IMG/VR virus record: IMGVR_UViG_3300034064_000156 | Location: 1 to 32,209 of that record | Source: a virus | Length of the DNA: 32,209 nucleotides | Reading direction: 5' to 3' (one strand) | Shown: one piece after another, positions 1-32,209 of the stretch | Position numbering within the stretch: position 1 is the stretch's first letter | Layout: each line of letters starts with the position of its first letter | Translations under genes and position numbers: made by a program | Notes under the pieces: model-generated | Seen by the model: only the letters and a program-made list of their open reading frames with translations | Databases searched by the model: none | What the model was told of the DNA's origin: nothing

Positions 1-196
1 AAGGTCAAAGAAGAATGTTTGCCCATACTTTAGTTCTAGGCCTATCAAAGACCATGAACCCATAACATCAAACATTTGAATACCTATCAACGTATTGAAT
101 ATTACAAACTGCACCGTGCTTGCTGCATCAATACCAATACGAAATGTGAATATGCGCTCTGAACTATTAGGAAAGTTTTGAAGGATTGTTGCAAAA
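1..196. repeat. Left copy of 196-bp terminal direct repeat (circle junction)
   Basis: Matches 32014-32209 at 192 of 196 positions. The four differences (positions 55, 63, 67, 70) are all transitions within 16 bases; the other 180 or so bases are identical. The open reading frame continues in phase from this copy into the sequence upstream of the other copy, so the repeat is best read as the overlap of a circular assembly or of a terminally redundant genome, not as two functional copies. Confidence 0.9.
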
Positions 197-1446
197 GCTA
201 ATCCGGGTATCACAATACCATCGACAATCAAACCTACTTGAATCGGTATTTCGGCATTACCCGCTAATGATGGTGATAGTTGTAAGACTGCTTGAAAGGT
301 ATAGTATCCTTCCGATGGTGTAGTATATGTAAAGGTTGCAGGATTGTAATCACCACCATTGTCAAAGATTTCCGTATCGGCTTCTAAAACAAAATAAGCA
401 CTTGTGACGTTTACCGTCATAGGTGTACTCGTTTCTGCTTGAAAAAGCAAATCATTAAACGAATCACTTGCTACTGGTCTTTGACTATTAAGCCAAGGCA
501 TGTGGTACTCGGACATAATACCTTGCAACGTACCTGCTTCCAACTCAAAACCCGCATCAGTAATTATTTCTTCAAACAGATAACTCCATTCAAGTGCAGG
601 TGTAAAATCAGCCGCGTAGATTGGGCTTGTATTGCTATCAATCGGGCGTGTGCCTTGCTGATTGCCTGCACTCCATAACTGACCACGCTCTAATAATGTC
701 CACACACCCGGTATGAAACTACCAAAGATGTTATCATAGACCATGTTTTGATTTAGGTTAGGCAGGTCGGTAATATCCTTGAGCTTTTTTTCACCGATGT
801 TACGCACCAAATCAGGCGTTTCAGCATAGAACGCTAACTCTACTTCATTGATGCGGTTGTTCTGCTTGTATACCTTACGCGCTCGCACATAACCGAATGA
901 GATAGGCAAAGTGTCCACACGTATTTCAGCAGGTAACTTGTAGTGAAAGAAGTTCATATCACCCGCGCTCACATTCACATCGAATAACGCACCAACTGCG
1001 AGTTGGTTTGTGTCGCTGAATGGCACTCTAAACTCACGTGTGAATGCACCCTGTGACGTAAAGTTGTTTAAGTCTTGGAATCTCCAGTTCTGCGATATGC
1101 TTTCATTGACAAACAAGTCAAGATAGTACTCCTTAGTTACATCGTACAAGAAGTAGCCGCCTGCTGCTAAGGTAAAATCAAAGTTGAAAGGATTTGTATT
1201 GAGAAAGTTCAAGCGGGTAAATCCGGGGCTTGGAGAATTTTGTACAATAGAATCAACTTCGCAAGCTTGCGTATCACCATTAGCATTGATAAGCGTTAGC
1301 GTTTTGCCATCCAACTCAAGCTCTTCAGGAAAGCTTTCTATAATCAAACGCCATGAGCCAACACTACCATAGATGGCTGTGTTGCTTTGGCTTGTTAGCG
1401 TAAGCGTTTGAACTGGTCTTACTATTAATTGTACTTCTCCGTTCAT
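1..1446 (-). CDS. Large tail protein, N-terminal 482 residues (continues across circle junction)
   Basis: Open from the ATG at 1446 (product begins MNGEVQLIVRPVQTLTL) to the window edge with no stop. It continues in the same phase at 32013 and ends at 30298, giving one 1053-residue protein. The start lies three bases after the stop of the preceding tail gene (1450-2730), in the same operon. The product is rich in beta-strand-type sequence and lies between a conserved tail protein and the tape-measure gene, which fits a tail-tip or baseplate-hub component. I recognise no catalytic motif. Role assigned by position and size. Confidence 0.8.
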   Translation of the reverse strand, partial: MNGEVQLIVRPVQTLTLTSQSNTAIYGSVGSWRLIIESFPEELELDGKTLTLINANGDTQACEVDSIVQNSPSPGFTRLNFLNTNPFNFDFTLAAGGYFLYDVTKEYYLDLFVNESISQNWRFQDLNNFTSQGAFTREFRVPFSDTNQLAVGALFDVNVSAGDMNFFHYKLPAEIRVDTLPISFGYVRARKVYKQNNRINEVELAFYAETPDLVRNIGEKKLKDITDLPNLNQNMVYDNIFGSFIPGVWTLLERGQLWSAGNQQGTRPIDSNTSPIYAADFTPALEWSYLFEEIITDAGFELEAGTLQGIMSEYHMPWLNSQRPVASDSFNDLLFQAETSTPMTVNVTSAYFVLEADTEIFDNGGDYNPATFTYTTPSEGYYTFQAVLQLSPSLAGNAEIPIQVGLIVDGIVIPGLAFATILQNFPNSSERIFTFRIGIDAASTVQFVIFNTLIGIQMFDVMGSWSLIGLELKYGQTFFFDL

Positions 1447-1449
1447 GCG

Positions 1450-2730
1450 TTATGTCCAGTATTCGTTTGCTACTTTAAATTTGATTGTCACGTTATATAG
1501 CTTGCCATCACGTATCTTCTTTTCAACATAGCTCGTATCTTCCATGTTTACAGGTATCTCAATGGCCTTGCCTTGGTCTGTGCTTAACCATGTGACCTGA
1601 TTACTTACCATCATTGAACGCAATAGGGCAAATTCAGCCTCAGTAATATAGTCACTTGTTGCAGTTATGACCTGCTCAACAAGATTGCGTCTATCTGTTT
1701 TGCCACGATCATTAGTGCTGAATATTGTTGGCCCTCCATTGAACAACACTTTGCGGTATGGCTTGCGTTGTATTTCGTTTGATACCTCTGACTTCTTTGT
1801 AAAGTTGAAGTAATCCCAACCGCCGCGACTGTTAACCCATCCTAATCTAATCTTATCCCACCAACAATCCGATTGACCGTATGCCTTTGCATTGTAAAAG
1901 ATATACGATTCACTTGCAGTAACATTTGAAGATGTAAATAATTTTACTTCATAAAATCTCCAGTTAGGAAAGAGTGAAGGTTTTACTGTCAATCCTGTCC
2001 AATCATTAAGGTTAGCAGGATATACTGGTAAGGCTTCTATGTCATATGCATTTAAATTAATCGTCTGTGCAGTTGGTGCGCCTGCACTTGAGTAAATAGT
2101 AATTGTAAATTTATCCGCTGCGTTATTGCTCAAATAGGAATCGTTACCAGGTATGCACAACACACCGTAATCAGTTTCAAAAGATGGTATGAATACATTG
2201 CTTGTACCAATACCCCAAGTAGATGCAAATGCAAAATTGTTAGTGCCTACAATACGGTCACTCATTGCGTATGATGTGGCATTTGTCAAGGAATACTTGA
2301 CAGCTGAATTACCGCTTTCAGGTGATGGCTTGTAGCCGTCCTTTACTTGATAGTAGCCATTGATAATTATACCGTCTACACCATTAACCTCGCTCCCTTC
2401 ATTTTGGGTTAGCACTCCATTGACTATCCACCATTCACTAAGTGTAAAATCATATGTGATTTTGCTCGCATCGTTTTGCGTATTGTCAGTATCAAGGTGG
2501 TAATTAAGTGGCTCGCTGTTGCGCATATCATTGACTAGTGATTGCATGTCGAAATACAACCGTGTATCAGGTGCAGGAGCTACAAAGAAATTGTATGGAG
2601 TACCCTGTAAAATGATTTGCACGCCATAACGAAAACCCGGCTGTGCTGTTGCATCACTTATTGCAACGATCATTAGCTTCTGCCCACGTACTGCCCACTC
2701 ATATGGTTGGTCGTTAATTGTTATTGCCAT
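1450..2730 (-). CDS. Tail protein, probably distal tail/baseplate
   Basis: 426 residues. Starts at an ATG that overlaps the stop of 2730-3260 (TAATG), so it is likely to be translationally coupled. Aromatic-rich beta-type sequence. A conserved-looking core (WDKIRLGWVNSRGGWDYFNF, about residues 290-310) occurs, as far as I recall, in tail proteins of Bacteroidota phages found next to the large tip protein. The C-terminal end (ITEAEFALLRSMMVSNQVTWL and following) resembles a domain ending in a compact beta fold. No signal peptide or membrane segment. A distal-tail or baseplate role is inferred from position between the gp10-like gene and the 1053-residue tip protein. Confidence 0.65.
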   Translation of the reverse strand: MAITINDQPYEWAVRGQKLMIVAISDATAQPGFRYGVQIILQGTPYNFFVAPAPDTRLYFDMQSLVNDMRNSEPLNYHLDTDNTQNDASKITYDFTLSEWWIVNGVLTQNEGSEVNGVDGIIINGYYQVKDGYKPSPESGNSAVKYSLTNATSYAMSDRIVGTNNFAFASTWGIGTSNVFIPSFETDYGVLCIPGNDSYLSNNAADKFTITIYSSAGAPTAQTINLNAYDIEALPVYPANLNDWTGLTVKPSLFPNWRFYEVKLFTSSNVTASESYIFYNAKAYGQSDCWWDKIRLGWVNSRGGWDYFNFTKKSEVSNEIQRKPYRKVLFNGGPTIFSTNDRGKTDRRNLVEQVITATSDYITEAEFALLRSMMVSNQVTWLSTDQGKAIEIPVNMEDTSYVEKKIRDGKLYNVTIKFKVANEYWT

Positions 2731-3260
2731 TATCTTTTATTTAATAGTAGTCTTTGTTCTATTCCTTTGATGTATCCTTCCATCAACTTGTCTTTGTATT
2801 CGTCCCATGTATCATCTATGGCTTCGCCGTAATAGTTGATGCCTTGTATACCATTCTTGCCTATGCTTTGAGCTATGGCATATGCCGCACTTTTTATGCG
2901 GCTCTCTGTGGTCTTAACAAATTGCCCTTGATTGTTGCGTAGTTTGAAGCCACCTATCTTTATCTTAAGACGTATCCAGTTTTCAATGTATTCAGAACGT
3001 GGCGCACGCGCACCGGGTCTTCTGCCAAACTCAATTACATCCGCATACTTGCCCGCTTCATCATTGCTTACGGTAAAGTCAATAGTGGGTTTGTTGTAGC
3101 GTATATTGATTTTGTAGTATAGTGATCGTAATAGGTTACCACTTGCAACACGGTTGACCATCTTACCGCGCACGCGTCTTTTGATACGCAGGTTAGATTG
3201 CGCACGCTCCACTACTGCAAGCGCATACTCGTTTAGTATTTCTTCAAACTCATCAGCCAT
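2730..3260 (-). CDS. HK97 gp10-like head-tail/tail completion protein
   Basis: 176 residues. Basic N-terminal half (NLRIKRRVRGKMVNRVASGNLLRSL) followed by KYADVIEFGRRPGARAP at about residues 72-88, a pattern typical of the HK97 gp10 family of head-closure or tail-completion proteins (YA..vEFG). Overlaps both neighbours by one base through TAATG junctions at 3260 and 2730. Its neighbourhood of tail genes supports a neck or tail-completion role. The family call is from the motif; the exact position in the virion is inferred. Confidence 0.65.
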   Translation of the reverse strand: MADEFEEILNEYALAVVERAQSNLRIKRRVRGKMVNRVASGNLLRSLYYKINIRYNKPTIDFTVSNDEAGKYADVIEFGRRPGARAPRSEYIENWIRLKIKIGGFKLRNNQGQFVKTTESRIKSAAYAIAQSIGKNGIQGINYYGEAIDDTWDEYKDKLMEGYIKGIEQRLLLNKR

Positions 3261-3520
3261 TATTTTAATGTCAGATTTAGCATTGATGCAGCAATAATGT
3301 AAGCTTCATTATTCGAGTCGCCACTACTACCCCAGTCGATGTAGGTTTGCCCATCAAATATTACTTGCCCATCGTAGATGTTGCGCCCATCTATATCGCA
3401 CAGGGAATACACTAGTGCAGCCGTTGCAGTCAAGTCATCATAGCTAATGTATAGCTTCATGCATACGGCTGTTTTCGTTTCGCCGTTGCTCCATATGTCC
3501 AAAGGTTGAATTTCTCTCAT
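3260..3520 (-). CDS. Small hypothetical structural-operon protein
   Basis: 86 residues, not recognised. Starts three bases after the end of the 827-residue fusion gene and its stop overlaps the next start (TAATG). Sequence suggests a small beta-rich fold (DGRNIYDGQVIFDGQTYIDWGSS). Position between the terminator/fibre gene and the gp10-like gene makes a small virion or assembly protein likely. Confidence 0.6.
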   Translation of the reverse strand: MREIQPLDIWSNGETKTAVCMKLYISYDDLTATAALVYSLCDIDGRNIYDGQVIFDGQTYIDWGSSGDSNNEAYIIAASMLNLTLK

Positions 3521-3522
3521 AA

Positions 3523-6006
3523 TTATATTTTTTCAAGTTGAATGTGTGTTGCGTTGCCATAAACGGTAGCCGTTTGACCATTGCTTGATGTTACAAAAGC
3601 GGGTGTTAGGTTGCCTGAGTTTACGCCTGTGCTTATAAATATCTCAATAACTGCGAGACCGATTTGATTGACTGCCTGATTAAGTCGGTTAGTCAAACCC
3701 GTTCCGCTCGTTGCTGCTTGCCATTGCATAAACTGACCACCAACAGCAGCACTTGATATTTGCCCTACGTTCATAGTGCTTCCGCTAGGGAAAGTAAAGA
3801 GCAAACTAAATCCTGTTGTGGTGGTAAAGCCCGATGATACAACAAGCCTTCCTATATAAGTACTGTTTGCTTCAAGTGCAAGTGCGCAACCTGTGATGTT
3901 CGTGTTAGCTGATGTGTTGTTATTCGTAAGGTTTGTTGCTTGCACACCACGTAACAAACCAAGTTCACTTTTTAAAGTAGCAAGTGATATAGCACTTACC
4001 GTATTGTCTGCATTAATGCGTACGTAGCGTATAGCAGATGGGTTAGCAAGTGTTGCAAGGTTAGTACCTACCGTAGTAAGTCCGATGCTATCTTGCTTAC
4101 CATTGAATGTAGACCAATCTGCGCTACTCAATGCACCACGATTTGCCGCACTTGCCGTTGGTAGGTTAAATGTGTGTGTACTACCTGTGCTGCTAATAGC
4201 AAAATCAGTCCCGGCTGTGCCTGTTGCAAGGTTTTGCACTTGCGAGGTAAGACCATTGATTGCATTGATGCCGGTGCTAAGTGTTGTAATTACTTGACAC
4301 AAATGCGAATTTTCAGTATGCAACACCAAAGTGCGGCCCGATGTAGTAACAAACACACGCAAAGCCAATCTATCGGTTAAAGTCATAACCGTTGCTGGTA
4401 CTGCGAGCGCCGTAAAGTATGCGTCTATAACAGTACCTTGTGTAATTCCTTCGGGTGTTGCTACATCGGTAGCCAATAGCGTGAATGTGCTGCCATCGTA
4501 CTTGTACAATTCAACATAGAATGAAGGTGAACCGCCACCCGATGAAGCACTAAAATAAAGTTCAAGGTTGAAGTTTCCACCCGGCACTAACAACACATTT
4601 GGATCATTAGCATCCGTGATGAATTGTGCAATCAATCCATTGCCCTGAGCATTTGTTCGCGTGAAATCCGTTCCCGCTCCGAATACAGCCGTCTTACTCA
4701 TTTGATAGTAAGTGCTGCCGCCTATTGTACCTTGATTGATTGAGCCGTTAAGGTAGTAGCTAACCGATGAACCGCCTCCGCCTGTCGTAGGGAAGTTGGC
4801 TAATTGTCCATCACCACGCACGTATTGCGTCGCGAGACCTGCACCTGTGATAGCAAGTGTTCCTGCTGTGGTTATTGGTGAACCTGTAACATTGAATGCG
4901 GAAGGTACGGTAAGAGCAACTGATGTAACTGTACCACCTGTTGACGGTGTGCTATTAACCCATTCTGTCCCATTGTAAGATAGCACCTGCCCATTAGTAG
5001 GTGAAGGTGCATTAACATCCGATAGGCTATCAAGTGTAGTTGGTATGGTTGGTTTGTTGAGAATCTCAGCCACACCACTAACCGCATTCCAATCTGAGTT
5101 TACCTGTGCAGCAGGTATGGTAGGCTTATTCAATATTTGATAATCACCACTTGACGCATTCCAATCTACAGGGGATTGACGCAACCTGTAACCTACGCTT
5201 ACAAGTGTCCAGTACGTAGGGTTGCTAGGATTGATGGCATCATTGTTCGCAATGCACCTGTACACACTTCCGTTATACCACACCCTATCACCTATTTGAT
5301 ACGAGTTGCCAAGTGCGGTTATATGGTTTACGTTGTATTCAGTAGATACAAATTCACCACCACCACCACCACCACCCGAAGCATCAATGGTCACGCTGCC
5401 ATCACCATTGTCTGTAATGGTCACGTTGGTGCCTTCTACTAGGTCGAGTATGTTTTGCACCGCATTATCTACACCATTAGTGCGAAGTGTGATGCCATAG
5501 CCCGTGCCGCTGCCGCCGCTACCTGATGCACCACCAACCGACCATATTGCGGGAATGTCACACGCACTCCAGTCCCATGGCACTTCGAGCTGCAATGAGA
5601 AAGTAACACCCGTCAAGGTGTTCTTGTATTCCTCCATGAATGGCTCAATGGTAGGATTAGTCACTAACTGCACATCGAATCCAAACAACACCAAACCATT
5701 CTTCACTTCAGCTATTAAGTCCTGCGCTAATCGTACACAGTCGCTTATCACTTCGCGTTGGTATTCAGCTTTAAGTTCTTTGTCACGGGGTATATCTGCA
5801 AATATGATTTGGAAATCAAACTGCATGCCCCCATCTACCGGGCTGATGTTGTTAGGCACCACATGCATGAACGGGTATTGTTCATCTTGATCCATATCAG
5901 CCAAATCAATTTGACCGTGCGTAAATCGTTTAATCAAAAAGTGACCTGCAGCAAATGCTTCAAGTCGGTTGATTAGTACGTTATAGCTGTAATTGTAACT
6001 ATTCAT
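3523..6006 (-). CDS. Tail-terminator-like domain fused to a fibre/receptor-binding region
   Basis: 827 residues. Residues 1 to about 152 look like a small neck or tail-terminator-type protein (motifs DEQYPFMHVVPN, FQIIFADIPRD, EPFMEEYKNTLTGVTFSLQLEVPW) that occurs as a stand-alone protein in Bacteroidota phages, as far as I recall. A Ser/Gly linker (about 156-168) leads to fibre-type sequence: a Gly7 run near 211-217; a chitin-binding-module-like segment at about 231-270 (YQIGDRVWYNGSVYRC with PTYW); two ILNKPTIP repeats; YVRGDGQLANFP; and ALSSADWSTFNGKQ, typical of fibre shafts. The start overlaps the stop of the -1 frameshift extension of the upstream gene (TAATG at 6004-6008). Likely role: virion protein carrying host-binding modules. 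The fusion itself is plain in the sequence; the N-terminal role is inferred. Confidence 0.7.
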   Translation of the reverse strand: MNSYNYSYNVLINRLEAFAAGHFLIKRFTHGQIDLADMDQDEQYPFMHVVPNNISPVDGGMQFDFQIIFADIPRDKELKAEYQREVISDCVRLAQDLIAEVKNGLVLFGFDVQLVTNPTIEPFMEEYKNTLTGVTFSLQLEVPWDWSACDIPAIWSVGGASGSGGSGTGYGITLRTNGVDNAVQNILDLVEGTNVTITDNGDGSVTIDASGGGGGGGEFVSTEYNVNHITALGNSYQIGDRVWYNGSVYRCIANNDAINPSNPTYWTLVSVGYRLRQSPVDWNASSGDYQILNKPTIPAAQVNSDWNAVSGVAEILNKPTIPTTLDSLSDVNAPSPTNGQVLSYNGTEWVNSTPSTGGTVTSVALTVPSAFNVTGSPITTAGTLAITGAGLATQYVRGDGQLANFPTTGGGGSSVSYYLNGSINQGTIGGSTYYQMSKTAVFGAGTDFTRTNAQGNGLIAQFITDANDPNVLLVPGGNFNLELYFSASSGGGSPSFYVELYKYDGSTFTLLATDVATPEGITQGTVIDAYFTALAVPATVMTLTDRLALRVFVTTSGRTLVLHTENSHLCQVITTLSTGINAINGLTSQVQNLATGTAGTDFAISSTGSTHTFNLPTASAANRGALSSADWSTFNGKQDSIGLTTVGTNLATLANPSAIRYVRINADNTVSAISLATLKSELGLLRGVQATNLTNNNTSANTNITGCALALEANSTYIGRLVVSSGFTTTTGFSLLFTFPSGSTMNVGQISSAAVGGQFMQWQAATSGTGLTNRLNQAVNQIGLAVIEIFISTGVNSGNLTPAFVTSSNGQTATVYGNATHIQLEKI

Positions 6007-6272
6007 TATCTGCTATGTTTTCTCATTTCTACTTTTTGCACATATGCAAAATCGGCTAAGTACGTTAGGTGTGTGAACACTTCCATCACACCACGCTCTG
6101 TTACCATATCAAACTTTGTAACGTCTCTATCAGCAAGCACTTCTATGATGTGAAACCAACCGTACACGGCTAAGCCGTCTGGGGTTGTTCCTTCATCTCC
6201 TTCACTATCTCCGTTATCTCCTTTGCTAAATAATCTAGGGAACTGTTGTACAGTTCGGCTTCTAAATTCGAA
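6006..6272 (-). CDS. -1 frameshift extension of the tail assembly chaperone (T-like domain)
   Basis: Open in the -1 frame from TTC at 6270-6272 to TAA at 6006-6008, with no start codon needed at its beginning. The extension (about 88 residues, ending EMRKHSR) includes GLAVYGWFHIIEVLADRDVT and FTHLTYLADFAYVQ and looks like a real small domain. Its stop overlaps the start of the 827-residue gene as TAATG, the same junction used between most genes of this operon. That is strong evidence that ribosomes arrive in this frame. The transframe protein would be about 254 residues (166 + 88). A 6-bp hairpin (GAACTG/CAGTTC, 6240-6256) lies about 15 bases after the slippery run. Alternative: an unrecognised single-base error in the T run, in which case there is one continuous gene. 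Confidence 0.7.
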   Translation of the reverse strand, partial: FEFRSRTVQQFPRLFSKGDNGDSEGDEGTTPDGLAVYGWFHIIEVLADRDVTKFDMVTERGVMEVFTHLTYLADFAYVQKVEMRKHSR

Positions 6273-6769
6273 AAAAAAACAAGCACGTTCATCACATGGT
6301 CAAGTGTCAACTGCAACACTTCATTCTCGTACTTGCGTTTTGCGTTAGGGTTATATGCTTCTATATCGTAGTACTTACCGAACTTAGCTTTAATCGGTCG
6401 GTATAGTATGCACATCATTTTGAATGCTGCTTCACCGTTTATCTTACCATCTTTCCATACGCCCGCACAGTTAGAATCCAGGTCGATGTATTCACCAAAG
6501 GTCAACTCATTAAGGTTAGGCACAAAGCCTAACTCAATAGCACCAACCCGCACTTTGCGTTCGAAGTCATTACTACCTAGCTTAATGGCTGCTTCAAATC
6601 TCATTATGATATCATCTATCACATTTGATTGAAGTAGTCTTATGCTATCCGTACTCTTACCAGTTATGACGCGCACCTGTTCAAGCTTATCGACCGCGTT
6701 TTGATAGTCGATGTACTTGGCTAAGGTCACGCCCTTTGCGTTTGCTGCTATGCTGAACTTAAGTTTCAT
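6170..6769 (-). CDS. Tail assembly chaperone-like protein (0-frame product)
   Basis: 199 residues in the 0 frame. It contains GFVPNLNELTFGEYIDLD and MMCILYRPIKAKFG, a pattern I associate with a family common in Bacteroidota phages. A run of nine T in the message (6271-6279) sits at codons 164-166 (GTT TTT TTT TCG). A -1 shift there opens an 88-codon extension ending at 6006. Two products sharing an N-terminus through -1 frameshifting is the classic arrangement of tail assembly chaperones (lambda G/GT), which here supports the assignment. Located early in the late operon, before the tail genes. Confidence 0.65.
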   Translation of the reverse strand: MKLKFSIAANAKGVTLAKYIDYQNAVDKLEQVRVITGKSTDSIRLLQSNVIDDIIMRFEAAIKLGSNDFERKVRVGAIELGFVPNLNELTFGEYIDLDSNCAGVWKDGKINGEAAFKMMCILYRPIKAKFGKYYDIEAYNPNAKRKYENEVLQLTLDHVMNVLVFFSNLEAELYNSSLDYLAKEITEIVKEMKEQPQTA

Positions 6770-6802
6770 GCTCTTTGTATTGTAGTTTTTGTGTGGGTTT
6801 TG

Positions 6803-7087
6803 TTACAGATCGCTGTGGACTTGAATGATAACAGGTGCTTTCTCATCACCGCTATGTGTGATGCGTGCCTGTTTTGGTTTGAAGTATTCGAGTAAGGCTG
6901 TGTAGTGTTTGATGTATTCTTCATCCTCCATATCATTCATAATGCGCATGCACTTGGCTGCACCCTCCTGCACAAACCATTCACCTAACTCATTCCACAT
7001 TTTAGTCTTTTCACTTACTGCACCTTTCGGTTTTAAACCACCGTGACCAGGTAGTAGGTGGCCTTTCTCGTTTCTTTTCTTTTCCAT
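6803..7087 (-). CDS. Putative terminase small subunit-like protein
   Basis: 94 residues. N-terminus GHLLPGHGGLKPKGAVSEKTKMW recalls the basic Gly/Pro/Lys motif that opens DUF5681-type and small-terminase-like proteins. A helical segment follows, then LLEYFKPKQAR and a short tail ending VIIQVHSDL. A small terminase subunit or a DNA-binding protein is therefore plausible. Note that the large subunit lies about 5.5 kb away on the other strand (12539). Nothing in the sequence proves terminase function. Confidence 0.45.
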   Translation of the reverse strand: MEKKRNEKGHLLPGHGGLKPKGAVSEKTKMWNELGEWFVQEGAAKCMRIMNDMEDEEYIKHYTALLEYFKPKQARITHSGDEKAPVIIQVHSDL

Positions 7088-7110
7088 AACTTTCGATAAG
7101 ATATTGAGTC

Positions 7111-7575
7111 TTACTGTTTTCCTTGTTTATGTTCGTTAAGTTTACCTAGCTGCCTTCTGAACTCACTAATCAGGTCACGTATACATGAAGCGCATTGACT
7201 TGGCTGCTCATGTTTCTTTGTAACCTTACCTAGCCAGTAGTAAAGAAGGGCCGTATCTTCTTGGCTTATCTTAGGCGCACCGTTTATGCGCTGTATAAAC
7301 TCATCTAGCTTTTGTATTTCGGTTTCACTCCAGTCTAATGCGTTCCACTTACGTGCCGGGCATGAAGTAAACCTATACTTTACCTTGTGATGCATGAAGC
7401 ACCCGCAAAGTTTTATCTTTTCTTTGTAGTATGTAACCTCGTTTTCTTCAGGCATAACCGTGCCACCTATCAAAGGTGTGCCACAGGTTGACCATTGACT
7501 ATTGAACCATTTACATTTCTTGCAAATCTCAAGCCTCTCGCGTTGGATTGCTGGGGTTACGTTGAAGTTGAACAT
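7111..7575 (-). CDS. Cys-rich zinc-ribbon-like hypothetical protein
   Basis: 154 residues. Cysteines in pairs: CKKC near residues 18-21, then C31, CGC near 57-59, C72, and CASC near 127-130. This suggests one or two structural zinc sites. The rest is helical with many charged residues. Overlaps the end of the sigma-factor-like gene by 47 bases (7529-7575), so it is presumably cotranscribed and coupled. Function not recognised; its place between a sigma factor and a putative small terminase would fit a late regulator or packaging accessory. Confidence 0.6.
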   Translation of the reverse strand: MFNFNVTPAIQRERLEICKKCKWFNSQWSTCGTPLIGGTVMPEENEVTYYKEKIKLCGCFMHHKVKYRFTSCPARKWNALDWSETEIQKLDEFIQRINGAPKISQEDTALLYYWLGKVTKKHEQPSQCASCIRDLISEFRRQLGKLNEHKQGKQ

Positions 7576-8068
7576 ATGTGCGTATTCTTTTTAATGCTCT
7601 GTGTATTGATAGGCGAAGGTAGGCATTTGGTATACCTGTTTCTGCGCTTAGTTTTTGGTAATTGAAATCAGGTTTGGAGTATAGACGCAATAAGATGGCA
7701 TCGTGTTCATTCAAGCGATCAATAGCATTAAATAAAAACTCACCATCTACAAAGGAACCTAGCCAGGTCTCATCTTGTTTGGTATCATCTACTCCTTTAT
7801 CTGTGATGAGCTCGTAGTATTTACGGTAGCGCATAGCGTAGTCACTTCTATTGCTATGCCACGATAGCCACAAAGCACGATCTACATACTGCCTTACCTT
7901 ACCACGGCAAACAATATCTACTACATCCTGTTCGGGCCTATCCAGTAACCGGGTAAGGACTTCATGCACGAGGTCTTTTGCCCGTGTTTTATCGTGTGTC
8001 AACCCTGTAGCCTTGTTAATCCACGAATTGTAATGCCTTGATATTTCACTACTTACACAATTATCCAA
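7529..8068 (-). CDS. ECF-like sigma-70 family RNA polymerase sigma factor
   Basis: 179 residues. Residues about 30-75 match sigma region 2 (AKDLVHEVLTRLLD, then RQYVDRALWLSWHS). Residues about 116-166 match region 4 with its helix-turn-helix (NEHDAILLRLYSKPDFNYQKLSAETG, then IHRALKRIRTYV). First gene of the - strand late arm, divergent from the early arm, so a role in switching on late transcription is likely. No in-frame ATG exists at the start: an upstream TAA closes the frame and TTG at 8066-8068 is the best start. A TATTTTTG box on the - strand overlaps that TTG, so either another promoter is used or translation begins further in (TTG at about 8002, just before region 2). Confidence 0.75.
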   Translation of the reverse strand: MDNCVSSEISRHYNSWINKATGLTHDKTRAKDLVHEVLTRLLDRPEQDVVDIVCRGKVRQYVDRALWLSWHSNRSDYAMRYRKYYELITDKGVDDTKQDETWLGSFVDGEFLFNAIDRLNEHDAILLRLYSKPDFNYQKLSAETGIPNAYLRLSIHRALKRIRTYVQLQRNPSNPTREA

Positions 8069-8085
8069 AAATATTTATGAAATTA

Positions 8086-8116
8086 TTTGCAGTATCAATA
8101 TTCCTGTATATATTTG
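8086..8116 (+). promoter_or_regulatory. Bacteroidota-type promoter for the early arm
   Basis: TTTG at 8086-8089, 19 bases, then TATATTTG at 8109-8116: a full match to the Bacteroidota consensus (TTTG, about 19 bases, TAnnTTTG). ATTTGCAG occurs at both boxes (8085-8092 and 8112-8119). It faces the first early gene at 8154 and lies in the divergent region between the two arms. Confidence 0.8.
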
Positions 8117-8153
8117 CAGAGTCAAACAAAGATAACGCAAAACAATAAGCATT

Positions 8154-8396
8154 ATGAACGAATCAGAATTTTACTACGAGGATGACACTTGCATCCATTG
8201 CGACTACACAGTTAACTACTATGATGAAGTCAAAGAAGAAGCTACCAAACTTTTTGAAAAACACAATGAAGGTTTGGAAGGTGATGACATGGCTTGTCAT
8301 TGGGACTGCTTTATAGAAGAAGCTATCTCATTTGTAGTATATCAATACGCTAGCGTTCGCACTACATGCGATTGCTGCTACGATAATGAAAATTAA
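8154..8396 (+). CDS. Acidic Cys-rich early protein, unknown
   Basis: 80 residues, very acidic, with CIHC at residues 13-16, a central C..DC pattern, and CDCCYD at the C-terminus. First gene downstream of the strong promoter at 8086-8116, so probably the earliest expressed protein. Cys clusters suggest metal binding. Small acidic first-transcribed phage proteins are often host-directed inhibitors or DNA mimics, but nothing here proves that. Function not recognised. Confidence 0.65.
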   Translation: MNESEFYYEDDTCIHCDYTVNYYDEVKEEATKLFEKHNEGLEGDDMACHWDCFIEEAISFVVYQYASVRTTCDCCYDNEN

Positions 8397-8409
8397 ATCA
8401 ATTAATACA

Positions 8410-8745
8410 ATGAAAAAGACAATCGAAGTACAACAAGTAGCCCCTACGGTAGTGGGGACTACTAATGTAACCCTGCCACACTATTACGTGTGTGGCACTT
8501 ATCAAAAAAACTACTGTTGCATCACAGAGCAATTAGTACTTATTCAGATTCGTATGAATAGCGTGTATGCTAATGTAGATACTTGCAAGTATGAAGATGC
8601 CGAAGAAGTATCTGCACGCTTAGAAAAGGACATGCGTGAGCGTTTGTATGAGCCTGTTGACGCGGCTGTATTTCAACACAAGTTTAGCGAGATACAACGT
8701 GAGATTTTCTACATGGCTAATCCACAACTTAAACCGATTTCATGA
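8410..8745 (+). CDS. Hypothetical early protein
   Basis: 111 residues from the ATG at 8410; a second in-frame ATG at 8386 overlaps the previous gene and would add eight residues. N-terminal beta-type segment (VTLPHYYVCGTYQKNYCCITEQLVLIQIRMNS) and a helical, charged C-terminal half. Its 5' part carries two hairpins (8437-8462 and 8475-8496). Stop overlaps the next start (ATGA at 8742). Not recognised. Confidence 0.6.
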   Translation: MKKTIEVQQVAPTVVGTTNVTLPHYYVCGTYQKNYCCITEQLVLIQIRMNSVYANVDTCKYEDAEEVSARLEKDMRERLYEPVDAAVFQHKFSEIQREIFYMANPQLKPIS

Positions 8746-8975
8746 AGCAGCAAAGATTCAATGAACTAGTTGTACGCACGGTGGGCAGTAAGGCTGCCCT
8801 CCTGCGTGCGATGCAAAGAAACAACACACCCGTAAACGAAAGGACGTTTTACAACTGGATGCGTGATGTGCGAGTGATACAACTATCACAACTAATCAAC
8901 ATGAGTAAGGCAATGGATGTCCCGGTGTGTGAGCTAATCAATTCTATTAACGTAAAACATGAAGGTGATGAATAA
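8742..8975 (+). CDS. Small helix-turn-helix protein (XRE-like)
   Basis: 77 residues. GSKAALLRAMQRNN, then NERTFYNWM, and LSQLINMSKAMDVPVCELI resemble the helices of a Cro/XRE-type DNA-binding domain, including the typical final helix (l..iA..l.v...eLi). ATGA overlap with the preceding gene indicates coupled translation. A regulator of early transcription is a reasonable guess. Confidence 0.6.
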   Translation: MKQQRFNELVVRTVGSKAALLRAMQRNNTPVNERTFYNWMRDVRVIQLSQLINMSKAMDVPVCELINSINVKHEGDE

Positions 8976-9498
8976 GCTACCCACACAAAAACAGGTTAAC
9001 TACCTGCGCAAAGCTTTAAACAAGCATTCAATCAAACAGATCCAAATTGATTTAGGCGTGCCTGAAAAGACCGTACACGAATGGATGATGGTAATCTTCA
9101 ACAATCGACTAGCATCTACTAAGTGGCGGCACATAAAGCAGGAGCTAGACTTCTATGATGCCAATACTGATGAACTAATGAGCGCAAATGAGTACAATGT
9201 AGGCGGTCACTTTCGGGAAACTGAAAAACCAAAGCGCATTTATTCACCCGCGCGTATGTTTTACCTAGTGACTATCAATCACAACTACTCGTATGTTGTA
9301 AAATTTACCGAACCTGTGCCATTAACTAGCATCCAGTACAGCAAAACAACGACACAATGTGATTATGAAGTGCAGCCATTAGGACATTGGGAGTATGGCG
9401 AACTACGTGACACGCTGCCAGCAGTATCTATTGATGCACAATACGACTATGTAGGCTTATTTTGGTACACCTTTAAAATTATGTTACATGAAGCATGA
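8968..9498 (+). CDS. Protein with N-terminal helix-turn-helix, unknown C-terminal domain
   Basis: 176 residues from the ATG at 8968 (an upstream ATG at 8959 would add three). The N-terminal 40 residues (QVNYLRKALNKHSIKQIQIDLGVPEKTVHEWM) look like a helix-turn-helix. The C-terminal part is beta-rich and aromatic (MFYLVTINHNYSYVVKFTEP). Overlaps the preceding gene by 8 bases and the following nuclease gene by 11. Not a family I can name. Confidence 0.6.
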   Translation: MNKLPTQKQVNYLRKALNKHSIKQIQIDLGVPEKTVHEWMMVIFNNRLASTKWRHIKQELDFYDANTDELMSANEYNVGGHFRETEKPKRIYSPARMFYLVTINHNYSYVVKFTEPVPLTSIQYSKTTTQCDYEVQPLGHWEYGELRDTLPAVSIDAQYDYVGLFWYTFKIMLHEA

Positions 9499-9850
9499 AG
9501 AAAGTAAGATACAACAACGCTGTGTTGAATGGTTTCGCTACTCATTCCCCCGCGTTTTAATCGCTTCCTTTCCCAATGGTGTGTACATAGGTGGTACACC
9601 TGTACAAAGAGCGCGTAGATGGAACCTATTGAAAGCAGAAGGAGCCATGCCCGGTATGCCTGATTTAATGATCTGCATGAGCAACGGGCCACACCACGCG
9701 CTATTTATTGAAATGAAAACCGAAAAGGGTAAACTATCGGACACACAAAAAATCGTACACGCACAGCTTATCAATGCAGGATATGCAGTCAAGGTGTGCA
9801 GGTCATTTGAAGAATTCACACAAACAATTAAAACTTATTTAGAGCAATGA
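9488..9850 (+). CDS. VRR-NUC domain nuclease
   Basis: 120 residues, one PD-(D/E)XK domain of the VRR-NUC type. Visible catalytic pattern: E5 and Q10, N30-G31, GMPDLMI with D59, then FIEMKTEKGKLSDTQK with E75-x-K77 and Q87. Stand-alone phage VRR-NUC proteins of this length are expected to act as structure-specific endonucleases, for example on replication or recombination intermediates such as Holliday junctions. Its stop overlaps the next start (ATGA at 9847). The family is seen in the sequence; the substrate is inferred. Confidence 0.85.
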   Translation: MKHEESKIQQRCVEWFRYSFPRVLIASFPNGVYIGGTPVQRARRWNLLKAEGAMPGMPDLMICMSNGPHHALFIEMKTEKGKLSDTQKIVHAQLINAGYAVKVCRSFEEFTQTIKTYLEQ

Positions 9851-10260
9851 GCAAGACCAAAGAGAAGTATATGAACGCGATGCTATACGCATGCGCACAA
9901 CCTGAATTTCACTCACGTGAATTTTCAAAAGCTTTTAAGATTAGTCACAACGTAATCACAGCCATGCATGAATTGGGTTTGATTCAGAAGGTAGGCAATG
10001 GTAAATACTATTGGGTTATAAGGCGTGAACCTTTAGCATCCGATGTAGTGGCTATACGCAAGCGATTAGCCGCATATAATACAACGGCAAGACAAAGCAA
10101 TGGACAACTAAAGCTTACACCTATACGCAAAGCCCCGGTATCGACACCTGAACCTATCGTAAAGGAAGCAGAATGCGACACAAGCAACAGCAAGATGATG
10201 TTGATACTGGCTGTTGGTGCCATGGTAGGCTTTATAATCGCTACAATTATTTGGAAGTAA
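9847..10260 (+). CDS. Winged-helix-like protein with C-terminal membrane anchor
   Basis: 137 residues. The N-terminal 60 residues resemble a winged helix (FHSREFSKAFKISHNVITAM, then LGLIQKVGNGKYYWV). A Pro/Lys linker leads to a single hydrophobic segment at about 117-135 (MMLILAVGAMVGFIIATII) ending in Trp-Lys. A DNA-binding domain tied to the inner membrane is unusual and could place phage DNA or a host regulator at the membrane. Last gene before the promoter at 10250-10280, whose -33 box lies inside its end. Confidence 0.65.
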   Translation: MSKTKEKYMNAMLYACAQPEFHSREFSKAFKISHNVITAMHELGLIQKVGNGKYYWVIRREPLASDVVAIRKRLAAYNTTARQSNGQLKLTPIRKAPVSTPEPIVKEAECDTSNSKMMLILAVGAMVGFIIATIIWK

Positions 10261-10280
10261 GTATAGTTTGACTATATTTG
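10250..10280 (+). promoter_or_regulatory. Bacteroidota-type promoter
   Basis: TTTG at 10250-10253, 19 bases, TATATTTG at 10273-10280. Same spacing and -7 box as the 8086 promoter. Transcription should start near 10286, giving a leader of about 100 bases before the 10389 gene. Confidence 0.75.
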
Positions 10281-10285
10281 CAATG

Positions 10286-10388
10286 CTACTCAGTATGAAA
10301 AACATTTCAAATCCCACCATTACCGCATTGCCATAAGCACAACCGTGCGCTGGGTAGCCTTTGTGTGTAGTGGTGGGTATTTACTTTC
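10286..10388 (+). ncRNA. Structured leader RNA with possible short uORF (attenuator or riboswitch candidate)
   Basis: Leader between the promoter and the 10389 start. An 11-bp helix pairs 10313-10323 (CCCACCATTAC) with 10367-10377 (GTAGTGGTGGG); four further pairs, 10309-10312 with 10379-10382, extend it past a one-base bulge. Inside is at least one small hairpin (GCAC AACC GTGC, 10337-10348). The stem ends 7 bases before the ATG. A short reading frame (ATG at 10295, stop 10334-10336, 13 codons) crosses the 5' strand of the stem, so its translation would open it. I do not recognise a known riboswitch class. Structure is read by eye. Confidence 0.5.
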
Positions 10389-10598
10389 ATGGAAAATTAC
10401 TCAGGTATTTCATTTGTCACTATTGACAAAGACAGCAGCATAGCTTCATCAATGTTTGTACATCCGAAGGATACAGATATTGTTATGCAGATTCAAAAAC
10501 ACAATAATGATGGCACATTGTCCAAGTGTACCATTATACTCAACATCGGTCAGCAGTTAGAATTATTCGAGTATTTAAGCAATATGTTTAATAAATGA
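10389..10598 (+). CDS. Small hypothetical protein
   Basis: 69 residues, first gene after the structured leader. Looks like a small alpha/beta fold (SMFVHPKDTDIVMQIQKH, then CTIILNIGQQLELFEYLSNMF). ATGA overlap with the replication gene at 10595 implies coupled translation, so the leader probably controls both. Not recognised. Confidence 0.6.
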   Translation: MENYSGISFVTIDKDSSIASSMFVHPKDTDIVMQIQKHNNDGTLSKCTIILNIGQQLELFEYLSNMFNK

Positions 10599-11383
10599 AA
10601 ACGACTAATGGCTATTCATATTCACGGGCATGGTTTGACTACGCCTTTGAACACCCGGAACATGTTACTGCTTCGCATGGCATCTTGTACCTATGGCTTG
10701 TTGAAATAAACAACCGATTAGGTTGGGTAGATGTATTTCAAATCACAGCCAGTGAATGCATGCAAGGTATGGGATGTAAAAGCTATAACACATACAAGAA
10801 GTGTTTTGACCAACTGATTGAATGGGGGTTTGTTAAGGTGGTAAAGAAGGCAGTCAATCAACACCAATGCAACATAGTTGCTCTATCAAAATTTGACAAA
10901 GCAAGTAACAAAGCACTTGATAAAGCATTGATGAAGCACTTGACAAAGCAAAGTGAAAGCACAGTACAAAGCAATGTTGAAAGCAACTGCGACATTCATA
11001 AACAAGTAAACAATAAACCACAAACCATAAACAATAAACGGGGTGTTTTCACACCACCATCAGAAAATGATATTTATAATTTGATGGGTGAGTTGAATAT
11101 GAAATCGGGTAAATGGACTGAAGCAAAAATTATAACCGAATCAAAGAATTGTTTTGACCACTACACAAGCACCGGGTGGAAAACATCGGGCGGGGCAAAA
11201 ATTGTTTCGTGGGAATCAACCGTGCGCAAATGGATGAACAACGCATTTAAATTTGAACAAAATAAAAAACCAAATAACAATGAACGAGAGAAAAGAAATA
11301 GCGAACTTGAAGAGTTCCGTAAGCAATACCGAAGTGCAATTGCACGAGATTTTGGCACTGAAAACATCACCAACCCTAGCTGA
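10595..11383 (+). CDS. Replication initiator-like protein (winged-helix N-terminus)
   Basis: 262 residues. N-terminal 100 residues resemble the winged-helix domain of phage replication initiators/replisome organisers (AWFDYAFEHPEHVTASHGILYLWLVEINN, then SYNTYKKCFDQLIEWGFVKVV). A low-complexity Asn/Gln/Lys linker follows. The C-terminal segment (CFDHYTSTGWK with WESTVRKWMNNAF) matches the motif at the end of many phage replication proteins (f..yy.s.GW.......W...v..W). Likely binds the phage origin and recruits host replication proteins. Its 3' end overlaps the next gene by about 104 bases. Confidence 0.7.
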   Translation: MKTTNGYSYSRAWFDYAFEHPEHVTASHGILYLWLVEINNRLGWVDVFQITASECMQGMGCKSYNTYKKCFDQLIEWGFVKVVKKAVNQHQCNIVALSKFDKASNKALDKALMKHLTKQSESTVQSNVESNCDIHKQVNNKPQTINNKRGVFTPPSENDIYNLMGELNMKSGKWTEAKIITESKNCFDHYTSTGWKTSGGAKIVSWESTVRKWMNNAFKFEQNKKPNNNEREKRNSELEEFRKQYRSAIARDFGTENITNPS

Positions 11384-11966
11384 AATTCGCAAGAATAAAA
11401 ATCAGCAAGCAACGGTGAACATCATGGTGGCAATGATGGATATGTGCCAACAATACTTTAACCTTCAGCAACCAATGAACGCACAACAACTTGCACTTAC
11501 TGCCGAGTTAATGCTTGAAGATTACTACTACCTGCGAGTTGATGAACTGCAAGTTTGTTTTCGCATGGCAATGAAGGGTGAATTTGGCCCGGTGTATAAT
11601 CGAATTGATGGACAGATATTCTTTGAATGGATACGCAAGTTTATGACCAAAAGACAAGCGATCAGTGAGCGCATTAATTTGGAAAAGCAAAGCAACAACA
11701 ACATATACGAAATGTTCCAACACCCGCAGGTTGTGGATGCTATCCAACAGGCAGCAGATAAGTTGAAGATACATGAAGCCCCGGCACAGGAAGCAAAGCG
11801 CAGCAATCCACCACAGATTGAAATAGCTTTGATGCGTGAGTACGATGACCTGCCAACGTGGGATAATGACATGCGCTTTCGTGTATACAAGAACAGACCT
11901 TACCAGTTCACAGAGTACAGGCAGGAGCGTTATAAGGAACTAATCGAAAATCAAAATGAATACTGA
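11280..11966 (+). CDS. Replication-associated protein, possible helicase-loader role
   Basis: 228 residues from the ATG at 11280; a frame-open extension to 11253 has no better start. Mostly helical. The segment from about 60 to 135 (MDMCQQYFNLQQPMNAQQLALTAELML, then MAMKGEFGPVYNRIDGQIFFEWIRKF) is a pattern I associate with a conserved family of Bacteroidota phages next to initiator proteins. No Walker motif is seen, so it is not an ATPase loader of the DnaC type. Overlaps the previous gene by 104 bases in another frame and the next by TGATG. Confidence 0.55.
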   Translation: MNERKEIANLKSSVSNTEVQLHEILALKTSPTLAEIRKNKNQQATVNIMVAMMDMCQQYFNLQQPMNAQQLALTAELMLEDYYYLRVDELQVCFRMAMKGEFGPVYNRIDGQIFFEWIRKFMTKRQAISERINLEKQSNNNIYEMFQHPQVVDAIQQAADKLKIHEAPAQEAKRSNPPQIEIALMREYDDLPTWDNDMRFRVYKNRPYQFTEYRQERYKELIENQNEY

Positions 11967-12124
11967 TGAAGTACGATCAACATAAAGAAGTTGAGTTATT
12001 ACGCAAGTTGTTTGTGCTAACTGCTAAGCGCAGTATGCGTCCATCAATGACCGATAATATTGCAATGCGTCTTATCTTTGAGGAATTACATTTGTTAACC
12101 GACAAAGATGAATATAAGCTATGA
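11966..12124 (+). CDS. Short hypothetical protein (52 aa)
   Basis: 52 residues, helical and charged (begins MKYDQHKEVELLRKLFVLT). Evidence for being real: ATG overlaps the previous stop as TGATG (11964-11968) and its stop overlaps the next start as ATGA (12121-12124), the junction style used throughout this operon. Not recognised. Confidence 0.65.
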   Translation: MKYDQHKEVELLRKLFVLTAKRSMRPSMTDNIAMRLIFEELHLLTDKDEYKL

Positions 12125-12303
12125 CAATAGGTGAATTGTGGGATAAGCTTGCACAGTATTCCGATGATACAGAAGTGTACATCGGTTACATCGAAGGCCA
12201 TAGTATCCAACAATTAGACTTCAATATAGTTGAAACTACAGAACTGGGTGGTAAGATTACCATATCACTCATGTACGAAGATATTAACGTAATCAATAAT
12301 TAA
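12121..12303 (+). CDS. Small hypothetical protein
   Basis: 60 residues, compact alpha/beta type (MTIGELWDKLAQYSDDTEVYIG, then KITISLMYE). Begins inside the stop of the 52-residue gene. The opening motif (l..L..ys.dt.V.i) is common in small phage proteins of unknown role. Confidence 0.6.
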   Translation: MTIGELWDKLAQYSDDTEVYIGYIEGHSIQQLDFNIVETTELGGKITISLMYEDINVINN

Positions 12304-12308
12304 ACACA

Positions 12309-12539
12309 ATGAGTAACTATCAAATGCAAGAGGGTCAGTTTACCCTATTCAAGAACAACAACGTGGCTAACAACGGGCCACAGTACACAGGTGAAATCAT
12401 GGTCAATGGTAAGAAGATGCGCTTAGCTGCATGGGTAAAGGAAGGCAAGCAAGGAAAGTTTCTTAGTGGTAAGATAAGTGAACCACGTGAACAATCTGCT
12501 TCCCAACATCAGGAAAAAGATGCGGATGATTTGTTCTAA
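12309..12539 (+). CDS. Small SSB-like protein with acidic tip
   Basis: 76 residues. A beta-rich core (GQFTLFKNNN, GPQYTGEIMVNGKKMRLAAWVK, FLSGKIS) is followed by a polar linker and an acidic hydrophobic end, DADDLF. That arrangement mimics bacterial SSB, whose DDDIPF-type tail recruits replication and repair partners. The core is shorter than a full OB fold of SSB, so this may be a minimal or SSB-like phage protein (DUF736-like is an alternative). Sits between replication genes and the terminase; stop overlaps the terminase start (TAATG). Confidence 0.55.
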   Translation: MSNYQMQEGQFTLFKNNNVANNGPQYTGEIMVNGKKMRLAAWVKEGKQGKFLSGKISEPREQSASQHQEKDADDLF

Positions 12540-13837
12540 TGATTGAGTACCTACCGAAACAAAATGAAGCACTACGCGTACTGGGTAATTCACACCCGGC
12601 ACGTGTGGTGCTATTCGGTGGTGCGGCAGGAGGTAGTAAGTCATTCATCGGATGTGCATGGCAAATAAGCCGCAGGTTCAAGTATCCGGGTACACGTGGG
12701 TTGATAGGTCGAAGCAAGTTGGATACGTTAAAGAAGACCACACTCAAGACTTTCTTTGAAGTAGCGCACATGTTAGGTTTAGCACCTAATGAACACTACA
12801 CAATCAACAATCAAACGCACGTTATAACATTCAGCAATGGTAGCGAGATAATACTCAAAGACCTTTTTGCATACCCATCAGATGCAGAATTCCATAGCTT
12901 AGGCGGGTTGGAATTAACAGATGCCTACGTAGACGAGGCGGCACAGGTTAGCAAACGAGCAATAGATATACTTCAGTCCCGCATTCGTTTTAAGCTACGC
13001 GAATATGACTTACCACCAAAGATGCTGCTCACTTGCAATCCGTCCAAAGGATGGCTGTATAATGAGTTCTACGCACCGCATAAGATGGACAACCTGCCAC
13101 AGCATCTTGCATTCATTCCATCGCTGCCAACAGACAACCCACACCTACCTGAAAGCTATCTTGAAACGCTAGAACGTTTGCCCGAAATAGATAGGCGAAG
13201 GCTGTTACACGGTGACTGGGAATACGATGAATCCGTAGACAATCTTTACCAATACGATGATTTGGTGCGCTGCTTCCGGGATGAAGAAAGCAAAGGAGAT
13301 AAATACATAAGTGCAGATATTGCACGACTAGGAAAAGACCGTAGCGTCATATGCGTATGGCATGGTTTGCAGTTAATGGAAATACACGAGCTGCGTAAGC
13401 AACCAATAACAACTGTTGTCGCTACCATTCGCCAACTATGCGACAGGCATAGCATCAAACTAAGCAATGTGATCTGTGATGAAGATGGGGTAGGAGGGGG
13501 TGCGGTTGATGCGCTCCGTTGCAGGGGATTCCTTAATGGTGGGCGTGCTAAGCAAGCAGATAAGTTCACTAACCAAAAGGCTGAATGTTACTTTAAACTC
13601 GCAGAACTCATTGAGCAGAACAAAGTAATCTTCAAAGTGAATCAGTTTCGGGATGTGATAGTGCAAGAACTGGATATGATACGCCGCAGGCAACCCGAAG
13701 CAGACGGCAAACTTGCTGTGATAAGCAAAGAAGAAATAGCACGCATGCACGGTAAGTCTCCTGATTATGCTGATGCCATAATGATGCGTATGTACTTCGA
13801 ACTATTCCCGAATTACGGCAGCTATTCGTGGGCGTAG
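12539..13837 (+). CDS. terL: Terminase large subunit
   Basis: 432 residues. ATPase domain: Walker A GGAAGGSKS at 27-35, Walker B TDAYVDEA at 127-134, and a coupling-type TCNPS at about 165-169. RNase-H-like nuclease domain: D260 (SADIARLGKDRS), D314/E315/D316 (VICDEDGVGGG) and D409/D412 (SPDYADAIM). Length and motif order are those of phage terminases. It cuts and packages genome concatemers into proheads. It is unusual in lying in the early + strand arm with replication genes, while portal, capsid and the candidate small subunit are on the opposite strand. A 233-base non-coding stretch with inverted repeats follows. Confidence 0.95.
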   Translation: MIEYLPKQNEALRVLGNSHPARVVLFGGAAGGSKSFIGCAWQISRRFKYPGTRGLIGRSKLDTLKKTTLKTFFEVAHMLGLAPNEHYTINNQTHVITFSNGSEIILKDLFAYPSDAEFHSLGGLELTDAYVDEAAQVSKRAIDILQSRIRFKLREYDLPPKMLLTCNPSKGWLYNEFYAPHKMDNLPQHLAFIPSLPTDNPHLPESYLETLERLPEIDRRRLLHGDWEYDESVDNLYQYDDLVRCFRDEESKGDKYISADIARLGKDRSVICVWHGLQLMEIHELRKQPITTVVATIRQLCDRHSIKLSNVICDEDGVGGGAVDALRCRGFLNGGRAKQADKFTNQKAECYFKLAELIEQNKVIFKVNQFRDVIVQELDMIRRRQPEADGKLAVISKEEIARMHGKSPDYADAIMMRMYFELFPNYGSYSWA

Positions 13838-14009
13838 TGTACCCTTGAAGGTATAAACAAGAGTAATTTTGTTGCATTTATACCCTCGTGTGTACCCGAT
13901 GGGTGATAAAAGTCACAAATCTTCGAATATTTGTACCCTATAAGGGACAATTTTTACCTATGTAACCCGCGTCATTGCTACATTTTAACATTCTTTAACA
14001 ATTTTGTTC
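13838..14009. repeat. Non-coding region with three TACCC-type inverted repeats
   Basis: Between the terminase stop and the 14010-14039 promoter. Contains TACC-CTTGAA-GGTA (13840-13853), ACCC-GAT-GGGT (13894-13904) and TGTnCCC-TATAA-GGGnCA (13932-13949), plus an unpaired TACCC at 13881-13885 and TAACCC further on. The shared TACCC half-site suggests sites for one dimeric protein, or a packaging or replication site. No coding frame is convincing here. Confidence 0.45.
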
Positions 14010-14039
14010 TTGCTACTGTAAATAATTGCAGTACATTTG
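14010..14039 (+). promoter_or_regulatory. Bacteroidota-type promoter
   Basis: TTG at 14010-14012, 19 bases, TACATTTG at 14032-14039. Drives the 14071 gene and probably the small membrane protein after it. Confidence 0.75.
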
Positions 14040-14070
14040 ACCCATCAAACAACAACAAAAACACAAAGCA

Positions 14071-14274
14071 ATGACACAGACAATCACAACCACCACACTT
14101 CGTAACAAAACAATTGTACTTGCAACAACAGACAAACACGGTTATACTGGAGCAGCAACTTACATGAATGATACGCAAGCGGTTAAGAAAGTTATGGCTT
14201 TAAAAAGTCAAAACATTAATTGTTCAATATATCAACCATGGGGCAGCCGTGTAATATTCATCCAAATTTTTTAA
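14071..14274 (+). CDS. Small hypothetical protein
   Basis: 67 residues; Thr-rich start, then a mixed alpha/beta sequence (TDKHGYTGAATYMNDTQAVKKVM, then SIYQPWGSRVIFIQIF). Follows the promoter at 14010-14039 at a sensible distance. Not recognised. Confidence 0.55.
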   Translation: MTQTITTTTLRNKTIVLATTDKHGYTGAATYMNDTQAVKKVMALKSQNINCSIYQPWGSRVIFIQIF

Positions 14275-14328
14275 ATCAAACGAGGGGTGCGGCTCATCAA
14301 CGCACATTAACTTCTAAAAATCAAAACT

Positions 14329-14430
14329 ATGAAAGCAAGCAAAGTCATTAAGTACATCGTGTACACCGCAATCGTTTTAGCAATTCTTAACTATTGTCAA
14401 GAGTTAAATGATTGCCTTATGCGCTATTAA
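14329..14430 (+). CDS. Very small membrane protein (33 aa)
   Basis: 33 residues: basic start (MKASKVIKY), a hydrophobic stretch (IVYTAIVLAIL) and a polar end. Single membrane span predicted by eye. Context: directly before the promoter of the recombination genes. Short length makes this tentative, but the codon pattern is like that of its neighbours. Confidence 0.45.
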   Translation: MKASKVIKYIVYTAIVLAILNYCQELNDCLMRY

Positions 14431-14442
14431 TTTGTATCTTTA
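14412..14442 (+). promoter_or_regulatory. Probable promoter for recombination genes
   Basis: TTG 14412-14414, 20 bases, TATCTTTA 14435-14442 (one mismatch to TAnnTTTG). Start codon of the annealing protein is 20 bases further on. Confidence 0.55.
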
Positions 14443-14461
14443 AATCCAAATCAATAATAAC

Positions 14462-15133
14462 ATGAACTTTCACAAAGACAATCTAGAAGCATTGCAGAAG
14501 TTTCAGCAGATGCTCAATGCAGAACCTGATGAACTGGGTATTGAATCAACACCCGATAAGAAAGCACGCACGCTAGTCATTAGCCACGTAGAAACTACAC
14601 TCGATGAATTATTCTTTGGACATTGGCGTACTGAGAATTTCAAGTGGGCGGTATTAGCTAATGAAGTGCAGGCATCAATGGATTTAGTGGTGATACATCC
14701 CATCAGCGGATATGAATTAAGGCGTACAGGGGCGGCATCTGTCATCATTATGGTGGATAAAGTGCCGGATAATGTAACGGGGAGCGATCGCAATAGATGG
14801 GCATTAAACCCCGATAATAAAAAAGCTAATGCAATGGACTTAGCATTTGGTAAACTCAAAGCAGAGTGCCTTAAAAACGCTGCATTGTCATTAGGTAAAG
14901 TGTTTGGTCGTGACCTTAACCGCAAGAATAAGGATACCTACAAGCCATTCAAGTTGAAGGGTGCGCTAGGCAGGGGGCATGAGCAGGATGTGCAGTATGT
15001 GCGTGAACTTATCGCAGCTTCAACCGACCTCATGCAGCTGCACAAAATCTTCAAAGCCTGCAGCCCTGAGGTACTTGCCGAGGTAGCTGACGAAATCAAT
15101 AACAAAAAGCAACAGTTCGGAATTTCCGAATAG
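14462..15133 (+). CDS. Single-strand annealing recombinase, Rad52/Sak-like
   Basis: 223 residues. The central part (HPISGYELRRTGAASVIIM and following) and the helix AFGKLKAECLKNAALSLGKVFGRDLN match the layout of the Rad52-type phage annealing proteins (Sak/DUF1071 group), whose conserved KRAA..lG..fG helix is clearly mirrored. Such proteins anneal complementary single strands during phage recombination and work with an exonuclease; here a YqaJ-type exonuclease gene follows 30 bases downstream. Family group is inferred from motifs, not a search. Confidence 0.75.
   Translation: MNFHKDNLEALQKFQQMLNAEPDELGIESTPDKKARTLVISHVETTLDELFFGHWRTENFKWAVLANEVQASMDLVVIHPISGYELRRTGAASVIIMVDKVPDNVTGSDRNRWALNPDNKKANAMDLAFGKLKAECLKNAALSLGKVFGRDLNRKNKDTYKPFKLKGALGRGHEQDVQYVRELIAASTDLMQLHKIFKACSPEVLAEVADEINNKKQQFGISE
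15116..15130. promoter_or_regulatory. Perfect palindrome TTCGGAA-T-TTCCGAA (possible operator)
   Basis: A perfect 7+1+7 inverted repeat covering the last codons of the annealing gene. It lies 6 bases upstream of the TATATTTG box of the exonuclease promoter (15137-15144), in the -33 to -14 region where a repressor would block RNA polymerase. Confidence 0.5.
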
Positions 15134-15136
15134 TTG

Positions 15137-15144
15137 TATATTTG
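15137..15144 (+). promoter_or_regulatory. -7 promoter element TATATTTG
   Basis: Matches TAnnTTTG; start codon of the exonuclease (15163) lies 19 bases downstream. No clear -33 TTG at the ideal distance, so it may need an activator or be weak. Confidence 0.55.
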
Positions 15145-15162
15145 ACCATCAATCAATATAAC

Positions 15163-15933
15163 ATGAACAACACACTATTCAGAGCGTCACAACTTGGTAA
15201 GTTGATGACCGATGCTAGGACTAAATCAGGACTTAGCGAAACCACAAAGAGCGCACTTCTTGAAGTCTACATCCAACACAAGTACAATCGCTACAAAGAG
15301 ATAAGCAACAAGTACATTGAGAAAGGTCTAGCCGTAGAGAATGATGCCATTGATATGTGGCGCAGGTTACGCGGTGAAATCGTATTCAAGAATGAAGAGA
15401 TGTTTGTCAATGAGTACATCAAAGGCACACCCGATTTACTTATCAAAGATGATGAAACAGGACTGGTTGTAAACGTGCCTGATATCAAAAGCAGTTGGGA
15501 TATACACACCTTCATGGATGCAAAGCAGAATGATATAAGCAAAGATTACTACTGGCAGGGGCAAGCATATTGTTGGCTCACGGGCGCACCGCGTGCTACG
15601 TTTTGCTATGTGCTAGTAAGCGCACCCATCGAAATGATTAACGATGAAAAGTACCGCCTATCGCGCAGACTAAATCTTATTGATCCACAAGGTGACCCTG
15701 TATTTTTAAAGAAGGCAAAGAGCATAGAACGTAACATGATATACGATATGCCACGTTTTGTTCGCGAATACCCGGATGCAAACCTGGAAACACCACGCGA
15801 TGAATGGGCGTTTGATATACCCATTGCTGAACGCATCCATGAAAAGGTTGTGGAGTTTGATGAAGCAGCAATCGCAAAGCTTCAGGAGCGTGTACCAATG
15901 TGGCGTGAATACCTTAATACCTTAGCATTATGA
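15163..15933 (+). CDS. YqaJ/RecB-type exonuclease (PD-(D/E)XK)
   Basis: 256 residues from the ATG at 15163; a TTG at 15142 is in frame but lies inside the promoter. Core motifs: E59 (VENDAID), GTPD with D91, D107-x-K109 (PDIKSSW) and the YWQGQAYCW box at about 130-138, all diagnostic of the lambda-exonuclease/YqaJ/Cas4 nuclease group. It should resect double-stranded ends 5' to 3' so that the upstream annealing protein can act. Stop overlaps the next start (ATGA at 15930). Confidence 0.85.
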   Translation: MNNTLFRASQLGKLMTDARTKSGLSETTKSALLEVYIQHKYNRYKEISNKYIEKGLAVENDAIDMWRRLRGEIVFKNEEMFVNEYIKGTPDLLIKDDETGLVVNVPDIKSSWDIHTFMDAKQNDISKDYYWQGQAYCWLTGAPRATFCYVLVSAPIEMINDEKYRLSRRLNLIDPQGDPVFLKKAKSIERNMIYDMPRFVREYPDANLETPRDEWAFDIPIAERIHEKVVEFDEAAIAKLQERVPMWREYLNTLAL

Positions 15934-16151
15934 GCGAATTAACATTACTACAAAAGGCAATGCGAATTGTCGAAGAACATGAACCAAGTTTGTTTGATGT
16001 TCACACCAATAAGGGTAGGGATTTTATTCGTGCCATGTCTGAATTACTTAATGTGGAACGTGAGCAAATGAAAGCACCGCAATGCAAAGCAGGTGAAGGC
16101 ACAACAGTAATAGTTGATTTAGTAACAGGTAAAACATACAAGCCACAATGA
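15930..16151 (+). CDS. Small hypothetical protein
   Basis: 73 residues, helical N-terminal half (LLQKAMRIVEEHEPSLFDV, RDFIRAMSELLNVEREQM) and a short beta end (GTTVIVDLVTGKTYKP). ATGA-type overlaps with both neighbours. Not recognised. Confidence 0.6.
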   Translation: MSELTLLQKAMRIVEEHEPSLFDVHTNKGRDFIRAMSELLNVEREQMKAPQCKAGEGTTVIVDLVTGKTYKPQ

Positions 16152-16600
16152 ACGCACTTTGTACACTAATCATTTGGGGGGGCATGCACTATGCAACCCC
16201 TGCATGGATGGAAAAACAGATTCCCGCTTGGATGTGGTCACGCTATGAAATACACATAGCACCATATGGTACTAAGCTATCCAGTATCGCAAACGTAGAC
16301 CCGAAGACAACTGCACTCATAGGATTTAGCGCAGGAGGTTTGGATGTGCTGCGTAACTACTCACAAGATTACGCAATGGTCGTACTGCTTGATCCATCAA
16401 CTCGCATGGATTATGCAAAGATTGCATATACCACTAACACCTACATGTTCTACAATCAATCCAACTGGGGCGGCACTAACAAGAGCATGGATGATGTAGC
16501 TAACCAAATCAATGCAACAGGTGGTAAGGCAGTAAGCATGAAGCTTAAGCACAACGAAATTCCCGCATACTTTTTTAATCACTTTAAAGGCGACTACTAA
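16148..16600 (+). CDS. Minimal alpha/beta-hydrolase-like protein
   Basis: 150 residues. TTALIGFSAGGLDVLR forms a beta-strand, nucleophile elbow, helix unit (G-x-S-x-G, S61). A hydrophobic strand then ends in VVLLDPST (D82, candidate acid), and LKHNEIPAYFF gives a candidate catalytic H135. That is the order Ser-Asp-His of lipases and esterases, but in about half the usual length. It may be a cytosolic esterase or deacylase; no signal peptide is clear. Sits in an early operon of tiny genes, so it is more likely to act on host metabolism or a nucleotide or tRNA ester than on cell lysis. The triad is inferred from motif order. Confidence 0.6.
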   Translation: MNALCTLIIWGGMHYATPAWMEKQIPAWMWSRYEIHIAPYGTKLSSIANVDPKTTALIGFSAGGLDVLRNYSQDYAMVVLLDPSTRMDYAKIAYTTNTYMFYNQSNWGGTNKSMDDVANQINATGGKAVSMKLKHNEIPAYFFNHFKGDY

Positions 16601-16875
16601 TGAAAGCAAAAGACAAAGCATGGCAACTGTACTCGAACTATTTTGATATAGTCGAAGGCGAAAAGCAAGAAGGTAACTTAGTTGAGGTGCATATTAAAGC
16701 TTTGAACGCTGCGCTGTACTGCGTAGATGAAGCCATAGTAAATGCACCTACCGACATAGTCAATGACTTTGAAGGTACAGGTGAATACTACTCTGTAAAA
16801 GCCTACTACCAGCACGTAAAAAGTGAAATACTAAAACTGAAAGCACATGACAAGAAAACAACTGCAACAGTTTAG
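16600..16875 (+). CDS. Small hypothetical protein
   Basis: 91 residues, helical (KAKDKAWQLYSNYFDIVEGEK, NAALYCVDEAIVNAPTD, VKAYYQHVKSEILKLKAH). TAATG junction with the hydrolase-like gene and a 29-base overlap with the next gene. Resembles small acidic phage proteins that I cannot name. Confidence 0.6.
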   Translation: MKAKDKAWQLYSNYFDIVEGEKQEGNLVEVHIKALNAALYCVDEAIVNAPTDIVNDFEGTGEYYSVKAYYQHVKSEILKLKAHDKKTTATV

Positions 16876-17017
16876 TGTTGATGAACTGCGAATGCTACGA
16901 CATAGATACCTAGCAGATACTCCAAAAGGAAGCACTGAATGTTGCCGGGTGAATCGCATCATTCACCGAATCAATCAAGAAATAGATTTTCAAAAAACGT
17001 TTTTAATACATGAGTGA
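16847..17017 (+). CDS. Short hypothetical protein (56 aa)
   Basis: 56 residues, basic and helical, with CC at 32-33. It starts inside the end of the 91-residue gene and overlaps the next start by 8 bases. Coding is supported by gapless operon spacing: without it 16876-17009 would be the only hole in the operon. Confidence 0.6.
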   Translation: MTRKQLQQFSVDELRMLRHRYLADTPKGSTECCRVNRIIHRINQEIDFQKTFLIHE

Positions 17018-17237
17018 AACTAAAAAAGAAACCGCGCTGCGGACACTTAGCAAGTCATTACGCAAAAGATTCCAAGGCAAAACGGTTAACATATCTTGGA
17101 TTGAACTGGATGCGTTTATGATGAAAGCGCAAACACGCGAATTGGAAAACATAGTTAACGCTTACAATGACGGGTATAAAGATGGTGAAACAGGAACACC
17201 AAACAGAACACAAAATGAAAGCAACACTAACATTTAA
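17010..17237 (+). CDS. Small hypothetical protein
   Basis: 75 residues; basic helical N-terminus (ALRTLSKSLRKRFQGKTVNISWIELDAFMM) and a polar Thr/Asn-rich end. Overlaps both neighbours. Not recognised. Confidence 0.55.
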   Translation: MSETKKETALRTLSKSLRKRFQGKTVNISWIELDAFMMKAQTRELENIVNAYNDGYKDGETGTPNRTQNESNTNI

Positions 17238-17427
17238 CCTGCCTGATGATGCAGTAGAATACGAATACACTTTGAACGCTGCCCGGTATAAAGATGCACT
17301 TAGCGAGATTATGAGCATGATGCGCAAGAAGGATAAATGGAATGATTACGACGGCATGACTGCAGAAGTAGTCGCGCAGTTGTATGATGAGATGTGTGAA
17401 ATCGTGGAAGGATTAGAATTAAACTAA
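17215..17427 (+). CDS. Small hypothetical protein, last gene of early arm
   Basis: 70 residues starting at the ATG at 17215 (MKATLTFNLPDDAVEYEYTL). The upstream ATG at 17167 is inside the previous gene and gives an unlikely polar extension. The opening MKATLTFNLP followed by an acidic helix is a widespread small phage protein type of unknown role. Confidence 0.6.
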   Translation: MKATLTFNLPDDAVEYEYTLNAARYKDALSEIMSMMRKKDKWNDYDGMTAEVVAQLYDEMCEIVEGLELN

Positions 17428-17457
17428 TGCGCTTTTTAATCCTCAGCAGCGGGCGCA

Positions 17458-17703
17458 TCATTGCTGCACCTTGCGAAAGCCATGCTTCCAAAGAAACCTA
17501 CCCAGTGCTTCACCTTCCGCATCAACCTTTTCCTCACTCCACTCAGGCTGAATGTGATGAAGGTATTCATGAATTAAGACAATGAAATAGCGCAGCGGTG
17601 GTAGTGTAGGGTCTATCTCAATCACATTATCACTATACAACCCATCCGCTTTTTCGCGTCCAAGTTTGCGCTGAATAACTTTAGGATGTGGTTTGCGTTT
17701 CAT
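17458..17703 (-). CDS. Small zinc metallopeptidase-like protein (HExxH)
   Basis: 81 residues. LIHEYLHHIQPEW places HEYLH at 45-49 (two His ligands and the catalytic Glu) and is followed by EEKVDAEGEAL, where an acidic residue could be the third ligand. The preceding DNVIEIDPTLPPLRYFIVL fits the beta-strand and helix layout of minimal zincins (ImmA or SprT-like). Last gene of the late arm, facing the early arm across 30 bases. A processing or host-repressor-cleaving role is possible but unproven. Confidence 0.6.
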   Translation of the reverse strand: MKRKPHPKVIQRKLGREKADGLYSDNVIEIDPTLPPLRYFIVLIHEYLHHIQPEWSEEKVDAEGEALGRFLWKHGFRKVQQ

Positions 17704-17793
17704 TATCTTTGCGACATAGTGTAGTGGTTCATTGCATTATTGTTTTTGTTATAAATTGATACAATCAGGCTCCAAACGTGGAGCCTTTTTGTT
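17704..17793 (+). ncRNA. Small RNA unit on the + strand (promoter-like element plus terminator), copy 1
   Basis: TATCTTTG (TAnnTTTG) at 17704-17711 abuts the start codon of the zincin gene on the other strand; about 60 bases on is a terminator: AGGCTCC AAACGT GGAGCCT (17767-17786) followed by T5. Transcript about 75 nt, no convincing reading frame. The segment 17718-17735 looks like a tRNA D-arm, but no T-arm or acceptor stem is present. The same hexaloop and layout recur at 27963-28044. No good -33 TTG at 19 bases. Confidence 0.5.
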
Positions 17794-18832
17794 ATCTAAT
17801 CTTACCATTGACAATCCTGTAATTACTCACTTCAAAATCTCCAGTATCCATTACGCGCACATGTGCAAACCCATGATGGTGTTTGTTGATGGGCATGTAA
17901 TCAGGGTGCAGCTCACATAGACAGGCCACGCTCCAACACGTTGTTATCTTGCCATTGATGTTAGGCTCTGTATGTTCACTTGCTTGGTGGTGGTGTCCAC
18001 ACAATGCGCTATCCTTTGCTCGCAAGAACAAACCGCGTGCAATGTTTACGGGACTAAATACCGATGCTCCCAGTTCATGACCATGTAATATGGTCAACTT
18101 GCCCGCGTGTATTATCTGCTTATCAGGAATAAATGTGATGTTGTACTTATCCAAGTGCATGAGTGATTCAAAGTTGAACTCATCCATCCCTAACAAATCA
18201 GGTGCATTGCGCATGATGTAGTGATCATAACGCACATCGTGATTACCGCACTTGTAATAGATGGCAGCATTCGGGAAAAGCTTGCGTAGCGTTTGCAAGA
18301 ATTGCCTGGTCATTAGCACTTCATGCCCGAAGTTTCTTTTACGCGGGTCTTTCTCAAAGCGACTGATTGCATAGAAGTCTATGATATCACCATTAAGCAG
18401 GATAGTATTAACCTCATTCTCCAAACCATACTTCAATGCTAACGTCAATGCCTGTATGTTATGATACGGCACGTGTATATCCGAAAGCAGAAGTATGTTA
18501 TTGTGATTAATTGGAAGCTTGAATGGTTTATAGTTCGCCTCCTGTGATGGTGGCAGGTCTAGCGGGTTGCTTTGTTCAGGCATCAACTCGTTTACCATAT
18601 TGCCGAAGTCGGTAAAATGGTTTTCTAGTTTGCTTAAATTACCCTTTGCCTGCGGTTTAACGGGTGAATGTGGTGCAAGGTTATGTCTTTTGCGCCAACT
18701 GAAATACAATCGCTCAAATGAGCTGTATTGCATTTTAATTTGGTGCTTATTCATGGCAGCACGTAGCCGTGAAGCTATCGAGCCTGTGCCTTCATGAACT
18801 TCTTTGTAAACCTCAAAGTATTCACCTTGCAT
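17792..18832 (-). CDS. Calcineurin-like metallophosphoesterase with N-terminal DNA-binding-like region
   Basis: 346 residues. All five metal-binding motifs are present: DIH (D118, H120), NGD (148-149), GNHD (196-199), HGHE (250-253) and GHHHQ (279-283). Residues 1-50 (SIASRLRAAMNKHQ, YSSFERLYFSWRKRHN) look like a small helical nucleic-acid-binding region. Probable Mn2+-dependent phosphodiesterase or nuclease acting on DNA or a nucleotide; the substrate is not determined by the motifs. Downstream of the lysis genes in the late operon. The stop lies 2 bases from the end of the + strand terminator. Confidence 0.8.
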   Translation of the reverse strand: MQGEYFEVYKEVHEGTGSIASRLRAAMNKHQIKMQYSSFERLYFSWRKRHNLAPHSPVKPQAKGNLSKLENHFTDFGNMVNELMPEQSNPLDLPPSQEANYKPFKLPINHNNILLLSDIHVPYHNIQALTLALKYGLENEVNTILLNGDIIDFYAISRFEKDPRKRNFGHEVLMTRQFLQTLRKLFPNAAIYYKCGNHDVRYDHYIMRNAPDLLGMDEFNFESLMHLDKYNITFIPDKQIIHAGKLTILHGHELGASVFSPVNIARGLFLRAKDSALCGHHHQASEHTEPNINGKITTCWSVACLCELHPDYMPINKHHHGFAHVRVMDTGDFEVSNYRIVNGKIR

Positions 18833-18837
18833 AGTAG

Positions 18838-19164
18838 TTATTTATTGCCCCTGATATACCCGGCTAACTCCGCAAGATTGGTGCTAATGGTCAAGTTCTG
18901 TGACGCTATCACATCAATCTTCTTTTCTAGCTTATCAATGGCTTTGTTCTGTTCTTCTTTCATGGTATTCAACTTAGTATTGAATTCATCTTTGGTGTCT
19001 TTAAGTGATTCTGCTAGCATAGTTACCTCGCGTTTATGATATGATTCTACTTTGCCAAGTGCGCTGGATACTTTGACCACATCGCGCTTTAATGCGTAGT
19101 ACAAACCCGTTAAGGACACAGCACCACCAATGATTGTTATAATATCTCTCGGTTGAACATCCAT
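18838..19164 (-). CDS. Holin-like or coiled-coil membrane protein
   Basis: 108 residues: one hydrophobic segment near 8-26 (IITIIGGAVSLTGLYYAL), then a long coiled coil (VESYHKREVTMLAESLKDTKDE through DKLEKKIDVI). The pattern resembles XhlA/BhlA-like holin accessories in reverse order. Position directly after the spanin-like genes suggests a lysis role, though a tail role cannot be excluded. Five bases separate it from the next gene. Confidence 0.5.
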   Translation of the reverse strand: MDVQPRDIITIIGGAVSLTGLYYALKRDVVKVSSALGKVESYHKREVTMLAESLKDTKDEFNTKLNTMKEEQNKAIDKLEKKIDVIASQNLTISTNLAELAGYIRGNK

Positions 19165-19166
19165 TT

Positions 19167-19607
19167 CTATAAGATTACAAAGTATAAAGTTGAAACTGCA
19201 AGCGCACTAATACCTACTGACAGCACCACGTTGTGTGCTATTAGTCTACGGTTGCGCTTCTTAAGGTCTTTTATCTGTAGTTCTTTCTCCTGTGCTATTG
19301 CCTTCTCTATGCTTTGCTTGTTATCGTATATCTGTGCTAATGTCTCGTAACTGTTGGCCTGTATGCCTGTGATTTTAGAATAGTAATGCGTCTTGAGTTT
19401 TTCAAGTTGGTATAGTGAATCTATTTCCATGCTCGTTTGATACCAGTACATCATGCTAGTGTAATTCAGATTCATCAGTTGCACCTCGTAAGTCGTAAGT
19501 TTTGGAGTAAAATCCAGACTTGAGGAGGCTGTCGGATTTTTTGAGCGTTGCGCGAAACTGACGATCGGCAGTAGCATCATCAGAATTAAGAATTTGGTAT
19601 ACGTCAT
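19167..19607 (-). CDS. Lysis-cassette protein with signal peptide and C-terminal membrane span (spanin-like)
   Basis: 146 residues. N-terminal signal peptide ending FAQ (about 1-20, no lipobox Cys), a helical middle with coiled-coil character, then a C-terminal hydrophobic segment (about 125-146) after a basic stretch (KKRNRRLIAHN). N-terminal export plus C-terminal anchor is the layout of a unimolecular spanin, but the lipid-anchoring Cys is missing. It overlaps the previous gene by 152 bases in another frame, as Rz/Rz1 pairs do. Confidence 0.55.
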   Translation of the reverse strand: MTYTKFLILMMLLPIVSFAQRSKNPTASSSLDFTPKLTTYEVQLMNLNYTSMMYWYQTSMEIDSLYQLEKLKTHYYSKITGIQANSYETLAQIYDNKQSIEKAIAQEKELQIKDLKKRNRRLIAHNVVLSVGISALAVSTLYFVIL

Positions 19608-19875
19608 TTCGGTAGTATTGATTTGTTACATCTTGCAACTGAATAATCGTATCGCCGCGCATAGTTAAACTATCTATTTTGGCATACAAGTTATTTGCTA
19701 TTGCGTTATTTTTTTCAATCGCACGGTATAATGAATCATTGATAGACTCTAGTCTGTCAACTGCAGGTGAAGGTGCAGGGGTATTGCAACTTTTAAACAT
19801 GACAAACACTAGTAATGTAGTTACAACAACTGCACTAGCTATCAATATGCGCTTGTTTCTTATTGATTGTTCCAT
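19456..19875 (-). CDS. Inner-membrane spanin (Rz-like)
   Basis: 139 residues: basic start, one membrane span at about 10-27 (ILIASAVVVTTLLVFVMF), then a periplasmic, coiled-coil-type region (VDRLESINDSLYRAIEKNNAIANNLYAKIDSL). This is the architecture of the inner-membrane spanin, and the overlapping partner gene and adjacent lysin support it. Overlaps the lysin gene by 16 bases. The C-terminal 50 residues are encoded by the same DNA as the start of the next gene. Confidence 0.6.
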   Translation of the reverse strand: MEQSIRNKRILIASAVVVTTLLVFVMFKSCNTPAPSPAVDRLESINDSLYRAIEKNNAIANNLYAKIDSLTMRGDTIIQLQDVTNQYYRNDVYQILNSDDATADRQFRATLKKSDSLLKSGFYSKTYDLRGATDESELH

Positions 19876-20435
19876 CTCGTTATGTGTATTGACTTGTTCA
19901 ATGGTCTTATCTTAACTAGAACACCATCACCCCTGCGGCTATCTCTATCACCACGATCATTGGTGTTGCCTTCGATAGTGCGTACTGAATACTCGCTAAT
20001 CTTATCTACTATTCCCGTATGTCCGATGGCCTTATACCTGTTTGTGTTTTTCCAATGACTATAGGACAATGTCATTACCAGTACATCACCCGGCTTATGC
20101 GATTGATAGAACCTACCATCAGTAAAGATTACATCCTTTTTGTTGTAGCACGTAGGTGACCACCCTGTGACCTTGGCCTCAACACCACACTCATGGAATA
20201 TGGCACGCACAAAGAAAGCGCACCATTGATAGGTGGGCTTCCAACCTACTTCGCGCATGAGCCGTTCAAAGTAACGGTCATCAAAGCCCATATTGTTACC
20301 CCCTTTCTCCCTAACACCAACGTGTGCATAGGCTACAAGCCTTACACAATAACCGTCATTAGCGTGCGCAGTATGAATAGGAAGGCAGCAAAGTAAGCAA
20401 AGTACAACAGCAGATATAAAGAGATTTTTTGCCAT
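19860..20435 (-). CDS. Endolysin, CHAP/NlpC-P60-type amidase with signal peptide
   Basis: 191 residues. Signal peptide about 1-25 (MAKNLFISAVVLCLLCCLPI then HTAHA). Catalytic fold of a papain-like peptidase: QWCAFF with C72, KPGDVLVM, GHTGIVDKI with H139, then IEGNTN with E155 as third residue. Cleaves peptidoglycan peptide bonds from the periplasm, exported by Sec and so possibly independent of a holin. The start is fixed by the signal peptide, although it overlaps the upstream membrane gene by 94 bases. Confidence 0.8.
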   Translation of the reverse strand: MAKNLFISAVVLCLLCCLPIHTAHANDGYCVRLVAYAHVGVREKGGNNMGFDDRYFERLMREVGWKPTYQWCAFFVRAIFHECGVEAKVTGWSPTCYNKKDVIFTDGRFYQSHKPGDVLVMTLSYSHWKNTNRYKAIGHTGIVDKISEYSVRTIEGNTNDRGDRDSRRGDGVLVKIRPLNKSIHITRWNNQ

Positions 20436-20755
20436 GTAGTTAGTGACGTTTTAAGTTCTTCTTTGATGTCGCGTGAATAGATTTCCCGTTGCAATGAGCG
20501 GAAGTTGAAGCGTATACCCATAAACACAATGAAGTTGGCGAAGACCATGATAAGACCTGCCAGGATTACATACTGGATGTACTCTGTGCTTATCAATGCA
20601 TCACCAAAATATTGGTAACTGAGTGTACCGCTTACACTAAAAATTAAGAAGGCAATCGGTATAGACCAAAAGCCGTCGAATAACTCTAGGTTGTAACGCA
20701 GCTTTTTAAGAGCCTCGTTATTTTGACTTGTTTTTGTCTGCTTCTTTGTTGCCAT
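20342..20755 (-). CDS. Three-span membrane protein, holin candidate
   Basis: 137 residues from the ATG at 20755 (an upstream ATG at 20788 gives a longer form overlapping the 40-residue gene). Hydrophobic segments near 29-50 (WSIPIAFLIFSVSGTLSY), 65-85 (YVILAGLIMVFANFIVFMGI) and 112-133 (LYLLLYFAYFAAFLFIL). Lysine-rich N-terminus. The position directly before the lysin makes it the best holin candidate. Its last 94 bases are shared with the lysin start in another frame. Confidence 0.55.
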   Translation of the reverse strand: MATKKQTKTSQNNEALKKLRYNLELFDGFWSIPIAFLIFSVSGTLSYQYFGDALISTEYIQYVILAGLIMVFANFIVFMGIRFNFRSLQREIYSRDIKEELKTSLTTWQKISLYLLLYFAYFAAFLFILRTLMTVIV

Positions 20756-20840
20756 TGGTACGTAATTTAAATGAAAGCTCGCGTTCATAGCGTCTCAATC
20801 TTTCGGTGTATTCTTGCTTTAGTGTCTTCTTATCACTCAT
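20718..20840 (-). CDS. Short basic hypothetical protein (40 aa)
   Basis: 40 residues, highly charged helix (QEYTERLRRYERELSFKLR). The ATG overlaps the stop of the connector gene (ATGA at 20837-20840), and its end overlaps the membrane protein gene. Junction style supports translation. Unknown role. Confidence 0.5.
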   Translation of the reverse strand: MSDKKTLKQEYTERLRRYERELSFKLRTNGNKEADKNKSK

Positions 20841-21406
20841 GGTATACGATTAATGATATTACGTGAGTAAGTAGGACGGAATGAAGTGGCCGTGTTGCCC
20901 GTGCTGAACTGATAGTTAAGAGTATTTGTCACATCCGTCCGTGGTGATCTATCAGGCCATGTAGCAGTTGAGTATTCCGGGAACAAACTTGAGTTAGCGC
21001 ATAGGTAATCGACTAACAAGGTGGTGTAGTGTTCCGCGTTTTGCCTTGCACGGTCTATCATATCCTTCATCACAAGGTCACTTACCGCTACGGTGTCTTC
21101 GCTTTGGCGTTGTACTAGCGTGCCATTGTCCATACGATACGATAGGTTAGGCATAAGTTCCACCATAACCCACCACAGGAGCATCTTTTGAATGTAATCC
21201 TCAAGTAATACTTGATAGTTGCCCGATATTGTGTTAGCGGCTACATCTGCTTTAATCTTGTTTAACAAATCAGTTCCCAAAAATGGAAGCAGCCACTTAT
21301 CCTGTGCAAGATATACGGCAGGATAGATAAGGTTAGGGTCAACACTACCATTTACGGTGGTGTACTTCTTGACAAAGTTTTCGGATATTAATAGTACTTC
21401 AGGCAT
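20837..21406 (-). CDS. Head-tail connector-like protein
   Basis: 189 residues. N-terminal motif NLIYPAVYLAQDKWLLPFLGTDLLNKI and the helical centre (LLEDYIQKMLLWWVMVELMPNLSYRMDNGTL) fit a family of Bacteroidota phage proteins (DUF6712-like) that lie next to the portal and resemble head-closure or adaptor proteins. Located 8 bases after the portal. Adaptor role inferred from place and helical content. Confidence 0.6.
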   Translation of the reverse strand: MPEVLLISENFVKKYTTVNGSVDPNLIYPAVYLAQDKWLLPFLGTDLLNKIKADVAANTISGNYQVLLEDYIQKMLLWWVMVELMPNLSYRMDNGTLVQRQSEDTVAVSDLVMKDMIDRARQNAEHYTTLLVDYLCANSSLFPEYSTATWPDRSPRTDVTNTLNYQFSTGNTATSFRPTYSRNIINRIP

Positions 21407-21414
21407 AGTTGTGA

Positions 21415-23397
21415 TTATTTGTTTGCGAATCTTGGATTATCAGGTAGGAAACCTTCATAAGGCATATCTCGTGGCTCCTGTGCTACCTTCGGATTGTTGC
21501 GCACTTTATACCCGGCTTTCTTCACTCGCACATCCATGGCTTCGCGTATATCTGGATTAGTTAGATCTAAACCAAAACCTTTTGCACTAGCAAAGGTCAT
21601 CTTCCTCCACACGTGGCCACATGCCCCTCCGCCCTTGTACAACCACACCGAATATTTATCAGCCCCTCGCGGCCCCCATCCCTCATTGACTATTTGCTTG
21701 CCCATTTGCATGATATCTTCTTTGCGATATAGCTTATCGGCTGCAATCATCTTACGGCAAAACTCACGTGAGTTAGCTTTAATCTCACCGCTGTATTTGT
21801 AGCGTGTATAGAACTTTACATCATCAATGGTTTCGTCTTGCGTAGACTTCGCATTAGGTCGCGCAGTACCTGTGCTTGTAGCAAAGTTGTGCGCTTCTAA
21901 ACTTTCATTGTCTGCATCATCCGTATCGTAGTCAACATCGTACTCATCAATCAATACCCAGTCTTCTTGCGGGTCTTCACCTAATGCAATCAATGCATCT
22001 GCTACTTTGTTATCATCAAAGTCGGCAGCTACTTTTTTTTTTTCGTCACTCATTATGACTTCTTGCGGCTGCAAGCTACCGGGCAATACATCGGCAAAGA
22101 TTGCGTCAACCGTTGCAGGTGGTAACGTTGGGAATGCAGCTTGAACAATTGCCTTAGCACTTGTCACAGGAACCGCACCCGCAGCACTTTGCATTACGAT
22201 GTCAACAAGCGATGTAATCTGCGCACCATTCAAAGCAGTAGCAGCAACATCTGCCGTAGTACCTGTTGCGCTTGCATCGGTTACAACAGATGTTTGTTCT
22301 GCTACAAGTGGTGTGTTTGGCACAATCTCAAAAGAAACACCCGGCATTTGATTACTCAATAGTTCGGTAATGCTCTTATCAATTAGCGTTTGATATGGCT
22401 CAATGACTTGCTTGTTGAATATCTCAAGTCCTGTGGTCATTTCATCCTTGTTACTTCCGAAGCCTGATGTTTCGCGTATACCGAAAAGAAGTGGCGTAGT
22501 AACACGGTGTGCTGTGATTATCTTTTGCGTTGCGGTAGTATCCATCAATTGATACTGCTTGTCCGCATCATTGACAGGGAATGGTGTAATCTCAGTCTTA
22601 GGTTGATCACGTTCGTTAAAGAACATTACCACCTTGCCTGCATTACGCGCACCACTCATCTTGTTCTCCCAGTCCATCATCATTTGCTGCTTCTGCTCAG
22701 GCGTTGCTTGCCCGTTGTAGAAGTTGATAATGGTTGAAGGGAATAAACCGTTTGAGATTTGGTTAATGTGGAATATAGATATCTGCTTATCTAACTCAAT
22801 GTAGTTAATCGCACTCCAGTAATCAGGGCGTGGATATACATCGCTACCTGTGTAAGTAAAGCACCAATAGATTTGGCGCGGTTCTTCATTACGTGTAAGG
22901 TAATTGTACTTTGGAATGAATTCGGGCGTGTTCTTTTTCTTGCGTGTGTTTGACCAATCGTAGCTGTGGAATATTCCTATCTCACTATCATCATCCTGAT
23001 TGACCGCAATACGACATTCTTCAAATGGTATCGGGTTTAACTTGCTAATTACTGTGCGATCATTAGACCAAATCACTTCTATAAAGAAACCACCAAACAA
23101 CTTCAAGTCATGTGCGGCTGCATAGGTCAAAGTGTTTACATCGAGTGCGTCAAGTTCCGCTTGATATTGTTCTGACTTGATACCCTTCCCGGCTATCATA
23201 TCACCAATGGCTACAACGAGCGAACCGTGTACTGGTGATTCGTGCGCAAGGTCACGGAGGTATTGCGGGAAATCATTTTGGTCACCGTAGTTAACCCAGC
23301 CTTTGCGGTCTACTTTTTCAGCATCACTCTTAGCTACATATTCACTAAGCTTCAAGCTAACTATATTCGATTCTTTATGCTCCATAGATAATGTCAT
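21415..23397 (-). CDS. Portal protein fused to a C-terminal head-morphogenesis-like domain
   Basis: 660 residues. Residues 1 to about 360 are portal-like (SEYVAKSDAEKV, WVNYGDQNDFPQYLRDLAHESPVHGSL, IWSNDRTVISKLNPIPFEECRI, MMDWENKMSGARNAGK, TAHRVTTPLLFGI). After a low-complexity Ala/Thr/Val region, the C-terminal part (about 530-610: SREFCRKMI, YRKEDIMQM, GGGACGHVWRKM) recalls the Cys/His pattern of Mu-F-type minor head domains. At the boundary the message has eleven A in a row (22033-22043, codons 452-455), directly after an internal ATG (22051-22053). The portal ring is the packaging channel. Overlaps the preceding gene by 23 bases. Confidence 0.8.
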   Translation of the reverse strand: MTLSMEHKESNIVSLKLSEYVAKSDAEKVDRKGWVNYGDQNDFPQYLRDLAHESPVHGSLVVAIGDMIAGKGIKSEQYQAELDALDVNTLTYAAAHDLKLFGGFFIEVIWSNDRTVISKLNPIPFEECRIAVNQDDDSEIGIFHSYDWSNTRKKKNTPEFIPKYNYLTRNEEPRQIYWCFTYTGSDVYPRPDYWSAINYIELDKQISIFHINQISNGLFPSTIINFYNGQATPEQKQQMMMDWENKMSGARNAGKVVMFFNERDQPKTEITPFPVNDADKQYQLMDTTATQKIITAHRVTTPLLFGIRETSGFGSNKDEMTTGLEIFNKQVIEPYQTLIDKSITELLSNQMPGVSFEIVPNTPLVAEQTSVVTDASATGTTADVAATALNGAQITSLVDIVMQSAAGAVPVTSAKAIVQAAFPTLPPATVDAIFADVLPGSLQPQEVIMSDEKKKVAADFDDNKVADALIALGEDPQEDWVLIDEYDVDYDTDDADNESLEAHNFATSTGTARPNAKSTQDETIDDVKFYTRYKYSGEIKANSREFCRKMIAADKLYRKEDIMQMGKQIVNEGWGPRGADKYSVWLYKGGGACGHVWRKMTFASAKGFGLDLTNPDIREAMDVRVKKAGYKVRNNPKVAQEPRDMPYEGFLPDNPRFANK

Positions 23398-23764
23398 TTG
23401 ATATTACTTCGCTAGGTACATTATAGAACTGCTCGTTATCTGTCAACACAACGTAGCCACGTTGTACAACACCCACAACACTACCAGTCGTAGGGTTAAT
23501 ATTGCTAGAACTATTTTGTCCATATACGACATAGCGATACCGCCCCGCTAAGGTAAGACCTACGGTCGTTACTGTGAGCTGCGTTATACGCACATTTTCC
23601 AACACTACGGTTGCAACCTGTGCAAGTTCTTCGCCCGTTGTGCTATTCTCTTCGTGTGTGATTATGATAAGATAATGAGTGAACGCAGTAGCAAAGTACT
23701 GGCGTGCCTCATCTAATGAAAGAAATACGGTTTGATTCGCTGTGTTAGTAGTTAGATATATCAT
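23375..23764 (-). CDS. Small head/neck structural protein
   Basis: 129 residues from the ATG at 23762-23764; the frame is open to 23833 but that reading would include the terminator hairpin and a Cys/Leu-rich extension unlikely for a virion protein. Beta-rich sequence with MIYLTTNTANQTVFLSLDEAR at the start, a pattern I recall from short Bacteroidota phage virion proteins. Lies between major tail protein and portal. Confidence 0.55.
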   Translation of the reverse strand: MIYLTTNTANQTVFLSLDEARQYFATAFTHYLIIITHEENSTTGEELAQVATVVLENVRITQLTVTTVGLTLAGRYRYVVYGQNSSSNINPTTGSVVGVVQRGYVVLTDNEQFYNVPSEVISNDIIYGA

Positions 23765-23776
23765 GCTTATTGATTT

Positions 23777-23807
23777 AAAAAGGGGCAGTACAAGCACCGC
23801 CCCCTTT
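23777..23807 (-). terminator. Terminator hairpin after the major tail protein gene
   Basis: On the - strand: AAAGGGGGC, about 12-base loop, GCCCCTTTTT. Stem of GC-rich bases followed by T5, between the 23843 stop and the 23764 start. Would reduce read-through from abundant capsid/tail mRNAs into portal genes. Confidence 0.6.
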
Positions 23808-23842
23808 ACACACAATGAATACAAAAACAACAAGACAAAGTC

Positions 23843-24385
23843 TTAGTAAGCAGGGCTTACAGTAATACCTGCAAAGTTGTCAAATGGTACAGAGGTATAC
23901 GGCTCAAGGTGTACAGCAGGTGCGAGTTCTTCAGCAACTGTTGTAACTTGGTAACCCATCAAATCCGCTTTCTGCGCTCCTGATTGTACAGTACCTGCGG
24001 TCAACTGTGAGCCTTCGCCCGCACCAACCAACAAGATTTGGTCATCATTAGTACGTACAAAAACAATCATTTTAGCCTTTGCTACGTTCAAGAACTCATT
24101 ACGCATGTCTTGATTCAACTTACCAAATGTCCATCCAACTTCTTGAGAAAAGTAAAGTGTACCTGTTTCCAAGTTTTTGTTTACTGTCTCAATGTAAGAA
24201 CCGCTGTTGCGGAATGGAACGTAACGGTAGATAGTAGCCGTAGGCAATCCGTCTACTTCGCCATTAGTACCACCATAAGTGATACCACTCTCGAAGTCTT
24301 CGTAGTTAGCAATAAGTACTTCCTTAACCCCGCCGATACCTTCGAGGCATCCGAGGCTGAATCCTGTGGTTAATTCACAAGCCAT
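23843..24385 (-). CDS. Major tail (tube) protein, probable
   Basis: 180 residues. Begins MACELTTGFSLGCLEGIGGVKEV, and has SGSYIETVNKNLETGTLYFSQEV, KLNQDMRNEFLNVAKAKMIVFVRTNDDQILL and GYQVTTVAEELAPAV near the end. This set of motifs matches a recurring Bacteroidota phage family, and the final G-Y-x-V/L-T element resembles that of tail-tube proteins. It is flanked by its own hairpin terminators and lies right after the capsid gene, so it is probably highly expressed. Could alternatively be a capsid accessory protein. Confidence 0.6.
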   Translation of the reverse strand: MACELTTGFSLGCLEGIGGVKEVLIANYEDFESGITYGGTNGEVDGLPTATIYRYVPFRNSGSYIETVNKNLETGTLYFSQEVGWTFGKLNQDMRNEFLNVAKAKMIVFVRTNDDQILLVGAGEGSQLTAGTVQSGAQKADLMGYQVTTVAEELAPAVHLEPYTSVPFDNFAGITVSPAY

Positions 24386-24400
24386 GTTTTATATAGTTTT

Positions 24401-24424
24401 AAAAGGGGGCTGTTACACCCCCTT
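24401..24424 (-). terminator. Terminator hairpin after the major capsid gene
   Basis: On the - strand: AAGGGGG, 8-base loop TGTAACAG, CCCCCTT, then TTAAAA. Lies 9 bases after the capsid stop and 15 before the next start. Confidence 0.65.
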
Positions 24425-24433
24425 AGTTATTAA

Positions 24434-25330
24434 TTATGCTCCCCAGTAGGTGATGTCTTCACCAACTGCAATCTGTGCTCCGAGGTAGAAACGTGCGCCG
24501 TAACGTACGTTCTGTGATCCATCCAAGTTCTGCATGTCCAAGATGAACACTTCGTTCATTTGGTTTTCCTGCCATGTTCCAAGCATCAAGTTGCTAGGCT
24601 GTGCGAAGATTATATTGTTTGCAGTCATACCCGGACAAACGTAGATATCGTACATACCTACGAATCGACGGTTAACCTCTGGTCCACCTGTCAAGTACCA
24701 TCCGTTGCCAGCAGCGATTTGCGCTTGCATGTAAGCTTCCCATGCAGCCTGACCCATGTACAATGCAGGCTTTTCAGCAGCACCCTTCACAGCAGAGTTT
24801 GCAGTATTGATGATGTCCCAAATGGTAGCGATAATGTTAGTAGCGTCCAAAGCACCTGAACCCGCAGATACAGCATTTGAACCTGCTGCCTTGATCAAAG
24901 TCTCGAAACCATCGTACTGTCCTGCAGTAGCGTTAACACCTGACCACATGACAGTTTCGTTTGCAGCAGCAATACCACCAACCAAACGGCCTATGATAGC
25001 GTCTTGGATTTGTGTGTTCACACGGCCTGACATTACATCGGCAGTAGTCCAGTCAATGAAGAAATCTTTCTTACAGATTTGACGCTGTACCTGGAATTCT
25101 TCAAGAGTCAAAATGCGCTCAGTCAAAGTGATCGTGCCTGTTGGCGTGAAATCACAAGTGCCTGCGGCAAATGTTACGGTGTCATCAATTTTACGTACTA
25201 CTGATTTGTAAGGTACGTTTGGCTTCATTGTCACGTACTGTGCAGAAACGTTTGACAAGAGTGCCTTTGCTACGATTTCACCAGCTAATTCACCTGCATA
25301 GGTGGTGGTGAGTGAAGTTGTTGTTGGCAT
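24434..25330 (-). CDS. Major capsid protein
   Basis: 298 residues. Compact capsid-type sequence: helical N-terminus, then CDFTPTGTITLTERILTLEEFQVQRQICKKDFFIDW, IIGRLVGGIAAANETVMWSGV, YDGFETLIKAAG and a C-terminal block ending GARFYLGAQIAVGEDITYWGA. Similar in layout to HK97-fold capsid proteins of Bacteroidota phages. Preceded by scaffold (25360) and protease (27355) and flanked by a terminator, as expected of the most abundant virion protein. No canonical HK97 cross-link motif noticed. Confidence 0.75.
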   Translation of the reverse strand: MPTTTSLTTTYAGELAGEIVAKALLSNVSAQYVTMKPNVPYKSVVRKIDDTVTFAAGTCDFTPTGTITLTERILTLEEFQVQRQICKKDFFIDWTTADVMSGRVNTQIQDAIIGRLVGGIAAANETVMWSGVNATAGQYDGFETLIKAAGSNAVSAGSGALDATNIIATIWDIINTANSAVKGAAEKPALYMGQAAWEAYMQAQIAAGNGWYLTGGPEVNRRFVGMYDIYVCPGMTANNIIFAQPSNLMLGTWQENQMNEVFILDMQNLDGSQNVRYGARFYLGAQIAVGEDITYWGA

Positions 25331-25359
25331 TTTTAAATAAAATTATGAGGTGAATTAAT

Positions 25360-25953
25360 TTACTTTTTTGCGCGAATGCTTTCCATAAAGTCGCTGAATG
25401 AGTTACCATTCGATGCAACCACAGGAGCGGCATTCTTTTTAAATTCTTGTGACTTTACAGAAGGTACAGCCGGGGCTTTCTTAACTGAAGCAAGTTCAGC
25501 TTTTACGGATTCGGCATCCTTCTTAGCGTTTTCAACTGCGGCAGCTAGTTCAGTCTTTTCGACTTCAAGTGCAGCAATACGTTCAGACAATTGACCGATT
25601 ACGGCAACGAGGTCTTCGCTGCTCATTTCAGTAGATTGTTCTTCGCGCTCGATTTCGGCAATAAGGCCATCTTCGCCTACTACCACTTTAGTTACACCGT
25701 CTTCTAGGATGTATTCACCCGCAGGTACAGGAACTGGGTTGCCGTCAGCATCTAGTGTGAAGATGTCAACACCTACAACCCACTCATCAGCTGTTGAGTA
25801 GATTTTGGTACCATCAGCAAGCGTGCCCTCTACGGCAAACTTTACTTCGGTAGCTGCTTCAGTTGTTTCTTCTTCAAACTTGATACCCAACGCAGATGGT
25901 TCAATGCCGTACTTTGTGAAGACTGCTTTGATTTGATTTTTGATATCTGACAT
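25360..25953 (-). CDS. Scaffolding protein (or protease-cleaved assembly domain)
   Basis: 197 residues from the ATG at 25951-25953 (MSDIKNQIKAVF); the longer form to 25998 adds an unlikely 15 residues that cross the + strand promoter. Acidic N-terminal beta region (YSTADEWVVGVDIFTLDADG), then a long Ala/Glu/Lys coiled coil (LVAVIGQLSERIAALEVEKTELAAAVENAKKDAESVKAEL), a Pro-containing linker and a basic C-terminal helix. Size, coiled coil and position just before the capsid gene are typical of phage scaffolds. Confidence 0.7.
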   Translation of the reverse strand: MSDIKNQIKAVFTKYGIEPSALGIKFEEETTEAATEVKFAVEGTLADGTKIYSTADEWVVGVDIFTLDADGNPVPVPAGEYILEDGVTKVVVGEDGLIAEIEREEQSTEMSSEDLVAVIGQLSERIAALEVEKTELAAAVENAKKDAESVKAELASVKKAPAVPSVKSQEFKKNAAPVVASNGNSFSDFMESIRAKK

Positions 25954-25987
25954 GTTTGGTAATTTTGGTATAGTAGACAAAACGCTG

Positions 25988-26019
25988 TTTTGTTGCATAC
26001 GCCAAATTGATTACCTTAG
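25988..26019 (+). promoter_or_regulatory. Promoter of the ribbon-helix-helix gene
   Basis: TTTTG ending at 25992, 19 bases, TACCTTAG 26012-26019 (one mismatch to TAnnTTTG). Start codon 26044 is 24 bases on. Points against the late arm. Confidence 0.65.
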
Positions 26020-26043
26020 CGACTGTAAAAAATTACATACATT

Positions 26044-26181
26044 ATGACTACCAAACAAACCATGCCCATGGACACTAAGATTAGTGTTAGGCTCAATGAG
26101 AAACAACTTAAGGTTGTGCAAAAGGCTGCGAAGGCTCACAAGATGAACCTAGCAGAATATGTTCGTGCGTGTATTCTTTGA
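26044..26181 (+). CDS. Ribbon-helix-helix (Arc/CopG-like) DNA-binding protein, 45 aa
   Basis: 45 residues: beta strand KISVRLNEKQLKVV, then helices VQKAAKAHKMNLAEYVRACIL, the classic ribbon-helix-helix size and pattern (strand with alternating residues, two helices). Binds operator DNA as a dimer. It lies alone on the + strand within the - strand head-gene block, with its own promoter and terminator, so it is a moron-like insertion that could repress phage or host genes. Its first ATG is preferred; two more Met codons (7, 9) follow. Confidence 0.7.
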   Translation: MTTKQTMPMDTKISVRLNEKQLKVVQKAAKAHKMNLAEYVRACIL

Positions 26182-26208
26182 CCAATAGGTATAATAAGCG
26201 AAAAAAAG

Positions 26209-26235
26209 AAGGCCCTCGTTTGGGCCTTTCTTTTT
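26209..26235 (+). terminator. Terminator of the ribbon-helix-helix unit
   Basis: AAGGCCC TCGTTT GGGCCTT, followed by TCTTTTT: a 7-bp stem with six-base loop. Marks the end of the + strand unit 50 bases before the stop of the 26285 gene. Confidence 0.8.
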
Positions 26236-26284
26236 AATCTTAAATACCTAAATACTTTCGGTTACACTAACCGCTGCTAATATA

Positions 26285-27349
26285 TCAATAAAATGATTCC
26301 ATACCCGTTTCTAAACTCAACCATTTGCCCGTGCTTTCATTCTTGCCATTAGCAGGTAAGAACTCCATGTAGGCTAGTAGCTTTGCTTCTTCAGTTAATG
26401 ACGGATTGAATGTGAGTGTGCGGTTGATTATGTTGTACGCATTTTCACCACCCGCTTGAAGATTAAGTGTGCTGTCTTCAGTTGGATTTTGACCGATGTC
26501 AATAGTACTACCATACACGTTCATGGTTGTAGGTGTGCTACGTTCACCATTGTACAGTCGATACATCTGCTTGTAGCCTCCATAGGTTTGACCAAAAGAA
26601 TTGATAAGCACTTTGTAATTAAAAGTGTTTGCATCAATGCCATTGATATATACCGTGCTTTTGACTTGTGTTGGGCTTATGTTTTCAATGTCCATAGCAA
26701 TTGATGTGATGTGCGTTTCACCCTTAACAGGTACGATAGGAAATACCCAGCGACAATTCCAAATCATTTCCTGTTCAGTCATGTTAGCAAGCTTCAAGAA
26801 TTCAGCTTTACGCAGTCTACGCTTTGGCGTAATTGCGCCACGACTTGTCCATTTCACAACGGTCTTGCCTGTTGCATCCTTACCTAGTACGCGTGACTTG
26901 TATTGCACGCGCACAAGTGGGTCAACCATATCTTCAGCCACACCATTAACCACCGTTTCGTATGGCTCATATGTGAGGTCTATGCGATCAGCATTAAAAA
27001 ACATATTGCTTTCTACATAGTAAACAGTTTGCCCGGCTACACCACTTGGCGGTTCATGCTTTATCCACTTGCTAGGACAATGCAACTGGTAGCCCTTAGG
27101 TGTCATGCCGCCTAATTGAAAGCTCATGTTGTATAGTGCCATGCTTGCATAGTTGAGCGGATACAATCCAAACAGTTGTGTGTTGGTTGTCTTCTCAACC
27201 GTGTAAGTTATAACGTTTTTGCCTGTGCTAAAATCATTGTTCTCGTACACGACAAAGCCATTAGTGATGCGCGTGTTTATTTGCCCGTTATAGGCTTCAA
27301 ATTCGGGCGGTAATCCTAGCACATCAAGTGCCTTTTCTACGTTTATCAT
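26285..27349 (-). CDS. Structural protein of unknown role (head operon)
   Basis: 354 residues, beta-rich. No known motif recognised; contains EPYETVVNGVAEDMVDPLVRVQYKSR, WTSRGAITPKRRLRKAEFLKLANMTEQ and YKQMYRLYNGERS. Sits between protease and scaffold and starts 5 bases after the protease stop. Could be a decoration, vertex or neck protein. Confidence 0.5.
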   Translation of the reverse strand: MINVEKALDVLGLPPEFEAYNGQINTRITNGFVVYENNDFSTGKNVITYTVEKTTNTQLFGLYPLNYASMALYNMSFQLGGMTPKGYQLHCPSKWIKHEPPSGVAGQTVYYVESNMFFNADRIDLTYEPYETVVNGVAEDMVDPLVRVQYKSRVLGKDATGKTVVKWTSRGAITPKRRLRKAEFLKLANMTEQEMIWNCRWVFPIVPVKGETHITSIAMDIENISPTQVKSTVYINGIDANTFNYKVLINSFGQTYGGYKQMYRLYNGERSTPTTMNVYGSTIDIGQNPTEDSTLNLQAGGENAYNIINRTLTFNPSLTEEAKLLAYMEFLPANGKNESTGKWLSLETGMESFY

Positions 27350-27354
27350 ATGTG

Positions 27355-27948
27355 TTATTTATTGGTTGCTTTGCTTAGTAGTTCATCAAGCTCCATCACC
27401 AATTCTGCTTCGTAGTTTTTAACACCACTCATGGCTACACCTACCTCGTTAAAGAATCCTTCGATGCTGTAACCTTTTATCTTGCCTTCCTTTACGTCAT
27501 CCCATACGTGGTCTTCGTCTACATGCGTACCAATAAACCATGTACCATCAGGCAAATCAGGTAAGCCTAGTTCAATGCTCTTATCATTCTTACCTTCTTT
27601 CAACCATGACTCAACAACGGTCACACCTGTTACTGGTATCTCATGCTGCAAGTTGGTCGTGTGTTGCAGATTCTTTTTAAAGAACTGATGCGCTAACTGT
27701 TGCACGGTCTTCTTTTCAAAGTACACATAGTAGGCTTCGCCCTTATCATCATAGCGAAGTATCTCTTTATCCGGGATGAGTGCAGGGCCGTATAGCATCC
27801 TACGTTCCTCATCCACTTTTGCGAGTTGCATCTTGCTTAGTGCAATCCAGTTCTCTTCTATGGCAGGCGCATCGACTAAGCCCATCGCGGTGATACCCAA
27901 ACGGCCTTCTTCATCAATTACGCATTTTACTACTTTTCTTTTTTCCAT
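27355..27948 (-). CDS. Prohead protease, XkdF-like serine peptidase
   Basis: 197 residues. Family layout of Peptidase_S78_2/XkdF: MLYGPALIPDKEILRYD, then LQHEIPV with catalytic H102, VVESWL with catalytic S114, GTWFIGTHVDEDHVWDDVKEGKIKGYSIEGFF with the conserved GYSIEG at 159-164. Processes scaffold and capsid during head maturation. Next to the scaffold and capsid genes as usual. Confidence 0.85.
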   Translation of the reverse strand: MEKRKVVKCVIDEEGRLGITAMGLVDAPAIEENWIALSKMQLAKVDEERRMLYGPALIPDKEILRYDDKGEAYYVYFEKKTVQQLAHQFFKKNLQHTTNLQHEIPVTGVTVVESWLKEGKNDKSIELGLPDLPDGTWFIGTHVDEDHVWDDVKEGKIKGYSIEGFFNEVGVAMSGVKNYEAELVMELDELLSKATNK

Positions 27949-27962
27949 TTTTCAAAGTTATT

Positions 27963-28044
27963 TATATTTGACACGTTTTCATCATAGCATTGTTTTCAAT
28001 AGGTTTAGTTTCAGAGACCGTCCAAACGTGGGCGGTTTTCTTTT
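27963..28044 (+). ncRNA. Small RNA unit on the + strand, copy 2
   Basis: TATATTTG at 27963-27970, about 45 bases, then ACCGTCC AAACGT GGGCGGT (28017-28036) and a T-rich tail. Same order, size and CC-AAACGT-GG loop as 17704-17793, and a shared CATTGTTTT-like segment. No reading frame. Between the tape-measure stop and the protease start, transcribed against them. A clear -33 element is not seen. Confidence 0.45.
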
Positions 28045-30125
28045 TATCCTATCCTAGATAAGTCTTCAACCTTTACTCTCACTTCTTGTTGACTTGCGAC
28101 ATCACCCGCAAGCACATACGCACGTGGCGTGACTTGTTCAGGTCTATCTTGCAAGAAGGCAGAAGCGAATGGATTAAATTGTGCGGTTTCTGCACCACCA
28201 CCACCGCCGCCACCATCCAATGAAGGGGGTGGATTTTCACTTGTTGCAGGTGGTGTACCTCCTTGGAATTCTTGCTTTGCAATGGTTGCTACGTTAGCAA
28301 TACCCGCAGCGATTGCCGAACCCGCAGCAATGAATGGCTGTGCAGGGAAAAGAATTGTTGCAGGGTTAGCGGCTGCACTTGCAAAGATTGCGTTTGCACC
28401 CTTATACGTGTCAACCGTGGCCTGTGCTATGCTGATTGCCTTTTGTATTTTAAACGCACGTTTTGCGCTTGCTTCATCTTTCTTAGCTAATGCACCAACA
28501 AGCGCACCTATTGAACCTAATGCTTCACTTGTCAATGCAAGCTTTGCATCTTGTACGGCTTTTTCATTCTGTATACGTCTTTCTGCCGATAACTTTTCTT
28601 GATCATCTAATGCCTGCTGATAGGCTGCATCAACTTCTACTGTACTTTGACCCGCCTGTATTGCTTTCTCGCGTAGGTCTAAATACTTGTTGTCAATGGC
28701 AATTATTTCCTGTTGATCAGCAGTAAGATTTTTAGCATCCTGTTCAGCACGTAGTGCGGTGATGGCTGCATCGTAGTCTTCTTCTGCTTTCTTACGCTTG
28801 GCTGCTTCGGCTTCGGCTGCTGCGGTCTTTCTCTTTTCCGCTTCTTCAAACTCTTTTACGTTTTCCTCGTATAGCTGATTGACTAAATCACTTACTTCTT
28901 GTTCTGCTTTTAGTCGTTCTTGGGCTTCTTTTTCCGCTGCCGTCTTAGCTTCAGCTGCTGCCTTTTCCGCTGCAGTCTTAGCATCCGATGCTGCCTTTTG
29001 TGCTGCTGCTTTGTTCTTTGCGTCACGTGCATTCAACAATCCATCACGTGTATTTTCTAAATCCGTTACTGCTTTTTTCGCTGCTTCTGTTGCTTCTTTA
29101 GTTTCCTTTTCTACTTTGGCAGGGTCAAACAATAAGTTTGAAACGGAATCCGTAAGCTTATTTCTAAGATTGCCAACTTTTGCAAAGGTTTCATCAGTAA
29201 TCAAGCCAGCCTTATTCAAGCCTTCGGTAAGCAAATCAACACCTGCTAAAAGAGCAGTAAGTGGTAACGAAACAAAATTTAAAAGCCCTTCTAAAATTGT
29301 CTTGTTTCTTTTAGCCGCATCTATCTGTCCTTGTGCCTGCGCTTCTGTTGTTTCCGCTGTTACTTTTGCTGTAAGTATTGCAAGGTCTAATGCTTCTAAC
29401 TTTTTTTGCAGTATCTGTTCCTCAGTAAAACCTTGTCTTTTTAGTGATTCCTCCTGCTGACCTATTGCCTCAAATTGCTGTTTCGCCTGTGCAGTTTTTT
29501 CTTTTTGTATTTCAAGTTGTTCCTGTTCAGCATCCGTTACACCGTCAACTAAGGTCAATAACTCATCTGCATACACGATAGCAGTGGCAATGGCTGCACC
29601 AATTAAGAATATCGGATTTGTAAGTAGTGCCTTGCCAACTGAACCCAGTGCGCTGCCTATGCCTTGAATGCCTTTGGTAATATCCCCCGGCTTTACATCA
29701 CCAATGTTTTTTGCAAGTAGCTTTGCACCTTCGGCAGCACCTTCAAAGTCAAGACTGGTAATACGTGAGGTAACAAGTCCAAGCGATCCACTAACACGTT
29801 CGAACGCACCACCTGCTTGTGTGCCTACTGCTTGCGCTGCATCCTGAATCTTATCTTTAAGTTCACCCGCTGCCGCACTCAGTTCACGATACTTTTCGCT
29901 ATCGGGTTCTGTGTTGGCTAACTGCGCTTGTAACTCACGTAGCTGTGCCTTAAGTGATTTAGTAGACGTTGCTACTTCTTGTTCAGCAGCTGCTACATTT
30001 TCAAATGACTGCGCACCGCTGTTGATTGCAGCATCTGTCGCTTGAATTTGAACAGTTAACTCTTTGAGATTTTGCTCACTTTCGGTAGTGTCAATTACAA
30101 ACTTCCGTACAATAGGTTCAGCCAT
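28044..30125 (-). CDS. Tape measure protein
   Basis: 693 residues. N-terminal coiled-coil section (TTESEQNLKELTVQIQATDAAIN, SLKAQLRELQAQLANTEPDSEKYRELSAA), a hydrophobic patch (LTNPIFLIGAAIATAIVYADELL), then long Ala/Lys/Glu-rich helices with AEKAAAEAKTAAEKEA-type repeats, and a Gly-rich C-terminus (GGGGGGG near 645). Length and low-complexity helical content are those of a siphovirus tape measure of modest tail length. Its ATG overlaps the stop of the small membrane gene (TAATG). Confidence 0.85.
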   Translation of the reverse strand: MAEPIVRKFVIDTTESEQNLKELTVQIQATDAAINSGAQSFENVAAAEQEVATSTKSLKAQLRELQAQLANTEPDSEKYRELSAAAGELKDKIQDAAQAVGTQAGGAFERVSGSLGLVTSRITSLDFEGAAEGAKLLAKNIGDVKPGDITKGIQGIGSALGSVGKALLTNPIFLIGAAIATAIVYADELLTLVDGVTDAEQEQLEIQKEKTAQAKQQFEAIGQQEESLKRQGFTEEQILQKKLEALDLAILTAKVTAETTEAQAQGQIDAAKRNKTILEGLLNFVSLPLTALLAGVDLLTEGLNKAGLITDETFAKVGNLRNKLTDSVSNLLFDPAKVEKETKEATEAAKKAVTDLENTRDGLLNARDAKNKAAAQKAASDAKTAAEKAAAEAKTAAEKEAQERLKAEQEVSDLVNQLYEENVKEFEEAEKRKTAAAEAEAAKRKKAEEDYDAAITALRAEQDAKNLTADQQEIIAIDNKYLDLREKAIQAGQSTVEVDAAYQQALDDQEKLSAERRIQNEKAVQDAKLALTSEALGSIGALVGALAKKDEASAKRAFKIQKAISIAQATVDTYKGANAIFASAAANPATILFPAQPFIAAGSAIAAGIANVATIAKQEFQGGTPPATSENPPPSLDGGGGGGGAETAQFNPFASAFLQDRPEQVTPRAYVLAGDVASQQEVRVKVEDLSRIG

Positions 30126-30298
30126 TAGTATATAAGATTAGCGATTAGATAAATGAGTAAAAAGAATAAGAACGTGCGCCACGCATAGAGCGTAATAAAC
30201 CATAACACACGCTGCCACTTTCGTAATGAGTGGTCATGTCGTGGTTGTGACTTAATACCTAGCTGCAAATAGCGCATTGTGTTTTTAATAGTATCCAT
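30125..30298 (-). CDS. Small membrane protein between tail tip and tape measure (57 aa)
   Basis: 57 residues: basic N-terminus (RYLQLGIKSQPRHDH, LRKWQ) and one hydrophobic span (RTFLFFLLIYLIANLIY) after WFITLYAW. Evidence of coding: TAATG overlaps at both ends, with the tail protein stop (30298-30300) and the tape-measure start (30123-30125). A membrane protein in this slot is unusual. Possible role in DNA entry or tail assembly, unproven. Confidence 0.65.
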   Translation of the reverse strand: MDTIKNTMRYLQLGIKSQPRHDHSLRKWQRVLWFITLYAWRTFLFFLLIYLIANLIY

Positions 30299-32209
30299 TA
30301 TGATATTTTACTTTGTTGATATTGTAGCGAAGCAGTTGTAATGATGTTTACAGGGAATGTACCACCACCGCCTACGTTCAAGAACAGCCTGTGCTTTGCA
30401 GGTACTGCCACGTTCACACCCACGGTAAATGTGAATGCGGTTGTGTTGACCGTGTTGAGTGCTGTGATTGCGCTTACTGCCGCAACACCCGCAATCTTAG
30501 TCATGGCAAATGAATACTGGCCTGTAGCGTAAGTGCCTGCATTAGTATCCCAAATAGTCACATTCAATAGACATGACCATAGTGTGTCATTAGGTAGCTC
30601 GATGTGTTCATTAGTAACACCCTCTATGTAGTAAAAGGCATTGCCCGCTGCGGGGTATGAATCCTTTCTATGCAGTATAACCGTGCCTGATTGCGCCCAT
30701 CCCTTTTCTACATAAATACTACCATCGCGATAACCACCACCTAAGTGCATACCGGGTAGATTGGTGTAGACGTTTTTGCCAAGTAGGTTGCTACCTTGTA
30801 CGTTCTTGTACAACTCAAGCGTATTACCAACCGCTAACATGTCACGGTTACCAATCTCAATGGTTACGCTATCACCATTGATTACACTATTGGTGATTGA
30901 CCTTGTTTGTTGTGCGGTCTTAGTTACACGTGGTGCTGGGTTAGTGGTAGTACCTGCTACGTTTGTATTTGGTCTACCACCGCTCGGAATGGTTGCCCAA
31001 CAAATTGCCGTGCTTTCGTCCCAATTGTAACCGTAGCGTGTGCAACAATCTTGTGTAGCATCCACAGGATCACCATTGCCATCTACAAAGTTTACTTCGC
31101 CGCCAACAGATATGGTTGAGGGCGTTGCGCTACAGTCTTCGACATCTTCAAGAAACTTAATCAGCTTTACCGATGTGCTTTCTTGCATGCCCACCTTATA
31201 ATCATTAATCTCAAGTATGCGCCAATAACAATTCTCTATCCATATCTTGTCGCTAAATTGAAAAGTAAGTATGTCTTTAAGGTCAAGCGCAAACGAAGCC
31301 TCCATGATTCGTGCATCAGGCGAATACAAAGCATTCATGTAGGTACGCCAGTACAGATTAAATAAGTTGTTGTATGGATTTGTTGTGATACCGTATGGTG
31401 GTACTTCAGGTGCCCAGTTCAAATCAAAATCATACAAATCAGGATTAATAGCACTGTAATGGTTTAGCAAAGCAATATTAACCTGATTCACAGTTGCACT
31501 GCCATCATCGTAAACAAAACTATTAAACGTGCCCGCATAGTATAAACATCGCATGCCCGGATTGACAAACTGCAATTGTTCATTGATGAACATAGGCATT
31601 ATGATATCTGTGCCGTTAACAGGTGCGCATGGAGTGGATTGCGTTACAAGTTTTATGGATTGATCACCTATGGCAAAGTCACTAGACTCAACATCAGGAT
31701 TGACCGTGTAACCTACTACTTCATAGTCACCGTACACGCGATTGACGTTTTTATATTGCTTGCTTAATGCATCTTCACCTGCGCTGTACGTAAATTGAAA
31801 CTTAGCTTTTTGCAAATCAACCGTGCTGCTAATGGTAATGTCTTTTGATGTGTCTAGCTTTGATGTCCAGTCAAGAAGATTGCCACTACCTAGGTAACTA
31901 TTTTGCGGTACTATCTGCACTCTGTTTGGGCGTGTCCTATCCGATACGATTGCACAGTTGTGCATCTTAAGAACATCGGTTACAAAATCAATCTGCTTAA
32001 TATCGGGCGCATTAAGGTCAAAGAAGAATGTTTGCCCATACTTTAGTTCTAGGCCTATCAAAGACCACGAACCCACAACGTCGAACATTTGAATACCTAT
32101 CAACGTATTGAATATTACAAACTGCACCGTGCTTGCTGCATCAATACCAATACGAAATGTGAATATGCGCTCTGAACTATTAGGAAAGTTTTGAAGGATT
32201 GTTGCAAAA
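30298..32209 (-). CDS. Large tail protein, C-terminal 571 residues (continues from 1-1446)
   Basis: Downstream part of the same 1053-residue gene. Internal Met codons near 32127 are not the true start: the frame is open to the window edge and is in phase with 1-1446 once the repeat is merged. The C-terminal third holds Gly/Thr-rich and beta-rich stretches (for example around GGEVNFVDGNGDPVDATQDCC) typical of tail-tip proteins that carry adhesin-like modules. The gene stops at TAA 30298-30300, which overlaps the ATG of the next small gene (TAATG), so translation is probably coupled to it. Probably a baseplate or tip protein acting just below the tape measure; the exact homologue is not recognised. 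Confidence 0.8.
   Translation of the reverse strand, partial: FATILQNFPNSSERIFTFRIGIDAASTVQFVIFNTLIGIQMFDVVGSWSLIGLELKYGQTFFFDLNAPDIKQIDFVTDVLKMHNCAIVSDRTRPNRVQIVPQNSYLGSGNLLDWTSKLDTSKDITISSTVDLQKAKFQFTYSAGEDALSKQYKNVNRVYGDYEVVGYTVNPDVESSDFAIGDQSIKLVTQSTPCAPVNGTDIIMPMFINEQLQFVNPGMRCLYYAGTFNSFVYDDGSATVNQVNIALLNHYSAINPDLYDFDLNWAPEVPPYGITTNPYNNLFNLYWRTYMNALYSPDARIMEASFALDLKDILTFQFSDKIWIENCYWRILEINDYKVGMQESTSVKLIKFLEDVEDCSATPSTISVGGEVNFVDGNGDPVDATQDCCTRYGYNWDESTAICWATIPSGGRPNTNVAGTTTNPAPRVTKTAQQTRSITNSVINGDSVTIEIGNRDMLAVGNTLELYKNVQGSNLLGKNVYTNLPGMHLGGGYRDGSIYVEKGWAQSGTVILHRKDSYPAAGNAFYYIEGVTNEHIELPNDTLWSCLLNVTIWDTNAGTYATGQYSFAMTKIAGVAAVSAITALNTVNTTAFTFTVGVNVAVPAKHRLFLNVGGGGTFPVNIITTASLQYQQSKIS
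32014..32209. repeat. Right copy of 196-bp terminal direct repeat (circle junction)
   Basis: Second copy of the terminal repeat; see 1-196. In the tail gene the four differences are TTT/TTC, GAT/GAC, ATG/GTG and TCA/TCG, that is three silent changes and one Met to Val. This is the pattern expected of natural strain variants under purifying selection and not of random sequencing error. Confidence 0.9.

Follow-up and report, generated by a model that had tools for sequence, protein, structure and literature searches.

A known two-form gene of a phage tail module is lambda G/GT, in which a short and an extended form share a common N domain and the extended form carries a -1 extension (PMC5009743). 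The gene described here has the same organization, but it shows no sequence or fold match to G/GT, it does not adjoin the tape-measure gene, and it carries a tract of at least nine T where lambda uses a heptamer plus its context. In Shigella flexneri mxiE, a T run also joins two overlapping ORFs and one inserted U gives the longer product (PMC1088944); mxiE, however, encodes a type III secretion regulator, whereas the phage run is conserved across a broad family of phages. A coding-region homopolymer of nine likewise sets the product ratio in Thermus thermophilus dnaX (PMC1088944), although slippage at that A9 truncates the protein while the T9 considered here would extend it. In many bacteria, selection against slippage becomes apparent once A or T runs reach nine (PMC1088944). 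The literature searched, whose coverage was incomplete, yielded no paper that describes slippage either in the tail chaperone gene of a phage or in phages of Bacteroidetes.

Gene layout and conservation of the -1 extension

The window, that is, the whole stretch of 32,209 nucleotides analysed (IMG/VR record IMGVR_UViG_3300034064_000156), includes the following features around the gene under study:

6803..7087, minus strand: upstream gene, 94 aa, small-terminase-like by eye only
6170..6769, minus strand: 0-frame ORF encoding the short product, 199 aa, stop TAG
6271..6279, minus strand: putative T9 slip site, uninterrupted, 0-frame codons GTT TTT TTT TCG
6240..6256, minus strand: candidate hairpin GAACTG-TACAA-CAGTTC, 6 bp, arms 6256-6251/6245-6240, not a family feature
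6006..6272, minus strand: -1 frame extension, 88 aa plus TAA at 6008-6006, predicted helical C domain
6170..6270, minus strand: dual-coded stretch shared by 0-frame tail and -1 extension
3523..6006, minus strand: downstream gene, 827 aa, tail-fibre-like beyond its N-terminal part

The original prediction, made from the letters of this DNA, had placed the 199-aa ORF from 6769 to 6170, the T9 run at 6279-6271 and the end of the open -1 frame at 6006, with its TAA overlapping the ATG of the downstream 827-aa gene (TAATG), and all these coordinates are right. The slip position was also correct, but the junction proposed there, VFF followed by EFRSR, reads V-F-F-F-E-F-R-S-R with three Phe in the 254-aa fusion product; its VFFFEFR segment is identical for a ribosome slipping back and for a U insertion. 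In the short form, a mostly helical N domain is followed by a tail past the T run that is specific to the 0 frame, as judged from the AF2 model and the family alignments. The dual-coded overlap has a median length of 164 nt across the gene family.

The upstream 94-aa gene gave weak PHROG matches of unknown function. The N-terminal part of the 827-aa gene weakly resembles phrog_30964 (E 0.029), the family adjoining the slip-site gene in the cultured phage P12024S and in distant relatives. Minus-strand ORFs are open at both ends of the window (1-1446 and 30298-32208) and may be one gene of about 1118 aa. The portal gene is split over both ends of a relative contig (G004, locus L024), so genomes of this group appear to be circular or permuted.

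Relatives were collected as several hundred loci from IMG/VR and bacterial genome contigs. The extension is encoded in the -1 frame by 209 of 210 and 106 of 106 distinct members (315 of 316 overall), a regularity beyond chance, and the conservation reaches about 25% protein identity among distinct relatives. Family alignments revealed a conserved motif in the extension, FRxR...F...GW...D(I/V)T(K/R)F...L, so that the extension carries a conserved GW domain. The sole exception is locus L053 (2475-3134), in which the T run and spacer are deleted and the N and C domains are fused in frame; it was not relied upon as a true natural fusion, being a single contig that may carry an assembly deletion. 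Family members include the cultured Nonlabens phages P12024S/L; in P12024S the gene is laid out as in the window, and its two parts are annotated as two hypothetical genes. For the most part, the hosts indicated by MAG matches are Flavobacteriaceae and other Bacteroidetes.

Sequencing errors are a general risk at homopolymers, and a count of 8 or 10 T on resequencing of this locus, which would give one continuous frame, had been named beforehand as a result that would undo the prediction. The run is T9 in 13 of 13 near-identical contigs checked, which excludes a homopolymer sequencing error. The same tract recurs in hundreds of relatives and both frames are conserved, so that the chance of an error or of a decayed frame (pseudogene) is negligible.

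Alternatively, the -1 ORF could be initiated on its own as an independent gene, which is how ORF39 of P12024S is annotated; in the window a GTG at 6167 adjoins the 0-frame stop. Among 166 members, however, the stretch from the run to the GW motif contains no -1 ATG in 158 and no ATG, GTG or TTG in 123, and the 0-frame stop lies beyond the GW motif in 128. With no early -1 start and a 0-frame stop past the motif, separate initiation cannot yield the conserved domain in those members, and an independent start of the extension was excluded for most of the 166 from these start-codon and stop positions. The conserved FRxR motif and the length of the extension run back to the T tract, and in-frame fusions are found in L053 and in Duneviridae; a separate gene is therefore highly improbable. 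The comparison indicates that the frame change is real and ancient, and strongly supports a programmed -1 frame change giving a protein in two forms.

A remote homologue is found in Duneviridae phrog_25418 (Ingeline gp5, laban gp17, FPSV-F7), with the same N plus C layout and an LFF-like motif at the junction in most cases. In contrast to the gene described here, it is encoded by a single continuous ORF that stays in frame for about 300 aa, has neither T9 nor a frame change and lies between the adaptor and the tape measure. This homology is individually weak, coming from hmmsearch in a six-sequence set and from a Foldseek match with E 4e-4 for phage 6H. In Flavobacterium phage 6H itself (L418, KC959568, 10352-10927) the annotated ORF has 191 aa, versus the single ORF of about 293 aa in relatives like FPSV-F7, and its frame differs from that of close relatives at the N/C junction.

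The T run and the mechanism of the frame change

The run was examined in 249 distinct contexts and is T9 in 216, T10 in 32 and T12 in one, never 8 or fewer. The conserved run and open -1 frame that the original prediction proposed to look for among relatives are both present, in 249 of 249 contexts and 315 of 316 distinct sequences, respectively. The run stays at nine or more T across three codon phases, namely NTT TTT TTT Tnn, CGG TTT TTT TTT GTT and NTT TTT TTT TTC/TTG. The core Phe codon shows zero changes on the tree, compared with a median of 59.5 changes at third positions elsewhere. Upstream of the run 29% of Phe codons are TTC, whereas the Phe codons of the run are always TTT in the 207 main-class members. 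With 24 clusters at 50% identity, assumed to be independent, T at all run wobbles would be expected with a probability of about 1e-16. This pattern indicates that the selected unit is the homopolymer of at least nine T, regardless of codon phase, and not the heptamer. Coding partly fixes the ends of the run: a hydrophobic first codon is almost universal, and the -1 frame would be damaged by most changes of the last T.

The locus has two features of described slippage sites of the mxiE/dnaX type, an A/T homopolymer spanning about nine nucleotides or more within a coding region and a conserved downstream ORF reached by an indel in the run. Other T9 runs in the loci were considered as slip sites; those examined, about 520-550 nt upstream of the T run described here, are the U tracts of intrinsic terminators preceding the gene and no additional slip sites. 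In five distant relatives (L138, L071, L066, L081, L213) the gene is preceded by such a terminator, T9 tract included, and by an AT-rich, promoter-like stretch, and therefore seems to be the first in its operon.

Sites of -1 ribosomal frameshifting commonly, though not universally, include a stimulatory structure or an upstream SD, and neither is conserved here. Downstream folding gave a mean z of -0.04 (n=62), and SD-like motifs precede the run in 2% of cases versus a background of 15%. The hairpin in the window, which starts 15 nt past the run, had been noticed from the beginning as a feature of the site. It is present and weakly kept in the near clade (n=34), with 6 of 6 pairs in 13 members, 5 in 19 and 4 in 2, but across the family its pairing is not above that at control positions, and it was accordingly rejected as a family feature.

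Programmed -1 ribosomal frameshifting, in which both tRNA-Phe would slip on U_UUU_UUU as in lambda G/GT, without transcript heterogeneity, is the main alternative mechanism. An in-phase heptamer T_TTT_TTT (or T_TTT_TTC/G) is present in every member, H_HHU_UUY sequences are shift-prone in E. coli (PMC4066793), and this is the classical route for tail chaperone genes (PMC5009743). Seven T would suffice for it, yet at least nine are always kept. Conservation confined to the heptamer with a variable last position is not what is seen, since UUC at the wobble is absent from the 207 main-class members even though T_TTT_TTC belongs to the heptamers that work efficiently in E. coli (PMC4066793). U_UUU_UUU is, moreover, weaker than A_AAA_AAG in E. 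coli (PMC5009743), and conserved stimulatory elements are lacking, as described above. A purely ribosomal shift is thus considered unlikely.

The maintenance of at least nine T in all phases, the invariant wobbles and the lack of a conserved structure or SD lead us to prefer transcriptional slippage, which is probably the mechanism. Most transcripts would contain U9, from which the 199-aa short form would be translated. At the T9 tract, RNA polymerase would realign on the weak rU:dA hybrid, producing a fraction of mRNAs with U10, and ordinary translation of these mRNAs would give the 254-aa fusion, ending where the next gene starts; the loss of one U would lead to a stop within a few codons. 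We infer that slippage takes place in the RNA and that the length of the tract sets the ratio of short to long forms, which would be why the tract is never shorter than nine T. The lambda-like logic originally proposed is retained by this comparison as a -1 frame change giving two forms, while transcriptional slippage is judged more likely than its ribosomal slip assisted by the hairpin. Since every member has the in-phase heptamer and coding partly fixes the outer two T, a ribosomal share is possible; both mechanisms could contribute, U_UUU_UUU being itself a ribosomal heptamer. The explanation as a whole, a two-domain tail-module protein with its C domain in the -1 frame, slippage at T9 and a ratio set by tract length, is regarded as fairly probable.

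Tail-module context and function

In P12024S the gene order is TerL, slip-site gene, phrog_30964, phrog_29822 (weakly HK97-gp10/neck-like), phrog_35281 and phrog_38559, with a weak tape-measure match further on. The window contains the same kinds of genes, the best tape-measure candidate being located at 28044-30125, and several genes separate the slip-site gene from the likely tape-measure gene further downstream. A position between the major tail protein and the tape measure, next to the latter, as in G/GT, was found neither in the window nor in P12024S or Ingeline.

Structure prediction with AF2 gave a mean pLDDT of 86.8 for the mostly helical N domain and of 79.8 for the extension, modelled as a small helical domain. 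Sequence searches against Pfam, PHROGs and PDB gave no informative chaperone match, and Foldseek of both domains against PDB gave nothing significant; one weak BFVD match is named chaperone (E 0.71). The likeness to G/GT therefore lies in the two forms that a tail-module gene would give through a -1 frame change, as supported by comparison, and not in similarity of sequence or fold to known chaperones.

Synteny and the two-form logic make a role in tail assembly the most likely one, perhaps as a chaperone working like lambda G/GT. The label of tail assembly chaperone is reasonable, with the chances that this is the actual role about evenly balanced. Another reading accepts the frame change but takes the protein for a head-tail connector or a minor virion protein, rarely made in its extended form, as suggested by its location adjoining TerL in distant members and between the adaptor and small tail genes in Ingeline, by the existence of in-frame single-ORF homologues and by the lack of chaperone homology. 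Tail-tube and capsid folds are not mostly helical, unlike the predicted model, and a small helical protein in two forms upstream of tail completion genes resembles G/GT. A connector or minor virion protein is a serious possibility, falling somewhat short of an even chance.

The portal-gene A run and implications for the phage family

The portal gene of the window (21415-23397, minus strand) contains an A11 run on its coding strand, corresponding to T11 at 22033-22043 of the plus strand. In a set formed by the window, L424-L434, L437 and L438, all 14 near relatives analysed keep a run of A9, A10 or A11 where the portal joins a conserved C-terminal domain. The flanking sequences differ, and both alternative frames reach a stop within nine codons in every case. 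The run is absent from distant clades. It resembles dnaX-type slippage, of which it would be a closer analogue than the T9 tract, and is a possible second slippage site in the clade of the window; this suggests that the clade uses homopolymers more than once, in keeping with the slippage proposed for the T run. More tentatively, and with some doubt, a Flavobacteriia-type phage lineage may set virion-assembly ratios by RNA-polymerase slippage, with T runs of at least nine extending a tail-module protein and, in the clade of the window, the A9-A11 run truncating the portal. We know of no earlier phage assembly system tuned in transcription and not in translation, and this one would be the first if true.

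The proposed slippage would explain why annotators have split one gene into two hypothetical ORFs, and it provides a simple rule for locating this gene in uncultured phages, a run of at least nine T in phase with a -1 ORF. The cultured phage P12024S carries the site and constitutes a clean natural test case. If the proposal is true, RNA polymerase instead of the ribosome can run the two-form logic of tail assembly genes, and can do so over deep divergence.

Follow-up and report, generated by a model that had tools for sequence, protein, structure and literature searches.

Predicted small-RNA genes in a family of Bacteroidota viruses, one of which likely pairs with the translation starts of early phage genes

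The whole stretch of DNA analysed here, referred to as the window, is a virus record of 32,209 bases. A 196-base overlap between its two ends (98% identity) makes the map circular. The terminase shares 48% identity with its counterpart in Flavobacterium phage 11b, and most relatives are IMG/VR sequences; a portal protein search for a host among 395 Bacteroidia gave matches in only 3 of the 395, at the 30% identity level. Genes on the + strand, which include the terminase (12539), an exonuclease (15142) and replication-type genes, span positions 8154 to 17427, and - strand genes, among them tail genes and those for the portal (21415), the protease (27355) and the tape measure (28044), fill the rest. 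The two blocks were labelled the early arm (+) and the late arm (-) by gene content.

Besides these genes, the window carries three short units of the same build, S1, S2 and S3 (Table 1). Each would comprise a host-type promoter (TAnnTTTG), a transcript of 70-80 nt and an intrinsic terminator. The S1 site is the junction of the early operon and the late operon; there, the S1 box abuts the ATG of the - strand gene 17458-17703, the terminator hairpin reads AGGCTCC-AAACGT-GGAGCCT (17767-17786), and the transcript probably starts at about 17717. The original prediction had described two + strand units, S1 and S2. Both were found where it placed them and built as it described, the pattern goes beyond chance, and to these two S3 adds a third, on the - strand. 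It had also correctly noted that the T tails touch the stops of - strand genes: that of S1 meets the stop (17792-17794) of gene 17792-18832, and that of S2 the stop of gene 28044-30125. The terminators of S1 and S2 are among the strongest + strand terminators of the window.

Table 1. Positions of the three units, their parts and the predicted S1 targets in the window.
Feature	Position	Strand	Remark
S1 unit	17704-17793	+	Adjoins - strand genes on both sides in the window
S1 promoter -7 box TATCTTTG	17704..17711	+	TATATTTG in most relatives; kept despite unrelated upstream sequence
S1 5' hairpin ATAGTGTAGTG-gtt-CATTGCATTAT	17716..17740	+	Fold z about -4.5 in the window
S1 single-stranded linker (predicted pairing region)	17735..17766	+	CATTGTTTTTGTTATTGATTG in relatives; mean unpaired probability 0.81
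S1 intrinsic terminator, loop AACG, T tail	17767..17791	+	Covariation 0.79 vs 0.31 shuffled
S2 unit	27963-28044	+	Between tape measure and protease
S2 promoter -7 box TATATTTG	27963..27970	+	Kept in all S2-bearing relatives
S2 body	27977..28013	+	Varies between relatives
S2 intrinsic terminator GACCGTCC-AAACGT-GGGCGGTTTT	28014..28046	+	Hairpin 28014-28039
S3 unit	26284-26209	-	Third unit, same build as S1 and S2
S3 promoter-like box TATATTAG	26277..26284	-	TATATTTG in many relatives
S3 body	26229..26270	-	Conserved GTATTTAGGT...TTAAAAAGA
S3 intrinsic terminator AAGGCCC-AAACGA-GGGCCTT-CTTTTTTT	26202..26228	-	Recurs in relatives
Predicted S1 target: leader and start of first early gene (8154-8396)	8125..8160	+	Duplex -24.4 kcal/mol; below all 200 shuffled S1
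Predicted S1 target: leader and start of gene 14462-15133, beside the exonuclease	14436..14468	+	Duplex -19.6; 0 of 200 shuffles
Predicted S1 target: exonuclease promoter box TATATTTG, leader, ATG	15137..15170	+	Site present in 6 of the 16 genomes
Predicted S1 target special to the window's phage: leader of gene 14071-14274	14041..14075	+	Duplex -23.4; 0 of 200 shuffles

The conservation of S1 was followed in 80 related loci fetched with the phosphoesterase. In nearly all of these, barring contig-end cut-offs, S1 directly follows the phosphoesterase stop codon, and the promoter box, a conserved linker (TTGTTTTTGTTATTGATTG) and the hairpin with its T tail recur; S1 is also present in a genome that has no phosphoesterase gene (G017). 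In L042-L065, which belong to these loci, S1 is kept though the small - strand neighbour gene is absent and a + strand gene ends there instead. The position of the box beside the start of a - strand gene, which had been listed among the shared features, thus holds for the window, but the neighbour gene start is not part of the S1 unit, because a + strand gene precedes S1 in many relatives. Absence of the hairpins from close relatives, on which the original prediction was prepared to fall, was not observed: nearly all of the 80 carry S1, and about 35 carry S2.

Taken alone, the TAnnTTTG box is uninformative, with 31 sites in the window against 34 expected by shuffling; unlike this count, its conservation across relatives is informative. 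A consistent -33 element was looked for across relatives and none was found, and in the divergent L046, as well as in G019 and G020, TATATTTA replaces the S1 promoter box. CCAAACGTGG occurs exactly twice in the window, and its near-matches number 6 against 1.7 expected, an excess that is by itself only suggestive. Searches for S1 elsewhere gave 29 exact matches to the 19-nt linker in a set of one genome per bacterial or archaeal species, in none of which the promoter, body and terminator layout was seen, and only chance matches by blastn against the GenBank phage collection. A short peptide encoded by S1 was also considered, and was dropped because one-base indels between relatives, as seen in the alignment, would shift the frame.

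The RNA structure of S1 is supported by compensatory change. Among 24 distinct terminator sequences, 94% of the cells are paired and 56 cells changed on both sides, compared to 22 in shuffles; 7 of the 8 pairs have such both-side changes (for the score see Table 1), one alignment with some promoter boxes cut off being excluded from the pair counts. Nearly all members are predicted to form a 5' hairpin, with a mean z of -2.7 over 45 distinct sequences and weaker values in some clades, and the stems of this hairpin differ by clade (TAGTG/CATTA, GATGTG/CGCATC, CAAGC/GCTTG, TTAG/CTAA). The linker between the two hairpins is mostly unpaired. While the terminator stem covaries, the core of its loop, [A/C]ACG, is invariant. 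The 7-bp hairpin with loop AAACGT was rightly recognized as a hairpin; a tetraloop, [A/C]ACG, with A-T, C-G or an open T.T at the closing position, describes its loop better. In 16 whole S1 genomes, terminators with this loop are those of S1, of S3 and, in four genomes, of S2, and no others. The idea that the loop is a general host habit was rejected for the four Bacteroidota genomes sampled, in which 1 of 72 terminators has it. The loop can therefore be regarded as a mark of the S1, S2 and S3 set, and it is perhaps read by a protein.

S2 behaves as a presence/absence cassette: the relatives that lack it show only a gap of about 20 bases. Where it is present, conservation covers the promoter and the GCCGTCC-AAACGT-GGGCGGC terminator but not the body. 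In a clade further removed (G024-G026), a unit occupies exactly the S2 position. S3 is located after the protease or after an inserted 354-aa gene. A scan for S1-type complements gave no phage targets for S3. For S2, the 10-nt scan gave 18 sites on the early strand against 8.8±3.3, and 7 against 2.7 in translation-initiation regions (TIRs); despite this slight rise, the sites listed were mostly inside coding sequence and inconsistent, and no convincing target emerged. S2 may have a cis effect on the protease mRNA, and both S2 and S3 may have host targets. The proposed homology of the units is favoured by the shared [A/C]ACG loop and layout, which suggest kinship, but the bodies differ and common descent of S1, S2 and S3 is not proven. 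The wider proposal that they form a paralogous set, whose invariant loop is recognized by a specialized RNA-binding protein of phage or host, and jointly time the early-to-late switch at translation, is one that we consider doubtful.

Judged by comparative sequence evidence, S1, S2 and S3 are real phage small-RNA genes, because they are conserved, their stems covary, and the [A/C]ACG loop is constant and rare in the bacteria sampled. The proposal that the + strand units are small RNAs is thereby supported, by conservation, by covariation of the terminator stem and the 5' hairpin, and by persistence when the neighbour gene changes. Predicted stand-alone RNA genes of this kind occur across a large family of Bacteroidota viruses, and S1 is the best conserved of them.

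The S1 linker (CATTGTTTTTGTTATTGATTG) is the reverse complement of a TIR, start codon included; taken with its CAT end, the complement is CAATCAATAACAAAAACAATG, a full start region. The CATTGTTTT word already noticed in the body proved, in S1, to be the anti-start-codon part of the predicted pairing region. Over 16 genomes, the early strand carries 29 exact complements of 11 nt or longer, of which 26 lie immediately before an ATG, and the late strand carries 6. Dinucleotide-shuffled linkers gave 8.2±2.9 early, 7.7±2.6 late and 3.9±2.0 early TIR sites (maximum 9), and in 300 shuffles the 26 early TIR sites were never matched. Since the genomes are related, the analysis was repeated with 10-nt words and with each permutation applied alike to every genome: early TIR sites numbered 58 against 9.6±3.5, with none of 400 permutations as high. 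On the late strand, 16 sites stood against 9.1±3.2, a number reached in 11 of 400 permutations, and there is therefore a small late excess. The 10-nt enrichment is absent from G015 and G022.

The sites recur at the same gene families in different genomes, namely at the 14462 gene in 10 of the 16, at the exonuclease in 6 and at the first early gene in 5; in G013 and G021, the leader of another early gene has two tandem sites. Duplex energies of each genome's own linker with the TIRs of its gene families ranked the 8154, 14462, 15142, 8959 and 16600 families at the top, with mean z values of -3.4 to -1.7 for the top early families. As groups, early and late families differ weakly (Mann-Whitney p 0.09), because S1 matches some early genes and not others. 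The TIR motif ATCAATAAC precedes an ATG at 28 sites in the 16 S1 phages, at none in sister phages without S1 (three genomes only) and at 1 in 784 kb of bacterial strands. In permutations that ignore phylogeny, each S1 paired better with its own 14462 leader than in permuted pairs (5 of 5000 as good); the preference was less clear for the exonuclease leader (161 of 5000) and absent for that of gene 16600 (3798 of 5000). Matching indels were seen in G019 and G020 (S1 GTTATTTGATT with leader AATCAAATAAC) and in G016 (S1 GTTTATTGATT with leader AATCAATAAAC), while other S1/leader pairs in these clades do not match; co-variation of S1 with its putative leaders is thus partial support.

In the window itself the linker has drifted, with TTATAAATTG where relatives have TTATTGATTG, and 10-nt complement sites number only 2 (p 0.087, weak). 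Full-length S1 nevertheless forms predicted duplexes with the 8154, 14071, 14462 and 16148 leaders that lie below all 200 shuffled S1, and the loop of its 5' hairpin, GTTCATT, also matches AATGAAC, the first codons of several early genes. The mean duplex z is -3.35 over 7 genomes for the first early gene family and -2.8 over 15 genomes for the 14462 family. The exonuclease site is weak in the window (13 of 200 shuffles as low); the true start of this gene is likely the ATG at 15163, as opposed to the listed TTG at 15142. Gene 14071-14274 is absent from the other contigs compared. The prediction of S1 targets rests mainly on the relatives, and less on the window's phage.

The original prediction had offered antisense regulation of late mRNAs. 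For S1 this was not supported: its complementary sites concentrate at the start regions of early mRNAs, whose genes lie elsewhere in the genome, and both + strand units overlap late transcripts in intergenic gaps only. A cis-antisense role of the units, controlling the overlapped late mRNAs in the manner of lambda OOP RNA, would agree with the location of both + strand units in gaps of - strand operons and with their perfect complementarity to the 5' leader of the gene behind (-42.1 kcal/mol for S1 and the 17458 gene; z -6 for S2 and the protease). However, S1 is kept in relatives with no - strand gene there, neither S1 nor S2 reaches a start codon or coding part of the late genes, and the body of S2 is its least conserved part; the conserved part of S1 matches early starts, with late complements at 11 nt (6 in all) against 7.7 in shuffles. 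The feature expected of an OOP-type RNA, a conserved overlap with the opposite gene at its start or within its coding part, was not found for S1, which overlaps the gap only; in many relatives the opposite gene is missing. We consider this explanation improbable. Similarly improbable is a DNA-level explanation, in which the shared word, occurring in early leaders and within the S1 unit, would serve a phage regulator as a double-stranded operator, with S1 as an autoregulated or decoy site. The word does recur near several early genes, with a promoter box just upstream in exonuclease leaders, but its orientation is fixed (29 complements on the early strand against 6 direct copies, the latter being the strand-swapped count and not independent), the 16600 sites lie inside the preceding coding sequence, the 14462 sites lie in an operon gap with no promoter box, and conservation extends to the RNA structure and the terminator that surround the linker. 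Least probable of all is that early leaders share an A-rich ribosome-binding consensus to which S1 is complementary by chance or through structure avoidance: Bacteroidota leaders are A-rich and the shorter AACAATG is as common before starts in sampled bacteria as in S1 phages, but ATCAATAAC before starts is about 40 times rarer per kb in these bacteria and absent from the sister phages, and shuffled linkers of the same composition never attain the observed count.

The reading that we prefer, and consider likely, is that S1 is a trans-acting antisense RNA which pairs with early leaders and start codons, most likely blocking ribosome binding and so limiting early proteins. By sequence, S1 has a conserved -7 box and a conserved, covarying intrinsic terminator, and between them an unpaired, conserved region complementary to the starts of unlinked genes; conservation, structure, covariation and complement enrichment at early starts are the observations on which the model is built. 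The 5' hairpin and the terminator would hold the U-rich linker open and single-stranded, and the linker would pair, at leader and start codon, with several early mRNAs: those of gene 14462, the exonuclease, the first early gene and, depending on the clade, others. Ribosome binding on early mRNAs would then be blocked, and early proteins would be limited or shut off as infection proceeds. To these observations the model adds, by inference, transcription and its timing, an effect that represses and does not activate, and any helper protein.

If this is true, a lytic-type phage shuts off a group of its early genes by means of one 75-nt RNA that mirrors their start signals. Since ribosomes of the Bacteroidota mostly work without Shine-Dalgarno pairing, S1 would also be a natural probe of start signals in this phylum, whose phages are abundant, and it could serve as an RNA tool for selective translational control.

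As the original prediction had supposed, the units match no known class, as judged by Rfam 15: the window has no match there at the gathering score, and relaxed thresholds gave weak sub-threshold matches only. FopS (RF04319) was not among the Rfam matches of S1 and S2. S3 scored 21.5 bits against FopS in the window, below the cut-off of 56, and none of 22 phage records passed that cut-off; in the reverse test, an S3 model found all 12 known FopS loci at 15-29 bits, scores no higher than those of unrelated terminators in control genomes. S3 was kept out of FopS because the family cut-off was missed and the reverse test fell within background. A literature search, which was not exhaustive, found no paper on small RNAs of Bacteroidota phages.

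The OOP RNA of lambda has its own promoter, a terminator at the end of a neighbouring gene and a size about that of S1. It is cis-antisense to cII, with long perfect pairing, whereas the predicted pairing of S1 is in trans and at short, imperfect sites. The c4 RNA is cut out of a longer transcript, whereas S1 has a predicted promoter of its own and several predicted targets. This RNA of P1 and P7, about 77 nt in length, base-pairs around the ribosome-binding site of a phage gene and so prevents its translation (PMC12197685); c4 differs from S1 in that its phages are temperate, its single target (ant) is in the same operon and its function is immunity. VpdS of Vibrio phage VP882 acts in trans on phage and host mRNAs (PMC12197685); it is likened to S1 by description, and it is Hfq-dependent, about 50 nt long and from a temperate phage of another phylum. 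The host RNAs GibS and FopS of Bacteroides pair with translation-initiation regions, and share with S1 a promoter of the sigma-ABfr type, a short RNA, an open pairing region and an intrinsic terminator (PMC11697453). S3 is like the FopS consensus in layout and words. GibS and FopS are host genes targeting sugar-use mRNAs, whereas the predicted targets of S1 are phage early genes, and S1 has in addition a 5' hairpin and the [A/C]ACG loop.

The exonuclease gene, listed from TTG 15142, probably begins at ATG 15163 instead. A short-leader transcript of this gene is predicted (15137-15165), supported by the TATATTTG box upstream of this ATG and by ATGAACAACACACT in relatives. The gap separating the divergent arms is probably the main promoter region. 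The gene that opens the - strand arm could encode the late-gene regulator; the early gene with the weak sigma-70 match also belongs to the target families of S1, the early genes predicted to pair with this putative small RNA.

Features located in the window
Feature	Position	Strand	Remarks
First gene of - strand arm	7529-8068	-	RNA polymerase sigma-factor match, weak (phrog_1740, E 1.8e-07)
Two imperfect 27-base tandem repeats	8070-8123		gap between divergent arms; TATTTG-like word in each
Early gene	8959-9498	+	weak sigma-70 region 4 match (PF08281), under curated cut-off
TATATTTG box	15137-15144		upstream of probable exonuclease start, ATG 15163
Strong GC-rich hairpin, AAGGGGG-CTGTTACA-CCCCCTT	24403-24424		after gene 24434-25330
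S3, third promoter-body-terminator unit	26202-26284	-	terminator loop AAACGA
354-aa gene	26285-27349	-	homologues in 4/19 contigs only

The GC-rich hairpin has no proper T tail and recurs in relatives. The two ends of the record (1-196 and 32014-32209) share a 196-base overlap, 98% identical, such as a genome that is circular or permuted and has two variants would give.

In four other viral contigs (L211, L241, L270 and L237), isolated units were seen that combine TATATTTG and a CCAAACGTGG terminator with a body of short length; as they were picked by this very pattern, their loop is not independent evidence.

S3, a putative small-RNA unit, is present in nearly all relatives, lying 3' of the 354-aa gene where that gene is present and directly 3' of the protease gene where it is absent. 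It resembles the Bacteroides FopS RNA family, yet scores under the family cut-off.
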